64,000 bases of DNA from the NCBI GenBank assembly GCA_003987775.1, contig RXJD01000071.1, positions 84,365 through 148,364 on the forward strand. The letters run 5' to 3'. Source of the stretch: Mycobacterium sp. (GTDB lineage: Bacteria > Actinomycetota > Actinomycetes > Mycobacteriales > Mycobacteriaceae). The position numbers and the translations under genes were made by a program. A model generated the notes under the pieces. The model was not told the origin of the DNA, did not search any database, and was given only the letters and a program-made list of their open reading frames with translations. Positions 1 to 64,000 of this stretch are shown here, piece by piece. Position 1 is the stretch's first letter. Each line of letters opens with the position of its first letter.

Positions 1-395
1 GCGCTCAGCAGTGCCGACCCCGCCCACTCACCGCCGACCGCAAAACCTTGCAGCAGTCGCAGGGTGATCAGGATCAGCGGAGCGGCTACGCCCACCGTCG
101 CGCTTCCGGGCACCAGGCCGACCGTCACGGTGGACAGCGCCATGATCAACAGGGTCGCAACCAGAGTTCTCTTTCGCCCCAACCGGTCTCCGAAATGCCC
201 GAACACGGCCGCGCCCAGCGGCCGGGACAGGAAGGCGGTGGCGAATGTCCCCATCGACGCGACGGTGGCCATGGCCGGGCTCAGATGCGGATAGAACACG
301 GTGGGGAACACCAGTGCCGCGGCCGTGCCGTAGATGAAGAAGTCGTAATACTCGACCGCCGAGCCCACCAGACAGGCCAGGGCAACCCGTCTCAT
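1..395 (-). CDS. MFS transporter, metabolite:H+ symporter type (partial, N-terminal part)
   Basis: Only the first 131 or so residues lie in the window; the gene runs off the left edge. Reading leftward from ATG at 395, the product begins MRRVALACLVGSAVEYYDFF, a typical first helix of the MHS branch of the major facilitator superfamily (shikimate/citrate/proline-betaine type). The inter-helix signature GDRLGRKR follows at about residue 73, and a RLLQGFAVGGEWAG segment sits near the truncated end, matching the family's fourth helix. It should be an inner-membrane proton-coupled importer of a small organic acid or related solute; the substrate cannot be told. It reads in the same direction as the MarR gene but 118 bp downstream of it, so an operon is possible and unproven. 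Confidence 0.85.
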   Translation of the reverse strand, partial: MRRVALACLVGSAVEYYDFFIYGTAAALVFPTVFYPHLSPAMATVASMGTFATAFLSRPLGAAVFGHFGDRLGRKRTLVATLLIMALSTVTVGLVPGSATVGVAAPLILITLRLLQGFAVGGEWAGSALLS

Positions 396-513
396 GGGCG
401 AAACGCAGGGGTCAACAACTGATCGACGCACAGCGTCTGAGACTAGGGCGTCAAATCCCCTCTACCGCCGTGAAACAGCTGCGAAGATGCTGGGTCTTCG
501 GGATAGATCCCGG

Positions 514-1020
514 CTATCCCCAGAGCTTGGGCGACCGGTAGACGTTGCTCGGGTCGTAGTCGATGCCGGCCGTGGACACGTCGCCGACCGCATGCAGTAG
601 CCGCTCCAACTCGGCCAGGCCGGTGTCGCCGATACGTTCGGCGATGGCGTTGTCGAGGTCGGCCGCGGCGCGCCGCCGCGCGGTGACGTACTCGATTGCC
701 TTCGGCGTCAGTACGACCACCTTCTCGCGCTGGTCTGTGGCCGACACCTCGGTCTCCACATAGCCGTCGCGGCGCAACTCTCCCACCACCTTGCTGGCCG
801 CCTGCCGTGAGACGTCGAACTGCCGCCCCATCTCCGATATCGTCATCGGCCCCGGCTGCGCATAGAGGGCGAACACGTAGTTCATCGCGAAGCGCCGCTC
901 CGGAAAGCCCGCTTCTTCCATGTCCTTGTCGATCCGAGTGACATAGCTCCACCAGGCCATCCGCATACCCTGGCCAAGCTCGGTCTGAGGCGATCGCGGA
1001 CTTTGCTCGTCAACCACCAT
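514..1020 (-). CDS. MarR-family transcriptional regulator
   Basis: A winged-helix repressor of 168 residues, the usual MarR length. The recognition region is MTISEMGRQFDVSRQAASKV (about residues 60-80), followed by a wing with the SATDQREKVVVLT segment typical of the family. The chosen start is ATG at 1020. A TTG at 1026 sits at better spacing (9 nt) behind an AGGGG motif and would add two residues, so the start is ambiguous. The start lies next to a perfect 32-bp palindrome (1048-1079) and the -35 box of the divergent small secreted-protein gene. The simplest reading is that the protein represses itself and that neighbour. Ligand unknown. Confidence 0.88.
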   Translation of the reverse strand: MVVDEQSPRSPQTELGQGMRMAWWSYVTRIDKDMEEAGFPERRFAMNYVFALYAQPGPMTISEMGRQFDVSRQAASKVVGELRRDGYVETEVSATDQREKVVVLTPKAIEYVTARRRAAADLDNAIAERIGDTGLAELERLLHAVGDVSTAGIDYDPSNVYRSPKLWG

Positions 1021-1048
1021 TGACAAGGTACCGGACCCCTCTTATAGT
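1020..1048 (+). promoter_or_regulatory. Sigma-A-like promoter for the small secreted protein gene
   Basis: A perfect TTGACA at 1020-1025 is followed after exactly 17 nt by TATAGT at 1043-1048. This is one of the best consensus promoters in the window and points at the gene starting at 1092. The start site would fall near 1055, inside the palindrome at 1048-1079, so a bound repressor would occlude it. The -35 box overlaps the first codons of the marR gene on the other strand. Confidence 0.72.
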
Positions 1049-1079
1049 CGTAATTGTCAACCATGGTTGACAATTACGA
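1048..1079. promoter_or_regulatory. Perfect 32-bp palindromic operator, probable MarR site
   Basis: Each half is 16 nt; the left half reads TCGTAATTGTCAACCA and the right half is its exact reverse complement, centred between 1063 and 1064 on CCATGG. It lies between the divergent marR gene and the small secreted-protein gene, overlapping the predicted transcription start of the latter and ending against its AAAGGAG ribosome site. Perfect symmetry over 32 bp in 66-70% GC DNA, and AT-rich arms, make chance unlikely. Assignment to the neighbouring MarR protein is inference from position. Confidence 0.8.
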
Positions 1080-1091
1080 AAGGAGCATGAG

Positions 1092-1337
1092 ATGTCGAAG
1101 ATCCGCGTCATGTCGGCCGGGGTGTTGTGTGCCGCCGGCCTCTCCCTGGCGGCTGCTCTGGCAGGACCGGCTGTGGCGACCGCCGCCCCGGGACAGCCCA
1201 ATGTGGGCCCGATCCACTCCCCGGTGGGTCCGATGCGGCCCACCCCGCCGCCGACTCATCCGATCTACCACTACACCGACGATCTGACTCACCCGGTCTG
1301 GTCGGTCACTCATCCCTTCTGGGCGATGGTTCCGTAA
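1092..1337 (+). CDS. Small secreted protein, Pro/His-rich
   Basis: An 81-residue product. Residues 1-32 form a Sec signal peptide: basic MSKIR, a hydrophobic Ala/Leu core and an ATA-AP cleavage site. The mature part of about 49 residues is rich in Pro and His (PIHSPVGPMRPTPPPTHPIY) with two short WSVTHPFWAM-like aromatic stretches and no cysteine. No family is recognised. The ATG follows AAAGGAG at good spacing. A consensus promoter and a 32-bp palindrome directly upstream imply tight control by the divergent MarR regulator, which is strong regulation for so small a gene. His/Pro content could suit metal binding, but that is speculation. Confidence 0.78.
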   Translation: MSKIRVMSAGVLCAAGLSLAAALAGPAVATAAPGQPNVGPIHSPVGPMRPTPPPTHPIYHYTDDLTHPVWSVTHPFWAMVP

Positions 1338-1424
1338 CCACGCACTCGTGCGTCGCCGGGGCCGCACACACCGCCGACAAACCGTTTCGCGGTAGCTGTG
1401 CGCACCCCCGGCGGCCGGCGGGCA

Positions 1425-2828
1425 TCAGCCTTCGGCCAGCAGTTGCTTCTTGAGCACCTTGCCCAGCGCGTTACGCGGCAGCGACTCGACGAAACGTACC
1501 TCACGTGGTCGCTTGTGCACCGAAAGCTGTTGCGCGACATAGTTGATCAGATCATCGGCAGCGGCGGAGCCGACGACGTACGCGACGATCCGCTGCCCCA
1601 GGTCCTCGTCCGGCGGGCCGACCACCGCGACTTCCTCCACACCGGGATGACCGAGCAACACGGTCTCGATCTCCCCCGCGCCGATCCGGAATCCGCCGGA
1701 CTTGATCAGGTCGACGGACTCGCGACCGACGATGCGGTGCATGCCGCCGCCGTCGACGACCGCCACGTCGCCGGTGCGGTACCAGCCGTGCGGGTCGAAC
1801 GCCTCGGCGGTGGCCTCCGGACGGTTGAGATAGCCGTTGAACAGCGTCGGACCCCGAACCAGCAGCTTGCCCACCGTCTCGGCGTCGTGCGGAACCGGTT
1901 CGCCGTGGTCGTCGATCAACCGGGTCTGCACGCCCCGCAACGGCAGGCCCACCCAGCCCGGACGCCGTTCCCCGTCGGCGCGCGTCGACAAAGTGATCAG
2001 TGACTCCGAGGCACCGTAGCGTTCGATGGGCCGGTGCCCGGTCAGTTGCTCGAGGCGCTCGAAGACCGGCACGGGCAGCGCGGCGCTGCCGGAAACCAGT
2101 AGGCGCGCCGGGCGCAGCGCCTCGGCGGCCGCACCGTCGGCGACCACCCGCGACCACACCGTCGGCACCCCGAAATACAGCGTGCCTCTGGCCGCGGCGT
2201 AGCCGTCCGGTGTCGGTTTTCCGGTGTGCACGAAGCGGTTTCCCACCCGCAGCGATCCCAGCAACCCCAGCACCAGGCCGTGGATGTGATAGAGCGGCAA
2301 CCCGTGCACCAACACGTCGTCCGGTGTCCACTGCCAGGCTTCGGCGAGCGCGTCGAGGTCGGCGGCAATCGCCCGCCGGCTGACCTGCACGCCCTTGGGC
2401 AGCCCGGTGGTACCCGAGGTGTACACGACCATCGCCACCGAATCCGGTGACGGCTCGGCGTACCGGTGCCAGGACCGCGCGTGCAGCCGCACCGGGATGT
2501 GCGGCAGACCCTCCGGATCGTCGGGCGTCGGCCCGAGCCACGCCTGGGCGCCGGAGTCGGTGAGCATGTGGCGGCGTTCAGCCACCCCCACGTCGGCCGG
2601 CACCGGCACCACGGGCACACCCGCGATCAGGCACCCGGTGATCGCCAGCACCGTCGATGCGGTCGGCGCGGCCAGCACCGCCACCCGGTGCGCGCCGGCC
2701 ACCCGTTCGGCCACCGACGTCGCGGCACCGACCAGGTCGCTGCGACTCAGGGTGAACCCGTCGATCCTGACCGCGTCGGGGATGTCGGTGGCGGCAACGG
2801 CCGAGGGGTTCAGCGACGTCAGCAACAC
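1425..2828 (-). CDS. fadD36: Fatty-acid-CoA ligase FadD36-like
   Basis: An ANL-superfamily acyl-CoA synthetase of 467 residues, cytoplasmic, activating a carboxylic acid with ATP and CoA. The P-loop-like motif is VVYTSGTTGLPKGVQ. The A5 region RYGASE follows, then GWYRTGDVAV and the hinge VGRESVDLIKSGG; PRNALGKVLKKQLL near the C terminus carries the catalytic lysine. It is compact for a FadD protein and closely resembles M. tuberculosis FadD36 (Rv1193) from memory, including the VLLTSLNPS start, so the GTG at 2828 is preferred over longer upstream readings. It follows the Rv1192-like hydrolase by 10 bp, the same order as in M. tuberculosis. FadD36-type enzymes probably act on short acids such as malonate; substrate here is not shown. 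Confidence 0.9.
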   Translation of the reverse strand: MLLTSLNPSAVAATDIPDAVRIDGFTLSRSDLVGAATSVAERVAGAHRVAVLAAPTASTVLAITGCLIAGVPVVPVPADVGVAERRHMLTDSGAQAWLGPTPDDPEGLPHIPVRLHARSWHRYAEPSPDSVAMVVYTSGTTGLPKGVQVSRRAIAADLDALAEAWQWTPDDVLVHGLPLYHIHGLVLGLLGSLRVGNRFVHTGKPTPDGYAAARGTLYFGVPTVWSRVVADGAAAEALRPARLLVSGSAALPVPVFERLEQLTGHRPIERYGASESLITLSTRADGERRPGWVGLPLRGVQTRLIDDHGEPVPHDAETVGKLLVRGPTLFNGYLNRPEATAEAFDPHGWYRTGDVAVVDGGGMHRIVGRESVDLIKSGGFRIGAGEIETVLLGHPGVEEVAVVGPPDEDLGQRIVAYVVGSAAADDLINYVAQQLSVHKRPREVRFVESLPRNALGKVLKKQLLAEG

Positions 2829-2838
2829 GTCTGGGACG

Positions 2839-3651
2839 TTACCTGTGCGGCTCGGGGAACAACGGGCGCAGTGCCGCCGGCGGCCGGAAGGGGGCCCAGC
2901 TGCCGGCCGGTTGCGCGAGCCGGTCCGCGATGGCCCAGATGGTGGCCGGGTGGTGGCCGTAGCCGATGTGGCTGCTGAGCACCGCGATGTTCTCGGCGCG
3001 GTCGGAGGTGGCATCGACACACGTCTGCCAGGCGACCATGCCGTCGTAGCGCGAATAGATCGAGGTGGCCGGCACCAAGAGAGGCTCGTTTTCCATGGAC
3101 AGCGGCAATTCGTGCCGCTCCGCGTGCAGACGCGCGAACAGGTTGAAGTGGCGGGCGGCGCGGGACTGGCCTTCGTGCTGCATGCGGTACGGGCTGCCGA
3201 GCGTGATGACCTGCCGCACCGCCGCGGGATTGCGGCGGGCCAGCCTGCGCGCGAAGATGCCACCCAGGCTCCAGCCGATCAGGCTGACCGGAGTGTCGTG
3301 CCGTTGGTGCATCTCGTCGAGCAGCGCGGACATACCGGCCACCACCTTGGTGGTCGGCCCGACGTTGACGCCCAGCCCCCAGCCGTGTGCCTGATATCCG
3401 AGGCGAGTGAGCAGGCGCCGCAATGTCCAGGTGGTGCCGTCGCCGGCAAGCAGTCCGGGCAAGACCAGAACGGGATGCCCGTCGCCGGTCGGTAGCTTGC
3501 GCCGTAACGGCAGGGCGGCGACCAACTGGCCGTATTCCACGACGGCGCGCGGGATGTCGGTGAGCCAGAGTCCCAGCCCGGGGGCTTCGGCGGTGGCGTG
3601 ACCCGACCAGGCGGGACGGTCGACGCCCGGGTCGGCGGCTTCGGTCAGCAT
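2839..3651 (-). CDS. Alpha/beta hydrolase, Rv1192-like
   Basis: A 270-residue alpha/beta-hydrolase fold protein. The opening strand HPVLVLPGLLAGDGTTWTLR contains the oxyanion-hole region and the nucleophile elbow is LIGWSLGG (GxSxG with Ser). ITLGSPYRM follows the elbow, a pattern common in triacylglycerol-lipase and esterase-like proteins. A candidate acid is in the YSRYDGMVAW segment and a candidate histidine in SSHIGYGHHP. No signal peptide is seen. ATG at 3651 lies 2 bp after the stop of the upstream hydrolase, and fadD36 begins 10 bp downstream, so the three genes are probably one transcript. Natural ester substrate unknown. Confidence 0.85.
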   Translation of the reverse strand: MLTEAADPGVDRPAWSGHATAEAPGLGLWLTDIPRAVVEYGQLVAALPLRRKLPTGDGHPVLVLPGLLAGDGTTWTLRRLLTRLGYQAHGWGLGVNVGPTTKVVAGMSALLDEMHQRHDTPVSLIGWSLGGIFARRLARRNPAAVRQVITLGSPYRMQHEGQSRAARHFNLFARLHAERHELPLSMENEPLLVPATSIYSRYDGMVAWQTCVDATSDRAENIAVLSSHIGYGHHPATIWAIADRLAQPAGSWAPFRPPAALRPLFPEPHR

Positions 3652-3653
3652 GA

Positions 3654-4562
3654 TCACGCCTCCTCGTCCCACACCTTTATCAGCGTGGCCAGAATCTCCT
3701 CGCCGCGGCCGAGTCCGGCGAGGTGACTCTCGCCGGGCAGGTGGAACAGCTCGGCGTTGGGCAGGCGTGACACGACGTGCTCGCCGTGGGAGAACGGGAT
3801 GATGTGGTCGTGGTCGCCATGCCACCAGCGGACCGGGACCGTCACCTCCTCGAGCCGGAAGCCCCAGTCGCGGGCGAAGACGATGACGTCGTTGAACGGC
3901 GCGGCGAGCTGCTTGCGGCTGCCGTTGAGCAGATCGTCGAGGAACATCGCCTTGAATTCCGGCCGGGTGAGCAGATGGCGGTCGGCTTCGGGCGAAAGCA
4001 GCGCATAGACGTCCAGCGCCGGGGAGGCGATGGGGCGAGCGGCGCGGATCATCAGGCTCGCGCCGAGCCGCAACGGGTTACCGCCCAGCCGCAGCAACGG
4101 CGCGACCCGCAGCCCCAGGTTCATCAGGCCGCCGCTGATCGCGTCCGGCCCCTGGGTCGGCGCCACCCCGCCGAGCACACCGGCGGCCACCACCCGGTCG
4201 GCCAGCCCGGCGGCGCACGCGAGGGCGTACGGCCCCCCGCCGGACAGCCCGACGACGGCCATCTTGTCGATGCCCAGGGTGTCGGCGATGGCGCGCAGGT
4301 CGTCGGCGAAGGCCGAAACGGCCTCGTACTGGTAGGGCGTCGACGAGCCGATGCCGGGCCGGTCGACGCCGATCAGGCGGATGTTGTGGTGGTCGGCGTA
4401 GACCCGGGCCTCGGTCGGGATCTGCCGGCGGGCGCCGGGTGTGCCGTGCAGCCAGAAAACGGCGCGTCCCTGCGGCGCGCCGAACTCGGCGAAGCCGATC
4501 TGCCGGTCTTCCCCGACGGCGATGCTTCCTTCGATCTTGGGACGGGCGATCGCGACAACCAT
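3654..4562 (-). CDS. Alpha/beta hydrolase, Rv1191-like
   Basis: A 302-residue alpha/beta hydrolase. The oxyanion motif is FWLHGTPGAR, followed by GVDRPGIGSSTP and the nucleophile elbow VVGLSGGGPYALA (GxSxGG). The acid region is RWWHGDHDHIIPF and the catalytic histidine is in PGESHLAG near the C terminus, so the triad is complete. The ATG at 4562 (MVVAIARPKIEG) matches the remembered start of Rv1191 and is preferred to a start 25 codons upstream. First gene of a three-gene leftward set with the Rv1192-like hydrolase and fadD36. An imperfect inverted repeat 60 bp upstream (4622-4653) is a candidate operator. Confidence 0.87.
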   Translation of the reverse strand: MVVAIARPKIEGSIAVGEDRQIGFAEFGAPQGRAVFWLHGTPGARRQIPTEARVYADHHNIRLIGVDRPGIGSSTPYQYEAVSAFADDLRAIADTLGIDKMAVVGLSGGGPYALACAAGLADRVVAAGVLGGVAPTQGPDAISGGLMNLGLRVAPLLRLGGNPLRLGASLMIRAARPIASPALDVYALLSPEADRHLLTRPEFKAMFLDDLLNGSRKQLAAPFNDVIVFARDWGFRLEEVTVPVRWWHGDHDHIIPFSHGEHVVSRLPNAELFHLPGESHLAGLGRGEEILATLIKVWDEEA

Positions 4563-4621
4563 GCCGTGCAGCTTGTCATGCGGATGGGGCGCGATGCACC
4601 CCTTTCGAGCGGTTTCGGGAC

Positions 4622-4653
4622 GTGATATCCGATACACTCTCGCATCGGATCAC
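4622..4653. promoter_or_regulatory. Imperfect inverted repeat upstream of the Rv1191-like hydrolase
   Basis: Left arm GTGATATCCGAT (4622-4633) and right arm ATCGGATCAC (4644-4653) pair except for a 2-nt insertion in the left arm, with a 10-nt spacer. It lies between the hydrolase start and the end of the next gene upstream, where a promoter is expected. The form suits a dimeric repressor such as TetR or GntR; no cognate regulator can be named. Confidence 0.5.
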
Positions 4654-4676
4654 GGATTTGTGCAGCTCAGAGGGTT

Positions 4677-4886
4677 TCAGTCGTTGGCCAGGTAGACGAC
4701 GCGGTACCACTGCCGGGGCGGGTGCCCGCCGGTGTCCGCCTCGTCCAGCGGGGTGGCCGACGCCAGCCTGATGTCCGTCAGCTGCGGGTTCTGCATGCGG
4801 ATGTAGTCCTCGAGCTGAGCGTCCCGCGCGTCTTCACCGAGGGCGCTGTCCGCGACCGCCCTGCCCTCGCACCTCTTCCACGTCAC
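4677..4886 (-). CDS. Small hypothetical protein, possibly truncated
   Basis: An open frame of 69 residues from GTG at 4886, beginning MTWKRCEGRAVADSALGEDA and ending QWYRVVYLAND. It is acidic, has no signal peptide or membrane segment and matches no family I recognise. The same frame stays open upstream and gives plausible protein (AVCHDGAIYRDG) but has no good start codon before it meets the end of the CoA-transferase gene, so this may be a remnant of a longer gene. No clear ribosome site precedes the GTG. It fills an otherwise empty 400-bp stretch at the left edge of the accessory module. Confidence 0.4.
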   Translation of the reverse strand: MTWKRCEGRAVADSALGEDARDAQLEDYIRMQNPQLTDIRLASATPLDEADTGGHPPRQWYRVVYLAND

Positions 4887-4974
4887 TCCGTCACGGTAGA
4901 TGGCGCCGTCATGGCAAACCGCGCCGACCGTGAAGCCAGCTTCACGCCCGGCAGCGTGAACGGCAGGCTGAGTG

Positions 4975-7218
4975 TCAGTCGCCGGGCAGCCGCTCGCCGA
5001 TGACCCGTTGCGCGCGCAGGGCGGCGAGCTCGTCGTCGGACAGGCCCAGTCCGCGCAGGATCTCGTCGTTGTGCTGGCCGAGGGTCGGCGCACCGGCGCG
5101 GTGATGGCTCGGCGGCCCGGGCGTGATGCGAAACGGCCACCCCGGATAGCGCCGCGGTCCGGTGACCGGGTGGGTGAACTCTTGGTAGAACCGCCGCGCG
5201 TCGAGCTGGGCGAAGTCGTACATCCGGTCGCCGGTGGCCAGCTCTTCGGCCGGGATACCCTGTGCGCGAAGCGATTCGACGATGTCGGCGGATTTTCGGG
5301 TGCGCGTCCACCCGGCGACGAGGTCGTCGAACATGTCGTGGTCGAGCAGGCCCTCGTCGGGCAGCGACACCGCGACCCACACGTCCCCGTCGATCGTCGG
5401 GTACACGCCCTGCAGGTAGCCGCGCAGCCGGTTGCCGGGGCGCGGCAGCACGACACCGTTCATCGAATACTCGATCACCGGTTCGGCGGTCACGCACGCG
5501 GCGACCTCGATCTGGGCGATCTCGATCAGCTGCCCCTCGCCGGTCCGGCGCCGGTGCTCCAGCGCGGCCAGTAGTGCCACCCCGGCGTGCACACCGACGA
5601 CGGGGTCGGCCGGACCCTGCAGGTTGCACGGCGGCCCCTCGGCGTAGCCGGTGGCTGCTGTCATCCCGGATGTCTGTTCGATGTTGAGTGCCCACCCGAC
5701 GTAGTCGCGCCAGGGCCCTTCCAACCCGAAGCCGGGCATCCGTACCGCGATCACGTCCGGCTTGATCGCGATCAGGGACTCGTAGTCCAGCCCGAACTGT
5801 TCCACCACGCGCGGCGAGAAGTTCTCGACGACGACGTCGGCGTCGGCGGCCAACCGGTGAGCGATGTCGCGTCCGCCCTGTGCGGTCAGGTCGAGGGTGA
5901 TGTCTTTCTTGTTGAGATTGGTCGCCTGCCACAGGGCGCTGCGCTCGTACCAGTCCTCACCTTCGAAGGGGTAGGCGCCCGAGTAGCGGTGCCCGTCGGG
6001 ACGCTGAATCGACTCGACCTTGATGATGTCGGCTCCGAAGGCGCCCAGATAGCAGGTCAGATAGGCGCCGGCCCAGAAGGTGCTCAGGTCGAGCACTCGC
6101 AGTCCGGCGAACGGCATGGAACTCGTTGCGGGCGGCCAGGGTCGGCCGCTGCCCGACCACCGCGCCCGGCCACCGGGCCGCGGTGCCGGTTCGGGTTGCG
6201 CCACAGGGGTTTTGGACATCCGGAACGGCGCACCGGGACGCCGGAAGCCAGCGGTCTCGATGAAGAAGCCGCGCTTGGCGTACTGCGGGCAGTCCAGCAC
6301 GGTGGCGCCGTCGTGGACCGGTGCGGCCGGTATGCGCATCGCCTGACACAGGTCGACGGTTTCGGCGACGGTGCGCTGTATCAGCAATGGCTCTGCCGCG
6401 GCGAAGAACTCGGCGCGTTCGGGACCGCCGAGCATGATCGCGATCTGGTGTTCGCCGTACTCCGGTAGCCCGAGCATCGCGCACACGTCGAGCCAGTGCT
6501 GCCCGGTCAGGCAGTTGATTCCCACCCAGCCGTCGGCCGCCCGCACCACGCCCAGCATCGGCGCGGACCGCTGATTCGGGGGCAGCCCCAGACTGCGCAT
6601 CCGCTCGGACATCAGCATCGGGTAGGGCAACGTCGAGAGCAGCGCTTCGAACTCCGATACGTCGACCACGCGGCCGTCAAGCCGCAACGCCGTCAAGGCC
6701 CCCAGCGCGGCGTAGGCCCCGGCGACGTACTCGGAGATCCGGGCACCGGCCTGCACCGGCGGGCGGTCCGGGTCGCGGGCGCTGATCCACCCGGACACCG
6801 CCTGCATGGTCAGCGGGGTCGCGGCCCGATCACGCCACGGCCCGGTCCGACCGAAATGAGAAATGCTGACCTGCAACGCTTGTGCGGGCTCCAGCCCGAA
6901 CTTCTGCAGCCCTCCGGGCGGTAGGTTCTCGATCAGGACATGCGCCCCCGCGACGAGTTCGCGGGCGCCCGCCTGCCCATCGGGCGTGGCGAGATCGAAA
7001 GTGGCACCGCGTTTGCCGGCGTTGAGATACTCGAACAGACCGCCGTGGCGGCCGGCGGCGGGCTCGGGGAACGGCCCCCAGAGCCGTAGTGAATCACCCT
7101 CGGGCGGTTCGATTTTGATGACCTCAGCACCGAGGTCGGCCAAAAGCTTTGCGGCGTAGGGACCGGAGATTCCGGTCGCGATTTCGACGACGTGCAGCCC
7201 CGTTAGGGGACCGCTCAC
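4975..7218 (-). CDS. Tandem type III CoA-transferase (CaiB/BaiF fusion)
   Basis: A 747-residue protein made of two complete CaiB/BaiF (family III) CoA-transferase domains. Domain 1 covers about residues 1-350 (LTGLHVVEIATGISGPYAAK), and domain 2 starts at residue 368 (MPFAGLRVLDLSTFWAGAYL). Ordinary family members are about 400 residues and dimerise; a fusion of this size resembles M. tuberculosis Rv1866. The position of the catalytic aspartate reads GPADPVVG in domain 2, but in domain 1 it reads ARISEYVAG, so Glu replaces Asp there. That suggests one active and one structural or altered half. It should move CoA between acyl groups in the cytoplasm. GTG at 7218 overlaps the aldehyde dehydrogenase stop by 4 bp (GTGA), so the two are coupled. 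Confidence 0.88.
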   Translation of the reverse strand: MSGPLTGLHVVEIATGISGPYAAKLLADLGAEVIKIEPPEGDSLRLWGPFPEPAAGRHGGLFEYLNAGKRGATFDLATPDGQAGARELVAGAHVLIENLPPGGLQKFGLEPAQALQVSISHFGRTGPWRDRAATPLTMQAVSGWISARDPDRPPVQAGARISEYVAGAYAALGALTALRLDGRVVDVSEFEALLSTLPYPMLMSERMRSLGLPPNQRSAPMLGVVRAADGWVGINCLTGQHWLDVCAMLGLPEYGEHQIAIMLGGPERAEFFAAAEPLLIQRTVAETVDLCQAMRIPAAPVHDGATVLDCPQYAKRGFFIETAGFRRPGAPFRMSKTPVAQPEPAPRPGGRARWSGSGRPWPPATSSMPFAGLRVLDLSTFWAGAYLTCYLGAFGADIIKVESIQRPDGHRYSGAYPFEGEDWYERSALWQATNLNKKDITLDLTAQGGRDIAHRLAADADVVVENFSPRVVEQFGLDYESLIAIKPDVIAVRMPGFGLEGPWRDYVGWALNIEQTSGMTAATGYAEGPPCNLQGPADPVVGVHAGVALLAALEHRRRTGEGQLIEIAQIEVAACVTAEPVIEYSMNGVVLPRPGNRLRGYLQGVYPTIDGDVWVAVSLPDEGLLDHDMFDDLVAGWTRTRKSADIVESLRAQGIPAEELATGDRMYDFAQLDARRFYQEFTHPVTGPRRYPGWPFRITPGPPSHHRAGAPTLGQHNDEILRGLGLSDDELAALRAQRVIGERLPGD

Positions 7219-8681
7219 GCGGGCACTCCGATGGCCATCTGTTCCATGTACTGATACACCCCGCCGATTCCGCCGCCCTCCCGGCCCAGGCCGCTGAGCT
7301 TGAAACCGCCGAAGGGTGCGGCGCCGGGGCCGCAGCCGTTGACCGCAACCTGCCCCGTGCGGATGCGGCGGGCCACGCTGACCGCGCGATCCAGGTCGCC
7401 GCCCCACACCGAACCGGACAGGCCGTAACGAGAGTTGTTGGCGATGGCGACCGCATCGTCGTCGTCGCGGTAGCGCAGCACACTCAACACCGGCCCGAAC
7501 ACTTCCTCCTGGGCGATCGCGGAATCGGGCTTGACGCCGGTAAGGACCGTCGGCTCGAAGTAGAAGCCGGTGTCCAGGCCGGCCGGCCGGCCGCCACCGG
7601 TGGCCAGCTCGGCGCCCTCGCGCAGCGCTCCGGCGACGTGCGCCTCCACCCGGCTGCGCTGGGCGTCACTGATCAACGGACCCATCTGCACATCGAGATC
7701 GGCGGGATCCCCGACCTTGACGTCCCGGGCCAGTCCCACCAGCCGCTCGACGACCTCGTCGTGCAGGGAATCGGGCAGCAACAGCCGGCTCTGCAGAATG
7801 CAAGCCTGGCCGGAATGCATTGAGCAACAGTCGAACAGCATCTTCTGCAGCATGTCGTCGGTGACGTCGGCGTCGTCGAGGACGATGCACGCCGACTTGC
7901 CACCGAGCTCCAGCAGCAGCCGCTTCAGCGAGTCCCCGGCGGCGGACATCACCTGGCGGCCGACGACGGTGCTGCCGGTGAAACTGACCATGTCGATCCG
8001 CGGATCGGTGGTGAGCAGCTGGGCCGCCTCTAGTCCCGACGGGGTGACCACATTGACCACACCCGGCGGAAAGTCGGTGTGCTCGTCGATGAGTCGCGCG
8101 AGGGCGAGCCCGGCCAGCGGGGTGAGCGGTGACGGCTTGAGGACAACGGTGTTGCCCGCAGTCAGCGCATGGTTGAGCTTCATGACGTTGAGTAGGTGCG
8201 GGAAGTTCCAGGGTGTCAGGACCGAGACGACGCCGAGTGGAACGTGGCGCAGCACCGTCTTCCCGGCGCCGATCCCGGTGACGGTCTCATCGGCGAGCTG
8301 GGTGGCGAGTTGCGCGGCATGCATGGACATGAACGCGGCACCGTCGATCTGCATCATCCGTTCGTTGGCTGTGCAGCCCCACTCCACCTGGGACAGCGCG
8401 AAGAAGTCGTCGGCATATTTGAGCAGCGCGTCGCCCAGTTGGCTGAGACAGTTCGCGCGCTCCTGCGCACTCATGGTGGCCCACGGCCCCTCGTCGAACG
8501 CCCGGCGCGCGGCACCGACAGCGTCACTGACCTGACCGACGCTCGCGTCCGGTGCGGTGGCGATGACCTGTTCGGTGGCCGGCGAGATGTCGTCGTAGCG
8601 GCCGTCTTCGGGTTCCACCCAGGTGCCGTCGATGTACAGCTGATAGGTGTCGATCAGTCCACTGGGCGGTAGTTCGGCCAT
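7215..8681 (-). CDS. NAD(P)-dependent aldehyde dehydrogenase
   Basis: A 488-residue ALDH-superfamily enzyme oxidising an aldehyde to the acid. The cofactor-binding signature is TPWNFPHLLNVMKL, followed by VSFTGSTVVGRQ. The general-base glutamate is in LLLELGGKSA and the catalytic cysteine in HSGQACILQSRL; the EEVFGPVLSV motif is also present. ATG at 8681 (MAELPPSGLIDT) sits behind a strong GGTGAGGAAG site; an ATG at 8708 would add nine residues. First gene of a leftward pair with the CoA-transferase and divergent from the P450 operon. Context suggests it oxidises an aldehyde made from a P450-generated alcohol, giving the acid that is then CoA-activated. That is inference. Confidence 0.9.
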   Translation of the reverse strand: MAELPPSGLIDTYQLYIDGTWVEPEDGRYDDISPATEQVIATAPDASVGQVSDAVGAARRAFDEGPWATMSAQERANCLSQLGDALLKYADDFFALSQVEWGCTANERMMQIDGAAFMSMHAAQLATQLADETVTGIGAGKTVLRHVPLGVVSVLTPWNFPHLLNVMKLNHALTAGNTVVLKPSPLTPLAGLALARLIDEHTDFPPGVVNVVTPSGLEAAQLLTTDPRIDMVSFTGSTVVGRQVMSAAGDSLKRLLLELGGKSACIVLDDADVTDDMLQKMLFDCCSMHSGQACILQSRLLLPDSLHDEVVERLVGLARDVKVGDPADLDVQMGPLISDAQRSRVEAHVAGALREGAELATGGGRPAGLDTGFYFEPTVLTGVKPDSAIAQEEVFGPVLSVLRYRDDDDAVAIANNSRYGLSGSVWGGDLDRAVSVARRIRTGQVAVNGCGPGAAPFGGFKLSGLGREGGGIGGVYQYMEQMAIGVPA

Positions 8682-8873
8682 CTGCTTCCTCACCCCAACG
8701 TCGGTCATCTATCAACCTGGTGTACACCCGCCGGGACTCGTGGTCAATGATCCCCATGATGAATTGCAGGCGATTTCAAGGCGTTGTCTTGCTGTTGACA
8801 GCGCAGCGTGACCCAGAGTAGACACGACCCACAGGACACTTTGTGGCAATGTGTCGGATTGCAGGGAGGCGCT

Positions 8874-10049
8874 GTGCTCACCGATGTTCCCCTGCACTCC
8901 CCCGATTTCTACGCCGGCGACCCCTACCCGGCCTACCGGGAGCTGCGCGCGACCTCGCCCGTGCACTGGAACGACGTCACCGGATTCTGGGCGTTGTTGA
9001 AGTATGAGGACATTCGCTACGTCTCCGGCAACCCCGCGCTGTTCACCTCGACCCAAGGCATCTCGATACCGGATCCGAACGTGCCGAACCCGGTGCAGGA
9101 GGGCAACCTCATCTTCACGGACCCGCCGCGGCACCGGCAGATGCGCAAGCTGATCAATTCCGGTTTCACCCGGCGGCGCGTCGCGGTCCTCGAACCGAAG
9201 ATCCGCGAAATCGTGGGCGGCATCCTCGATCGGATCGAACCGGGCTCGGTGTACGAGTTCGCCGAACAGGTCGCCGCCCCACTGCCCACCCGGATGATCG
9301 CCGAGCTCATCGGCGCCCCCGCCGAGGATTGGGAGCGGTTCCGGGCCTGGTCGGACGCCGCCACCGGCACGGCTGATCCCGAAATCGAACTCGACGCCTT
9401 CGTGGCCATCGGCCAGCTCTTCGAATACTTCCAGAAGCTCATCGCGGCACGGCGCGTCGAACCGCGCGACGACCTGCTGTCAGTGCTGGCCGATGCCGAG
9501 ATCGACGAGCACCGCCTGACCGACGAGGACCTGCTGAACTTCTCGTTCCTGTTGCTGGTTGCGGGAAATGAGACCACCCGCAACTTGATCGCGCTGGGCA
9601 CCCTCGCGTTGATCGAGCACCCCGACCAGTGCCGCCTGCTGATCGAGGACCCGACGCTGATTCCCGGTGCGGTGGAGGAGATGTTGCGCTGGACCAGCCC
9701 GGTGGTCAGCATGTCGCGGGTGGCGACCGCCGACACCGAGATTCGCGGCCGGCTGATCCGCGAGGGTGAGGTGGTCACCATGTTGTACGGGTCCGCCAAC
9801 CGCGACGAGGATGTCTTCGGCGCTGACTCAGAGGACTTCAGGGTGACGCGTCACCCCAACCCCCACATCGCGTTCGGATGCGGCGAACACTCCTGCATCG
9901 GAGCGCAATTGGCACGGCTGGAAGCGACGGTCTTCTTCCAGGAGTTGCTGCGCCGCTATCCCCGGCTCGAGCTGGCGGGTGACGTCGACCGGATGAAAGC
10001 CACCATGGTGCCCGGGGTGAAGCGGATGCCCGTTCGGCTGGGGGCCTGA
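8874..10049 (+). CDS. Cytochrome P450
   Basis: A soluble bacterial-type P450 of 391 residues. The I-helix motif is LLLVAGNETTRN (oxygen activation, with Asn where His or Asp is often seen), the K-helix ExxR lies in AVEEMLRW, and the haem ligand loop is FGCGEHSCIGAQLA, with Cys as ligand. GTG at 8874 follows AGGGAGG at 5 nt and gives a normal N terminus (LTDVPLHSPDFYAGDPYP); a frame extension to 8808 is less likely. It needs ferredoxin and a reductase from elsewhere. It leads a seven-gene run of dehydrogenase, hydratase and aldolase genes, the same position as cyp125 in the cholesterol igr cluster, so terminal hydroxylation of a branched alkyl side chain is plausible. I cannot assign a CYP number. 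Confidence 0.93.
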   Translation: MLTDVPLHSPDFYAGDPYPAYRELRATSPVHWNDVTGFWALLKYEDIRYVSGNPALFTSTQGISIPDPNVPNPVQEGNLIFTDPPRHRQMRKLINSGFTRRRVAVLEPKIREIVGGILDRIEPGSVYEFAEQVAAPLPTRMIAELIGAPAEDWERFRAWSDAATGTADPEIELDAFVAIGQLFEYFQKLIAARRVEPRDDLLSVLADAEIDEHRLTDEDLLNFSFLLLVAGNETTRNLIALGTLALIEHPDQCRLLIEDPTLIPGAVEEMLRWTSPVVSMSRVATADTEIRGRLIREGEVVTMLYGSANRDEDVFGADSEDFRVTRHPNPHIAFGCGEHSCIGAQLARLEATVFFQELLRRYPRLELAGDVDRMKATMVPGVKRMPVRLGA

Positions 10050-10053
10050 GCCG

Positions 10054-11256
10054 GTGCACCTTGAATACACGCCCGAGCAGGAGCAGCTGCGTGCGGAGAT
10101 ACGGGCCACGCTGGAACAGGTGATGACGCCCGAGCGACTGGCAGCGATCGGCGAGAACATCGAGGGCGGACTGGCGGTGCGCGACACCGTGCGTGCACTG
10201 GCGCAGGCCGGCCTGCTCGGCGTCGGCTGGCCGAAAGAATATGGCGGACGCGGCTTCTCGGCGATTGAGCAGTTCATCTTCTCCGAGGAGGCCCGCCGGG
10301 TCGGCGCGCCGATCCCGCTGGTGACACTCAACACCGTGGGCCCGACCCTGATGCAGCAGGGTACCGAGGAGCAGAAGCAGCGGTTTCTGCCCGCGATCCT
10401 GGACGGCAGCGTCGAATTCGCGATCGGCTATTCCGAACCCGGAGCCGGCAGTGATCTCGCGTCGATACGCACCACCGCCGTCCGCGACGGTGACGAATAC
10501 GTGATCAACGGCCAGAAGATGTTCACCAGCGGCGCCGCCTATGCCGACTACATCTGGCTCGCGGTCCGCACTGACCCGAATGTCAAGAAGCACAAAGGCA
10601 TTTCGATCCTCATCGTGCCCACTTCGTCGCCGGGATTCTCCTGGCAACCCCTGCACACCATGCCCGGCATCTCCACCTTCTACACGTTCTACGACAACGT
10701 CCGGGTGCCGGTGAGCGCACTGGTCGGTGAGGAGAACCAGGGCTGGCAGCTGATCACCACCCAGCTCAACTTCGAACGCGCCGCGCTGGGCAACCTCGGG
10801 GCACTGGAGCCGCTGTGGGAGAAGACGCTGCAGTGGGCCCGCGAGACCGAACTCGACGGGGGGCGGGTCATCGACCAGCCCTGGGTTCAGCTCGCGCTGG
10901 CCCGCGTGGAAGCTCAGGTCGGCGCCTACAAGCTGGTCAACCTGCGGGTGAACGCGGCCATGACGAAGGGCATTCTGAATATGGGCGAAGCGTCGGCGGC
11001 CAAGGTGTTCGGCACCGAGCTCACCCAGCAGGTCGCCCGGCAGCTGCTGGAGGTGTTGGACGGCAACGGGATACGTCGCGGCAAGCAGGCGCCACTGCGG
11101 GGCGCACTGGAATCGGCGTACCGGCAGGCGGTGATCAACACATTCGGTGGCGGTGCCAACGAAATTCAGCGTGACATCATCGCCATGGCCGGCCTCGGCA
11201 TGCCGCGGGCCCCGCGTGATCTTCGAGCAACCGAGAAGTCAGGAGGAACTCAGTGA
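10054..11256 (+). CDS. Acyl-CoA dehydrogenase, subunit 1 (FadE28/29-like)
   Basis: A 400-residue FAD-dependent acyl-CoA dehydrogenase. FAD and substrate motifs include AIGYSEPGAGSDLASIRTTA and, near the C terminus, NTFGGGANEIQRDIIA, where the family's catalytic glutamate region often lies. It starts at GTG 10054, 4 bp after the P450 stop, and overlaps the next gene by 4 bp. Together with the second dehydrogenase at 12205 it resembles the FadE28-FadE29 (ChsE1-ChsE2) pair, which forms an alpha2beta2 enzyme desaturating a three-carbon steroid side-chain CoA ester. The heteromeric arrangement here is inferred from context and from the two genes being divergent in sequence rather than recent duplicates. 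Confidence 0.88.
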   Translation: MHLEYTPEQEQLRAEIRATLEQVMTPERLAAIGENIEGGLAVRDTVRALAQAGLLGVGWPKEYGGRGFSAIEQFIFSEEARRVGAPIPLVTLNTVGPTLMQQGTEEQKQRFLPAILDGSVEFAIGYSEPGAGSDLASIRTTAVRDGDEYVINGQKMFTSGAAYADYIWLAVRTDPNVKKHKGISILIVPTSSPGFSWQPLHTMPGISTFYTFYDNVRVPVSALVGEENQGWQLITTQLNFERAALGNLGALEPLWEKTLQWARETELDGGRVIDQPWVQLALARVEAQVGAYKLVNLRVNAAMTKGILNMGEASAAKVFGTELTQQVARQLLEVLDGNGIRRGKQAPLRGALESAYRQAVINTFGGGANEIQRDIIAMAGLGMPRAPRDLRATEKSGGTQ

Positions 11257-11795
11257 CCGACGCTGAGCTACAAGCCAAGGTGCGGGCCCTGGTCGGCCAA
11301 CCCACTGGAGGCACCGGAAAGCCCCAGCTGGCGCCCGATCCGGTGAATCAACCGATGATCCGGCACTGGGCGCACGCGCTTGCCGACTTCAATCCGGTGT
11401 ACCTCGACCCGGATTTCGCGGCGACTTCACGGTTCGGCGGCATCGTGTCGCCACCGGTGATGCTGCAGACCTGGATCATGCCGTCGCCGAAGCTGGAGGG
11501 GATCGGCGAGCGCGGCGGCGCCCCGGTCGAGATCGCCGCGAACCCGACGGCGTTTCTGGATGAGGCCGGATACACCAGCACCGTGGCCACCAACTCCGAG
11601 TTCGAGATCGAGCGTTACCCGCGGTTGGGCGACGTCATCAGCTCCACGGCGGTGTACGAGTCGGTGTCGGAGGAGAAGACGACCGCGCTGGGCACCGGCT
11701 TCTTCCTCACCTGGCTGACCACCTATACCGACCAGCACGGTGAAGTGCTGGGCCGGCAGCGATTCCGGGTCCTGCGATTCAAGCCGGCCAACTGA
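11253..11795 (+). CDS. MaoC-like hot-dog protein, non-catalytic hydratase subunit (ChsH2 N-domain-like)
   Basis: A 180-residue single hot-dog domain. The hydratase-2 motif normally read D-x-N-P-(I/L)-H appears here as ALADFNPVYLDP: Asp45 is kept but the histidine is Tyr50. The loss of the catalytic His suggests a structural or substrate-binding partner. In the cholesterol igr operon the equivalent is the N-terminal domain of ChsH2, which pairs with catalytic ChsH1 and carries a C-terminal DUF35 domain. Here the DUF35 is the next gene, overlapping by 1 bp, as if the fusion were split. GTG at 11253 overlaps the dehydrogenase stop by 4 bp and follows AGGAGGA. Confidence 0.82.
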   Translation: MTDAELQAKVRALVGQPTGGTGKPQLAPDPVNQPMIRHWAHALADFNPVYLDPDFAATSRFGGIVSPPVMLQTWIMPSPKLEGIGERGGAPVEIAANPTAFLDEAGYTSTVATNSEFEIERYPRLGDVISSTAVYESVSEEKTTALGTGFFLTWLTTYTDQHGEVLGRQRFRVLRFKPAN

Positions 11796-12202
11796 TGGCC
11801 ACCCGACTGCCGCCAACGGTCAGCCCGGACTCCGAGTTCTACTGGAACGGGTTGCGGGACAACAAGCTGCTGATCCAGCGCTGCAGCGGCTGCGGCACCC
11901 TGCGCCATCCGCCCCGGCCGATGTGTCCGCACTGCCGCTCGCTGGAATGGGAGGCGGTCGAGTCGTCGGGCCGCGGCACCGTCTACAGCTATGTGATGCC
12001 GCACGAGCCCCGATTCCCGTTCTTCGACTACCCCTACGTGGTCGCGCTGGTGGAACTCGAGGAGGGCATCCGGGTGGTGTCGAACCTGACCGACGTTGAG
12101 CCCGCCGAGGTCACTGTCGGTATGCCTGTCGAGGTGTACTTCCAGAGTTTCGACGTGGCCAGTGGAGACCTGGTGTTGCACCAGTTCCGGCCGAGCGGCT
12201 AG
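11795..12202 (+). CDS. DUF35 zinc-ribbon/OB-fold protein (ChsH2 C-domain-like)
   Basis: A 135-residue protein. An N-terminal helix region is followed by a rubredoxin-like zinc ribbon with two CxxC pairs (RCSGCGTLRHPPRPMCPHCR, four cysteines) and then an OB-fold (GRGTVYSYVMPH onward). DUF35 proteins bind acyl-CoA and act as partners of thiolase-like enzymes. In the igr system the DUF35 domain of ChsH2 forms a complex with the aldolase Ltp2 and is required for its activity. The ATG overlaps the preceding stop (TGATG), indicating translational coupling with the MaoC-like subunit. Likely partner here: the Ltp2-like protein at 13769. Confidence 0.87.
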   Translation: MATRLPPTVSPDSEFYWNGLRDNKLLIQRCSGCGTLRHPPRPMCPHCRSLEWEAVESSGRGTVYSYVMPHEPRFPFFDYPYVVALVELEEGIRVVSNLTDVEPAEVTVGMPVEVYFQSFDVASGDLVLHQFRPSG

Positions 12203-12204
12203 TC

Positions 12205-13320
12205 ATGGACTTCACCTTCACCGAAGAGCAGGACACCGTAGCCAAGCTCGCCCGCGAACTGTTCGAGCGCCGCGCCACCCCCGAGCGGCTCACCGAACTG
12301 GAAGCCGGAGTGCGCTTCGACCAGGCGCTCTGGAAGGAACTGGCGGCCGCCGACCTGCTCGGCACCGCTCTGCCGGAATCAGTGGGCGGCAACGGCGGCG
12401 GCTTCGTGGAACTCGGGGTGCTGCTGGCCGAGGTCGGGTGGGGTGTGGCCGCGGTGCCCGCCTATGCGACCTTGGTTCTGGGCGCCGATCCCATTGCACG
12501 CCAGGGAAATCCGGAGCAGCAGCGCCGCCACCTGCCCGGTGTCGTGGCCGGCGACCGTATCCTGACGGCGGCTCTGGCCGAACCGGGACGCTCCGATCCG
12601 AGGTTTCCGGCCACCACCGCCCGGCGCGATGGACCGAGTTGGCGCCTGGACGGTGTGAAAGAGCTGGTGCCCGCCGCGCAACTGGCCGACACCATGCTGA
12701 TCCCGGCTGTGACCCCGGACGGCGATACGGCGCTCTTCCTGCTGGCCACCGACAGTCCCGGTCTCGACGTCCGTCCCGTGCCGACCACCAGCGGCGAACC
12801 GTATGCCGATGTATTCCTGGACGGCGCAGTGGTTTCCGGGCAGGACCTGCTCGACGGCGACATCGAGTCGCTGCACACCCGCGCCCTGGTCGCCCTGTGC
12901 GCCATCCAGCTCGGCGTCGTCGACCGGGCTTTGCACATCGCGGCCGGCTATACCAGTGAGCGTGAACAGTTCGGCCGGCCGATAGGCAGCTTCCAGGCCG
13001 TGCAACAGCGCATGGCCGACGCCTTCATCGACGTCGAAGCGATCCGGTGGACCACCTGGCACGCGGCGTGGCTGCTCGCCAACGGCCGCCCGGCCGACCG
13101 CGCCGCCCGCATCGCCAAGTTCTGGGCAGCCGAGGCAGGCGCCCGGGTGGCCGCCACCGCCCAGCACGTGCACGGCGGCATCGGAATCGACACCACCTAT
13201 CCCCTGCACCGTTATTTCCTGTGGGCCAAGCACAACGAACTGACCCTCGGCCCGGCGTCTCAACAGCTTGCCCACCTGGGCGCGACGTATGGCGCGACCT
13301 ATCCGGAAGGACCCGCATGA
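12205..13320 (+). CDS. Acyl-CoA dehydrogenase, subunit 2
   Basis: A 371-residue acyl-CoA dehydrogenase, opening MDFTFTEEQDTVAKLAREL. The C-terminal domain holds YTSEREQFGRPIGSFQAVQQ, an R-E-Q-F-G-x-P-I motif strongly conserved in the family, and HVHGGIGIDTTYPLHRYFLW, typical of the non-canonical FadE subunits found in steroid-side-chain clusters. The FAD-loop region (AALAEPGRSDPRF) is degenerate compared with the partner at 10054, as expected when flavin and active-site residues are shared between different subunits. Start is 2 bp after the DUF35 stop; its stop overlaps the next gene by 4 bp. Confidence 0.87.
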   Translation: MDFTFTEEQDTVAKLARELFERRATPERLTELEAGVRFDQALWKELAAADLLGTALPESVGGNGGGFVELGVLLAEVGWGVAAVPAYATLVLGADPIARQGNPEQQRRHLPGVVAGDRILTAALAEPGRSDPRFPATTARRDGPSWRLDGVKELVPAAQLADTMLIPAVTPDGDTALFLLATDSPGLDVRPVPTTSGEPYADVFLDGAVVSGQDLLDGDIESLHTRALVALCAIQLGVVDRALHIAAGYTSEREQFGRPIGSFQAVQQRMADAFIDVEAIRWTTWHAAWLLANGRPADRAARIAKFWAAEAGARVAATAQHVHGGIGIDTTYPLHRYFLWAKHNELTLGPASQQLAHLGATYGATYPEGPA

Positions 13321-13769
13321 CCGCCACCCACACCCGCACCACAACCCTGCGCTGGCAGGACATCTCCGAAGGTGACGAGGTCACACCGATGGACATCCCG
13401 ATCACCACGACGATGATCGTCGCGGGCGCGATCGCCTCGCGGGACTTCATGCCGGTTCATCACGACCGCGACTACGCCAACAAGCAGGGGTCGCCGAACC
13501 TGTTCATGAACATCCTGACCAGCAACGGCTACTGCGTGCGTTTCCTCACCGACTGGGCCGGACCCGAGGCGATGGTCACGAAGCTGTCGATTCGCCTTGG
13601 CGTGCCCTGCTTTCCGGATGACCCGTTGCGCTTCACCGGGACGGTGACGGGCAAGACCGAAGGTACTGGGGGCGAGAACTTCGTCGAAGTGACGTTCCAG
13701 GCCGCCAACAGTCTCGGCAACCACGTCTCCGGCACCGCGGTGCTCAGCCTGCTGGACGGAGCCGCCTGA
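13317..13769 (+). CDS. MaoC-like enoyl-CoA hydratase, catalytic subunit (ChsH1-like)
   Basis: A 150-residue hot-dog protein. The catalytic dyad is intact: ASRDFMPVHHDRDYA gives Asp43 and His48, matching the hydratase-2 D-x(4)-H pattern, in contrast to the His-less partner at 11253. In the igr operon ChsH1 is the small catalytic subunit paired with ChsH2, and both sit just before ltp2, as here. Expected role: syn hydration of the alpha,beta-enoyl-CoA made by the dehydrogenase pair. ATG at 13317 overlaps the upstream stop by 4 bp and the downstream ATG overlaps its stop by 1 bp. Confidence 0.85.
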   Translation: MTATHTRTTTLRWQDISEGDEVTPMDIPITTTMIVAGAIASRDFMPVHHDRDYANKQGSPNLFMNILTSNGYCVRFLTDWAGPEAMVTKLSIRLGVPCFPDDPLRFTGTVTGKTEGTGGENFVEVTFQAANSLGNHVSGTAVLSLLDGAA

Positions 13770-14938
13770 TGAGCAGTACTTTGCCGGGCGCGGCGGCCAT
13801 CGTCGGGATCGGCCAGACGGAGTTCTCGAAGGAATCCGGGCGCAGCGAACTGCAATTGGCGTGCGAAGCGGTCAGCGCGGCGCTCGATGACGCCGGGCTG
13901 GCGCCCAGCGACGTCGACGGCATGGTCACGTTCACCATGGACTCCAGCGACGAGATCGAGATCGCCCGCAACGTCGGCATCGGCGACCTGAGCTTCTTCA
14001 GCCGGGTGCATCACGGTGGTGGCGCCGCTGCGGGCACGGTCGTACACGCGGCGATGGCGGTCGCCACCGGCGTTGCCGACGTCGTGGTGTGCTGGCGTGC
14101 CTTCAACGAACGCTCCGGCTATCGTTTCGGCGGCAGCGGTCGCACCGACCTGGGGACGCCGCTGTTCATGGCGCACTACGCGCCGTTCGGATTGCTCACG
14201 CCGGCGGCGTGGGTGGCGATGCACGCGCAGCGGTACATGTCGACCTACGGGGTCACCAACGAGGATTTCGGCCGCATCGCCGTCGTCGACCGGGCGCACG
14301 CCGCCCGCAACCCCGACGCGTGGTTCTATGAACGCCCCATCACCCTGGAGGATCACCAGAATTCGCGCTGGATCATCGAACCGGTGCTGCGCCTGCTGGA
14401 CTGCTGTCAGGAGAGCGACGGCGGCGTCGCGATGGTGATCACCAGCGCCGAACGCGCGCGGGACCTGCGTCAGCCGCCGGCCATCATCACCGCGGCGGCC
14501 CAGGGTGCGGCCGCCGACGGCGAAATGATGACGAGTTATTACCGCGACGACATCACCGGGCTGCCCGAAATGGGCGTCGTCGCCGAGCGGTTGTGGCGTG
14601 ATTCGGGGCTCAAACCGGCCGACATCCAAACCGCGTTCATCTACGACCATTTCACCCCGTTCGTGTTCACCCAACTCGAGGAGCTGGGCTTCTGCGGACG
14701 CGGCGAGGCCAAGGATTTCGCCACCATCGAAAGGCTCTCGCTGGGCGGCGATTTCCCGATCAACACCAACGGCGGGCTACTCGGTGAGGCGTACATCCAC
14801 GGCATGAACGGCATCACCGAAGGCGTCCGCCAGGTGCGCGGCACGTCCTACAACCAGGTGCAGAACGTCGAACACGTTCTGGTCACCTCGGGTACCGGTG
14901 TGCCCACCAGCGGCCTGATCCTCGCCGGGGCCGATTAG
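13769..14938 (+). CDS. Thiolase-fold lipid-transfer protein, Ltp2-like retro-aldolase
   Basis: A 389-residue thiolase-superfamily protein of the SCP2-thiolase/Ltp branch. The N-terminal nucleophile position, normally Cys in a GxGCxSG context, reads VHHGGGAAAGTVV. The C-terminal Cys loop reads TSGTGVPTSGLIL. Both thiolase cysteines are therefore absent. Conserved features of this branch include FIYDHFTPFVF and INTNGGLLGEAYIHGMNG. Cys-less Ltp2 homologues cleave a beta-hydroxyacyl-CoA by a retro-aldol reaction using tyrosines rather than by thiolysis, with a DUF35 partner. Here the DUF35 gene is three genes upstream. Last enzyme gene of the operon, 8 bp before tetR. Confidence 0.88.
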   Translation: MSSTLPGAAAIVGIGQTEFSKESGRSELQLACEAVSAALDDAGLAPSDVDGMVTFTMDSSDEIEIARNVGIGDLSFFSRVHHGGGAAAGTVVHAAMAVATGVADVVVCWRAFNERSGYRFGGSGRTDLGTPLFMAHYAPFGLLTPAAWVAMHAQRYMSTYGVTNEDFGRIAVVDRAHAARNPDAWFYERPITLEDHQNSRWIIEPVLRLLDCCQESDGGVAMVITSAERARDLRQPPAIITAAAQGAAADGEMMTSYYRDDITGLPEMGVVAERLWRDSGLKPADIQTAFIYDHFTPFVFTQLEELGFCGRGEAKDFATIERLSLGGDFPINTNGGLLGEAYIHGMNGITEGVRQVRGTSYNQVQNVEHVLVTSGTGVPTSGLILAGAD

Positions 14939-14946
14939 GTGCGGTC

Positions 14947-15573
14947 ATGACCCAGGCGTCCACTTCAGCTGCGGGAACCGATACCCGGGAGGTCATCCTC
15001 GACGCCGCGTACGCCTGTTTCCGTAAGCAGGGCCTGCTCAAAACGACGATCGTCGACATCGCGAGGGAGGCCACCGTCTCCCGCAGCACCATCTACGAGT
15101 ACTTCCGCGACAAGGGCGCCATCCTGGAAGCCTGCGCCGAGCACGCCTCCGAGCAGTTCTACCGCGAGATGTCTCGGGCCATGGCCCGGGGCGCTTCACT
15201 GGAGGAAAAGCTCTCCAACGCAGCGGTATTCGTCACCCAGGCGCGCCGCGCCATCGCCTCCGAGGAGTACTTCGACGAAGACGCGATCAGCCTGCTGCTG
15301 ACCAAGGACGCCGCCCTGCTGCTGCGCGAATGCGTCGACTTCTTCGCGCCGTACCTCTCGGCCGCCAAACTCACCGGCGAGGTACGCAAGGACCTCGACA
15401 TCGAGGCTGCCGGGGAATGGTTCGCGCGCATCCTGTTCTCGCTGTTCAGCACCGCGTCGCCGATTCGGGATATGGACGATCCCGGCGTGGTGGCCGCGTT
15501 CGTCAGCGCCTTCGCGGTGCGTGGCTTCGCCGGTGATCGCCCCCGACCGCGCCGGGTCACCGAAGGCCATTGA
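14947..15573 (+). CDS. TetR-family transcriptional regulator
   Basis: A 208-residue TetR regulator. The N-terminal helix-turn-helix spans about residues 14-60 (ILDAAYACFRKQGLLKTTIV then VSRSTIYEYFRDKG), followed by a helical ligand-binding domain with no recognisable motif. It starts 8 bp after the aldolase gene in the same direction, so it is probably co-transcribed and controls the whole P450-to-aldolase operon, perhaps also the divergent dehydrogenase/CoA-transferase pair across 8709-8873. The ligand may be a CoA ester from the pathway, as for other side-chain regulators such as KstR; that is inference. No KstR-type motif was seen in the divergent region. Confidence 0.9.
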   Translation: MTQASTSAAGTDTREVILDAAYACFRKQGLLKTTIVDIAREATVSRSTIYEYFRDKGAILEACAEHASEQFYREMSRAMARGASLEEKLSNAAVFVTQARRAIASEEYFDEDAISLLLTKDAALLLRECVDFFAPYLSAAKLTGEVRKDLDIEAAGEWFARILFSLFSTASPIRDMDDPGVVAAFVSAFAVRGFAGDRPRPRRVTEGH

Positions 15574-15716
15574 CCCGCCTGCAGGCTTCTCGTGCAGTCG
15601 CACACCCTGACACCCCGTCGTACCCTGTGGGAACACGTTCGGCAGGATCCTTGGCAACGTGGCGGATGCGGGACGGCTGATCCAGAACCGGCTGCAGCGC
15701 GGGAGGGGTGAGCAGC

Positions 15717-18023
15717 GTGTCAGAAACGGCGATCGGTCGCCCCGTCGACAGGGTGGACGGCGTCGACAAGGTGACCGGGGCGGCCCGATACGCTGCCGAC
15801 ACGGACGTACCTGGTCTGCGGTACGGCGTGCTCGTGCAGGCGGGCATCTCGCATGGCCAGGTCACTCGAGAGTCGCTGGAGTCCGCGGCCGCCGCCGCCA
15901 GTGCCTCGCCCGGCGTGGCCTGTGTCCTGACGCCGCTGAATTGCCCTGCATTACAAGCCGTTCCAGGTGATATCAGCTGGGATCTGCCGGTGGAGCGTCG
16001 CCCGCCGCTGGCAGATCTCACGGTTCAGCACTACGGCCAACACATGGCTCTGGTGGTTGCCGACACATGGGAGAATGCCACACTCGCCGCGTCCTCGATG
16101 CAACTGGAATACCGCGAACTTCCAGCAACCTTCACGGCGCAGCAGGTGGTGCTCGATAACCCGGAACCCGCACGCGGCGGCGGTGACGCCATGATCCGCA
16201 CCGGCTGGTATCGGCCCGACCATTTTGTGAAACTGCCGGAGGAAAAGCTTCAGGACCGCCGCGGCCCTGCAGACGAGCCGCACACCGGGACCCGGATCAG
16301 CGCGCGGTTCACGACACCCGAGAACGCACACTATCCGATCGAACTCGCGTCCTGCATCGCATCCTGGGAGGGCGATCGGCTGACGATCCACGACAGCACG
16401 CGCTGGATAGCCGGCGAACGTCGGGTCCTGGCAGCGCATCTCGGAATCTCCACCGACCAGATCCGGATCATCTCGCCGGTAGTGGGCGGCGCATTCGGAT
16501 CGAAGAGCTTCCTGTGGATGCATGTGGTGCTGTGCGCGCTAGCCGCGAGAATGGCACGCAGCCCGGTCAAGCTGGTACTGAGCCGCGACCAGATGTTCAC
16601 CTCGACCGGGCATCGTCCGCCCACCGAACAGGATCTGCGACTGGTCGCTGACGACAGCGGCCGGTTGGTCAGCATCGAGCACCACACCCTGACCACCACC
16701 TCGACCGTCGCGCACTTCTGCGAACCGGCGGGACTGTCCACCCGCTTCCTGTATCAGTCGCCGCGGCTGGTGGTCTCCCACACCGTCGGCAGAACTCACA
16801 CTCCGACACCATGTTTCATGCGAGGACCGGGCGAGGCTCCCGGTCTGTTCGCGCTCGAGGTGGCGATGGACGAGCTCGCCTACGCGCTCGGGACGGACCC
16901 GGTGCACTTGCGGTTGCTCAACGACGCACCCCAAGACCAGGCAACCGGCAGGTCGTGGTCTCAGCGCCATCTACTGGACTGCTATCGCCAGGGCGCCGAA
17001 CGGTTCGGCTGGCCGTCACGACCCGTGTCGCCTCGTTCACTGCACCGCAATGGAATTCAGGTCGGGTGGGGTATGTCCACTGCCACTTATCCCGGGCGCA
17101 GGATGCCGGCGGGGTGCCGCGTCACCACTGACCGCGATGGTCATCTGATCTTCGCTTCGGCCACCCACGAGGTGGGCAATGGCGTGCGAACGGTCATGTG
17201 CCAGCTCGCCGCGGATGCCTCGGGCATGCCGCTGGACCAGGTGTCTTTTGTATCCGGAGACTCCTCTTTCCCGGAAGCGCCGTACAGCGGCGCATCGCAA
17301 ACCACCGCGACCGTCGGTTCCGCGGTCTACGAGGCCGCACAAGAGTGGAAGCAACGTCTGCTCTCGCTGGCCGTGACGGATCCGCAGTCTCCCTACTTCG
17401 ACTGCAATCCGGGCACTCTCGACGTCAGAACGGGAGCGGTGGTCAGTTCGGACGCGGCGCTGCGTCCCATGCAGGTCACCGCGCTACTGGCCACCGCGTC
17501 GCCTGAGCTGCTGGCGGGTTTGGACTTCGTGCGGGTCAGCGATGGAGGTCCCACCGACGGGCCCGTCCCGCAGTCTTTCGGTGCTCACTTCTGCGAGGTC
17601 GAAGTCGACGAACAGATCGGCCGCGCGACGGTCACACGATGGGTCGGGGTGATGGACTGCGGCACGGTCATCAACCCGAAACTGGCTCGTAGCCAGGTGA
17701 TCGGGGGAATCACCTTCGGACTCGGCATGGCGCTCATGGAACACGTGCCGTACGACCCGGGCACGAATCACGCATTGGGCGAGTATTACGTCCCGACCCA
17801 CGCGGACGTCCCTGATTTCGACATCTCTTTCATCGACAGCGCCGATCGCCAGCTCGATGCGTTCGGGGCGCGGGGCATCGGCGAGATCGGCATATGCGGC
17901 GTGCCCGCGGCGGTGGTCAACGCCATCTTCCATGCCACCGGCCGACGGCTGCGCGACCTGCCGATCACCCTGGAAAACCTGATGTCCCCGTTCACCTCCG
18001 AGGTCGAAGAGGTCCGCCGATGA
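15717..18023 (+). CDS. Molybdopterin-binding subunit of an aldehyde/xanthine oxidase-family hydroxylase
   Basis: The large subunit of 768 residues. An N-terminal hammerhead domain (VDRVDGVDKVTGAARYAADT) leads into molybdenum-cofactor domains with GGAFGSKSFLW, FMRGPGEAPG and SGASQTTATVG. The catalytic glutamate is expected in GARGIGEIGICG near the C terminus. GTG at 15717 lies 8 nt after GGGAGGGG and is preferred to a GTG nine bases upstream that abuts the same site. It is the first of three overlapping genes (Mo, 2Fe-2S, FAD). The order and FAD subunit type resemble the PaoABC aldehyde oxidoreductase group, so an aldehyde or N-heterocycle is the likely substrate. No Tat signal is seen on this subunit. 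Confidence 0.9.
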   Translation: MSETAIGRPVDRVDGVDKVTGAARYAADTDVPGLRYGVLVQAGISHGQVTRESLESAAAAASASPGVACVLTPLNCPALQAVPGDISWDLPVERRPPLADLTVQHYGQHMALVVADTWENATLAASSMQLEYRELPATFTAQQVVLDNPEPARGGGDAMIRTGWYRPDHFVKLPEEKLQDRRGPADEPHTGTRISARFTTPENAHYPIELASCIASWEGDRLTIHDSTRWIAGERRVLAAHLGISTDQIRIISPVVGGAFGSKSFLWMHVVLCALAARMARSPVKLVLSRDQMFTSTGHRPPTEQDLRLVADDSGRLVSIEHHTLTTTSTVAHFCEPAGLSTRFLYQSPRLVVSHTVGRTHTPTPCFMRGPGEAPGLFALEVAMDELAYALGTDPVHLRLLNDAPQDQATGRSWSQRHLLDCYRQGAERFGWPSRPVSPRSLHRNGIQVGWGMSTATYPGRRMPAGCRVTTDRDGHLIFASATHEVGNGVRTVMCQLAADASGMPLDQVSFVSGDSSFPEAPYSGASQTTATVGSAVYEAAQEWKQRLLSLAVTDPQSPYFDCNPGTLDVRTGAVVSSDAALRPMQVTALLATASPELLAGLDFVRVSDGGPTDGPVPQSFGAHFCEVEVDEQIGRATVTRWVGVMDCGTVINPKLARSQVIGGITFGLGMALMEHVPYDPGTNHALGEYYVPTHADVPDFDISFIDSADRQLDAFGARGIGEIGICGVPAAVVNAIFHATGRRLRDLPITLENLMSPFTSEVEEVRR

Positions 18024-18568
18024 CTCCTGCCGATCACGCGCACCCCATCGAGTTGACCGTCAACGGCACCCCGCACACCGTCGCCGCCGACATCCGGTCC
18101 ACGCTGCTCGACCTGCTTCGGGAACACCTGCACCTGACCGGCACCAAGAAGGGCTGCGACCACGGGCTCTGCGGGGCCTGCACGGTAGCGATCAACGGCG
18201 AACGCGTACTGAGCTGCCTGACACTGGCGGCAACGATCGACGGAGCCGACGTCACCACCATCGAGGGCCTCGCCGATGGCGACCGGTTGCACCCGCTGCA
18301 GGAAGCGTTCATCGAGCACGATGGATTCCAGTGCGGATACTGCACATCCGGGCAGATCAGCTCCGCGCACGCACTGCTGCGCGAACATGCCCGCGGCGAC
18401 CTGTCGGTGGCCTCCTTCGACGAAACTCCGGCCGACATCGCCGAGGGCCCGGAGCGGCTGACGCACAACGAGATTCGGGAACGCATGGCGGGCAATATCT
18501 GCCGCTGCGGCGCGTACCCCAATATCGTCGCCGCGATTGCCTCCTGCCTGGACGGCCGCGATCGATGA
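18020..18568 (+). CDS. 2Fe-2S subunit of the molybdenum hydroxylase
   Basis: A 182-residue small subunit with two [2Fe-2S] domains. The plant-ferredoxin-like N-terminal cluster is KKGCDHGLCGACTVAINGE with a further Cys in VLSCLTLA. The C-terminal four-helix cluster has GFQCGYCTSGQI and GNICRCGAYPNI. All eight ligand cysteines are present. ATG at 18020 overlaps the large-subunit stop by 4 bp and its stop overlaps the FAD subunit by 3 bp. There is no N-terminal Tat signal (it begins MTPADHAHPIELTVNG), unlike E. coli PaoA, so the complex should be cytoplasmic. Confidence 0.93.
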   Translation: MTPADHAHPIELTVNGTPHTVAADIRSTLLDLLREHLHLTGTKKGCDHGLCGACTVAINGERVLSCLTLAATIDGADVTTIEGLADGDRLHPLQEAFIEHDGFQCGYCTSGQISSAHALLREHARGDLSVASFDETPADIAEGPERLTHNEIRERMAGNICRCGAYPNIVAAIASCLDGRDR

Positions 18569-19551
18569 GAACGTTCGAGTTCTACCGTGCCGCTTCGACA
18601 CAGGACGCCATCGCCCGCGCCGCGACCGGCGCAACGTACTACGCGGGCGGGACGAATCTCCTCGATCTGATGAAACGGGGAGTAGAAGAACCCGCATCCC
18701 TGGTCGACATCGGCAGGCTGGATCTGCGCCACATCACCACAACTGAGCGCGGCGGCGTACTGATCGGCGCCGGCACCGCCAACAGCGCCATCGCCAATCA
18801 TCACCTGATCCGCAGCCACTATCCCGTTCTGTCCCAGGCGATCCTGTCCGGCGCCACCACCCAGCTGCGGAACATGGCCACCGCCGGCGGCAATCTCATG
18901 CAACGGACCCGCTGCCCCTACTTCATGGACCCGGCGTTCCCTGCCTGCAACAAGCGGCAGCCCGGCTCCGGGTGCGCGGCACTCACCGGCTTCAACCGTG
19001 AACATGCGCTGTTCGGTGCCGGCGACACATGCGCTGCCGTGCACCCGTCCGACATGGCCGTCGCGTTGGCGATTCTGGACGCAATCGTGCATGTCGAGTC
19101 GCCCGCGGGGACCCGCGTCATCCCGATCGGAGAGTTCTTCCGGCTGCCGCACGATGACCCGCAGCACGACAACTCGACACGGCCGGGCGAACTGATCACC
19201 GGGATCGAGCTTCCTCCCTCCCCCTACGCGCAGAACTACTGGTATCTCAAGGTGCGTGATCGACACAGTTACGCGTTCGCCCTGGTATCGGTCGCTGTCG
19301 GACTCGCCGTCGTCGACGAGACGGTCGAATCCGTATCGATCGCCCTGGGCGGGGTGGCCGCCATGCCCTGGCGCGTAACGGAAGCCGAGGCGGCTCTCGC
19401 CGGGAAGGCGCCCGTTGCGGAGCACTTCCTGGCGGCCGCCGAGCTTGCGCTCGAAGGCGCAGTCCCGCTGAGCCAGAACGGCTTCAAAGTGGATCTGGCC
19501 AAGCACAGTGTGATGCGGGCACTTCACCGCGCGGCAAACCGCACCGGATGA
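18565..19551 (+). CDS. FAD-binding subunit of the molybdenum hydroxylase, with extra Cys cluster
   Basis: A 328-residue medium subunit of the CO-dehydrogenase flavoprotein fold. FAD motifs are TYYAGGTNLLDLMK and NMATAGGNLMQRTR. Directly after the second motif is a Cys-rich insertion, CPYFMDPAFPACNKRQPGSGC, followed by AGDTCAAVHPSDMA. In E. coli PaoB the equivalent insertion binds an additional [4Fe-4S] cluster, so a four-cofactor electron chain is likely. ATG at 18565 overlaps the 2Fe-2S subunit stop. Ends 4 bp before the MocA-like gene. Confidence 0.9.
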   Translation: MRTFEFYRAASTQDAIARAATGATYYAGGTNLLDLMKRGVEEPASLVDIGRLDLRHITTTERGGVLIGAGTANSAIANHHLIRSHYPVLSQAILSGATTQLRNMATAGGNLMQRTRCPYFMDPAFPACNKRQPGSGCAALTGFNREHALFGAGDTCAAVHPSDMAVALAILDAIVHVESPAGTRVIPIGEFFRLPHDDPQHDNSTRPGELITGIELPPSPYAQNYWYLKVRDRHSYAFALVSVAVGLAVVDETVESVSIALGGVAAMPWRVTEAEAALAGKAPVAEHFLAAAELALEGAVPLSQNGFKVDLAKHSVMRALHRAANRTG

Positions 19552-19555
19552 CGCG

Positions 19556-20089
19556 ATGCCTGTCATGACGCTGGGGGTGGTCCTGGCGGCAGGCGCCGGC
19601 AGCCGTTACGGCTCGCCAAAAGCCCTCGCCGAGAACTGGCTGCAACGCGCCGTCTCGGCGCTGGCCGCCGGTGGTGTCGGCGAGGTGCTGGTCGCGCTCG
19701 GCGCAGCCGACGTGCCCGTCCCCCGCCCGGCGACGCCGTTATGGGTTCCCGATTGGGCCGACGGCCTGTCTGCGACAGTCGCCGCCGCGATCCATGCGGC
19801 GCAATCCAAACCCGGTGTCGAGGCGGTGCTGCTGCACACCGTCGACACTCCCGACGTGGGACCCGCCGTCATCGAGCGGGTGCTGAGGTCAAACGCCGCC
19901 GGGCTGACGCGCGCGGTGTATCGGGGACGCCCCGGCCACCCCGTCGTCGTCGGGAGAGCGCACTGGCACGCGCTGCTCGACGAGCTGTCCGGTGATGTCG
20001 GCGCGGGGCCGTTCCTCGAGGCTCACCCCGATCTGGTGCGGGTGGAGTGTTCCGACCTCGCGAGCGGCGTGGACATCGATGCGCGTTGA
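19556..20089 (+). CDS. MocA/MobA-like molybdenum-cofactor nucleotidyltransferase
   Basis: A 177-residue NTP-transferase-fold protein. The signature VVLAAGAGSRYGSPKAL matches the LAAGxGxRxGxPKxL nucleotide-binding loop, and HTVDTPDVGPAVIERVL carries the metal-binding aspartate region. It is slightly short for the family. Placed 4 bp after the FAD subunit, it probably adds a nucleotide (CMP for xanthine-oxidase-family enzymes) to molybdopterin for the adjacent hydroxylase. Convergent with putB, whose stop is 2 bp away. Confidence 0.85.
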   Translation: MPVMTLGVVLAAGAGSRYGSPKALAENWLQRAVSALAAGGVGEVLVALGAADVPVPRPATPLWVPDWADGLSATVAAAIHAAQSKPGVEAVLLHTVDTPDVGPAVIERVLRSNAAGLTRAVYRGRPGHPVVVGRAHWHALLDELSGDVGAGPFLEAHPDLVRVECSDLASGVDIDAR

Positions 20090-20091
20090 GC

Positions 20092-21060
20092 TCAGTGACC
20101 TCGTTCGGCCAGGGCCCGCAGGAAGAAGCCGAGATTGGCCGGCCGCTCCGCCAACCGCCGCATGAAGTAGCCGTACCACTCGGTGCCGAACGGCACGTAC
20201 ACCCGCACCCGGTTGCCCGCTGCAGCCAGTCGCAACTGCTCGTCGTCGCGGATTCCGTACAGCATCTGATACTCGAAACCGTCTGTATTACAGCCGAATT
20301 CGCGGGCCAGGGCCGGTACCGCCGCGATGATCGCCGGGTCATGTGAGGCCACCATCGGATACCCGCGACCGGCCATCAGCACCCGCAGGCAGCGCAGATA
20401 GGACTCGCTGACGTCGGCAGCGGCCCGGTAGGCCACCGAAGCCGGTTCGTCGTAGGCACCCTTGCAGAGCCGGACGCGTGCTCCCACGGCGGCCAGCTCC
20501 GCACAGTCACCCTCGGTGCGACGGAGGTACGCCTGGAGAACCGTGCCGAGCCAGGGGAAATCGACCCGCAGATCACCCGAGATCGACAAGGTCGAATCGG
20601 TGGTGGTGTGGTCCTCGGCATCCACCGTCACCCAGGCGCCGATCGCTTCGGCCCGCTCGCAGATGGTGCGGGCGTTGTCCAGTGCGACCTTCTGCCCGTC
20701 ACGTTCCAGCGACTGCCCCAGCGCCGAGAGCTTGACCGATACTTCCAGCGGCCGCACCCCCTCGGAAACGCAGTCACCCCGGCGCCCCAGTGCATCGAGC
20801 AGATCCAGGTAGGCCTGCACAGTGGCCGCCGCGTCGTCGACGTCGGTGACGTTCTCGCCCAAGTAGTCGATGCTGAGGCAACGTTCGGAATCCCTCAGCG
20901 CGGCAACCACGTCCAGCACACCGCCCAACGTGTCCCCCGGAACGAACCTGCGCACCACCCGGCGGGTGAGCGGCGAGCGTTCCACGGCGCGGCGCAACCC
21001 GTCGGCGCGGCCTGCCGCCAGCATCGCCGGGCGCAGCGTGTGCGCGAATACCCCGGCCAT
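20092..21060 (-). CDS. putB: Proline dehydrogenase (monofunctional, PutB/PruB)
   Basis: A 322-residue FAD-dependent proline dehydrogenase with a TIM-barrel fold that oxidises L-proline to P5C. Motifs include LSIDYLGENVTD, EVSVKLSALGQ, VTVDAEDHTTTDS, VRLCKGAYDEPAS and YQMLYGIRDDEQ; the last carries residues typical of the substrate pocket, and the LAERPANLGFF tail is conserved. It is the monofunctional actinobacterial form, separate from P5C dehydrogenase. ATG at 21060 overlaps the pruA stop by one base (TAATG). Same order as Rv1187-Rv1188. Confidence 0.94.
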   Translation of the reverse strand: MAGVFAHTLRPAMLAAGRADGLRRAVERSPLTRRVVRRFVPGDTLGGVLDVVAALRDSERCLSIDYLGENVTDVDDAAATVQAYLDLLDALGRRGDCVSEGVRPLEVSVKLSALGQSLERDGQKVALDNARTICERAEAIGAWVTVDAEDHTTTDSTLSISGDLRVDFPWLGTVLQAYLRRTEGDCAELAAVGARVRLCKGAYDEPASVAYRAAADVSESYLRCLRVLMAGRGYPMVASHDPAIIAAVPALAREFGCNTDGFEYQMLYGIRDDEQLRLAAAGNRVRVYVPFGTEWYGYFMRRLAERPANLGFFLRALAERGH

Positions 21061-22691
21061 TACTCTGCCGCCATGTGCGGGTAAGCGTGGTCGGTGGCCG
21101 GGACGAAGGTCTCCTTCACCGTGCGTGCCGACGTCCAGCGCATCAGGTTCAGCGGCGAGCCGGCTTTGTCGTTGGTGCCGGACCCGCGTGATCCACCGAA
21201 CGGCTGCCGGCCCACGACGGCGCCGGTCGGTTTGTCGTTGACGTAGAAATTGCCTGCGGCGAAACGCAACCGGTGCTGGGCGGTCAGGACGGCGCGGCGA
21301 TCGTCGGCGATCACCGCTCCGGTCAACGCATAGCGCGATCCGGTGTCGATCACATCGATGATCCGCTCGTACTGGTCATCGGGATACACGTGCACCGCCA
21401 GCAGTGGGCCGAAGTATTCGGTGGCGAACGCCTCATCGGTGGGATCGTCGGACAGCAGCACGGTAGGTCGCACGAAATAGCCGTCCCTGTCGTCGTATTC
21501 GCCACCTACCGCGATTGTCACGCTTGCGGCACCCTTGGCCCGCTCGATGGCGTCAACGTTCTTGGTGAAGGCTCGCCGGTCGATCAGGGCGCCGCCGAAG
21601 TTCGACAGGTCGGTGATGTCGCCGTAGCGCAACGAACCTACGGTGCCCAGGAAATCGTCGCCCATCTGCTGCCACACCGAATGGGCGATAAATGCGCGCG
21701 ATGCGGCCGAGCACTTCTGACCCTGATAGTCGAAGGCACCACGAATCAGCGCCGTAGTCAACACATCCGGACGCGCCGACGCGTGAGCCAGCACGAAGTC
21801 CTTTCCGCCCGTCTCTCCCACCAGACGCGGGTAGCTGTGATAACCGCCGATATTCGCGCCGACCTGTTGCCACAGGTGCTGGAATGTCGCCGTCGACCCG
21901 GTGAAGTGGATGCCGGCCAACCGTGAATCGCGCAGTGCCACATCCGATACGGCCAGGCCGTCCCCGGTCAGGAGGTTGATCACGCCGGGCGGCAACCCGG
22001 CCGCCTCCAGCAGTTGCATGGTGAGGTAGGCCGACAGCGTCTGGGTGATGGACGGCTTCCAGACGACGGTGTTACCCATCAGCGCCGGAGCGGTCGGCAG
22101 GTTGGCGGCGATGGACGTGAAGTTGAAAGGAGTTACGGCATAGACGAAGCCGTCCAGCGGACGATAGTCGCTGCGGTTCCACTCACCCGGCCCACTGATC
22201 GGCTGCTGCGCCAGGATCTGCCGGGCGAAGGCGACGTTGAAGCGCCAGAAGTCGATCTGCTCGCACGGCGCGTCGATCTCGGCCTGGTACACCGACTTCG
22301 ATTGACCCAGCATGGTGGCGGCCGCGATCTTCTCCCGCCAGGGCCCGGCCAGCAGGTCCGCCGCCCGCAGGAACACCGCGGCGCGTTCGTCGAACGGCGT
22401 GGCCGCCCAGTCGGCCTTGGCGGCGGTGGCCGCCTCGATGGCGGCGGACGCGTCCGCGTGCACGGCATTTGTCAGCGTCCCCAGGGCCGCGGCATGTCGG
22501 TGCGGCTGCACGACCTCGATCCGCTCACCATCGCCCATCCGGTGTCTGCCGGCGATCACGTGCGGCAGGTCGATCGGGTGGTCGGCCAGCGCCGCCAGTT
22601 CGGCACGCAGTCGCGCACGTTCGGGCGAATTCGGGGCGTAGTCGTGGACCGGCTCGTTGGCCGGCAACGGCACCTGTGTGATTGCGTCCAT
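21060..22691 (-). CDS. pruA: Delta-1-pyrroline-5-carboxylate dehydrogenase
   Basis: A 543-residue ALDH-family enzyme converting glutamate semialdehyde/P5C to glutamate with NAD. Signature stretches are YAVTPFNFTSIAANL, HFTGSTATFQHLW, the catalytic-glutamate region LVGETGGKDFV and the catalytic-cysteine region YQGQKCSAASRAF. FGGSRGSGTNDKAG near the end is specific to this group. First gene of the leftward pruA-putB pair, with the regulator pruC divergent. A near-perfect inverted repeat (22726-22741) in the 83-bp divergent region is the likely regulator site. The ATG at 22691 has only a weak ribosome site. Confidence 0.95.
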   Translation of the reverse strand: MDAITQVPLPANEPVHDYAPNSPERARLRAELAALADHPIDLPHVIAGRHRMGDGERIEVVQPHRHAAALGTLTNAVHADASAAIEAATAAKADWAATPFDERAAVFLRAADLLAGPWREKIAAATMLGQSKSVYQAEIDAPCEQIDFWRFNVAFARQILAQQPISGPGEWNRSDYRPLDGFVYAVTPFNFTSIAANLPTAPALMGNTVVWKPSITQTLSAYLTMQLLEAAGLPPGVINLLTGDGLAVSDVALRDSRLAGIHFTGSTATFQHLWQQVGANIGGYHSYPRLVGETGGKDFVLAHASARPDVLTTALIRGAFDYQGQKCSAASRAFIAHSVWQQMGDDFLGTVGSLRYGDITDLSNFGGALIDRRAFTKNVDAIERAKGAASVTIAVGGEYDDRDGYFVRPTVLLSDDPTDEAFATEYFGPLLAVHVYPDDQYERIIDVIDTGSRYALTGAVIADDRRAVLTAQHRLRFAAGNFYVNDKPTGAVVGRQPFGGSRGSGTNDKAGSPLNLMRWTSARTVKETFVPATDHAYPHMAAE

Positions 22692-22725
22692 TCCGCCAGG
22701 ATGCCCGGCGCGGGCTGCCCTTTGA

Positions 22726-22741
22726 TTGGCCGATCAGCCAA
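22726..22741. promoter_or_regulatory. Inverted repeat between pruA and pruC, candidate PruC operator
   Basis: TTGGCCGATCAGCCAA has arms TTGGC and GCCAA around a GATC-centred core; only one inner base pair breaks symmetry. It sits 35 bp upstream of pruA and 34 bp upstream of pruC, in the only space where a shared control site could be. A TAAGAT box at 22761-22766, 9 nt before the pruC ATG, is a candidate -10 for a very short leader. Confidence 0.6.
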
Positions 22742-22774
22742 GCTTCGGCCATATCCCTAGTAAGATCCGACAAT

Positions 22775-24343
22775 ATGGGCATCGGCCTGGGGCAACTGTT
22801 GCTCGCGCTGGACGCGACGATGGTCACGCTGGTGCGAGCACCCCGCGGTCTGGATCTGCCGGTGTCCTCGGCCGCCCTGATCGACTCCGACGATGTTCGC
22901 CTCGGGCTGGCGCGGGCCGCCGGCTCGGCCGACGTGTTCTTCTTCGTCGGGGTGACCGGTGACGAGGCGGCACGCTGTATCGGCAGCCAGGTCAACAGCC
23001 CGGTGGCGGTCTTCGTCAAAGAGCCGTCGGAGGCGCTGGTGACCGCGGCCGTGCGGGCCGGCGCGGCTGTGGTGGCCGTGGAGCCCCAGGCGCGTTGGGA
23101 GCGCGTCTACCGATTGGTGAACCACGTCCTGGAGCACCACGGCGACCGGGCCGGCCCGCACGAAGATTCGGGTACCGACCTGTTCGGCCTGGCGCAGTCA
23201 CTCGCCGACCGCATTCACGGCATGGTCAGTATCGAAGACGCCCAATCACACGTGCTGGCTTACTCGGCCTCCAGCGACGAAGCAGACGAATTACGCCGGC
23301 TCTCCATCCTGGGCCGTGCCGGCCCGCCCGAGCACCTGCAGTGGATCGGGCAGTGGGGCATCTTCGACGCTCTGCGGGCCGGCGGCGACGTGGTACGCGT
23401 CGCCGAGCGTCCCGAGTTGGGACTTCGCCCCAGACTTGCGATCGGGATCCATCGGTCGGAGCCGCCGACGTTCGCGGGCACCATCTGGGTGCAGCAGGGT
23501 TCGCAGCCGCTGGCCGACGACGCCGAGGAGGTCTTGCGGGGCGCCGCGGTCCTGGCCGCCCGGATCATGGCCCGGCTGGCGGCACGGCCGTCACCGCACG
23601 CTCAGCAGATGCAGCAACTCCTCGGACTCGGTCAGAGTGAGCCCGGTGATCTGTCCGCCGTCGCGCGCGAGCTGGGGCTGCCAGTCGACGGGGCCGGCGC
23701 GTTGATCGGCTGGGACACCATCGGCGGCACCGACCGGCAGTCCCGGCTCGACGAGGTTGTGGCGTTGAGCGCCAGTGCCTTTCGGCCCGATGCACAGGTA
23801 GCGTCGAACGGTTCGCGCATCTATGCGCTGATTCCGCAGATCTCGAAGACCCGGTCGGTCTCCTCCTGGGTGCGCGGCACGATCAGCGCGCTGCGAACGG
23901 AATTGAACGTCGAAATGCGGGCGGTCATCGCGGCACCGGTCAACGGCCTGGCCGCCGTGGCGGCAGCTCGCTCCGAGGTGGACCGGGTGCTGGACAGCGC
24001 AGCACGACACCCCGACTCATTCGGCCGGGTGACATCGCTGGCCGAGGCGCGCACCACGGTGTTGCTCGACGAAATCGTCACGCTGGTCGGCGCCGACGAG
24101 CGACTCGTCGACCCCCGGGTACGCGAGCTTCACGCACGCGACCCGGTGCTGACCGAGACACTGCGGGCCTACCTGGACTGCTTCGGCGACATCGGCGCCG
24201 CTGCGAGCTGGCTGCAGGTGCACCCCAACACAATCCGCTACCGGGTGCGCCGCATCGAGCAGTTGCTGGGCACGTCACTGGCGAATCCCGATGTGCGACT
24301 GCTGTTTTCGCTGGGCATCCGGGCTGCCGGGCGGCCGGCCTAG
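22775..24343 (+). CDS. pruC: PucR/CdaR-family regulator of proline utilisation
   Basis: A 522-residue activator. The first 300 residues hold sensor regions with LAQSLADRIHGMVSIED (GAF-like), a GGDEF-related middle domain follows, and the C terminus carries the PucR helix-turn-helix (YLDCFGDIGAAASWLQVHPN followed by TIRYRVRRIEQLL). ATG at 22775 (MGIGLGQLLLALDATMVTLV) agrees with the Rv1186c type of start and is preferred to an earlier in-frame codon inside the divergent promoter region. In mycobacteria this regulator, PruC, activates pruAB in response to proline. Here it is divergent from pruA over 83 bp. Confidence 0.9.
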   Translation: MGIGLGQLLLALDATMVTLVRAPRGLDLPVSSAALIDSDDVRLGLARAAGSADVFFFVGVTGDEAARCIGSQVNSPVAVFVKEPSEALVTAAVRAGAAVVAVEPQARWERVYRLVNHVLEHHGDRAGPHEDSGTDLFGLAQSLADRIHGMVSIEDAQSHVLAYSASSDEADELRRLSILGRAGPPEHLQWIGQWGIFDALRAGGDVVRVAERPELGLRPRLAIGIHRSEPPTFAGTIWVQQGSQPLADDAEEVLRGAAVLAARIMARLAARPSPHAQQMQQLLGLGQSEPGDLSAVARELGLPVDGAGALIGWDTIGGTDRQSRLDEVVALSASAFRPDAQVASNGSRIYALIPQISKTRSVSSWVRGTISALRTELNVEMRAVIAAPVNGLAAVAAARSEVDRVLDSAARHPDSFGRVTSLAEARTTVLLDEIVTLVGADERLVDPRVRELHARDPVLTETLRAYLDCFGDIGAAASWLQVHPNTIRYRVRRIEQLLGTSLANPDVRLLFSLGIRAAGRPA

Positions 24344-24438
24344 GCCACTGCCCACAAGGTTCGCCGCAACCCTGCCCGCGCGGGGTAGAGTTTGGGACGC
24401 TCAGCGAGAGAAGGTGCGCAAGCCGTGTGGAGGTCACC

Positions 24439-24891
24439 GTGACGGAACAACCGCCGAATTGGCCGCCGCCGGAGTACCCACCGCCGAACCCCGGCGGTTA
24501 CGGGTATCCGCCACCGAACTATCCACCACCGGCACCCGGTGGCTACGGCTACGGCTATCCGCCACCGGTCTACGCGGCGCCCAGGACCAACGCGCTGGCC
24601 ATCGCATCGCTGGTGACCTCGTTGGCGGGGTTCTTCACCTGCGGCATCGGGAACATTCTGGGTCTGATTTTCGGCGTGGTCGGCCTGGTCCAGATCAGGC
24701 GGTCCGGCGAAGGGGGCCGCGGACTGGCGATCGCCGGAGTTGTGATCAGCGCGCTCACATTCGTGGGCCTGTTAATGGCACTCATCATCGGAACCGTCAA
24801 CCGCCACGCACGCGAAGAATACGATTACAGTTCCCAGCCCGCCGTGGTCGAACAGTGGTCCGCGCCGGTCGATCTCATGTCCTGCCACTGA
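24439..24891 (+). CDS. DUF4190 membrane protein with Pro/Tyr/Gly-rich N terminus
   Basis: A 150-residue protein. Residues 1-45 are a low-complexity Pro/Gly/Tyr tract (PPPNPGGYGYPPPNYPPPAP), as in many mycobacterial membrane proteins. Two hydrophobic helices follow: LAIASLVTSLAGFFTCGIGN with its continuation, and GLAIAGVVISALTFVGLLMA. The second is preceded by QIRRSGEGGRG, the typical DUF4190 loop. The C-terminal tail is short and acidic. GTG at 24439 follows a GGAGG site at 5 nt; another GTG at 24427 would add four residues. Function unknown; no clear link to the neighbouring sulfation genes. Confidence 0.8.
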   Translation: MTEQPPNWPPPEYPPPNPGGYGYPPPNYPPPAPGGYGYGYPPPVYAAPRTNALAIASLVTSLAGFFTCGIGNILGLIFGVVGLVQIRRSGEGGRGLAIAGVVISALTFVGLLMALIIGTVNRHAREEYDYSSQPAVVEQWSAPVDLMSCH

Positions 24892-24953
24892 GCCCCACGC
24901 GGCGGCCCGCGCCGGCGCAATAGTTATTCTCACGGTGAAGGTAACCGCAAGTG

Positions 24954-24981
24954 TTGCACCGGATTTCCGTGCGGTTAGGCT
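24954..24981 (+). promoter_or_regulatory. Candidate leaderless promoter of stf0-cysD-cysNC
   Basis: TTGCAC (24954-24959), a 16-nt spacer and TAGGCT (24976-24981). TAGGCT fits the mycobacterial TANNNT -10 and ends exactly 7 nt before the GTG of stf0 at 24988, so transcription is predicted to begin at the start codon. No ribosome-binding site precedes this GTG, which agrees with a leaderless transcript. Confidence 0.55.
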
Positions 24982-24987
24982 TCGTTG

Positions 24988-25791
24988 GTGGCCGATCATC
25001 CGTCGTCGTACCTGGTGCTGGCATCCCAGCGCAGCGGCAGCACCTTACTGGTCGAATCCCTGCGCGCGACGGGTGTGGCCGGTGAGCCTCAGGAGTTCTT
25101 CCAATACCTGCCTACCACCAGCCAATCCCCGCAACCACGCCAGTGGTTCGCCGGGGTCGAGGACGAGTCGATCCTGAAGCTGCTGGATCCGTTGGACGAG
25201 GGCAAGCCTGACCTGGCACCGCCCGAGATCTGGCGCGACTACATCCGCACGGTGGGCCGCACGCCCAACGGGGTGTGGGGCGGGAAACTCATGTGGAACC
25301 AGACGCCGTTGCTGCTGGACCGCGTGGCCGGCCTCAAGGAACGGTCGGGCGATGGCTTGCTGGCCGCCATCCGCGACGTGGTGGGTGAAGATCCGCTGCT
25401 GATCCACATCCACCGCCCCGACGTCGTATCCCAGGCCGTGTCGTTCTGGCGGGCCGTGCAGACCCGCGTGTGGCGGGGCAGGCCGGACCCGGTTCGCGAC
25501 GCGCGCGCCACCTATCACGCCGGCGCGATCGCTCACGTGGTGCGGATGCTGCAGGCGCAGGAGGAGGGCTGGCGGAACTGGTTTGCCGAGGAGAACGTCA
25601 AGCCGATCGAGATTTCCTATCCGGTGTTGTGGCGCAACCTGACTGAGGTGGTCGGCAACATCCTCGAAGAACTGGGCCTGGACCGGCGACTGGCACCCGA
25701 GCCGGTGCTGCAAAGGCAGGCCGACCAACGTTCCGACGAGTGGGTGGACCGCTACCGGGCGGACGCCGAAAGAGAGGGGCTACCAACGTGA
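24988..25791 (+). CDS. stf0: Trehalose 2-sulfotransferase Stf0
   Basis: A 267-residue PAPS-dependent sulfotransferase. The 5-prime phosphosulfate loop is [17 protein letters not shown] and the 3-prime phosphate-binding segment is [32 protein letters not shown] and [16 protein letters not shown] are close to the remembered M. smegmatis Stf0, as is the C-terminal [16 protein letters not shown]. Stf0 transfers sulfate to O-2 of trehalose, the first step toward sulfated trehalose glycolipids. GTG at 24988 is favoured by similarity and by the promoter 7 nt upstream. The stop overlaps cysD by 4 bp, so the sulfotransferase is coupled to synthesis of its own donor. Confidence 0.93.
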
Positions 25792-26702
25792 CGCTCACGG
25801 ATACAACTCACGTCGACGAGCTGCGCCTGCTGGAAGCCGAGGCGGTGCACATCATCCGTGAGGTCGTCGCCGAGCTGGAGCGACCGGTGCTGCTGTTCTC
25901 GGCAGGAAAGGACTCTATCGTTCTCCTTCGGTTGGCGGAGAAGGCTTTTCGTCCGCTGCCGCTACCCTTCCCGGTGATGCACGTCGACACCGGACACAAC
26001 TTCCCCGAGGTGATCGAGTTCCGCGACCGCAGGGTGACCGGCCAGGGGCACAAACTCATCGTGGCCTCCGTTCAGGAGTCCATCGACAAGGGGCGCGTGC
26101 CGGACCCCGGGCCCAGCGCTTCCCGCAACCGTGCCCAGACCCGCACGCTGCTCGATGCTCTCGAGGAGGGCGGCTTCGATGCGGCATTCGGCGGCGCCCG
26201 TCGTGACGAGGAACGCGCCCGCGCCAAAGAACGCATCCTGAGCTTCCGTGACGAGTTCGGCCAGTGGGATCCGCGGGCGCAGCGCCCGGAGCCGTGGAGT
26301 CTCTACAACGGCCGGATCAAGAAGGGCGAGCAGGTCCGGGTGTTCCCGCTGAGCAACTGGACCGAGATCGACGTCTGGCGTTATATCGAGCTGGAAAACC
26401 TTGAAATACCGTCGATTTACTACGCACACGAACGGGAGGTGTTCGAGCGCGACGGCATCCTGCTGGCGGTCTCGGAGTACACCAGCCCGGTCGACGGTGA
26501 ACGAGCCGCGGTGGAATGGGTGCGCTACCGCACCGTCGGCGACCTGACCATCACCGGGGCGGTGCGCTCGGAGGCCACCGACATCACCCGGGTCATCAGC
26601 GAGATCTCGGCGGCGACGGTGTCCGAGCGCGGTGAGACCCGCGCCGATGACCGCACGTCGGCCGCTGCGATGGAAGACCGTAAGCGAGAGGGGTACTTCT
26701 GA
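25788..26702 (+). CDS. cysD: Sulfate adenylyltransferase subunit 2 (CysD)
   Basis: A 304-residue adenylyltransferase of the PP-loop ATP pyrophosphatase family. The PP-loop reads [20 protein letters not shown], followed by [12 protein letters not shown] and [34 protein letters not shown] is typical of CysD. With CysN it makes adenosine phosphosulfate from sulfate and ATP. GTG at 25788 lies behind GAGAGGGG and overlaps the stf0 stop by 4 bp; its stop overlaps cysNC by one base. The tail DRKREGYF is the conserved CysD C terminus. Confidence 0.95.
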
Positions 26703-28618
26703 TGACCACCGCCGAAGAGGCCGGAAAAGCCTCCCCGGGCCGGGGTTTGACGCGGCAGCTGCTGCGCATCGCCACCGCCGGCTCAGTGGACGACGGCAAG
26801 AGCACCCTGATCGGGCGCTTGCTGCACGACACCGACAGCTTGCCGCTGGACCACCTGGAGGCGGTGACCGACGACGAGGGGGTCGCCGACCTCGCGGCCC
26901 TGTCCGACGGGCTGCGGGCCGAGCGCGAGCAGGGCATCACCATCGACGTCGCCTATCGCTTCTTCTCCACCGAGAACCGCAGCTACATCCTGGCCGACAC
27001 CCCCGGGCATGAGCGCTACACCCGCAACATGTTCACCGGTGCCTCCAACGCGCACGTGGCGATCCTGCTCGTCGATGCGCGGGCCGGCGTGTTGCGCCAG
27101 ACCCGCAGACACGCGCGGATCGCAAAACTGTTGGGTATCAAGCACTTCGTTGCCGCAGTCAACAAGATCGACCTGATCGACTTCGACCAGGACGGCTTCG
27201 CCGAAGTCGAGAAGGAACTGGGCCACGTCGCCGCGCGGCTCGGCGAAGTGGACCTGACGGTGATCCCGCTGGCCGCCAAGCTGGGCGACAACGTCGTGCA
27301 CCGTTCCGACAACACGCCGTGGTACAGCGGGCCCACCCTGCTCGAATATCTGGAGACCGTGGAACTGGTGGCCCCACAGGCCGAGGCGTCGCGCCTACGC
27401 CTGCCCGTCCAGTGGGTCTCGCGGCCCACCGCCGAGGTGCGCCGCCGCTACACCGGCCGTCTCGCGGCCGGGACGCTCAGCGTCGGCGATCCGGTGATCT
27501 CGCTGCCCGCCGGCACCCGCTCCACGGTTACGGCGCTGGATACCCTCGACGACGAGCGGACGACAGCTGTTGCCCCGCTTTCGGTTTCGATCGAACTCGC
27601 CGATGACATCGACGTGGGCCGGGGCGACGTGTTCATCAGCGGCGCCGAGGACGCGGTGCCGCCGGTGCTGGCCCGTGAACTCGACGCCATCGTGTGCTGG
27701 TTCGTCGATTCCCCGCTGCGGGCCGGTGATCGGCTCGCCCTCAAGCAGACCACCAAGAGTGTGCGGGCAACCGTGCAGGAGCTGCACTCCCGCCTGGACC
27801 CGGAGACCCTGGACGAGCTCGATGGTCCAGTTGAGTTGGTACTGAACGACATCGGCACAGTCACGCTGCGCACCAGCTCGGTGGTCCTGGCCGACCCCTA
27901 CGACGAGAACCGGGACAGCGGCGCCTTCATCCTCATCGACGAGACGACCAACGACACCGTCGGAGCCGGCACCATCGTCGAGGCCAGGGAGGTCAAGCCC
28001 GGTAGCCACCAGCGCACTGACATCCGTTGGCACCCATCGGCTCTGGATCGCAAGCACCGGTGGACCGCTACCGGCCAACCAGGCGCGACGATCTGGTTCA
28101 CCGGCCTGCCGGCGTCCGGCAAGTCCACCGTAGCGGTAGCCGTCGAACGCGCACTCGTCGAATCGGGCCGGGTGGCCTACCTGCTCGACGGCGACAACCT
28201 GCGCCACGGCCTGTCCGACGACCTCGGCTTCTCCCCCGGTGACCGTGCCGAAAACATCAGGCGGGTAGGGCATTTGACCCGTCTGCTGGCCGACGCGGGT
28301 GTGGTGGCGCTGGCGTCCCTGGTGTCGCCGCTCAAGTCGGACCGGGAAACCGCTCGCGCCCTCAGCGAGGCCGCCAAGCTGCCATTCCTGGAAGTCCACG
28401 TGGCGACGTCGCTCGCGGAATGCGAAAAGCGAGATCCAAAGGGGCTTTACGCGCGGGCCCGCAGCGGTGAACTCAAAGGCCTGACCGGAGTCGACGCGCC
28501 CTATGAGCCGCCGGAGAGCCCCGACCTGGTGCTGGACACCACCAACGCCGACATCGACGAACTCGCCGCGCAGGTCATCAGCCTGCTCGACGAGGTCAGC
28601 CCCCGGCCGCCGCGGTAA
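26702..28618 (+). CDS. cysNC: Bifunctional sulfate adenylyltransferase subunit 1 / APS kinase (CysNC)
   Basis: A 638-residue fusion. Residues 20-440 are the CysN GTPase that drives ATP sulfurylase: G1 ATAGSVDDGKSTLIGRL, G3 DTPGHERYTR, G4 NKIDLID, then two beta-barrel domains. From about residue 455 is APS kinase CysC with P-loop FTGLPASGKSTVA, YLLDGDNLRHGL and ECEKRDPKGLYARARSGEL. The product therefore makes PAPS directly. Fusion is the normal mycobacterial form. Placement after stf0 and cysD indicates dedicated donor supply. The APS-kinase side is complete, so the operon serves sulfation rather than only assimilation. Confidence 0.96.
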   Translation: MTTAEEAGKASPGRGLTRQLLRIATAGSVDDGKSTLIGRLLHDTDSLPLDHLEAVTDDEGVADLAALSDGLRAEREQGITIDVAYRFFSTENRSYILADTPGHERYTRNMFTGASNAHVAILLVDARAGVLRQTRRHARIAKLLGIKHFVAAVNKIDLIDFDQDGFAEVEKELGHVAARLGEVDLTVIPLAAKLGDNVVHRSDNTPWYSGPTLLEYLETVELVAPQAEASRLRLPVQWVSRPTAEVRRRYTGRLAAGTLSVGDPVISLPAGTRSTVTALDTLDDERTTAVAPLSVSIELADDIDVGRGDVFISGAEDAVPPVLARELDAIVCWFVDSPLRAGDRLALKQTTKSVRATVQELHSRLDPETLDELDGPVELVLNDIGTVTLRTSSVVLADPYDENRDSGAFILIDETTNDTVGAGTIVEAREVKPGSHQRTDIRWHPSALDRKHRWTATGQPGATIWFTGLPASGKSTVAVAVERALVESGRVAYLLDGDNLRHGLSDDLGFSPGDRAENIRRVGHLTRLLADAGVVALASLVSPLKSDRETARALSEAAKLPFLEVHVATSLAECEKRDPKGLYARARSGELKGLTGVDAPYEPPESPDLVLDTTNADIDELAAQVISLLDEVSPRPPR

Positions 28619-28689
28619 CAGTTCCCCAAAAACTCCGGTATCAGCGGTAACGTCGGTGGTAACCAACCGGGCCGCCGACGGGAGAAACC

Positions 28690-28980
28690 ATGAGGCACCG
28701 CATCGTCGCAGGGCTGGCCGCTGTGCTGATGGCCGCGGGGCTGATCGCCGCGGCTCCGCCGGCCAGCGCCGGCTGCCAGTACGGCGGCGGCTTCCTGAGT
28801 AAATGCGACGGACCGATCCAGCCTGACGGCACGTGGCAACGGTGCGTGGCGGTGACCCGGCTGGTTCCCAACGGCGCCAGTTCGTATCTGGTGCCGGACA
28901 AGCGCTGCGACGTGATGGGTCCCGGCCAGAACCCAGGCGATGTCGCCTTCGGCGACCCGCCGACGCACATCGACGACTGA
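28690..28980 (+). CDS. Secreted CDGP-domain protein
   Basis: A 96-residue exported protein. Residues 1-27 form a signal peptide (MRHRIVAGLAAVLMAAGLIA) with cleavage after APPASA. The mature part holds GCQYGGGFLSKCDGPIQPDG, containing the CDGP motif for which this mycobacterial family is named, and two more cysteines (RCVAV, KRCDV), so two disulfides are likely. ATG follows GGGAGAAACC. No partner gene is evident; stands between the sulfation operon and a convergent hydrolase. Function unknown. Confidence 0.82.
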   Translation: MRHRIVAGLAAVLMAAGLIAAAPPASAGCQYGGGFLSKCDGPIQPDGTWQRCVAVTRLVPNGASSYLVPDKRCDVMGPGQNPGDVAFGDPPTHIDD

Positions 28981-29001
28981 ACCGGCCGGCGCCCGATTCC
29001 G

Positions 29002-30267
29002 CTAACCGACGCGCCGTCCGTCACGCGACACGGTGACCCGGTCGCGCGCGTAGACCTCCGCCAGGAACTGTTCGACGGCGACCGCCGTGTGCGCCGCGCG
29101 GGCCGAGCCGAAGATGTCGAAAGCGTGCTGCGCCCACGGCATCTCGGCGTACACCACCGGATTGCGGCTCACCTCACGCAGCCGTGCGGTGAAGGCGCGC
29201 GCCTGCTCGACCGGGATCAGCGAGTCGTTGGTGCCGTGCAGCACGAAGAATGGCGGCGCATCCTCGGAGACGTGGGTGATCGGCGAGGCGAGCCGGAACG
29301 GCTCGGCAATCTCGTTGCGGCCCAGCTTGAAAACCCGTTTGGCCATCATGGCCGGCATCATCGGATGCACCGCGTCGTCGCGGGTGAAGTCGTAGAACCC
29401 GTAGAACGGGATCGCGGCCTGTACCCGGGTGTCCGCCTCCTCGAAGCCGACCTGAAACCGCGGCTCGTTAGGAGTAAGTGCCGCAAGGGAAGACAGATGT
29501 CCTCCGGCTGACCCACCGGTGATCGCAATCCATTCCGGATCGCCGCCGTACTCGGCGATGTTCTCCTTCGTCCAGGCGATCGCCCGCTTCACGTCGACGA
29601 TCTGGTCGGGCCAGGTCGAGCGCGGGCTCAGCCGATAGTTGACCGACACGCAGATCCAGCCGAGTTCGGCCAGGTGGCTCATCAGGGGGTGGGCCTGTCC
29701 CCGCTTGTTGCCCACCATCCAGGCACCGCCGTGCACCTGCAGCAGCACCGGTGCGGGCTCGTCGCGGTCGAGGTCAGGCCGCCGCCAGATGTCGAGATGA
29801 TTGCGCGACCCGAATTCGCCGTAACTGATGTCGACGTCGTGGGCGTAATCGCGCCAGATGCGCAGCATCCGCGCCGGGCCGGGCTTCTTGGCGGTGGCGC
29901 CGTCGGGCGCCGGCCGCTTCCACAGATCGCCGGCCCCGGTGCGCCGGTCTGGTCCCAGGCCCTCGTCCAGCGCAGCGGTCAGCACCTCGTCGGCGGACCG
30001 GCCGCTGCGGTGCAGCCCGAGGAGCCCGAGCCCGGACACGGTCGCCAGCAACCAGCTGACCAGGCGTGTGCGGCGCGGCACCTGAGGAGTTATCGCCGCG
30101 AGCGCGGCAAACTGTGCAGCAAGCGCCGGCACCGGGAGCTCGGTTGCGAACAGGCCGTAGCCGAACGCATGCCCTGCCAGGTAGCCGCGCTTGCTCACCG
30201 GTCGGTAGCCGTTGACGGCGAACAACAGCCCAGCCAGAGATACCAATATCGCCGCTATCCGCTTCAT
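29002..30267 (-). CDS. HSL-type esterase/lipase, LipC/LipO-like
   Basis: A 421-residue protein. An N-terminal region with two hydrophobic stretches (AAILVSLAGLLFAV and the leucine-rich WLLATVSGLGLLGL) leads into an alpha/beta-hydrolase domain. The oxyanion motif is LLQVHGGAWMVGNKRGQ, typical of hormone-sensitive-lipase relatives. The nucleophile elbow is ITGGSAGGHLSS, the acid region LHGTNDSLIPVEQ and the histidine in WAQHAFDIFG. ATG at 30267 (MKRIAAILV) has a GGGGAGGAC site 8 nt upstream and is preferred to ATG at 30300. Probably membrane-associated, acting on lipid or carboxyl esters. Downstream of the APC permease gene, 81 bp away and co-directional. Confidence 0.85.
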   Translation of the reverse strand: MKRIAAILVSLAGLLFAVNGYRPVSKRGYLAGHAFGYGLFATELPVPALAAQFAALAAITPQVPRRTRLVSWLLATVSGLGLLGLHRSGRSADEVLTAALDEGLGPDRRTGAGDLWKRPAPDGATAKKPGPARMLRIWRDYAHDVDISYGEFGSRNHLDIWRRPDLDRDEPAPVLLQVHGGAWMVGNKRGQAHPLMSHLAELGWICVSVNYRLSPRSTWPDQIVDVKRAIAWTKENIAEYGGDPEWIAITGGSAGGHLSSLAALTPNEPRFQVGFEEADTRVQAAIPFYGFYDFTRDDAVHPMMPAMMAKRVFKLGRNEIAEPFRLASPITHVSEDAPPFFVLHGTNDSLIPVEQARAFTARLREVSRNPVVYAEMPWAQHAFDIFGSARAAHTAVAVEQFLAEVYARDRVTVSRDGRRVG

Positions 30268-30348
30268 CGACTTGTCCTCCCCGTCGACCTCGGGCATCAC
30301 CCGCCCGATGCTTCTTTAACTAACCTAACTGCCCGGCTTGGAGCACCT

Positions 30349-32733
30349 TTAACCGGTTTCCCCCGCCTCGCCGGCGCCGCCGGCGTCGTGTGTCTCCGGC
30401 GGCTGCTGCAGCACCTGATAGGCGGGGTCGACCATGGTGATCGGCCGGTTCCCGGTCTGCCGGGCCTTGCCGGTGATCCGCAGCACCTGGCCGGGCTGAA
30501 TGTCGCCGCCGCCGTGGCCGGGGCGGAACGTGACGGCAAGGTCGCCGGTATCGTCTCCGATCACGATCCGCCGCAGCGTGTGCCGCCGCTCGCTGACGTC
30601 TTCGACCTCGCGCACCCGGCCTTCGATCGTGGCGCGTTGCCCCGGTACCAGCCCGGCGACCGTGATCACCGAGTCGGGCCGCTGCGGGTATTCGTATGCC
30701 TCGACGTTTCGGTCCTCGCCCTGGGACACCCACGCTTCGATCTTGTCCAGCCGACGGGCGAGCCGCTGCTCGAAACGGTCGGGATAGGCCTCCTTGATCC
30801 GGGATTCCACGTCGTAGGGCACGATCGTCGCCGCCGCATCGGGGATGAGGCTCACCGCGCGGGCGATCTTGTCGGCGGTGCGGTCGTGCAGCAGCCGCCC
30901 GAGCAGCGGCGCATACGTCCGGCGCGGCAGCAGCACCGTCACATTGGTGTCGGGATGCTCCTTGCTCGTTTTCGCCACCAGGATCTGCGCGGCGCGGTTG
31001 ATCCGCCGGTCCGGGCAGTCCACGATGCGCAGCCGGGTATCGAGACCGAAGTCATCCCAGCGCTTGCGAAGGTGTGCGGCATGGGCCGCGTCGACCATGA
31101 AGTGCACCGCGATCAGCTCGTCGGCCCGTAATCCTTTGCCATATCGCAGTCCTTCGATCACGGCGAGGTCGACCGAGTTCACCAGGATGTACACCCGGTG
31201 CCGGGCGTACTTCACCATTTCCGGTCTATCGGTGCGGAACATCTCGAGAATGGCTGCCTCGGCGCGGTATTCGCGGTTGAGCCGGATCAGCATGAAGACC
31301 AGCAGCGGGAACACCACGACCACCAGCCACGCGCCTTCGGTGAATTTGGCGACCGCGAAGATGCCGACCACGATCGTCGACAGAATGCCCGCCGAGAGGT
31401 TGATCGCCAGCCGGTGTCGCCAGCCGGGTTCCCGGTGGGTCAAGTGATGTTTGGTCATCCCGTAGCCGGCCATCGAGAAACCGGTGAACACGCCGATCGC
31501 ATAGAACGGCACCAGAGCGTTGACCGAACCGCCGGTGGTCACCAGCAGCACCACCGAGAGCGCGGTGAGCGCGATGATGCCGTTGGAGAACACCAGGCGG
31601 TGCCCGCGCTTCATCAATTGCCTTGGCAGGAAACGGTCTTCGGCGACAAAACTGGCCAGCGCCGGGAAGCCGTTGAAGCTGGTGTTGGCGCCGGTGAACA
31701 GAATCGCCGCGGTAGACGCCTGCACCAGAATAAAGAAGACGTTCCCGATCATGCCGTTACCGAAGACCGCTCGCCCGATCTGGGACAGCACCGAGGGGTA
31801 CTCGGTGAGATACGGCGTGGCGTGGGTGGCGTAGGCGAGATAGGCCACGCCGGCCAACAGGAACCCGAGAATGCACGCCATCGCGGTCAGCACCCGACGC
31901 GCGTTGCGGCCCTGCGGTTTCTGGAACAGGTCGACCGTGTTGGAGATCGCCTCCACGCCCGTCAGCGACGACCCGCCGTTGGCGAAGGCACGCAACAGCA
32001 CCAGGATCGTCGCGCCCATCACCAGCCCGTTGCCCTGGTGAACCGGGACCGTGCCGGGCAGTCGTCCGGGGTCGTAGACCGGCAATCCCCAGAACAGCTG
32101 GCGGACCACGCCGACCACGATGGTGCTGGCGACCATGACGATGAAGAAATAGGTTGCGGCGGCGAAAGGCGTTCCCGCTTCCCGCATTCCGCGCAGGTTC
32201 AGATAGCAGATGAGGATGACAACACCGACGGTGATCTCCAGGCTGTACGGCCCCAGGGCGGGAAGCGCCGAGACGACAGCGACCGTTCCGGCGGCCGATT
32301 GCACCGCCACGGTGACCACGTAGTCGATCAGCAGCGCCGCGGCCGCGATCTGCGCCACTCGCGGACCGAAGTTGTCCCGCGCCACGATGTAGGAGCCACC
32401 CGCCCGGGTGTAGGCCATCACCACCTGGCGGTAGGACGCCGCGACCAACATGAGGATCAGCAGGATGACGCCGGTGACCGGCAGCAGGAGCGCGAACGCG
32501 GCCAGTCCGGCGTTGGGCAGCAACTCGATCAGGATCTGTTCCGGGCCGTAGGCGGTCGAGGAGATCGCATCCGGCGACAGCGCACCCAGCGCCACTCCGT
32601 TCGATAACCGCTCACCGGCCAGCTGCTCGGTGATCAGCGGCTTGCCCAGAAACACTCGCTTGAGGACGTCGCCGACGGTCAGCGGGATACGCAACCTGCT
32701 CACCGACTTGCCCGCCGGACTGGCCAAGTCCAC
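30349..32733 (-). CDS. APC-family permease fused to a C-terminal OB-fold domain
   Basis: A 794-residue protein. Residues about 30-480 form a 12-helix amino acid-polyamine-cation transporter with LGALSPDAISSTAYGPEQIL and ANGGSSLTGVEAISN, motifs of the KimA/Rv2690c-like branch. A cytoplasmic region about 480-680 follows. From about 687, DSVITVAGLVPGQRATIEGR and IVIGDDTGDLAVTFRPG form an OB-fold like that of RecG wedge domains and Rv2694c. In M. tuberculosis the APC gene and a separate OB-fold gene lie together around the TrkA potassium genes; here they are one polypeptide. Substrate not determined, a cation such as potassium being possible. GTG at 32733; a TTG two codons later has better ribosome-site spacing. 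Confidence 0.85.
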   Translation of the reverse strand: MDLASPAGKSVSRLRIPLTVGDVLKRVFLGKPLITEQLAGERLSNGVALGALSPDAISSTAYGPEQILIELLPNAGLAAFALLLPVTGVILLILMLVAASYRQVVMAYTRAGGSYIVARDNFGPRVAQIAAAALLIDYVVTVAVQSAAGTVAVVSALPALGPYSLEITVGVVILICYLNLRGMREAGTPFAAATYFFIVMVASTIVVGVVRQLFWGLPVYDPGRLPGTVPVHQGNGLVMGATILVLLRAFANGGSSLTGVEAISNTVDLFQKPQGRNARRVLTAMACILGFLLAGVAYLAYATHATPYLTEYPSVLSQIGRAVFGNGMIGNVFFILVQASTAAILFTGANTSFNGFPALASFVAEDRFLPRQLMKRGHRLVFSNGIIALTALSVVLLVTTGGSVNALVPFYAIGVFTGFSMAGYGMTKHHLTHREPGWRHRLAINLSAGILSTIVVGIFAVAKFTEGAWLVVVVFPLLVFMLIRLNREYRAEAAILEMFRTDRPEMVKYARHRVYILVNSVDLAVIEGLRYGKGLRADELIAVHFMVDAAHAAHLRKRWDDFGLDTRLRIVDCPDRRINRAAQILVAKTSKEHPDTNVTVLLPRRTYAPLLGRLLHDRTADKIARAVSLIPDAAATIVPYDVESRIKEAYPDRFEQRLARRLDKIEAWVSQGEDRNVEAYEYPQRPDSVITVAGLVPGQRATIEGRVREVEDVSERRHTLRRIVIGDDTGDLAVTFRPGHGGGDIQPGQVLRITGKARQTGNRPITMVDPAYQVLQQPPETHDAGGAGEAGETG

Positions 32734-32754
32734 ACCCCCTGCCTCGTTGCTCGC

Positions 32755-32812
32755 CGAGCAGACACAAAAGCACCCAAAAACCGCCGATAAAAGGTGATTT
32801 TGTGTCTGCTCG
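32755..32812. terminator. Long hairpin between dapC and the APC gene
   Basis: Arms of 20 nt (32755-32774 and 32793-32812) pair at 19 positions around an 18-nt loop; the outer arm reads CGAGCAGACACAAAA. It starts 11 bp after the dapC stop and lies just before the APC gene, both leftward. There is no T-run directly after the stem, so it may be a factor-assisted terminator, an RNA-processing stem, or a dispersed repeat related to those near 37177 and 62248. Confidence 0.6.
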
Positions 32813-32823
32813 CGCTAGAAAGG

Positions 32824-33909
32824 CTAGCCCAGGCGGGCGGCGGCGGCGTTGATTCGCTCGTCGGTGGCAGTCAACGCGACGCGGACGTGCCGCGCGCCGG
32901 CGGGACCGTAGAAATCGCCGGGCGCCACCAGGATGCCGCGTTCGGCGAGCCACTCGACGGTGTCCCGGCAGTCCTGGCCACGGCTGGCCCACAGATACAA
33001 ACCGGCCTCCGAGTGGTCGACGGAGAAACCCGCGGCCCGCAGCGCCGGCAGCAGTACGGCACGACGCCGTGCATACCGCTCGCGCTGCACCTTCTCGTGG
33101 TCGTCGTCGTCCAGGGCGGCCACCATCGCGGCCTGCACCGGCGTCGGCACGATCATCCCGGCATGCTTGCGCACCGCCAGCAGTTCGGCGACCACATCCC
33201 CGTCTCCGGTCACGAAGCCGGCCCGGTAACCGGCCAATGACGAACTCTTCGACAGCGAATGCACCGCGAGCAGCCCGGTATGGTCGCCGTCGCACACCGA
33301 GGGGTGCAGCACCGAGAGCGGTTCGGCCTCCCAGGCCAACCCCAGGTAGCACTCGTCGGAGGCCACCAGCACGCCGCGTTCCCGGGCCCACCCCACGACC
33401 TTGCGCAGGTGGTCGATTCCGAGCACCCGCCCCGTGGGATTGCTCGGCGAGTTCAGGTAAATCAGCGCCGGGGACTGCGGCCCGAGTTGGGTCAGCGAAT
33501 CGGCCCGGATCACCTGCGCCCCGGCCAGTCGCGCACCCACGTCATAGGTGGGATACGCCAGTTCCGGCACGACGACCACGTCAGCGCCGCCCAGCCCCAG
33601 CAGGCTCGGCAACCAGGCGATCAGTTCCTTGGTACCGATGACGGGCAGCACCGCTGACTCCGGCACGCCGGTGATACCGAACCGGCGGGACAGTGCCGCC
33701 ACGGCCGACTCCCGCAACTGCGCGGTACCGGCGGTGGCGGGATAACCCGGCGCCGCGCTGGCCGCGGCCAGGGCCTCGCGGATCAGTGGCGCGACCGGGT
33801 CCACCGGGGTGCCGACCGACAGGTCGACGATGCCGTCCGGATGGGCCGCGGCAGTGGCCTTCGCCGCTGCCAGAGTGTCCCAGGGGAACTCCGGCAGCGA
33901 CGCCGACAC
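32824..33909 (-). CDS. dapC: N-succinyldiaminopimelate aminotransferase DapC
   Basis: A 361-residue class I PLP aminotransferase in the succinylase branch of lysine/diaminopimelate synthesis. Key stretches are PGYPATAGTAQLRES, VVPELAYPTYDVGA, LNSPSNPTGRVL, VASDECYLGLAW and the PLP lysine in VHSLSKSSSLAGYRAGF. Adjacent to fdxC (14 bp) exactly as Rv1178 follows Rv1177. GTG at 33909. Diaminopimelate is needed for both lysine and peptidoglycan. Confidence 0.93.
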   Translation of the reverse strand: MSASLPEFPWDTLAAAKATAAAHPDGIVDLSVGTPVDPVAPLIREALAAASAAPGYPATAGTAQLRESAVAALSRRFGITGVPESAVLPVIGTKELIAWLPSLLGLGGADVVVVPELAYPTYDVGARLAGAQVIRADSLTQLGPQSPALIYLNSPSNPTGRVLGIDHLRKVVGWARERGVLVASDECYLGLAWEAEPLSVLHPSVCDGDHTGLLAVHSLSKSSSLAGYRAGFVTGDGDVVAELLAVRKHAGMIVPTPVQAAMVAALDDDDHEKVQRERYARRRAVLLPALRAAGFSVDHSEAGLYLWASRGQDCRDTVEWLAERGILVAPGDFYGPAGARHVRVALTATDERINAAAARLG

Positions 33910-33923
33910 GTGCTGTCGCGCGC

Positions 33924-34250
33924 TCAGTCGTCCTCGCCCTGCGGCGGCAGGTCCTTGACCACTTGCGGGTCATTCTCGGTCAGGCCGACCTTCGCTGCGC
34001 CACCCGGCGAGCCCAACTCGGCGAAGAAGTCGGCGTTGATCTGGGTGTACTGGCTCCACTGGTCCGGCACGTCGTCTTCGTAATAGATCGCTTCGACAGG
34101 GCAGACCGGTTCACATGCTCCACAGTCGACGCATTCGTCGGGGTGGATGTACAGCATCCGGGCGCCCTCGTAGATACAGTCGACCGGGCACTCTTCGATG
34201 CACGCCTTGTCCTTGATATCGACGCAAGGCTGGGAAATCACGTACGTCAC
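33924..34250 (-). CDS. fdxC: Ferredoxin FdxC (7Fe type)
   Basis: A 108-residue ferredoxin. Two cluster segments: PCVDIKDKACIEECPVDCIY and ECVDCGACEPVCPVEAIYYE, followed by a long C-terminal extension (WSQYTQINADFFAELG) normal for the seven-iron mycobacterial and thermophile type with one [3Fe-4S] and one [4Fe-4S]. GTG at 34250 follows GAGGAGAC at 5 nt. Probably an essential electron carrier. Upstream of dapC and divergent from fadH over 334 bp. Confidence 0.95.
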   Translation of the reverse strand: MTYVISQPCVDIKDKACIEECPVDCIYEGARMLYIHPDECVDCGACEPVCPVEAIYYEDDVPDQWSQYTQINADFFAELGSPGGAAKVGLTENDPQVVKDLPPQGEDD

Positions 34251-36621
<2,371 letters not shown>

Positions 36622-36836
36622 CCGGTGCCCGGGGACCCGATTTCGCTCACCGCGAAACGGCGGTTTACACGCTTCTGACCTGGGAATAGTTACATCCGCA
36701 CAAAGCCGTGCGATATCAATTTGCGTAGGAGCAAGTCCAGGGGGCCTGGTAGCCTTGACCGGAGACGGCAACCGCTGGGCAGATGTCGTCGCCGTTGAAG
36801 CTAGCGGTGCAATAAGTTGGGGAAGGTGTCCACATA

Positions 36837-37169
36837 ATGAGGCTGTCGTTTATCGGAATGGGTGTCGCCGCTGGCGCCGCCGCCATGTCTTTGGGTTTGG
36901 GAGCCGGCGTCGCCTCGGCAGACCCGTTCGACGGAGTCGTCAACACCACCTGCACGTACCCGCAGGTGATCGCCGCGCTGAATGCAACCAACCCGGGTGC
37001 CGCGGCGCAGTTCAACTCGTCGCCGATCGCGCAGAGCTACCTGCAGCGGTTCCTGGCTTCGCCGCCGCCCGCCCGGGCGCAGATGGCAGCCCAGCTGCAG
37101 GCTATGCCTGGGGCTGCGCAGTACATCGGCGTTGTCGGTGAAGTCGCCGGAGTCTGCAACAACTACTGA
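36837..37169 (+). CDS. Secreted hemophore-like protein, TB8.4 (Rv1174c) homologue
   Basis: A 110-residue exported protein. Residues 1-28 are the signal peptide (MRLSFIGMGVAAGAAAMSLG) with cleavage after GVASA. The mature part is helical with two cysteines (TTCTYPQVI near the start and VAGVCNNY at the end) expected to pair. Similarity to the M. tuberculosis low-molecular-mass T-cell antigen TB8.4 is strong from memory, and position between fadH and fbiC is the same. The family is annotated as hemophore-related. A strong intrinsic terminator follows 7 bp after the stop. Confidence 0.9.
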   Translation: MRLSFIGMGVAAGAAAMSLGLGAGVASADPFDGVVNTTCTYPQVIAALNATNPGAAAQFNSSPIAQSYLQRFLASPPPARAQMAAQLQAMPGAAQYIGVVGEVAGVCNNY

Positions 37170-37176
37170 GATCGAC

Positions 37177-37243
37177 CCGCGAGCGTAACGCCGCGGCGCT
37201 ACTCCTGCGGGAGTGGCGCCTGCGTTACGCTCGCGGTTTTTTT
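37177..37243 (+). terminator. Intrinsic terminator of the TB8.4-like gene
   Basis: Perfect 15-bp arms (CCGCGAGCGTAACGC at 37177-37191, complement at 37222-37236) enclose a second nested GGCGC/GCGCC stem, and seven T residues follow at 37237-37243. Rho-independent terminators this complete are uncommon in mycobacteria. It acts rightward; no T-run exists on the other strand for fbiC. Confidence 0.88.
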
Positions 37244-37400
37244 GGCGCCTGATCGGTAGCCGCTCAGCGAGCGGCGCGCCCGGCGCACAGTCTGCGGACC
37301 GACTCGACCGCAAGCTCCGCGACGGGTCACGTGGGCTAACCTCAGAGCATCAACCGCCGGCGCGGCACGGTCGCTGCCGGAGTATTCGCTGACGCGCCGG

Positions 37401-39974
37401 CTAGGCGACCAACGTGGCGTACGTCGTCGTGCGCTGACGCGCCGGGCGGCCGATGCCCTCCGCGATCGCGGCCAGCTCGGCCGCCGATTTCGCCGATCCG
37501 TGTTCGGAGCCGGCCATCCGCGAAATGGTCTCCTCCATCAGCGTGCCGCCCAAGTCGTTGGCACCGCCGTTGAGCATGACCTGGGTGCGCTGCACGCCGA
37601 GCTTGACCCAGCTGGTCTGAATGTGCGAGATGCGCCCGTGCAGCATGATTCTGGCCAACGCGTGCACCGCGCGGTTGTCGCGGTGAGTCGGTCCCGGCCG
37701 CGCGGCCCCGGCCAGGTAGAGCGGCGAATTCTGGTGCACGAACGGTAGCGGCACGAACTCGGTGAAACCGCCCGTGCGGTCCTGAATGCCGCGTAGCACG
37801 TTGAGGTGCCCGACCCAGTGCTTCGGAGTGTCGACGTGGCCGTACATCATCGTCGACGACGACCGCAGACCCACTTCATGTGCGGTGGTCACGATTTCCA
37901 CCCACAGCGACGTCGGCAGCTTTCCCTTCGTGAGTACCCACCGCACCTCGTCGTCCAGGATCTCCGCGGCGGTGCCCGGAATGGTGTCCAAGCCCGCCTC
38001 GCGAAGTCCGGTCAGCCAATCGCGGATGCTCAGCCCGCTCTTGGTCACGCCGTTGGCGATCTCCATCGGGGAGAACGCGTGCACGTGCATCGAGGGCACC
38101 CGCGCCTTGACCGCCCGCACCAGATCCGCGTAACCGGTGACCGGCAACTCGGGGTCGATACCGCCCTGCATACAGATCTCGGTGGCCCCCGCGACATGGG
38201 CCTCCCAGGCCCGGTCGGCCACCTCCTGCGCCGACAGGGAATACGCGTCGGCGTCGCCCTTGCGCTGGGCGAACGCGCAGAACCGGCAGCCGGTGTAGCA
38301 GATGTTGGTGAAGTTGATGTTGCGGTTCACCACGTAGGTCACGTCGTCGCCGACCACCTCGCGGCGCAGCGAGTCAGCCAGCGCGGCAACGGCTTCCAGC
38401 GCGGGGCCGTCAGCGGTGGCCAGGGCGAGGTACTCGTCGTCGGTACAGCCGCCCGGGTCGCGCTCGGCCGATCGCAGCGCCGCCAGGACATCGGTGTCGA
38501 TCCGTTCCGGTGCCCGGGAGGCCAGTTCGTGGACACGCGACCGGATGGACTCCCAGTCTCCGAAGGCACTGTCGAGGTCGCTGCGGGCCTCGGTGTTGCG
38601 GCCTTCGGTGTCGATAGCGGCGCCGAGGTCCACCCGGCCCGACGACGCGACCTCGTCGGGTTCCTGCCACGGCAGACCCTGAGGATTGACATCGCGGGCC
38701 AATCCGGTGGCCGGATCGGCAAGTGCCACAACATGTCCGCGTACCCGCGGATCGATCCACGCCGCACCCGCCTGCACATACCTGGGCTGCGCGGTCAGTC
38801 GCTGCACCAGGTCGTACCCGGCCTGCTCGGTGACGGCGGCCAGGTCGTCGAGGGCCGGCCAGGGCCGTTCGGGGTTGACGTGATCGGGTGTCAGCGGCGA
38901 GACGCCACCCCAGTCGTCGACACCGGCCGCGACCAGTGCCAGACATTCGTCGCGGGACACCAGGTTCGGCGGCGCCTGGATGCGCATTGCGGGTCCCAGC
39001 ACCAGCCGGGCCACCGCGACGGTCGCCAGGTAGTCCTCGATGCCGGCGTCGGGCACGTCCGCCATCGCGGTGTGTTCCTTGGCCCGGAAGTTCTGCACGA
39101 TCACTTCCTGAATGTGGCCGAATTCCTTGTGCGACTTGCGAATTGCGTGCAGCGTATCGGCCCGCTCGGCCAGTGTCTCGCCGATTCCCACCAGCAGCCC
39201 CGTGGTGAACGGAATGGACAACCGGCCGGCGTCGGTCAACGCGCGCAACCGCACCGCCGGGTCTTTATCGGGACTGCCGTAATGGGCCAGACCCTTGGTC
39301 TCGAACAACCGCCGTGACGTCGTCTCCAGCATCATTCCCATCGACGGTGCCACCGGCTTGAGACGAGACATCTCCGACCAGGTCATGACGCCGGGGTTCA
39401 GGTGCGGCAGTAATCCGGTCTCTTCGAGCACCCTGATCGCCATCGCCCGCACGTAGGACAGGGTCGAGTCGTAGCCCCGCTCGTCGAGCCATTCGCGGGC
39501 CTGCGACCAGCGGTCCTCGGGACGGTCACCGAGGGTGAACAACGCTTCCTTGCAGCCGAGCTCGGCACCGCGGCGGGCGACATCGAGAATCTCGTCCGGT
39601 TCCATATACATGCCGATGCCCTGGGCGCGCAGCTTGCCCGGGACGGTGACGAACGTGCAGTAGTGGCAGGTGTCCCGGCACAGGTGAGTCACCGGGAGGA
39701 ATACCTTGCGCGAGTAGCTGATCGGCAACCGGCCGTTGGGCCCGCAACGCCCCGCCGATTCCAGGCCGGCGTCCCGGACGCGCGCCGCACTGGCACACAG
39801 GTCGGCCAGGTCGTCGCCGCGTGCCGACATCGCGACGGCAGCCTCGTCGAGGTTCAGCACGACCCCGTCCCGGGCCCGGCGCAACACGCGGCGCAACGCC
39901 GAGCTACTGACTTTGGGTGGCACGACGGGACTGGGCAAAACCGTCGGCTCCGGTGGCCCCGGTGTTACTGGCAC
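37401..39974 (-). CDS. fbiC: FO synthase FbiC (F420 biosynthesis)
   Basis: An 857-residue bifunctional radical-SAM enzyme joining the CofG and CofH activities that make the deazaflavin FO from tyrosine and a pyrimidine. The N-terminal half has [15 protein letters not shown] and the C-terminal half [15 protein letters not shown], each a CxxxCxxC cluster. [13 protein letters not shown] and [16 protein letters not shown] are conserved. GTG at 39974 gives almost exactly the length of M. tuberculosis FbiC; the frame is open further but the extension is not family-like. Next to a PE gene, as fbiC is next to PE12. The Rv1155-like protein at 63421 is a likely F420 user in this window. Confidence 0.96.
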
Positions 39975-40247
39975 GTTGGTGTAACTTCCCCGCTCTCCGA
40001 TTTCATCCGCACGTCCCACCCTGTGAGACCGTTCCACGCCGCGAGAATCCTCTGTATCCCCGGTCCCCCGCAACAGTAGCGGCAGGCGGCGGCCGGCACG
40101 CGACTGACTAACGGGGGCGGGGCCCCGGGGGCCATTTGACCAAGTAGCGCAACTACCGGCGGCGATCGGGATAAAATCGGTGCCTGTCCGCCCAGCCTGA
40201 CCATGGCTGGGCATCGTCGACCCGGTATCGAATAGGAGGTGAGTGGG

Positions 40248-41123
40248 ATGTCCTTCATGCACGCGGATCCGGAGGCGCTGAAGGCGGCCGCCTCCAGCAT
40301 TGCCGGCATCGGCTCCGAGATCAGCTCGGCCAACGCGGCGGCGTCACTGCCCACCACCGGCGTGGTGGCCGCCGCCGCGGATCAGGTGTCCGCCCAGGTC
40401 GCGGCGCTCTTCTCGTCGCACGCACAGGGATACCAGCAGCTCAGCTCGCAGATTTCGGCGTTCCACGAGAAGTTCGTCCAGGCCCTGGGCACCAGCGCCG
40501 CGTCCTACGCCAACGCCGAGAGCAGCGCGGCACAGACCCTGGCCAATGCGGTCAATGCCCCGGCTCAGCAACTGCTGGGACACCCGTTGACCGGGCCGGC
40601 AGCGCCGAGTCTGGCCGCGGCGGCCGCCCGGGCGGCGACGCAGGTACAGGGCGTGTTGCAGGGCGTCGGGGCCGGCAACCTGCTGGGCGCGCTGGGCCTG
40701 ACCCCGACCGGCGGTATCGGCAGCGTGGCCGCCACCAGCGCGCTGCTGGGTCCGATGGCCGCGCAGGCGGCACCGGCGGCGGTGATACCCGTGTCGTGGG
40801 CTACGGCCATCGAGAACTTCTACAACTTCGTCGAGCCGTACGTGGCGTACGGCTTCAACCTGGCCTCCTACCTGGTCGGCTGGTTGCCGTACGTGGGGAT
40901 TCTGGCGCCGCAGATCAATTTCTTCTACTACCTCTTCGAGCCGATGGTCCAGGCCGCCCTGTTCAACTCGCTGGATTGGCTGAGTGGAACGATCAGCTTC
41001 AGCCAGGGCCTGGCCAACTTCTGGTCGGTCACGTCGGCGTCGATCAACCAGTTCATCAACACCGAGATCTACTGGTTCCTCAGCTTCTTCCCGCCGCTGC
41101 CACCGTTCCCGCCGCTGCCGTAA
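40248..41123 (+). CDS. PE-family protein with hydrophobic C-terminal domain (PE12 position)
   Basis: A 291-residue PE protein. Residues 1-95 are the PE domain: [20 protein letters not shown], two helices, and the ESX secretion signal YxxxE in [11 protein letters not shown]-like context (ASYANAESS). The rest is not PGRS. It is rich in Trp, Phe, Tyr and Leu ([40 protein letters not shown]) and ends [16 protein letters not shown]. This looks suited to insertion into an outer lipid layer. ATG at 40248 has AGGAGG 8 nt upstream. Divergent from fbiC, as PE12 (Rv1172c) neighbours fbiC. Confidence 0.88.
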
Positions 41124-41130
41124 CTCCGGC

Positions 41131-41520
41131 TCACGGATGGGCCCGGCGGCGCCACAGCACCCACACCGGGGGCACCACGCCGAGCACGATCAGCACCAGG
41201 GCCGCGTAGGCCATCACACCCTGGCCCCCCAGGATGATGTCGCCGCCGGGACCACCCAGGCTCGCTACGGCCACGGTGAGCAGCCAGGTCCACAGCGGGA
41301 GCGCGGCCATTCTGGGTGAGGTGGTCCATCGGCTCGCGGCCCACACCAGCGCGGCGTTGACCAGTCCACTGATCAACGCGCTGATCGGGAAGGGAACTGA
41401 GCCGATATAGGAGGGCAGGAGCAACGCCCCGGCCAGCGCGGAGAGCACCCCATCGACGGCCAGCAGCGCCAGGACAACAAAACGTATCGCCGGATCTGTC
41501 GCGCCGGTCTCCTCACTCAA
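41131..41520 (-). CDS. Small integral membrane protein, Rv1171-like
   Basis: About 129 residues with four predicted membrane helices: FVVLALLAVDGVLSALAGAL, ISALISGLVNAALVWAA, LPLWTWLLTVAVASLG and AALVLIVLGVVPPVWVLW. A short basic tail (RRRAHP) ends it. TTG at 41520 starts it after the small ORF at 41544; a GTG at 41592 would add 24 residues but overlaps that ORF in another frame and lacks a ribosome site. Lies downstream of mshB as Rv1171 does. Function unknown; no mycothiol role can be claimed from sequence. Confidence 0.75.
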   Translation of the reverse strand: MSEETGATDPAIRFVVLALLAVDGVLSALAGALLLPSYIGSVPFPISALISGLVNAALVWAASRWTTSPRMAALPLWTWLLTVAVASLGGPGGDIILGGQGVMAYAALVLIVLGVVPPVWVLWRRRAHP

Positions 41521-41543
41521 GACGGCGCGTGGCTGGGTGTCGG

Positions 41544-41651
41544 TCAGGTTGGGACGCTGTCGATCTGCGAGGCGATGGAACCGAGTACCCACTGCAGGCT
41601 GTCGAGTCGGTCCTGCCAGTGCTGCAAGTTAGGGTCCAGATCGGGGTCCAT
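41544..41651 (-). CDS. Small ORF of 35 codons between mshB and the Rv1171-like gene
   Basis: Reads MDPDLDPNLQHWQDRLDSLQ and ends VLGSIASQIDSVPT. ATG at 41651 is preceded by GAGGAAGGAAC at 6 nt, one of the best ribosome sites in the window, and the mshB stop is 44 bp upstream. The peptide is acidic and amphipathic and may form one helix. Good site, operon spacing and a peptide-like composition support expression; no family is known to me. Confidence 0.6.
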   Translation of the reverse strand: MDPDLDPNLQHWQDRLDSLQWVLGSIASQIDSVPT

Positions 41652-41695
41652 GCGCGTTCCTTCCTCTTCCTTTTCGAGGCGGCCTGAGCTAAAGC

Positions 41696-42595
41696 CTAGT
41701 TGTCAGACCCGGTGATGCCCAGACCGGCAAGCAAATCCGTTTCCCACCCGCGTTCGTCGCGCTCCCCCGCCGCACCCGCGACGAGAATGTAGTGCTCGTG
41801 CGAGAGGATAGGCAGGGCAAGGTTATTCGACAGTGCGCAGGCCCGCCCGGTTGCGCCGACAGTGAGCTGGGTGGCGTGCGCGGCGAGCGCGGCGACCTTG
41901 GCTGCGTGCGCGTCCGCACCGGCCTCCACCACGGCGTTGATGTCCTCGTCTGGGAACGTGAAGGGAATGTCCTCGGGCGGCAGTGTCCACTCGGGTCGCA
42001 GGTCTTCGGGGACGAGTGCCCGCAGGCCGGCGGCAATCGCGTTACGGGCCAGGACCGTCCAGTAGAACTTCGGCACCGGCCACGGGTCGCCGGGGAAGTC
42101 CTCCGCGTGGCCGGCCGCGGCCACGGCCGAGGTGGTGATCGCGTGAGTGCGGATGTGGTCCGGATGGCCGTAGCCGCCGTTGGGGTCGTACGTCACCACC
42201 ACGTGCGGGCGCAGCTCACGGATCAGCGCGACCAGGGCGCCGACGGCTTCCCGCTCGTCGGCGTCGACGAATCGGCGCGGGCTGCGCGGCTCGGTGCCGG
42301 CCATGCCGGAATCGCGCCACCGTCCCGCACCACCGAGATACACAGGGCCACGGACGCCCAGCGCGTGCAGCGCGCGGCTGAGTTCGCTGATGCGGTAGCC
42401 ACCGAGTTGGTCGGCATGGTCGACGGCGAGTTGCGCCCACCGGTCCCCGACCACCTCACCCTCCTCACCCAGGGTGCAGGTCACTACGTGCACCTGCGCT
42501 CCGCGCGCGGTGTAATGCGCGATGGTGGCGCCGTTGGCCAGGCTTTCGTCGTCGGGATGTGCATGAACGAACAGCAGCCGCGGCGTCTCAGGCAT
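41696..42595 (-). CDS. mshB: GlcNAc-inositol deacetylase MshB (mycothiol biosynthesis)
   Basis: A 299-residue LmbE-family zinc deacetylase that removes the acetyl group from GlcNAc-Ins in mycothiol synthesis. Zinc ligands His13 and Asp16 are in [14 protein letters not shown]; the third is in [12 protein letters not shown]. Also [13 protein letters not shown]. The ATG at 42595 has no ribosome site, but TAGGGT on the minus strand (42607-42602) ends 7 nt before it, so a leaderless transcript is likely. Divergent from a TetR gene. Confidence 0.95.
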
Positions 42596-42679
42596 GGACG
42601 AACCCTACCGCCGACTGGTCGTCAAGCCGAAAAACCGCCTTCGGCAGCCGATAGGAACGCTTACGGCTACTATCGACCA
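42596..42679. promoter_or_regulatory. Divergent mshB/tetR promoter region, both apparently leaderless
   Basis: On the minus strand TAGGGT (42607-42602) ends 7 nt before mshB ATG. On the plus strand TACTAT (42668-42673) ends 7 nt before the tetR ATG at 42680. Both fit TANNNT with transcription from the start codon. An inverted repeat CGATAG (42649-42654) / CTATCG (42670-42675) covers the tetR -10 and is a likely autoregulatory operator. Confidence 0.6.
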
Positions 42680-43294
42680 ATGCCGCAGGGGACCAAGACC
42701 ACACCCGGCGCCGGCCGCAGCCGGCGGCGCGGCGAAGTTCTCGAACGGGCGCTCTACTCGGCGACTTTGGCCGAGCTGGCCGCGGTCGGGTACGGCGGTC
42801 TGACCATGGAGGGCATTGCGGCACGCGCACACACCGGCAAAGCAGCCCTGTACCGGCGCTGGGCCAGCAAGCATGACCTCGTGCAGGCCGCCATGACACA
42901 CAACGTGCCGCCACTACCGGAGCCACGCCCCGGCCGGTCGACCCGGGAGAACCTGCTGGCGGTTTTCACCGCCCATCGTGATGTGTTGGCGGGCAAGACG
43001 GATTTCCCCGGTCTCGAGATCATCAGTCAGCTGATTCACGAGCCCGAACTGCGCGCGATCTTTGTCGATGCGGTGGTGGTCCCGCGCGTGAAGATCGTCG
43101 AGTCGATTCTGCAGACCGCGGTTCACGACGGTGACATCGATCCGGCGACGATCACCCCGCTGACCGCACGGATCGGGTCGGCCCTGATCAACCAGCACTT
43201 CATGCTCACCGGAACGCCGCCGACCCGCCGCGAACTCGCACTCATCGTCGATACCGTGATACCCCCGAAAGCCTCTGCAACGCGCGTGAATTGA
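42680..43294 (+). CDS. TetR-family regulator
   Basis: A 204-residue TetR protein. The helix-turn-helix region covers about residues 20-62 (VLERALYSATLAELAAVGYG, then MEGIAARAHTGKAALYRRWA). The RRWASKH end of the recognition helix and the C-terminal domain form resemble TetR_C_16-type regulators. ATG at 42680 sits 7 nt after a TACTAT box with no ribosome site. Divergent from mshB and convergent with a PE gene (23 bp). It may control itself and perhaps mshB; ligand unknown. Confidence 0.87.
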   Translation: MPQGTKTTPGAGRSRRRGEVLERALYSATLAELAAVGYGGLTMEGIAARAHTGKAALYRRWASKHDLVQAAMTHNVPPLPEPRPGRSTRENLLAVFTAHRDVLAGKTDFPGLEIISQLIHEPELRAIFVDAVVVPRVKIVESILQTAVHDGDIDPATITPLTARIGSALINQHFMLTGTPPTRRELALIVDTVIPPKASATRVN

Positions 43295-43317
43295 CATGCG
43301 CTGCCGATTCAGGCGTC

Positions 43318-44433
43318 CTAGGTACCGGTGATCAGACCGGCCAGGTCCAGGCCGGCCGCCATGCTCTGATCGAAAGCACCCAGCAGGCCTCCGATCTGGC
43401 CACCGTTGAACGGCTGAGCCGCGGTACCGAGCAACAACCCCGAGTTGAAGTTCACCGGCACCTGCGCCCCGGAGAACAGGTTGAACGCCTGCTGACCGGC
43501 GCCCAGCAACATGTTCCCGACATTGAAGCTGCGGTTGAGGAAGCCGTTCAACGCGCTGTCGGTGTGGAAAACCTGCTGCTCCCAGCCGACCTCGTTGGTC
43601 ACCAGATTCTGGTTGAAGGTGGTCTCGCCGTTCACCAGATTGGTGTTGAAGTTGATCTGGGCGGTTTCTATCTGATGCAGGAAGCTGGCCGGCGAACCCA
43701 ATAGCGACTGCGCGGGCGCGGGAAGCACGCTCAGCAGCGCCTGCCCGGGCGGACTTCCCACGAACAATCCGGCGAAGTTCGCACCGGCCGCCAGGGTTTG
43801 ATCGAATGCGCCCAGCGGGCCACCGATGGCGCCACTGTTGAAAACCTGTGCGGCACTGCCGGTCAACAGGCTCGACGTGAAATTGGCCGGAACTTGAGCG
43901 CCCACAAGCGCGTTGAATGCCTGCTGCCCCGTGCCCACCAACAGATTCCCGGCGTTGAAGCCACGATTGATCACGCCATTGAGCGCGGTGTCGCTGCCGA
44001 AAATGCTTCTTTCCAAGGCGAGTTCGTTGGCTACCAACGCGTTGTTGAACGACAGTTCGTTGGCCACCAGGTTCGAATTGAACGCTATCTGCGCCTGCTC
44101 CAGCTGCTGCATAGGAGATGTCGCCGCGGCAATCGCCTGCAGCGGTGACACATTGGCGGCTTCGGCGCCGGCGAAGGCAGACCCTGCCGATCGCATGGTC
44201 TGTACGAACTGCTCGTGGAACCGCGCGGCCTGGGCGTTGAGAGCCTGGAATGCCTGGCCATGTGCGCCGAAAAGTGCTGATATGGCTGCGGATATCTCGT
44301 CGGCGCCGGCCGGCAGCACCGATGTCGTCGCCGCGGCCGCGGACGATCCGGCCGCGCCGATCGACGAACCGATGCCGGCCAGATCGTTTGCCGCAGATGC
44401 TAGATACTCCGGCATGATGGTCAAAAAGGACAT
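43318..44433 (-). CDS. PE-family protein with a tandemly duplicated C-terminal domain
   Basis: A 371-residue PE protein. Residues 1-95 are the PE domain ([20 protein letters not shown]); the secretion motif is FAGAE, with Phe instead of the usual Tyr. Two repeats of about 105 residues follow: one from [17 protein letters not shown] and one from [17 protein letters not shown]. Each contains a GxGQQAFN motif followed by GAQVPxNF and ends GGLLGAFDQ or GGPLGAFDQ. The same [12 protein letters not shown] unit appears in the PE protein at 44669, so the two are relatives. ATG follows GGGGAGG at 7 nt. Probably surface-exposed via an ESX system. Confidence 0.87.
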
Positions 44434-44606
44434 CGAACACCTCCCCGTTCCTGCGCGACGGCCTTCCCCGTTCGGCCGCCTGAATCGCCAGGATGTGCCG
44501 ATCGTAAGCAGATCAGGATTCAGTGCTTAAGCGTTTACTATGAATAGAGCGGTTGCTGCGCCTAACAATTCGTGGCGCGGACATTTATTCGCATTACGCA
44601 CCTTTC

Positions 44607-44645
44607 AAAACCGATCGGCCCGCCACCACAGGTGACGGGCCGATC
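44607..44645 (-). terminator. Intrinsic terminator downstream of the large PE gene
   Basis: Arms GATCGGCCCG (44613-44622) and CGGGCCGATC (44636-44645) pair perfectly over 10 bp with a 13-nt loop. Read leftward the stem is followed by GGTTTT (to 44607). It lies 24 bp after the PE stop, so the next PE gene downstream needs its own promoter in the AT-rich stretch 44440-44600. Confidence 0.72.
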
Positions 44646-44668
44646 AGGGGATGTATTCAGCGCAGCGG

Positions 44669-46882
44669 CTATAGGTTCGTGCCGATGTCTCCACCGATGG
44701 TGCCGCCGACCGTGCCGCCGACGGTACCGGTGCCGGTGAGGACGCCCGTCAGTGTGGCGTTGATGTTGGCGAGCAGGCTGGGCAGACCGCCGGTGAGCGT
44801 CACCTGGATCGGGGAGAAGAGACTGCTCAGCACCGCCGCGTCGAACAACCATTTCTGCTCGAACGCGCCGAGCAGGCCGCCTGCGGTGACGCCGCCGAAG
44901 ACGTCGCCCGGAGCGGTGACCAGCAAGCTGCCTGTCAGGTCCACGGCCGGGGCGCCCAGCAGGGCATTGACGACTCCCTGCGGTGTACCGACCAGGAGCA
45001 GGTTCAGGCCGTTGAAGGCGTTGTTCACCGCCCCGTTGAGAGCACCGCCCGTCCCGAACACCATTGTCTGGAACAACTGCTCATTGGCCACCAGGTTGGC
45101 GTTGAACGCCAGCTGGCTGTCCACCAGTCCCTGCAGACTGGCGGGGGTGAGGTTCAGCTGCGCCAGCAATGACGTGTCGAGCCCCGGCACACCGCCCACC
45201 GCCGTGTTCAGCGAAAGCAGCTGGTGGGCAACGCCGGTCAGACCACCGCCGATCGGGAAGTCAGGCGCCTCCAGCGCGCCGTTGACGATCAAGCTACTGG
45301 TCAGGCCCGCCGCCGGCGCACCGATGACCGCATTGACCAGCTGCTCACCGGTGCCCACCAACAGGTTGCCCGCGTTGACGGCATATCCCAGCGGCCCGGC
45401 CAGCGCCGGTGCCCCGAACAGCGCGACCTCGTTGGCGACAAGTGCTTCGTTGAAGGCGATTTCGTTGCTGACCAGCCCGCCCAGCATGCCGCTCTGCAGC
45501 TGCTCGAAGCCGGCCAGGCCCGTCGTCGGAAGGGCCGCCACCGCATTCACCAAGGCGGTGACGCCGGTGGTGTCGCCGTTGAAGGCTCCGCTCAGCGCGG
45601 CACTGACCTGCCCACCGAGGGCGGGCAGGCTGAGATTCAGGTTGGCCAGGCCGGTACTGATGTTGCCGGCCAGCGTGGCGCCGGCTTGCGTCAAGGCGGC
45701 GAAGTTCGGCACCGCGAAGTTGAAGTCCGGCAACGCGAAGTTGAAGTTCGGCAATGCGAAGTTGAAGTTCGGCAACGCGAAGTTCGGCAACGCGAAGTTG
45801 AAGTTCGGCAACGCGAAGTTCGGCAACGCGAAGTTGAAGTTCGGCAACGCGAAGTTGAAGTTCGGCAGCGCGAAGTTGCCCGACAGCGCCCCGTTGAGCG
45901 CGGCGCTGAGCTGTGTGCCCAACCCGGAGAAGCCGCCGGTGATATCGGCAACCAGCGCAGGCAGATTCGCGGTGAAACCGCCGGTCAGAGCGGGCAGGGT
46001 GATGTCGAAGCTCGGCAGCCCGGTCAGCGCGGCACTGAGGTTGGCTGCCAACGTGCCGCCGGTCTGAGCCAGGCCGGCCAGGCCAGAACTCAGGCTGGTC
46101 GCCAGCATCCCGCCAGTCTGGGCGAGACTGGTGAGACCGGCATTCACGTTGGCCGCGAAGGCATTACCCAGAGTGCTGAAATCAGGCAACCCGCCACTGA
46201 GGCTGCCCGACAGGGCAGCGTTGAGCTGAGCGCCCAGGCCGGACAGCGCGCCGCTGAAAGCGCCGGAGAACAGTCCGGGCCCGACATTGGCGTCAAGGGC
46301 GCTGTTGATGACCAGACTGGTATTGAAGTTGGCCGGAACCTGTGCTCCGAGAAGCAGATTGACGGCCTGCTGACCGCCACCCACGAACGAGTTCGCAAAG
46401 TTCAAGCCGGTGTCGACAGCATTGGACACCGCGTTCCCGCCGCCGAAGAGAGCCTGCCGCAGCGCCACCTCGGTACCCACCAGCGACTGATTGAAGGACA
46501 CCTGGGCATTGACGATGTTGGCGGTGAAACCGGCCCAGGCCTGGCCCAGCCCCTCAAACGACACGCTCGGGGCGGCCAGCCCGTTGACCAATGCCTGCAC
46601 CGTATTCGCTTCTGCCGCAGCATAAGCGCCGGCACCCGCGGTCACGGCTTGCACGAAACGTTCATACGAGGCCGCGACCTGCGCGCTGACCTGTTGATAC
46701 CCGGCTGCGTTCTCTGAGAACAGTGCGGCGATCTGCACCGACACCTCGTCGGCGGCCGCGGATAGCACGCCCGTTGTCGACGCAGCTGCTGTCGCATTGG
46801 CGGCGCCGAGCGCCGAACCGATACCGGACAGATCTGCGCCGAACGCCGACATTATTTGTGGCTCGACAAAAACGAATGACAT
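44669..46882 (-). CDS. Large PE-family protein with FALPN repeats
   Basis: A 737-residue PE protein. The PE domain (residues 1-95, MSFVFVEPQIMSAFGADLSG) has the secretion motif YAAAE. The next region holds the NFANSFVGGGQQAVNLLLGA / QVPANFNTSL unit shared with the PE protein at 43318. The middle has degenerate TGGxLAxxLSxxLxGL repeats, then an array NFALPNFNFALPN in 5- and 7-residue steps, then further GTGEQLVNAVIG and LVGTPQGVVNALLG units. It ends with a Thr/Gly tail TGTVGGTVGGTIGGDIGTNL. ATG at 46882 has GAGGGG upstream. Resembles PPE-MPTR proteins in periodic design though on a PE head. Confidence 0.86.
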   Translation of the reverse strand: MSFVFVEPQIMSAFGADLSGIGSALGAANATAAASTTGVLSAAADEVSVQIAALFSENAAGYQQVSAQVAASYERFVQAVTAGAGAYAAAEANTVQALVNGLAAPSVSFEGLGQAWAGFTANIVNAQVSFNQSLVGTEVALRQALFGGGNAVSNAVDTGLNFANSFVGGGQQAVNLLLGAQVPANFNTSLVINSALDANVGPGLFSGAFSGALSGLGAQLNAALSGSLSGGLPDFSTLGNAFAANVNAGLTSLAQTGGMLATSLSSGLAGLAQTGGTLAANLSAALTGLPSFDITLPALTGGFTANLPALVADITGGFSGLGTQLSAALNGALSGNFALPNFNFALPNFNFALPNFALPNFNFALPNFALPNFNFALPNFNFALPDFNFAVPNFAALTQAGATLAGNISTGLANLNLSLPALGGQVSAALSGAFNGDTTGVTALVNAVAALPTTGLAGFEQLQSGMLGGLVSNEIAFNEALVANEVALFGAPALAGPLGYAVNAGNLLVGTGEQLVNAVIGAPAAGLTSSLIVNGALEAPDFPIGGGLTGVAHQLLSLNTAVGGVPGLDTSLLAQLNLTPASLQGLVDSQLAFNANLVANEQLFQTMVFGTGGALNGAVNNAFNGLNLLLVGTPQGVVNALLGAPAVDLTGSLLVTAPGDVFGGVTAGGLLGAFEQKWLFDAAVLSSLFSPIQVTLTGGLPSLLANINATLTGVLTGTGTVGGTVGGTIGGDIGTNL
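45702..45872. repeat. Mixed 15/21-bp tandem array inside the large PE gene
   Basis: 171 bp made of nine units in order 15, 21, 21, 21, 15, 21, 15, 21, 21 bp. The short unit is AAGTTCGGCAACGCG (FALPN on the coding strand), the long adds AAGTTG (FNFALPN). Unit-to-unit identity is near complete, with a few single substitutions. In frame throughout, so copy-number change would not break the gene. Confidence 0.93.
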
Positions 46883-47106
46883 GGACCGACCCCTCACCGC
46901 AAGATTGCTGGCTTACCCCGGCCCGATCAGGTGCCCTCTACCCCCGACCGAAGCGTATCGCGGGGGTTGACCGGAGCATGCGATTTTCAAACGTAGATTT
47001 GTAACAATTTGTTGCGCGCCCGATTGGCCGGTCTCCACTAAGGCGAGCACCATGCGAGCAGTTTCCAGATCGTGCCGAAATGATCTGTATGGCATGGATT
47101 TCGGGG

Positions 47107-49023
47107 TTATTGCCCGGTCTTCACCCACTGACCGGCATCGCCGACGATGCCGACCGGCACCGCTCCGGTCAGGCTGACGTTCTGCACGCTGGGTCCCGCT
47201 CCCACGATCGTGGTGTCCTGCAGGATCGGCAGCACGGTCGACATATTCCACAGGCGCGGCTCCACCGCGGTGATCACGTCGTTGATGTTCTTCGACCCGT
47301 TGAGGGCGGCGTCGATGTTCGATTCGACGCTGCGGTCGCAGATCCCGGTGAGGTTCGACGGTGCTTTGACCAGTGCACCGGGTTCGGGCTGGCGGCTGGG
47401 CGTGGTCGGCATAGACGTGGTGTCCGGTGCCGCCTGCGTCGTGGCGGCTGCGGATGTCGGGGACGTAGTAACGGTGGGAGCCGTCGGTGCCGGTATCTCG
47501 GTCGCCTGCAGTGCCGGGCATCCGAACCGAGAAGCCAAGGAGGTGGCCAGGTTTCCGCCGGCCTGGTGCCAACCCACCAACGCGTCCACCTGGTGGTTGT
47601 TCAGCGCGTCGCGGTAGAGCGTCACCGGATCCAGCGCCAGCACGCTCGCGGCGATACCGACGTTGCGAAGCTGGTCTGCGGCGGTATTGGCCACGGCCAC
47701 CGACGTCGGGTCGTTGACCGCCACACCGATCACCAGCGATAACTGTTTGCCGTCCTTGCTGATTCGGCCCCGGATCACTTCCGGCGGTCCGGTGCTCACC
47801 GGCGCGGTCGTGGAATTGGGTGCCGGGGAAACCGATGTGCTGCTTTCGATCTGGAAGCCGGCGGCCTCAAGCAGGCCCATGGCGGCGGTGGTGCTCATGG
47901 CGGGCGGCGCGGTGGGCACATAGCCGGGGTCACTGGGCGAGCGGATCTGCGCCTGGGCCAGGGTGACGGTGTTGTCGCTACCGGCCCCTACCGCGGCGAG
48001 CAGGTCGACGTCGACCAACCCCAGGATCGCCTTGCGGACCTGCGAGTCGGCCAGTTTCGGCTCGTTCGCCCGCAGCGTCAACTGCATCACGCGGGGCGTC
48101 ACGATGCGGGCGGTCCGCACATCGGGGATCGCCGACAGCTGAGCGAACGCGGCCGAACCCCCGTGCACCTGAGCCACCTGGGTGTCGCCGTTGCGCACCG
48201 AGTCGGCCAGCGCTGCTGGAGCGCCGGCCCGCCGGAACTGGATGAGCGCCGGCTTGGCGGGCGGCCCCCAGTAACGATCGTTGCGGGCGATCAGGATCTC
48301 GTCGCGCTGCGGATCGATGTTCTCCACCCGGAACTGCCCTCCGGTAACCGGCAGGGCACGCGCCAGCCCCGAGGAGAACCCGCCCGGCACGTCCTTGACG
48401 ATGTGTGCCGGCAACAGATTGTTGAACAGTTCCCGCCACGCCGGGTACGGCTGCGCGAACGTGACAACGGCTTGCTTGCCACCCTCGAGCGACTGGACAT
48501 TGGTAATGAGGTCATAGCCGGCCGGGTCCACCACCCCGGGCTGACTGACCATCTGCCGCCACAGATACCAGAAGTCGTCCGCCGCGATCGGGGCGTTGTC
48601 GGTCCACTGCGCCTCGGGCCGGATCTTGTAGGTGACCGTGAACGGGTTCTCGCTCGTCACGTCCGCGGACACCAGCAAGGTGGGGTCCATCTCCCAGCGC
48701 GAACCCGTCGACGAATTGGGGTCAGGCACCGGACGGAACGCGCTGGGCAGCACCAGGGCGCTGATCGCCGCGTTCACCGGCGACAGGTCCGACAGCAGGT
48801 GGGGGTTGAAACCGGCCCCGATCGAGTCGATACCCATGATGATCTGGCTGGGATGCTGCGGCGGCGGCGGCGTGTTGTGGGGCGTGTCCGTGCTCTGCGG
48901 CGCCGGCGGCGGGCTGACCGTGCACCCCGACAAAACCAGCCCGATGGCCGCGACCAGCACGCCGATAGCCACCAGGACGTGGCGGGCTCGATGCAGCACG
49001 CCAATCAGGGTATCGACGCGCAC
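47107..49023 (-). CDS. lpqW: Lipoprotein LpqW, peptide-binding-protein-like, LAM biosynthesis regulator
   Basis: A 638-residue lipoprotein. The signal peptide ([19 protein letters not shown]) ends in lipobox LSGC. The body is a DppA/OppA-type solute-binding fold ([39 protein letters not shown]) used in mycobacteria not for uptake but to direct PIM4 toward LM/LAM synthesis. A Thr/Pro-rich linker ([17 protein letters not shown]) precedes the C terminus. GTG at 49023 is 5 bp after the typA stop, so the two are co-transcribed, the Rv1165-Rv1166 order. PimE, with which it interacts genetically, is encoded 10 kb away. Confidence 0.93.
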
Positions 49024-49028
49024 GTGGC

Positions 49029-50918
49029 CTACCCGCGAGCCTTGGCGCGCGAGCGGCTGCGGGCGCGGGAGGTGGCGTCCAGCTCGACCTTGCGCACCCG
49101 GACGATCTCCGGGGTCACCTCGACGCACTCATCCTGCGCGCAGAACTCCATGGCCTGCTCGAGGTCGAGCTCGAGCGGCTTGGCCAGGGTCTCGATGACG
49201 TCGGCCGTCGACGACCTCATATTGGTGAGCTTCTTCTCCCGGGTGACATTGATGTCGAGATCTTCGGCCCGTGGATTGATTCCGACGACCATGCCCTCAT
49301 AGGTGTCCTGGCCCGGTTCGACGAAGAACTGGCCACGGTCGGCGAGCTGAATCAGCGCGAAGGGGGTGATGACGCCGGCGCGGTCGGACACCAGTGAGCC
49401 GGTGTGACGGGCCCGGATCTCGCCGGCCCACGGGCGGTAGCCGTCAAACACGGCGTTGGCGATGCCGGTGCCGCGCGTCAGGGTGAGGAAGTCGGTGCGG
49501 AAGCCAATCAGGCCACGGCTGGGCACGATGAAGTCCATCCGGACCCAACCGGCGGCGTGGTTGGTCATCTCCTCCATGCGCCCCTTGCGGGCGGCCATCA
49601 GCTGAGTGATCGCGCCGACGAACTCCTCGGGGCAGTCGATGGTCATCGCCTCGTACGGCTCGTGCAGCTTGCCGTCGATGGTCCGGGTGACCACCTGCGG
49701 CTTGCCGACCGTCAGCTCGAATCCTTCGCGACGCATCGTCTCGACCAGCACGGCCAGCGCCAGCTCGCCGCGACCCTGCACCTCCCAGGCGTCGGGCCGG
49801 CCGATGTCGACGACCCGGATCGACACGTTGCCGACCAGTTCGGCGTCCAGCCGGTTGCGGACCATGCGTGCGGTCAGCTTGTGCCCGGAGACCTTGCCGG
49901 CCAGCGGTGAGGTATTGGTGCCGATGGTGACCGAGATGGCTGGTTCGTCGACGTGGATCCGCGGCAGGGCGTGGGCATGGTCTGGGTCGGCCAGGGTGTC
50001 GCCGATCATGATCTCGGGCAGCCCGGCGACGGCCACGATATCGCCTGCCACGGCCTCGTCGGTGGGGCTGCGCTCGACACCTTCGGTGGCCAGCAACTCG
50101 GTGATCTTGGCATTGGTGATGACGGGCACTCCGTCCACCTCGCGCATCCACGCCACCTGCTGGCCCTTGCGCAGCTTGCCGTTATAGATGCGGATCAGGG
50201 CGAGTCTGCCGAGGAAGGCCGATGCGTCGAGGTTGGTGACCAGCGCCTGCAACGGCGCCTCCTGGTCACCTGAGGGTGCCGGGATGTGCTCCATCAGCAC
50301 CTCGAAGAGCGGATCGAGGTTGTCGCCGGCCGGGGCCTCACCGTCGGCGGGCTGCTCGGTGCTGGCGATGCCGGCGCGCCCGGAGGCATACAGCGTCGGG
50401 AGGCCCAGCGCGTGCTCCGCCGCCGCAGCCGCTTCGGGGTCGAGGTCGGAGGCGACGTCGAGCAGCAGGTCGTGACTGGCGTCGACCACCTCGCCGATCC
50501 GGGCGTCGGGCCGGTCGGTCTTGTTGACGACGAGGATCACCGGCAGATGCGCCTGCAGCGCCTTGCGCAGCACGAACCGGGTCTGCGGCAACGGGCCCTC
50601 GGACGCGTCGACCAGCAACAGCACCCCGTCGACCATGGACAGACCGCGTTCCACTTCGCCGCCGAAGTCGGCGTGGCCGGGGGTGTCGATGACGTTGATC
50701 ACGGTGAGCGTGCCGTCCGCGTTGTGACGGTGCACGGCCGTGTTCTTGGCCAGAATGGTGATGCCTTTTTCCTTCTCCAGGTCACCGCTGTCCATGATGC
50801 GTTCCTGGGTGTCGTCACCACGGTGGGTCAGCGCACCGGACTGCCGCAGCATCGCGTCGACCAGGGTTGTTTTGCCGTGGTCGACGTGGGCGACGATGGC
50901 GACATTGCGGAATGGCAC
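49029..50918 (-). CDS. typA: Ribosome-associated GTPase TypA/BipA
   Basis: A 629-residue translational GTPase. G1 is [14 protein letters not shown]2 region [11 protein letters not shown]3 [17 protein letters not shown]4 [14 protein letters not shown]. Elongation-factor-like domains II, III and V follow ([20 protein letters not shown]), then the BipA-specific C-terminal domain ([20 protein letters not shown]). It acts in ribosome assembly and stress adaptation. No unusual features beyond a basic tail ([13 protein letters not shown]). Precedes lpqW; 70 bp after narI. Confidence 0.95.
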
Positions 50919-50988
50919 GTCGGTGATTGTGGCAGCGGGGCCGGTTAATAGCGAACCGGGCAGGTCACCACCGGCCCGGCCGGCGTGC

Positions 50989-51726
50989 TCACCAGCCCCG
51001 TCGGCGCGGTGCCGAACCGACCAATTGGTGTTTCTCCGCCGTGTCTCGGCTGCGGTAGACGATGTAGGGCCGGAACAGATAGCCGATCGGCGCGCTGAAC
51101 GCGTGCACCAGCCGGGTGAACGGCCACAGCGCGAACAGCAGCAGCGCGATGAGCACGTGGATCTGGTAGTACGCGGCCGCCTGCACCATCAGATCTCCGC
51201 GCGGGTCGAGTAGCCAGATCGACCGGAACCATATGGACACCCGCTGCCGGTAGTCGTGCAGTTCACCGAAGTGTGTGAGGCCCATCAGCGTGCAGCTCAA
51301 GCCCGCCACCAGTGCGCACACCAGTACGAGGTACATCAGTTTGTCGTTGCGGGTGGTGGCCAGGGACACCGCCGCGCGGGTGCGCCGCCGATAGATCAGC
51401 AGCCCGATGCCCAGCAGGGTGGCGACGCCGGCCGGCACGCCGAGCAGCACCGCTTGCATGTGATAGAGGTGATCACTCATCCCGACCGCCCTGGTCCAGG
51501 ACTCGGGAATGAACAGCCCCATCACGTGGCCCATGATCACCGCGAGGCTGCCGAAGTGGAACAACGGGTTGGCGATCGACAACAACCGCGACTCGTAAAG
51601 CTGCGACGAACGGGTGGTCCAGCCGAACTTGTCGTAGCGGTACCGCCACCAGGTGCCCACCACCGCGATGGAGAGCACCACATAGGGAATGTCGTCCCAG
51701 AAGATCTCCAGCAATTTCAGGTGCAC
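50989..51726 (-). CDS. narI: Respiratory nitrate reductase gamma subunit NarI
   Basis: A 245-residue membrane cytochrome b with five helices. It anchors NarGH and passes electrons from menaquinol. Haem-ligating histidines are expected in PLFHFGSLAVIMGHVMGLFI and in YYQIHVLIALLLFALWPFTR plus HFGELHDY. GTG at 51726 is 6 bp from the narJ stop. Last gene of narGHJI. Confidence 0.94.
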   Translation of the reverse strand: MHLKLLEIFWDDIPYVVLSIAVVGTWWRYRYDKFGWTTRSSQLYESRLLSIANPLFHFGSLAVIMGHVMGLFIPESWTRAVGMSDHLYHMQAVLLGVPAGVATLLGIGLLIYRRRTRAAVSLATTRNDKLMYLVLVCALVAGLSCTLMGLTHFGELHDYRQRVSIWFRSIWLLDPRGDLMVQAAAYYQIHVLIALLLFALWPFTRLVHAFSAPIGYLFRPYIVYRSRDTAEKHQLVGSAPRRRGW

Positions 51727-51732
51727 CCGACG

Positions 51733-52386
51733 TCAGCCTCCCTCGGCGCGCCGCGGCGGCACGGTCAACGTAAACGGTTGCAGTCCAACGGATTCGACGG
51801 GCGGCCCGGCGGCGGCAAGCCGCCGCGCCCGGCTCGACTCCGCTTCGGTGCCGGCCGGCAGCGTCCCGCACACCGCCGCCACGGTGTGCGCATAAGGCGA
51901 TCCGGCGTCGGCCAGCGCGCCGCGGAGCACCTCGATAGGGACACGGTGCTCGTGCAGCAGGCGGCGGCCGGCTTCGGCATCGACGGTGGCCGCGAACTCC
52001 AGCACCACGGGCAGGAAATCCGGCGCCTCCGAACGTGGCGGCTCGACGCCGGCCTGCCGGTATGCCGTTGCAAATGCCAGCATCTCGCGGCCGCGGTTGC
52101 GGGTGTCCCCCGCTGTCCAGTAGGTGAGGTACATGGTGGCCCGCCGCCCCATGTCGAACGTTTCGACGTAATGCGCCGCGGCGGCCATTGTCGAGCGGGA
52201 ACGCAACGCAGCGGCTGTCCGGCCCAGCAGCGCCGCCGCGGTGCCGCTGAGATGACTCAGCAGCTCGTCAACCATGTCCAGCCGCGCTGGGTCATCGGGA
52301 TAGGCCAGCAGCAGGGAGGCCCCCTGCCACACCAGGCGGTCTCGCATGGTGTCGGCGGACGCGCGGGCACGGGACAGCAGCTTCAT
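51733..52386 (-). CDS. narJ: Nitrate reductase assembly chaperone NarJ
   Basis: A 217-residue TorD/NarJ-family chaperone for molybdenum-cofactor loading of NarG. Motifs are WQGASLLLAYPDD, YVETFDMGRRATMYLTYWTA and PDFLPVVLEFAATVD. ATG at 52386 overlaps the narH stop by 4 bp. It is not part of the mature enzyme. Confidence 0.93.
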   Translation of the reverse strand: MKLLSRARASADTMRDRLVWQGASLLLAYPDDPARLDMVDELLSHLSGTAAALLGRTAAALRSRSTMAAAAHYVETFDMGRRATMYLTYWTAGDTRNRGREMLAFATAYRQAGVEPPRSEAPDFLPVVLEFAATVDAEAGRRLLHEHRVPIEVLRGALADAGSPYAHTVAAVCGTLPAGTEAESSRARRLAAAGPPVESVGLQPFTLTVPPRRAEGG

Positions 52387-54005
52387 CGGCGGACCGGCCC
52401 GGCTTCCGGGAACAAGCTCTCGGGCCTGCCTCTGCCGTCCCAGTTCAGCAGGTTTGTCTGTCGCCGGCGCAGCGCGTGGAAGGTCTCCACGGCGACCGGG
52501 ACAGGGTGGCCGCTGCCCTCGCCGAACGGACCTGACTCATACATTCCCGGTCCGCCGTCGAACGACAGCGAACATCCCATCTCATCGGATGCCGCGCCCG
52601 GGTGCAGATCTGGCGCGTATGCCGTCGGAATCACATACCGCTCTTCGTATTTCGCGATGGCGAGCAGCCGGTACATATCGTAGATCTGCTCTTCTGTCAT
52701 CCCTACCGCATGGGCGATATGCGGCTGGGTCTGACGGCCCAGATTGACGTCACGCATGTATGAGCGCATCGCCGCCAGCCGCCGCAACACGCCGGCGACC
52801 ACCTGCGTGTCACCGGCGGTGAACAGCTCCGCCAGGTACTCAATGGGGATGCGCAGTGCGTCCAGGGCACCGAACAAGTTGCCCAGATCCTCGCCATCGT
52901 GACCGTCGTGGCTGACCGCGTCGACCACCGGGGACAGCGGCGGGATGTACCACACCATCGGCATCGTCCGGTATTCCGGGTGCAGCGGGAGCGCGACTTT
53001 GAAGGTGTTGATCAGCGCGTACACCGGCGAGCGCTGCGCGGCCTCGATCCACTCCTGCGAGATGCCCTGCGCTCGGGCACCGGCGACAACCTCGGGATCG
53101 CCGGGGTCCAGGATGATGCGGCGCTGCGCTTCATAGAGGTCGGTGTCGCTTCGCACCGACGCCGCCTCGAGCACCCGGTCGGCGTCGTAGAACACCAGAC
53201 CGAGGTAGCGCAACCGGCCCACACACGTTTCCGAGCACACCGTCGGCAATCCGACCTCGATGCGCGGGTAGCACAGCGTGCACTTCTCGGCCTTGCCCGT
53301 CTGGTGATTGAAATACACCTTCTTGTAGGGACATCCGGACACACACATGCGCCAGCCCCGGCAGCGGTCCTGGTCGACCAGGACGATGCCGTCCTCGGTC
53401 CGCTTGTACATCGCACCGGACGGACAGGACGCCACGCATGACGGGTTCAGACAGTGCTCGCAGATCCGCGGCAGGTAGAACATGAAGGTCTCTTCGAGCT
53501 TGAGTTTGACCTCTTGGTTGACCTTTTTCAGGATGGGGTCGTCCGGCACGATCTCCGTTGAGCCGGCCAGGTTGTCGTCCCAGTTCGAACCCCAGGAGAC
53601 CTTCAAAGGCTGACCGGTGAGCGCGCTGCGCGGGGCGGCGGTGGGAAAGGTGTCCCCCGCCGGCGCCCGGGTCAAATTCTCGTAGTCGTAGGTCCAGGGC
53701 TCGTAGTAGTCGGTGATGGTGGGCAGGGTGGGGTTGGCGAAGATGCGCAGCAGTTTCTGGAATCGGCCGCCGTCGCGCAATCTCAGCCGCCCCTTGCTGT
53801 CACGCAGCCACCCACCACGCCAGCGGTCCTGGTCTTCGTAGGTGCGCGGATAACCCACTCCCGGGCGGGTTTCCACGTTGTTGAACCACACGTACTCGGT
53901 GCCCGGACGGTTGGTCCAGGCCTGCTTGCACGTCACTGAACAGGTATGGCAGCCAATGCATTTGTCGAGGTTCATCACCATCGCCAGCTGCGCCATGACT
54001 CTCAT
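52383..54005 (-). CDS. narH: Nitrate reductase beta subunit NarH
   Basis: A 540-residue iron-sulfur subunit. Four cluster motifs are visible: CIGCHTCSVTCKQAW, CEHCLNPSCVASCPSG, CRGWRMCVSGCPYKKVYFN and CTLCYPRIEVGLPTVCSETC. The Trp in CRGWRMC marks the [3Fe-4S] cluster typical of NarH. It relays electrons from NarI to NarG on the cytoplasmic face. ATG at 54005 directly abuts the narG stop. A later ATG (MAQLAMVMNLDK) would remove three residues. Confidence 0.95.
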   Translation of the reverse strand: MRVMAQLAMVMNLDKCIGCHTCSVTCKQAWTNRPGTEYVWFNNVETRPGVGYPRTYEDQDRWRGGWLRDSKGRLRLRDGGRFQKLLRIFANPTLPTITDYYEPWTYDYENLTRAPAGDTFPTAAPRSALTGQPLKVSWGSNWDDNLAGSTEIVPDDPILKKVNQEVKLKLEETFMFYLPRICEHCLNPSCVASCPSGAMYKRTEDGIVLVDQDRCRGWRMCVSGCPYKKVYFNHQTGKAEKCTLCYPRIEVGLPTVCSETCVGRLRYLGLVFYDADRVLEAASVRSDTDLYEAQRRIILDPGDPEVVAGARAQGISQEWIEAAQRSPVYALINTFKVALPLHPEYRTMPMVWYIPPLSPVVDAVSHDGHDGEDLGNLFGALDALRIPIEYLAELFTAGDTQVVAGVLRRLAAMRSYMRDVNLGRQTQPHIAHAVGMTEEQIYDMYRLLAIAKYEERYVIPTAYAPDLHPGAASDEMGCSLSFDGGPGMYESGPFGEGSGHPVPVAVETFHALRRRQTNLLNWDGRGRPESLFPEAGPVRR

Positions 54006-57000
54006 CTAGTAGGTCACCTCCTGGCTGCGGCGGCGCACCGTCGTCACCTCGTCACGCTGATTGCCGGTGGGCCCCAGATAGTTGAACCCGAACGTGTGCT
54101 GGCCATAACCACCGGCCAGGTGGCTGGGCTTGATCCGCACCCGGGTCAGCGCGTTGTGGTTGCCACCACGCTTGTTGTTGGTCTCGGTTCGTGGCGTATC
54201 GACGGTGCGCTCCTGCACGTGGTAGACGAACACCACACCGTCTGGCATCCGGTGTGACACGATCGCGCGGCACACGAAGATGCCGTTGGCGTTGACCGCC
54301 TCGACCCAATCGTTGTCGCGCACTTCTATTTTCGCGGCATCACCGGGACTCATCCACATGGTTGGACCGCCCCGGGACAGGGAAAGCATGTACAGGTTGT
54401 CCTGATATGTGGAGTGAAACGACCACTTCGAATGGGGCGTCAGATAGCGCACGGTAAGCCCGATCCCGTCACCCCCGAGCTGAGGCTGATTGAACAACCG
54501 CGCCATATCGAGCGGCGGCCGGTAGACGGGCAACTGCTCGCCGAGTTCCTCCACCCAATCGTGGGCGAGGTAGAAATGCATTCGCCCGGTCAGCGTATGG
54601 AACGGCTTGAGGTGTTCGATGTTGATCGTGAACGGCGCGTAGCGACGTCCACCGGTCTCGCTGCCGGACCATTCCGGGCTGGTGATCACCGGCACCGGAC
54701 GGGCTTGGGTGTCCGCGTAGCTGATGCGTTTGTCCTCGCTGCCCTCAGCCAGTTGCGCCAGCCGTTGCCCGGTGCGCTTTTCCAGTTCCAGGAACCCTTC
54801 CACCGCGAGTCGGCCGTTGCACGTTCCCGACAGAGCGAGAATGGCGTCTGCCATCCGGTGGGCGCTGGTCAGCGCCGGGCGCCCGGCTGCGACACCGGAA
54901 TTCATCACCCCGAACTTGGCGGCCAGCTCGCTGCACTCACGGACCGGGTAGACCGTACTGCCCTTGACCGTCGTGCCGAACGTCTCGACTAGCGGCCCCA
55001 ACGTCACCCATTTGTCGTAGGTGGCCCCATAGTCACGCTCCACCAGGGTGAGCCTGCCCATGGTGCGGCCCGGCACCGGAACCTCGCCGGTACTCGGCCA
55101 ATCACGCTGCGTGCCTTCCGGATACGCCATCGCGTCCGGACTGTCGTGTTGCAGAGCGGTCATCACCACATCGGTGCGCGTACCCAGATGTTGTGTGGCC
55201 AGCACACTGAAGGCGCGTGCAATCGCGGCGAATGCGTCGTAGTCCGAACGGGTTTCCCACGGTGGGTCGATCGCCGGACTGAACGCGTGCACATACGGGT
55301 GCATATCCGTGCTGGACAGGTCATGCTTCTCGTACCAGGTCGCCGCGGGCAGCACCACGTCGGACACCAGCGTCGTCGACGTCATCCGGAAGTCGATCGA
55401 CATCATCAGATCCAGCTTGCCCTCGGGCACGCCGGCACCGGGCGCCTCGGCCTGCACGTTGGAGTCGGTGCCCAGCAGATGCCGCAGGAAGTACTCCCCA
55501 CCCTTGCCCGACGAGCCGATCAGGTTCGCGCGCCACACGGTGAGCACCCGCGGCCAGTTGGCGGGGTTGTCCGGATCGCCGGCCGCCAGGTTCAGGGTCC
55601 CCCCGCTCAGTTGTTCGGCGACGAACTCAGCGATATCGCGGCCGTCCGCCTTCGCCTCATCGGCGACGTCGAGACTGGACCGATCGAATTGCGGGTAGAA
55701 CGGGCTCCATCCCATCGCCGCCGCCGATTTGAGCAGATCCATGGTGTGCCTGCCGTCGAAGCGCCCGCGTCCCACCGGACTGGCCAACTTGTCGGCCGAG
55801 TACTCGTCGTAGCGCCACTGGTCGGTGTGGGCGTACCAGTACGAGGCGCCGGGAACCTGCCGCGGCGGCCGCACCCAGTCACCGGCGTTGGCAATGGTCT
55901 GCCACCCCGTCAGTGGCCGGACCTTCTCCTGGCCGACGTAGTGGGCCCAGCCGCCACCGTTGCGCCCCATCGATCCGGTCAGCATCAAAAGCGCCAGCAC
56001 CGCGCGGTACATCACGTCGCTGTGGAACCAGTGACAGATCCCTCCGCCCATGATCACCATCGATCGCCCGCCGGATTCCTCAGCGTTGCGGGCGAATTCC
56101 CGGGCGACACGGATGGCCTGCACGGCCGGAACCCCGGTGATCGCCTCCTGCCAGGCAGGGGTGTTCGGCCGGGCGGGATCGTCGAAGCCGGTCGGCCAGT
56201 CGCCGGGAAGGCCCCCGCGGGCGACGCCATAGTGGGCCAGCATCAAGTCGAACACGGTGCACACCAGATGCGTGCCGACACGGCGCACCGGCACCCCTCG
56301 CGACACCGTCTCACCGTGACCGTCGACGGTGTCGAAACTGGGCAGGTCCACCAGGACGGCCCCGTCGCCACCGTCGACGCTCAGCGCCGGTATCACCGCG
56401 CCCAGGTCCAGGTTCCACTTCCCGACGCCATCCTCGCCGAAGCGGAAACCCAGCGACCCGTGCGGTATCACCACGCGTCCGGTGACCTCGTCGAGCAGCG
56501 CCGGCTTGAAGGCCGCGTTCTCGACTTCCCGGCCGATGTCGGCAGCGGTGAGGAACTTCCCGGGCACGAACGTGTCGTCGCGCTGCTCGAGCTTGATCAG
56601 AAACGGCAGATCGGTGAAGCGCCGCACGTAGTCGGTGAAGAACGGAACCTGCTTCGTGACAAAGCATTCGGTGAGAATGACGTGTCCCATCGCCATGGCC
56701 AGTGCCGCGTCGGTACCGGCGGCGCAGCGGATCCACTCGTCGGCGAACTTGGTGTTGTCGGCGTAGTCGGGGCTGACCACCACCACCTTGGTCCCGCGAT
56801 AACGCACCTCGGCCATCCAGTGCGCGTCGGGAGTGCGGGTGATCGGCACGTTGGAACCCCACATCACCAAATACGAGGCGTCCCACCAGTCTCCGGACTC
56901 CGGCACGTCGGTCTGGTCGCCGAAGACCTGCGGAGATGCCACCGGAAGGTCGGCGTACCAATCGTAGAACGAGGTCATCACGCCGCCGATCAGCTCGATG

Positions 57001-57647
57001 AACCGCGATCCGGCGGCATGGCTGACCATCGACATGGCAGGTATCGGTGAGAATCCCGCGATTCGGTCCGGGCCGTAGGTCTTGATCGTGTGAACGTGCG
57101 CGGCGGCGATCATCTCCGTCGCCTCGGCCCAGCTCACCCGGATCAAACCGCCTTTGCCCCTGGCTTTTTGGTAGCGACGGCGCCGCTCGGAGTCGGCCTG
57201 AATGTCTGCCCATGCCAGCACTGGGTCACCGAGCCGTGCCTTGGCCTCCCGGAACATCTCCACCAGCACGGCGCGGGCATACGGATAGCGCACCCGCGTC
57301 GGCGAATAGCTGTACCAGGAAAAGGACGCACCCCGGGGACATCCGCGCGGCTCGTATTCGGGACGGTCCGGGCCCACCGACGGATAGTCGGTCTGCTGCG
57401 TTTCCCAGGTGATGATCCCGTCCTTGACGTAGATCTTCCAAGAACATGACCCGGTGCAGTTGACCCCGTGGGTGGACCGGACGACCTTGTCGTGGCTCCA
57501 TCGATCGCGGTAGAACACATCGCCTTCGCGCCCCCCGCGGCGGGTGACGGTGCGCAGGTCCGCGGAGAACTCCCCGGGTGTGAAGAATCGCCCGCTGCGC
57601 TCCAGGATTTCCTCGAGGTGCCCACCGATATGTGGCGTGGCAGTCAA
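54006..57647 (-). CDS. narG: Nitrate reductase alpha subunit NarG
   Basis: A 1213-residue catalytic subunit with molybdenum bis-MGD and the FS0 [4Fe-4S] cluster, whose ligands are in RSTHGVNCTGSCSWKIYV with His in place of one Cys. Conserved stretches include GCPRGASFSWYSYSPTRVRY, GFSPIPAMSMVSHAAGSRF, VMWGSNVPITRTPDAHWMAE and MIMGGGICHWFHSD-like MVIMGGGICHWFHSD. The tail GGYGQHTFGFNYLGPTGNQR closely follows M. tuberculosis NarG. Start is TTG at 57647, 10 nt after AGGAGG; no ATG or GTG fits better. First gene of narGHJI. Cytoplasmic-facing, no Tat signal. Confidence 0.95.
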   Translation of the reverse strand: MTATPHIGGHLEEILERSGRFFTPGEFSADLRTVTRRGGREGDVFYRDRWSHDKVVRSTHGVNCTGSCSWKIYVKDGIITWETQQTDYPSVGPDRPEYEPRGCPRGASFSWYSYSPTRVRYPYARAVLVEMFREAKARLGDPVLAWADIQADSERRRRYQKARGKGGLIRVSWAEATEMIAAAHVHTIKTYGPDRIAGFSPIPAMSMVSHAAGSRFIELIGGVMTSFYDWYADLPVASPQVFGDQTDVPESGDWWDASYLVMWGSNVPITRTPDAHWMAEVRYRGTKVVVVSPDYADNTKFADEWIRCAAGTDAALAMAMGHVILTECFVTKQVPFFTDYVRRFTDLPFLIKLEQRDDTFVPGKFLTAADIGREVENAAFKPALLDEVTGRVVIPHGSLGFRFGEDGVGKWNLDLGAVIPALSVDGGDGAVLVDLPSFDTVDGHGETVSRGVPVRRVGTHLVCTVFDLMLAHYGVARGGLPGDWPTGFDDPARPNTPAWQEAITGVPAVQAIRVAREFARNAEESGGRSMVIMGGGICHWFHSDVMYRAVLALLMLTGSMGRNGGGWAHYVGQEKVRPLTGWQTIANAGDWVRPPRQVPGASYWYAHTDQWRYDEYSADKLASPVGRGRFDGRHTMDLLKSAAAMGWSPFYPQFDRSSLDVADEAKADGRDIAEFVAEQLSGGTLNLAAGDPDNPANWPRVLTVWRANLIGSSGKGGEYFLRHLLGTDSNVQAEAPGAGVPEGKLDLMMSIDFRMTSTTLVSDVVLPAATWYEKHDLSSTDMHPYVHAFSPAIDPPWETRSDYDAFAAIARAFSVLATQHLGTRTDVVMTALQHDSPDAMAYPEGTQRDWPSTGEVPVPGRTMGRLTLVERDYGATYDKWVTLGPLVETFGTTVKGSTVYPVRECSELAAKFGVMNSGVAAGRPALTSAHRMADAILALSGTCNGRLAVEGFLELEKRTGQRLAQLAEGSEDKRISYADTQARPVPVITSPEWSGSETGGRRYAPFTINIEHLKPFHTLTGRMHFYLAHDWVEELGEQLPVYRPPLDMARLFNQPQLGGDGIGLTVRYLTPHSKWSFHSTYQDNLYMLSLSRGGPTMWMSPGDAAKIEVRDNDWVEAVNANGIFVCRAIVSHRMPDGVVFVYHVQERTVDTPRTETNNKRGGNHNALTRVRIKPSHLAGGYGQHTFGFNYLGPTGNQRDEVTTVRRRSQEVTY

Positions 57648-58034
57648 GAGATTCAGGCCTCCTACTCACTCGCGGCGCGCCGCCGGGTGTGCACCGGCCG
57701 GGGCGGCCGGCAATTCCAAACCAGGGGTAGGTCAGGGTCCTTCAATCCCCAGTTGACGACGCGTACCTTCCGAGACGCTGTGCGTTCACCGAAATGCGGC
57801 TGTGAGTAGGCATCAAAGTTGCTGTGTGCGTCTTCGATCGGCGGTCTCGTTACCGCCGTGGCGTTCGGCCCCCGCATCGCATGGTCGGCAATGCCACGAC
57901 CCGATCGAGCAGCGCACACCCGCCGCGGCTGCCGGCCCAATGGCCAGGATTTCGCGGTAGCCTAAAAGCGTTGTCATCCAACCGAATCGGCCAGGCCACG
58001 GGTCTGCAACTGCGGGGTGCTCGACGACGGCTCG
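57648..58034. other. Intergenic region upstream of narG (387 bp)
   Basis: No convincing gene. A 92-codon leftward frame at 57662-57940 has no family resemblance and no ribosome site. A perfect GC palindrome GGCGGCGCGCCGC-type element lies near 57671-57682, 25-35 bp before narG. I see no clear DosR-type or other known hypoxia box; a GGG/CCC pair near 57735-57750 is too degenerate to call. Confidence 0.5.
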
Positions 58035-58418
58035 TCAGAGCGCTGCCGCCAGATCGGGGAGCCACGCGCGATCGGCCGGTACCCAGTCGACGTCATCGAG
58101 TTCGGCGGCCGTCACCCAGCGCAAGGCCTGGTGATCGCGCGGGTGCGGTTCGCCGCTCACCAGGCGGACCCGATAGGCCCGCAGGGTGATGGCCTCACCC
58201 AGAAGAACGTCACCGCCGAGGCGCTCCCCAACGGTGGTGTCGATTCCGAGTTCTTCAGCCAGCTCGCGGGCCAGCGCATCGGGCTCGGTTTCACCCTCGG
58301 CCACCTTTCCGCCCGGAAGTTCCCAGCGGCCGGCCAACTCCGGGGGCCGGATGCGTTGCGCCACCAGGACCGCGCCGCCGCTGATGATGGCACCGGCGAC
58401 GACGATCTGGGTCGGCAT
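58035..58418 (-). CDS. mutT2: NUDIX hydrolase MutT2
   Basis: A 127-residue nucleotide-pool-cleaning hydrolase. The Nudix box reads GGKVAEGETEPDALARELAE followed by ELGI, a complete G-x5-E-x7-REUxEExGU signature. ATG at 58418 gives MPTQIVVAGAII; a GTG two codons upstream is possible. Small single-domain form as Rv1160. Divergent from the pterin dehydratase gene over 27 bp that contain a symmetrical GGTATACC. Confidence 0.93.
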   Translation of the reverse strand: MPTQIVVAGAIISGGAVLVAQRIRPPELAGRWELPGGKVAEGETEPDALARELAEELGIDTTVGERLGGDVLLGEAITLRAYRVRLVSGEPHPRDHQALRWVTAAELDDVDWVPADRAWLPDLAAAL

Positions 58419-58428
58419 GGCCACTGAC

Positions 58429-58436
58429 GGTATACC
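58429..58436. promoter_or_regulatory. Symmetric GGTATACC shared by divergent -10 boxes
   Basis: This 8-bp palindrome is the only AT-containing element in the 27 bp between mutT2 and the pterin dehydratase gene. Rightward, TACCTT (58433-58438) ends 8 nt before ATG 58446; leftward TACCGT ends 9 nt before the mutT2 ATG. Either gene could therefore have a near-leaderless transcript from overlapping -10 elements. Confidence 0.45.
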
Positions 58437-58445
58437 TTCGGAGTT

Positions 58446-58727
58446 ATGGCTGTTCTCACCGATGAGCAAGTTGACGCCGCGCTACCGGACGGCTGGGAGC
58501 GCGCCGATGGCGCGTTGCGCCGCTCGGTCAAATTCCCGGCATTTTTGGCCGGCATCGACGCCGTGCGCCGGGTGGGCGAGCACGCTGAAGAGCAGGATCA
58601 CCATCCTGACATCGATATCCGTTGGCGGACCGTGACTTTCGTGTTGGTCACGCATTCCGAGGGTGGGATCACGCAGAAGGACCTCGATATGGCGGGTGAG
58701 ATCAACGGGATCGTCGCCGCGGGGTAA
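58446..58727 (+). CDS. Pterin-4a-carbinolamine dehydratase (Rv1159A-like)
   Basis: A 93-residue PCD/DCoH-fold protein. The signature [20 protein letters not shown] contains the catalytic His-His-Pro and the W-x-x-V strand, and [19 protein letters not shown] is the conserved C-terminal part. Dehydrates 4a-hydroxytetrahydropterin; its partner hydroxylase in mycobacteria is unclear. Convergent with pimE with a 1-bp gap. Confidence 0.9.
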
Positions 58728-58728
58728 A

Positions 58729-59913
58729 TCAACGGGGCTCGGCGACACCCTCACGCCGGCGTGAACCCCGAGCCGTTCGCGTCGTAGCCACCCAACCCAG
58801 CGTCGCCAGCGCCGCGACCACATACACCGATCCGGCCCAGGCCAGGTACCACGGGCGGCTGATCACCCAGATTGTCGGCTGCTCGAAGCTCAGTAGCCAC
58901 GGCACGCCGATCACGGTGAGCACCAGCCAGCCCCAACCGAGCACTCGCGCTGCCAGACGCTCGCGCAGCGGCCCGTGAATCAGCCACACCATCAGCGGGA
59001 CCAACCACACCCAGTGGTGCGTCCAGGAGATGGGTGAGAGCAGCAGGCCGAACAGTTCGACTACCAGCAGCCTGCCCAGAGCATCAGAGCTGTCCAGCGC
59101 ACGCCATGCCAGCACGGCAACGACGGCGGTGACGACGAGCGCGGCCAGCACCAGCGGTCCGTATCCGGCGTCATAGCCGACAATGCGCGAAATCGCGCCC
59201 CGCCAGGACTGGTTGAACGAGGTGGCGATCGGCCCCACCCGGTGCGCGTCGCCGAGCAGATCGGTGAAGTAGTAGCGGGCCTGATCGCCGACCACGAACA
59301 GCGATACCCCGATCGTGAACAGGAACACCGCCAGCGAGAACAGCGCCGCCGACCAGCGGCGCGCGCCCAGTAGATAGATGCCCGCGACAGCCGGGGTCAG
59401 CTTGACCGCGGCGGCCAGGCCCACCAACGCCCCGGACAACCACCATCGCGTCGTGTACACCGCCCACAGCACCGCGAGCACCAGGAACACGTTGATCTGC
59501 CCGTAGTCGAAGTTGCTGCGCAGCGGTTCGATCCAGATGCCGACCGCGGTCCACAACATCGCGGCCGGGCGGTCCGCGGCGGTGCCGATCAAGCGTTGAC
59601 TGACCCGCACCACGCCGTACAGCGCCGCCACGATCGCGACGTGCCAGAGGAACGCCAGCACCCCGAACGGCACGAAGTGAAGCGGGTAGAGGAGCACCGC
59701 GGCAAACGGCGGATAGGTGAACGGCAGCGGGAAATCCGGGGTCTGGTCGGCGTAGACATAGCTGTACAGGGTGCCGGGATGATCCAGTGCCGCGGCACCG
59801 CCAACGTAAACGTGCAGGTCGACGAAGTTGGCCCCATTCGGCGCCAGATAAGTCCACGCGAACCGTGCGGCGATGCTGAGAACCAAAAGTGGCAGCGCCA
59901 ACGTCTGCAGCAA
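58729..59913 (-). CDS. pimE: PimE, polyprenol-phosphate-mannose alpha-1,2-mannosyltransferase
   Basis: A 394-residue GT87 integral membrane mannosyltransferase that adds the fifth mannose, making PIM5/PIM6 from PIM4 on the periplasmic side. About nine to ten helices. The first periplasmic loop holds the candidate catalytic Asp in [12 protein letters not shown]. Conserved loops include [39 protein letters not shown] and [14 protein letters not shown]. The only usable start near the expected position is TTG at 59913; upstream in-frame sequence ([15 protein letters not shown]) is plausible protein but has no start codon, so the N terminus is uncertain. Confidence 0.9.
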
Positions 59914-60159
59914 GCTGCGACGGCGCCGGGGAGTTACTGCCGCATCGGCGGCCGAAGTCGTGTCTATCGGCCCGACTTTACCGACCCGGCAGCACGCCGA
60001 GCCTTTTGTAACGGCGCGAACACGATTCCCAGGTCGCCGGTCACCGCCCTCACTCGTATCGGTAACGATCGCATAAATGCCACACGTGTCACTTGAGTCA
60101 CTTCTGTACCAAGCTAGCTTCGGCTCTGGGACCAGTCATCGATCAACTCAGGGAGAGTC

Positions 60160-60957
60160 ATGCCAACCATGTGGACTTACGTCCGAGCCGCCGCCGTCCT
60201 GGTCGGCTCATCCGCCGCGCTGCTGACCGGCGGCATCGCCCACGCCGACCCCGCGCCCGCTCCGGCCGAGACCAACATTCCTCAGCAGCTGATCGCCTCA
60301 GCGGCCAACGCTCCGCAGATTCTGCAGAACCTGGCGACCGCGCTGGGTGCCACCCCGCCGGCGCCTCAGGGGGTGCTTCGTTCACCTGACCCGGCGCCTG
60401 CCGCTCCGGGTGGGTTGAACCTGCCTTCCGTCCTGCCCGGTGCAACCGCTCCGGCTCCGGCGGCCGCCCCCGCGGCCACGCCGTCCATCCCCGGCGTGAA
60501 CGCCCCGCTTCCCGGCCTCACCGCTCCCGCCGCCCCGGCCGCCCCAGCTGCGCCGGCGTCGGTTCCGTCGATCCCCGGCGTGAACGCACCGCTGCCCAGC
60601 CTGGCCGCACCGGCCGCTCCGGCCGCACCCGCCGCCCCGGCGTCGGTTCCGTCGATCCCCGGCGTGAACGCACCGCTGCCGGGCCTGACCGCGCCGGCAG
60701 CTCCGGCGGCACCCGCTCCCGCGTCGCTTCCGATCCCGGGAGTCACCACCCCGATCCCGGGTGTCACGGCTCCCGCCGCTCCTGCCGCGCCCGCTGTGCC
60801 CGCGACGCCTGCCTCGTCGTTGCCTGGTTTGGCGACCGCGATTCCGGGGCTCGCTCAAGCCGCGTTGCCGGCTATCACCTCAGGTATTCCGGGTCTCGCG
60901 GGCGCCGGTGCTCCCGGCGCGAGCGGTCCGCAGACCCTGCTCGCCGCACTGCCCTGA
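60160..60957 (+). CDS. Secreted Ala/Pro-rich repeat protein (Rv1158c-like)
   Basis: A 265-residue exported protein. Signal peptide MPTMWTYVRAAAVLVGSSAA to cleavage after IAHA. A short helical segment (NIPQQLIASAANAPQILQNL) precedes three 28-residue repeats starting SIPGVNAPLPGLTAPAAPAA (84-bp DNA units from 60484, 60568 and 60652), then degenerate PGVTxPIPGVTAP units. No cysteine. Position next to pimE and an Rv1157c-like gene matches M. tuberculosis. A cell-wall or surface role is likely; function unknown. Confidence 0.85.
   Translation: MPTMWTYVRAAAVLVGSSAALLTGGIAHADPAPAPAETNIPQQLIASAANAPQILQNLATALGATPPAPQGVLRSPDPAPAAPGGLNLPSVLPGATAPAPAAAPAATPSIPGVNAPLPGLTAPAAPAAPAAPASVPSIPGVNAPLPSLAAPAAPAAPAAPASVPSIPGVNAPLPGLTAPAAPAAPAPASLPIPGVTTPIPGVTAPAAPAAPAVPATPASSLPGLATAIPGLAQAALPAITSGIPGLAGAGAPGASGPQTLLAALP
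60484..60735. repeat. 84-bp tandem repeat, three units
   Basis: Units start at 60484, 60568 and 60652, each exactly 84 bp and encoding SIPGVNAPLPGL/SL-type 28-mers; the third diverges toward its end. In frame within the Rv1158c-like gene. Confidence 0.85.
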
Positions 60958-61009
60958 GTCCGGTAATCACCGACGGCTGACCTACCACCAACAACCGGGA
61001 GAAAACACC

Positions 61010-62224
61010 GTGGCAAGCACTTGGAGTCTGTCCAAAGGTTTGGCCGCAGTCGTCGTCACTTCGGCTGCCGCGCTCATGCTCACCCCGAGCGCGGCAGCCG
61101 ACCCGGCGCCGACGCCGCCCAACCCCGCTCAACAGCTACCGGGGCTGCCGGCGTTGACCGAGTTGAGTCCGATAATCCAGCAGGCAGCCGGCAATCCGGC
61201 GCAGGCGACGCAGCTGCTCATGGCCGCGGCGCAGGCTTTCACCCACAATCCGACCGCTCCCAGCGAGGCCAAGAACGTCGCCGCGTCGGTCAACCAGTTC
61301 GTCGCCGACCCGGGCGGTAGCCCGCACTTGAGCACCCAGGTGCCGCCCGGCGGCACTCCGCCCGAGGGCGCGCCGGTGCCGCATGTCCCGCCGCCCGGCG
61401 TCGAGCCCGGCTCGCTTCCGCATCTGCCGACGGGCGTCGACCCGCATCACGCGGCGGGTCCCGCACCCGAGGGCGACGTTCCCTCCGTGGTCAATCCCCG
61501 GCCGGTCGATCCGCCCCCTCCCGGCCCGGAACCGGCGCCCCGCGCGGTGCCCGCGCCCGCTGCCGCGCCGGCGGCGTTACCCGCTCCTGCTCCGGCCGCC
61601 GCCCCCGCTCCTGCTCCTGCTCCGGCCGCCGCGCCGGCACCGGCTCCTGCTCCGGCCGCCGCCCCGGCACCAGCACCTGCTCCGGCCGCTGCCCCCGCAC
61701 CGGCTCCTGCTCCGGCCGCCGCCCCGGCACCAGCACCCGCACCAGCCGCTGCCCCCGCACCGGCACCTGCGCCCGGTGCGGCGCCCGCGGCCGCATCTCC
61801 GGCTTTCGGTCCTGACGCGCCGCCCACCCAGGACTTCATGTACCCCTCGATCGGGACGAACTGCCTTGGAGACGGCACCAACGCCCTGGCAACAGCGCTT
61901 TCGGTGGCGGGACCGGCTCCGATCCCGACACCGGGACCGGGTCCCGGCCAGACCGCTTACGTGTTCACCGCGGTCGGTACCCCTGGGCCCGCGGACGTGC
62001 AGCGTCTGCCGCTGAATGTCACGTGGGTCAACCTCACCACCGGGAAGTCAGGCAGCGCCACGCTCAAGCCGCGCACCGATATCAACGGTGAGGGCCCCAC
62101 GACGCTGACCGCGATCGTGGACACCGGCTCGGGCAGCATCATGTCGACGATCTTCGGGCAGGTCACCACCAAAGACCGTCAGTGCCAGTTCATGCCCACC
62201 ATCGGCTCGACGGTGGTGCCTTAA
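61010..62224 (+). CDS. Secreted protein with Ala/Pro decapeptide repeat (Rv1157c-like)
   Basis: A 404-residue exported protein. Signal peptide to ...AALMLTPSAAA-DPAP. Region 30-110 is helical (ALTELSPIIQQAAGNPAQAT). A Pro-rich linker leads to six copies of PAAAPAPAPA (DNA period 30 bp, 61591-61770). The C-terminal domain of about 140 residues (PPTQDFMYPSIGTNCLGDGT to TTKDRQCQFMPTIGSTVVP) has two Cys that may pair and looks folded, a beta-rich surface module. GTG at 61010 follows GGGAG at 9 nt and is 53 bp after the Rv1158c-like stop. Function unknown. Confidence 0.85.
   Translation: MASTWSLSKGLAAVVVTSAAALMLTPSAAADPAPTPPNPAQQLPGLPALTELSPIIQQAAGNPAQATQLLMAAAQAFTHNPTAPSEAKNVAASVNQFVADPGGSPHLSTQVPPGGTPPEGAPVPHVPPPGVEPGSLPHLPTGVDPHHAAGPAPEGDVPSVVNPRPVDPPPPGPEPAPRAVPAPAAAPAALPAPAPAAAPAPAPAPAAAPAPAPAPAAAPAPAPAPAAAPAPAPAPAAAPAPAPAPAAAPAPAPAPGAAPAAASPAFGPDAPPTQDFMYPSIGTNCLGDGTNALATALSVAGPAPIPTPGPGPGQTAYVFTAVGTPGPADVQRLPLNVTWVNLTTGKSGSATLKPRTDINGEGPTTLTAIVDTGSGSIMSTIFGQVTTKDRQCQFMPTIGSTVVP
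61591..61770. repeat. 30-bp tandem repeat, six units, with 60-bp higher order
   Basis: Each unit begins TCCGGCCGCC or a one-to-three base variant at 61591, 61621, 61651, 61681, 61711 and 61741. Units 2 and 4 share CACCGGCTCCTGC endings and units 3 and 5 share CACCAGCACC endings, so a 60-bp pair was itself duplicated. Encodes PAAAPAPAPA decapeptides. Confidence 0.9.
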
Positions 62225-62247
62225 AGGCATTGCGCTGCCGCACCGGC

Positions 62248-62311
62248 CCGCGAGCGTGCGCGGATGTACATCGGCCACGGTGTGTCGTTGTACGAATGCG
62301 CACGCTCGCGG
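62248..62311. terminator. Hairpin after the Rv1157c-like gene
   Basis: Arms CCGCGAGCGTGCGC (62248-62261) and its complement (62298-62311) pair perfectly over 14 bp, loop 36 nt. It lies between convergent genes, 24 bp after one stop and 10 bp after the other. No T-run, so bidirectional termination would need another factor. Shares CCGCGAGCGT with the terminator at 37177. Confidence 0.65.
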
Positions 62312-62320
62312 CGCGCGGCG

Positions 62321-62467
62321 TCAGTAAGCCATGAACAGGATCGCGTCCCGGTCGTAGTCCAGACCCGGGTGCACGCTGGCGAGGTGGGCCTGAGTCAGCT
62401 CCACCAACTCGTCCTCATCCTTGCCGACGATGGCTTCGCCGCACGGACACGTTATGTGTGTCTTCAC
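62321..62467 (-). CDS. Small DUF1059-like protein
   Basis: A 48-residue protein starting MKTHITCPCGEAIVGKDEDE and ending DRDAILFMAY. The CPCG pair, the DEDELVELTQAHLASVH helix and length fit DUF1059. GTG at 62467 overlaps the stop of the HhH-GPD gene by 4 bp (GTGA), so the two are coupled. A CxC motif could bind metal, but only two cysteines are present. Function unknown. Confidence 0.75.
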   Translation of the reverse strand: MKTHITCPCGEAIVGKDEDELVELTQAHLASVHPGLDYDRDAILFMAY

Positions 62468-63075
62468 GTTGCCGCCTTTCCCTTCCCAGAGGCTTTCCCC
62501 GAGGCTTTCCCCGAGGCAGCAGCCTTCATCTGCTTCTTATACGACCGCACCTGACTCAGCGACTCGGCATCGACGATATCGGCAATCGACATGTGCGTGC
62601 CCGCCTTGCCGTACGCCCCCGCGGCGGCGCGCCAACCGGTGGGCGTCACGCCGTATTGCTTGCCGAGCAGCGCGAGGAAGATTTGCGCCTTCTGCTCGCC
62701 GAAGCCGGGCAGTGCCTTGAGCCGCTTCAGCAACTCCTTGCCGTCCGGGTCTCCGGCCGTCCACAGCGCCGCGGTGTCCCCGTCGTAGCGGTCGACGATG
62801 ATCTGCGCAAGCGTCTGGATGCGCTTGGCCATTGTCCCCGGAAACCGGTGAATGGCAGGCTTTTCCGAGCAGAGCGCCGCAAACTTGTCCGGGTCGTGAT
62901 CGGCGATCTCGGCGGCGTCGAATCCCCCCATCCGATCGGCGATCTTCTTGGGGCCGGCGAACGCCGTTTCCATGGGAACCTGCTGATCAAGCAGCATCCC
63001 CACCAGCAACGCAAAGGGATTGGATTCCAGCAGCGCGTCGGCGGCCGGGTCTTGAACAAGCTGCAGTTTCGCCAC
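62464..63075 (-). CDS. HhH-GPD-type base-excision repair-like protein (Rv1156-like)
   Basis: A 203-residue protein. PFALLVGMLLDQQVPMETAF begins an endonuclease III/AlkA-type helical domain and LKALPGFGEQKAQIFLALLG is the helix-hairpin-helix; the usual catalytic aspartate after the GPD loop is not obvious, so activity is uncertain. The C terminus is a Lys/Ala/Gly tail (AASGKASGKASGKGKAAT) with a short internal repeat, likely DNA-contacting. ATG at 63075. Confidence 0.82.
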   Translation of the reverse strand: MAKLQLVQDPAADALLESNPFALLVGMLLDQQVPMETAFAGPKKIADRMGGFDAAEIADHDPDKFAALCSEKPAIHRFPGTMAKRIQTLAQIIVDRYDGDTAALWTAGDPDGKELLKRLKALPGFGEQKAQIFLALLGKQYGVTPTGWRAAAGAYGKAGTHMSIADIVDAESLSQVRSYKKQMKAAASGKASGKASGKGKAAT

Positions 63076-63186
63076 GCAGCCAGTTTAGATCGGCGTGGCG
63101 GGCGGGCCTTCGGAGCGTCGCCGGGCACTTGAACCCGGTTCGCCGAAAGCTCGAATTCGGTTCGCCGACAGCGCTATTCGAGTCGG

Positions 63187-63378
63187 CTAGCCGCTCTTGC
63201 GGCGGAACTCCCGGCGGTTACCGGCTGCGCCGTGCGCCCGCGACTGCTTGCCGCCGCTGTCCTTGTGGTCGGAGCCGCCGGACGACTTCGCCAGCTTGCG
63301 TTCGAGGGCTTCGCGGAACTTGCGCTTGTTCTCGTCCTCTGGCTGTTCAGACGATTCCGGGGCGTTCGTTTCGGCCAT
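63187..63378 (-). CDS. DUF5302 small basic protein
   Basis: A 63-residue charged protein (MAETNAPESSEQPEDENKRK) with no hydrophobic segment; KFREALERKLAKSSG is the family core and the tail is Arg/Lys-rich (AAGNRREFRRKSG). Probably disordered and possibly nucleic-acid binding. Widespread in actinobacteria, function unknown. Confidence 0.8.
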   Translation of the reverse strand: MAETNAPESSEQPEDENKRKFREALERKLAKSSGGSDHKDSGGKQSRAHGAAGNRREFRRKSG

Positions 63379-63420
63379 ACCGGCAGCCTAACCGGTGAGG
63401 CGGCAAGCCGGTACGCAATA

Positions 63421-63873
<453 letters not shown>

Positions 63874-64000
63874 CTACGTCGCGTTGCATCGTTGTTTGAG
63901 GGCCTGCTGGAATCGACTCAGTGTCAAAGTGAGGTCGCCGCGTATCGCGGTGGTTGGATCCTGATCACCTGGTGTCTGGCTCATAGAATCGGTGCCACCT
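63874..64000 (-). CDS. Leftward reading frame at window edge (partial or 36-codon ORF)
   Basis: The frame ends with TAG at 63874-63876, 9 bp before the Rv1155-like start. From an ATG at 63984 it reads MSQTPGDQDPTTAIRGDLTL and ends QQALKQRCNAT. The frame is still open at the window edge, so it may be the end of a larger gene. No ribosome site is seen before the ATG. Confidence 0.35.
   Translation of the reverse strand, partial: GGTDSMSQTPGDQDPTTAIRGDLTLTLSRFQQALKQRCNAT

Follow-up and report, generated by a model that had tools for sequence, protein, structure and literature searches.

We describe a ten-gene divergent block at positions 4975-15573 of the window (the whole 64-kb stretch of DNA that was analysed), which on balance appears to be one TetR-controlled catabolic unit that would cleave an isopropyl-type substituent off a ring carbon. 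A CoA-transferase and an aldehyde dehydrogenase (ALDH) are encoded opposite a P450, two acyl-CoA dehydrogenases (FadEL and FadES), two MaoC subunits, a DUF35 protein, an Ltp2-type aldolase and a TetR regulator. All ten genes were confirmed by position, strand and family, as expected from the original prediction of a divergent pair facing seven enzyme genes and a TetR:

4975-7218, minus strand: family III (CaiB-type) CoA-transferase with two fused halves (PF02515, 510 bits, 3 stretches)
7215-8708, minus strand: aldehyde dehydrogenase, Aldedh family (PF00171, 495 bits)
8874-10049, plus strand: cytochrome P450 at the head of the operon (PF00067)
10054-11256, plus strand: acyl-CoA dehydrogenase, larger subunit FadEL (best solved structures 4x28_A, 4e-125, and 6wy8_B, 2e-119)
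11253-11795, plus strand: MaoC1, a MaoC-type protein like the MaoC half of ChsH2 (4w78_A/4wnb_A, 8e-28)
11795-12202, plus strand: free-standing DUF35 protein with a four-Cys zinc ribbon (PF01796, PF12172; 6ok1_B, 9e-39)
12205-13320, plus strand: acyl-CoA dehydrogenase, smaller subunit FadES (6wy8_A, 6e-83; 4x28_D, 5e-70)
13317-13769, plus strand: MaoC2, a ChsH1-like MaoC-type subunit (4wnb_B, 4e-28)
13769-14938, plus strand: Ltp2-type retro-aldolase (PRK07855/NF005892, 680 bits against a cut-off of 469; 6ok1_A, 8e-175)
14947-15573, plus strand: TetR-family regulator (PF00440)

The reading frames are closely packed or overlapping. Nine of the ten genes passed the GC3 filter on open reading frames, and the short MaoC2 frame was placed by homology instead. 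The CoA-transferase start is corrected to the GTG at 7218, which overlaps the ALDH stop, and the P450 probably starts not at 8808 but at 8874, where a GTG follows GGGAGG and the conserved sequence of its relatives begins. The complete set of ten, with order and strands unchanged, was present in 51 of the 59 mapped loci (56 distinct; three same-contig pairs are included, and related loci are not independent), which places the arrangement beyond chance. These 51 complete loci come from at least two genera; the eight incomplete ones comprise two without the CoA-transferase (one contig counted twice), two without the ALDH, two reduced loci and two truncated by contig ends. Forty of the loci were chosen by hand out of 79 listed places, and a scan of named genomes placed the block in at least 16 loci among the 80 listed. 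A zinc alcohol dehydrogenase (Zn-ADH) gene lies between Ltp2 and TetR in 19 loci (18 distinct). The downstream molybdenum hydroxylase genes were rejected as members of the unit, as none adjoins the TetR in 40 A/B loci and a single 31% match lies elsewhere in L063. A literature search over open-licence papers found none naming this operon.

Judged by their sequences, the enzymes belong to the set that removes C3 steroid side chains, with the catalytic residues kept. FadEL and FadES match the steroid-type acyl-CoA dehydrogenase subunit pair, and each falls in a module clade (SH-aLRT 100 and 99, respectively, in quick trees that carry SH-aLRT alone and whose deep branching is weakly supported). 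The two MaoC proteins, with residues assigned by alignment to the igr proteins of the same genome, form a pair in which one subunit carries Asp and His and the other has Tyr for His: MaoC2 keeps Asp43 and His48 in 41 of 41 loci, whereas MaoC1, 38% identical to the MaoC half of the genome's own ChsH2, has Tyr at the catalytic His position in all 41 and is probably non-catalytic. Such a division between a catalytic Asp/His subunit and a non-catalytic Tyr partner is described in the available portions of PMC11321319. The four DUF35 cysteines are conserved in 41 of 41 loci, and two Ltp2 motifs, YDHF with the base and GEAY with the second catalytic Tyr, which align with Tyr294 and Tyr344 of TcLtp2, in 40 of 40; residue roles for Ltp2, MaoC and DUF35 follow the accessible parts of PMC12329534 and PMC11321319. 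A family and domain profile search found no ordinary thiolase among the ten genes, which hold the enzymes for one round of beta-oxidation; this fits a side chain that needs a single cut.

The proposal that the block is paralogous to the igr cholesterol operon held enzyme by enzyme against the igr locus on contig C50 of the same genome, with identities of 67% for Ltp2, 49% and 33% for the FadEs, 46% and 38% for the MaoCs and 42% for DUF35. Both loci have the same enzyme classes, conserved catalytic residues and a P450 at the head. However, the P450, Ltp2 and each FadE fall in clades of their own, and a recent igr duplicate was rejected on the trees and a different gene order. The proposed parallel with cyp125-fadE28-fadE29-chsH2-chsH1-ltp2 stands for gene types but not for order, which fits casLMNOP better (see below). 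Nor do the dehydrogenases stand closer to FadE28-29 than to the pair of FadE26-27 type (within the genome, 53/42% versus 49/35%). The ChsH2-type MaoC and DUF35 are separate genes in all 54 module loci compared but a single fused gene in all 12 igr-type loci, and the module differs further in its P450 lineage, its regulator and the added ALDH and CoA-transferase. We consider the module an old and probably separately regulated line of genes of the steroid side-chain type. The block might instead be a redundant second igr for ordinary cholesterol side chains, a reading in keeping with the 67% identity of the two Ltp2 proteins, the only ones of 16 matches in the genome to pass the family cut-off. 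The separate clades, order, regulator and additional enzymes speak against redundancy, as does distribution: the module-type FadE was found in 75 of 198 genomes of the genus, whereas all six module genomes examined carry an igr-type Ltp2 as well (the neighbourhood was mapped as igr in four of the six). We regard this redundancy as very unlikely.

The P450 retains the heme-Cys and AGNETT motifs in 41 of 41 aligned loci. It had been likened to CYP125, but it forms its own clade outside the CYP125 clade and is only 37% identical to the CYP125 of its own genome, compared with 41% to the CYP142 and 43% to another P450 of that genome, so that it was rejected as a CYP125 paralogue in particular. Its best solved-structure match, a chain named CYP125MRCA, points the other way, and CYP124 omega-hydroxylases of methyl-branched lipids are among the closer ones. 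The latter would suit the degradation of acyclic methyl-branched chains such as pristane-type isoprenoids or branched fatty acids. Acyclic 2-methyl acids are usually degraded via a ketone and an ordinary thiolase, which the block lacks, whereas Ltp2 retro-aldol cleavage is called for when the beta carbon ends up as a tertiary alcohol; acyclic substrates are most improbable.

On the opposite arm, the Glu (ELGGKS) and Cys (GQACIL) positions, in what we take to be the functional ALDH motifs, are conserved in all 38 module ALDHs that were aligned. The CoA-transferase has a PF02515 domain and reaches no NCBIfam equivalog cut-off. The ALDH is absent from two loci and the CoA-transferase from one genome, so both steps can come from elsewhere. 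The suggestion that the module is independent of FadD enzymes is not supported, since a FadD gene adjoins the block (1425-3263) and FadD genes also lie beside many A-type loci; this neighbour, rather than the CoA-transferase, could load CoA.

Between the two arms lies a control region with the following elements:

8701-8725, minus strand: candidate for a second TetR site, next to the ALDH promoter (two mismatches to the site pattern)
8719-8747, minus strand: possible ALDH/CoA-transferase promoter, TTGACC ... GTGTACAC (from sequence only)
8795-8823, plus strand: probable operon promoter, TTGACA-N17-GTAGAC (sequence pattern)
8833-8858, plus strand: inverted repeat AGGACA-N13-TGTCGGA, putative TetR operator

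The inverted repeat is conserved in this shared region and is new here. It occurs in 36 of 43 control regions at a spacing of exactly 13 bases and in none at 8-12 or 14-18; the pattern was derived from the same sequences in which it was counted, with the spacings and shuffles (mean 0.01, maximum 1) as controls. In 32 of the 43 it lies within 20 bases 3' of the promoter, itself found as TTGACA-N14-19-GTA[GC]AC in 37; a GTGTACAC-type element is present in 33. The genome has four matches to the repeat, the other three inside stretches covered by mechanically called open reading frames. The two reduced loci, L065 and L072, keep just FadEL, FadES and TetR, with the repeat before FadEL. The exact pattern is missing from seven of the 43 regions, including both extra-genus loci examined (L109 and L224), and in L067 the match sits on the ALDH side instead. 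The local TetR probably uses the repeat as its operator. The second-site match is weak alone, as 80 of 100 shuffles equal or exceed the number of matches across the whole window; a less strict pattern, again with a 13-base spacing, occurs on the minus strand in 20 of 41 regions, or in 16 after discounting four (L056, L062, L063 and L076) in which it is the first site in reverse reading. A coherent side-chain-cleavage module is supported by the enzyme families, the local regulator and its probable operator; the families are related ones, and one divergent control region appears to serve both arms rather than the genes being separately regulated.

The TetR, at 23 bits, falls far short of the KstR cut-off of 280. 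Using KstR and KstR2 motifs as we take them to be (for KstR, T..AAC..GTT..A), we found no strict site within the 64-kb window, where 24 loose AAC..GTT cores remain; five are in 4900-15710, including one between the TetR and the next gene (15632) and none between the ALDH and the P450. KstR or KstR2 is on balance disfavoured as the main control, within the limits of these assumed motifs and of the loose cores, which may still act. The lack of a strict KstR site further disfavours a second igr, and it also bears on whether the block finishes C22 (bisnorcholane) steroids, taking the C22 product of a Sal-type aldolase, whether alcohol, aldehyde or acid, to a 17-ketosteroid and propionyl-CoA, with the ALDH as Sad, the CoA-transferase replacing StdA2/CasI and the rest as Scd2AB, Shy2 and Sal2. 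The core enzymes are of steroid type by sequence, the rows of PMC8399759 Table 1 list the same reactions for Pseudomonas stutzeri Chol1 (Sad, StdA2, Scd2A/B, Shy2, Sal2), and Mycolicibacterium neoaurum produces a C22 aldehyde and 4-HBC via atf1/chsH4, according to the available text of PMC10398937. This would leave unexplained the P450, present in 57 of the 59 mapped loci, and the window offers a loose KstR core at 15632 but no strict KstR or KstR2 site; moreover, disruption of igr genes gives C22 steroids (3-OPC, 3-OPDC) with no backup seen in the same part of PMC10398937, which bears on the matter only if those strains carry the module. A C22 role is possible but doubtful.

For the favoured reading, removal of an isopropyl-type group, the following route can be proposed. 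The P450 would hydroxylate a terminal methyl, and either the P450 itself or, in other carriers, the Zn-ADH would oxidize the alcohol to the aldehyde. The ALDH, from its family, would yield a 2-(ring)propionic acid, which the fused CoA-transferase may convert to the acyl-CoA. Strong homology and conserved residues suggest the later steps: FadEL-FadES would place a double bond toward the ring, MaoC1-MaoC2 would hydrate it so that the ring carbon bears a tertiary hydroxyl, and Ltp2, held by the free DUF35, would perform retro-aldol cleavage to a ring ketone and propionyl-CoA. A TetR ligand, perhaps the acid or its CoA thioester, may relieve repression of both divergent transcripts. The substrates are most likely polycyclic isoprenoids whose side chain is isopropyl or of the C22-steroid type, and the operon could be a single step in a longer pathway that uses genes elsewhere. 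More tentatively, the module may be a dedicated, self-regulated mycobacterial route by which cyclic isoprenoids other than sterols (abietane, p-menthane or hopane type) lose an unoxidised isopropyl group, leaving a ring ketone and propionyl-CoA; if so, Ltp2-type cleavage would here serve a pathway outside steroid catabolism that is begun by its own P450. As a whole catabolic unit that joins characterised steroid side-chain chemistry to its own P450, CoA-transferase and regulator, the module cautions against annotating all mycobacterial ltp2/chsH sets as cholesterol genes. Identifying its substrate would tell whether steroid side-chain chemistry reaches beyond steroids, and the naturally split MaoC/DUF35 hydratase-aldolase pair would be useful for mechanism and biocatalysis.

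Among other known systems, casLMNOP of Rhodococcus jostii RHA1, which removes the C3 side chain of cholate, shares the order dehydrogenase-hydratase-dehydrogenase-hydratase-aldolase with the module, RHA1 being likened by gene order (from the locus tags in the accessible part of PMC8399759 Table 1). The same order occurs in 11 extra-genus loci, which our analysis assigned to that type. In casLMNOP-type loci the hydratase and DUF35 are one gene, fused in 13 of 13 T2 loci (those 11 plus L213 and L250, of other order), but two genes in the module, which has no CasI-type ligase and adds a P450, ALDH, CoA-transferase and TetR. Compared with same-order loci, the Ltp2 clades are separate, whereas sister support for FadEL is weak (81) and FadES is unresolved. 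The remaining systems are likened by description. The Sad-StdA2-Scd2AB-Shy2-Sal2 set of P. stutzeri Chol1 is predicted to run the same reactions between aldehyde and ring ketone but uses a CoA ligase rather than a transferase, and no P450 appears in its rows of PMC8399759 Table 1. As far as the available text of PMC10398937 describes it, the M. neoaurum HBC operon atf1-chsH4-chsE6-kstR3 has, like the module, a free-standing DUF35, a thiolase-fold aldolase and a local TetR, but it cuts C22-C23 to an aldehyde and is without a hydratase or P450. Finally, ipfDE of ibuprofen degraders acts on a non-steroid, freeing propionyl-CoA from a propionyl-CoA group attached to its ring, the ring being prepared by a dioxygenase rather than by dehydrogenation and hydration, according to the accessible portion of PMC9195938.

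Open reading frames, GC3, Pfam and NCBIfam bear out the ten genes at 4975-15573, a block originally predicted to be a self-contained side-chain degradation module paralogous to the cholesterol operon igr. On the minus strand lie a CoA-transferase and an aldehyde dehydrogenase (ALDH); on the plus strand follow P450, a larger acyl-CoA dehydrogenase subunit (FadEL), MaoC1, DUF35, a smaller subunit (FadES), MaoC2, Ltp2 and TetR. Because the plus-strand frames from P450 to TetR overlap or lie at most 10 bases apart, and the CoA-transferase start (7218) overlaps the ALDH stop, the genes likely form two divergent transcripts. For P450, 8874 is the better-supported start. At 15708-20089 of the window, TetR is separated from the gene for proline dehydrogenase by molybdenum hydroxylase genes (MoCoBD large subunit, 2Fe-2S, FAD-binding) together with one resembling MobA; in the 40 mapped A/B module loci no large-subunit gene was found beside TetR. 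The stretch 60001-62000 (GC 0.735, GC skew -0.18) differs from the remainder of the window.

When FadEL was used as the query against 198 genomes of the genus, 76 matched at E 1e-130 or better. The match in genome G123 (54%) was of the FadE26 type and was not counted, and the module-type FadE (at least 71% identity) is present in 75 of the 198 genomes, at 79 of the 82 listed places. We mapped 59 loci (40 fetched of the 79 places, 16 named loci among the matches listed, L224 and L231 from other genera, and the window), 56 of them distinct as judged by FadEL sequence. All ten genes occur in identical order and strands in 51 of the 59. The CoA-transferase is missing from L047 and L111 (one contig) and the ALDH from L063 and L064; L065 and L072 are reduced to FadEL-FadES-TetR, and L101 and L231 are truncated by contig ends. 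Beside the two reduced loci lie, among other genes, a DUF35 gene and one for a more distant protein of the thiolase fold. The 80-96% group of loci mostly adjoins putA/rocA-like genes, FadD and a hydrolase; the 71-78% group has a different genomic setting. At family level 14 of 301 genomes match, two of them from other genera, and at phylum level 4 of 396, all of the genus itself and including the window's own genome; Nocardia vaccinii (L109, among the matches listed) also carries the block. No description of the block was found in the open-licence papers searched; it may be described elsewhere.

Two features were recognized in the control region:

Between ALDH and P450: promoter pattern TTGACA-N17-GTAGAC, with the inverted repeat starting 9 bases further on.
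Between ALDH and P450: inverted repeat, sequence pattern [AC][AG]GACA-N13-TGTC[CGT][AG]A.

The repeat was found with a spacer of exactly 13 bases in 36 of 43 regions and with spacers of 8-12 or 14-18 bases in none of the 43; shuffled regions gave a mean of 0.01 matches and a maximum of 1. The promoter pattern occurs in 37 regions, and in 32 of the 43 the repeat starts no more than 20 bases after it; L067 instead has its match on the ALDH side. A weaker second candidate site is also present on the ALDH side of the control region. Because the repeat precedes FadEL in both reduced loci, it probably belongs with TetR, and not with P450 or ALDH. A slightly different repeat pattern had four matches in the window's own genome (reversed-pattern control, 0), of which the other three fall in stretches covered by mechanical open reading frames. 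No site matching the strict KstR or KstR2 motif was found in the 64-kb window; 24 loose KstR cores occur there, one of them at 15632, in the gap that follows TetR.

The genome's own igr locus lies on contig C50, and the module proteins compare with their counterparts as follows:

Ltp2 and igr Ltp2: 67% identity
MaoC2 and ChsH1: 46% identity
MaoC1 and the MaoC half of ChsH2: 38% identity
DUF35 and its igr counterpart: 42% identity
FadEL and FadE29: 49% identity
FadES and FadE28: 33% identity

Both dehydrogenases are closer to a pair on contig C113 (53% and 42%), which from the adjoining FadD we take to be FadE26/27, than to the igr FadEs. Another cluster in this genome (C37:42000-60000) combines paired FadE genes with DUF35, FadD, a P450 that falls in the CYP125 clade and a distant Ltp (34%). 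Searching 91 genomes of the family and 246 of the class with canonical Ltp2, then mapping selected neighbourhoods, revealed two further set types, T2 and T3. The Ltp2 tree has 57 rows, four of which, below 40% identity, sit on long branches. Its 17 module rows are united in a single clade (100/99); the T2 rows apart from L245 and L250 (100/97) and seven T3 rows (100/100) also form one clade each. Canonical igr accounts for 12 rows, 11 of which group together at 88/99, the remaining one, L249, being placed at an open fork. The module clade is likewise single for FadEL (SH-aLRT 100) and FadES (SH-aLRT 99); it is weakly sister to T2 and T3 for FadEL (SH-aLRT 81), and no sister group is supported in the FadES tree.

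The module P450 forms a separate clade (100/100) beside a broad group including CYP142 and CYP125. Its best match among solved structures is the chain CYP125MRCA, whose name suggests an ancestral reconstruction, followed by CYP142; within its own genome, three other P450s are nearest (41-43%), with CYP142 (a label confirmed by separate comparison) at 41% and CYP125 at 36-37%. A second, recently duplicated module-type P450 occurs in L050, L054 and L057 (by tree) and L112 (by identity only).

With residue roles taken from PMC12329534 and PMC11321319, the catalytic positions are conserved among aligned module proteins: YDHF and GEAY of Ltp2, aligning with Tyr294 and Tyr344 of TcLtp2 (40/40); Asp43 and His48 of MaoC2, the four cysteines of DUF35, and AGNETT and the heme Cys of P450 (41/41 each); and Glu and Cys of ALDH (38/38). 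In MaoC1, Tyr replaces His in 41/41. Such enzymes could convert a methyl group through alcohol, aldehyde and acid to a CoA ester, whose desaturation and hydration would give a tertiary ring alcohol; retro-aldol cleavage would then release a ring ketone and propionyl-CoA. A zinc alcohol dehydrogenase, not in the window, fits the alcohol step. It occurs at 84-100% identity in 19 loci (18 distinct, L059 and L107 being one contig; two matches incomplete): L049, L051-L053, L055, L056, L058-L060, L099, L100, L102-L104, L106-L108, L110 and L112. In L049 it lies between Ltp2 and TetR, and its positions in the other carriers agree. We favour a polycyclic substrate because the core enzymes are of steroid-type homology, and an unoxidised methyl end because the P450 is near-constant; the main rival is a C22-steroid branch, as described for P. 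stutzeri and in M. neoaurum's 4-HBC route, and the data fit either without separating them.

The set types also differ in architecture. MaoC and DUF35 share one open frame in 12/12 igr-type and 13/13 T2-set loci (the 11 of casLMNOP-like order plus L213 and L250), and do not in 8/8 T3 and 54/54 module loci; in T3 they are separate genes. The T3 loci L218, L220, L226-L230 and L232, from other genera of the family, combine this split with genes resembling ChsH1 and Ltp2 in the vicinity of FadE pairs. The split appears workable, because a Comamonas mutant expressing both parts separately retained both activities, according to PMC12502768. The T2 order, FadE-ChsH2-FadE-ChsH1-Ltp2 in 11 loci, equals that of casL-M-N-O-P, the cholate side-chain genes of Rhodococcus jostii RHA1, as listed in Table 1 of PMC8399759, and we infer that T2 is the cas cluster.
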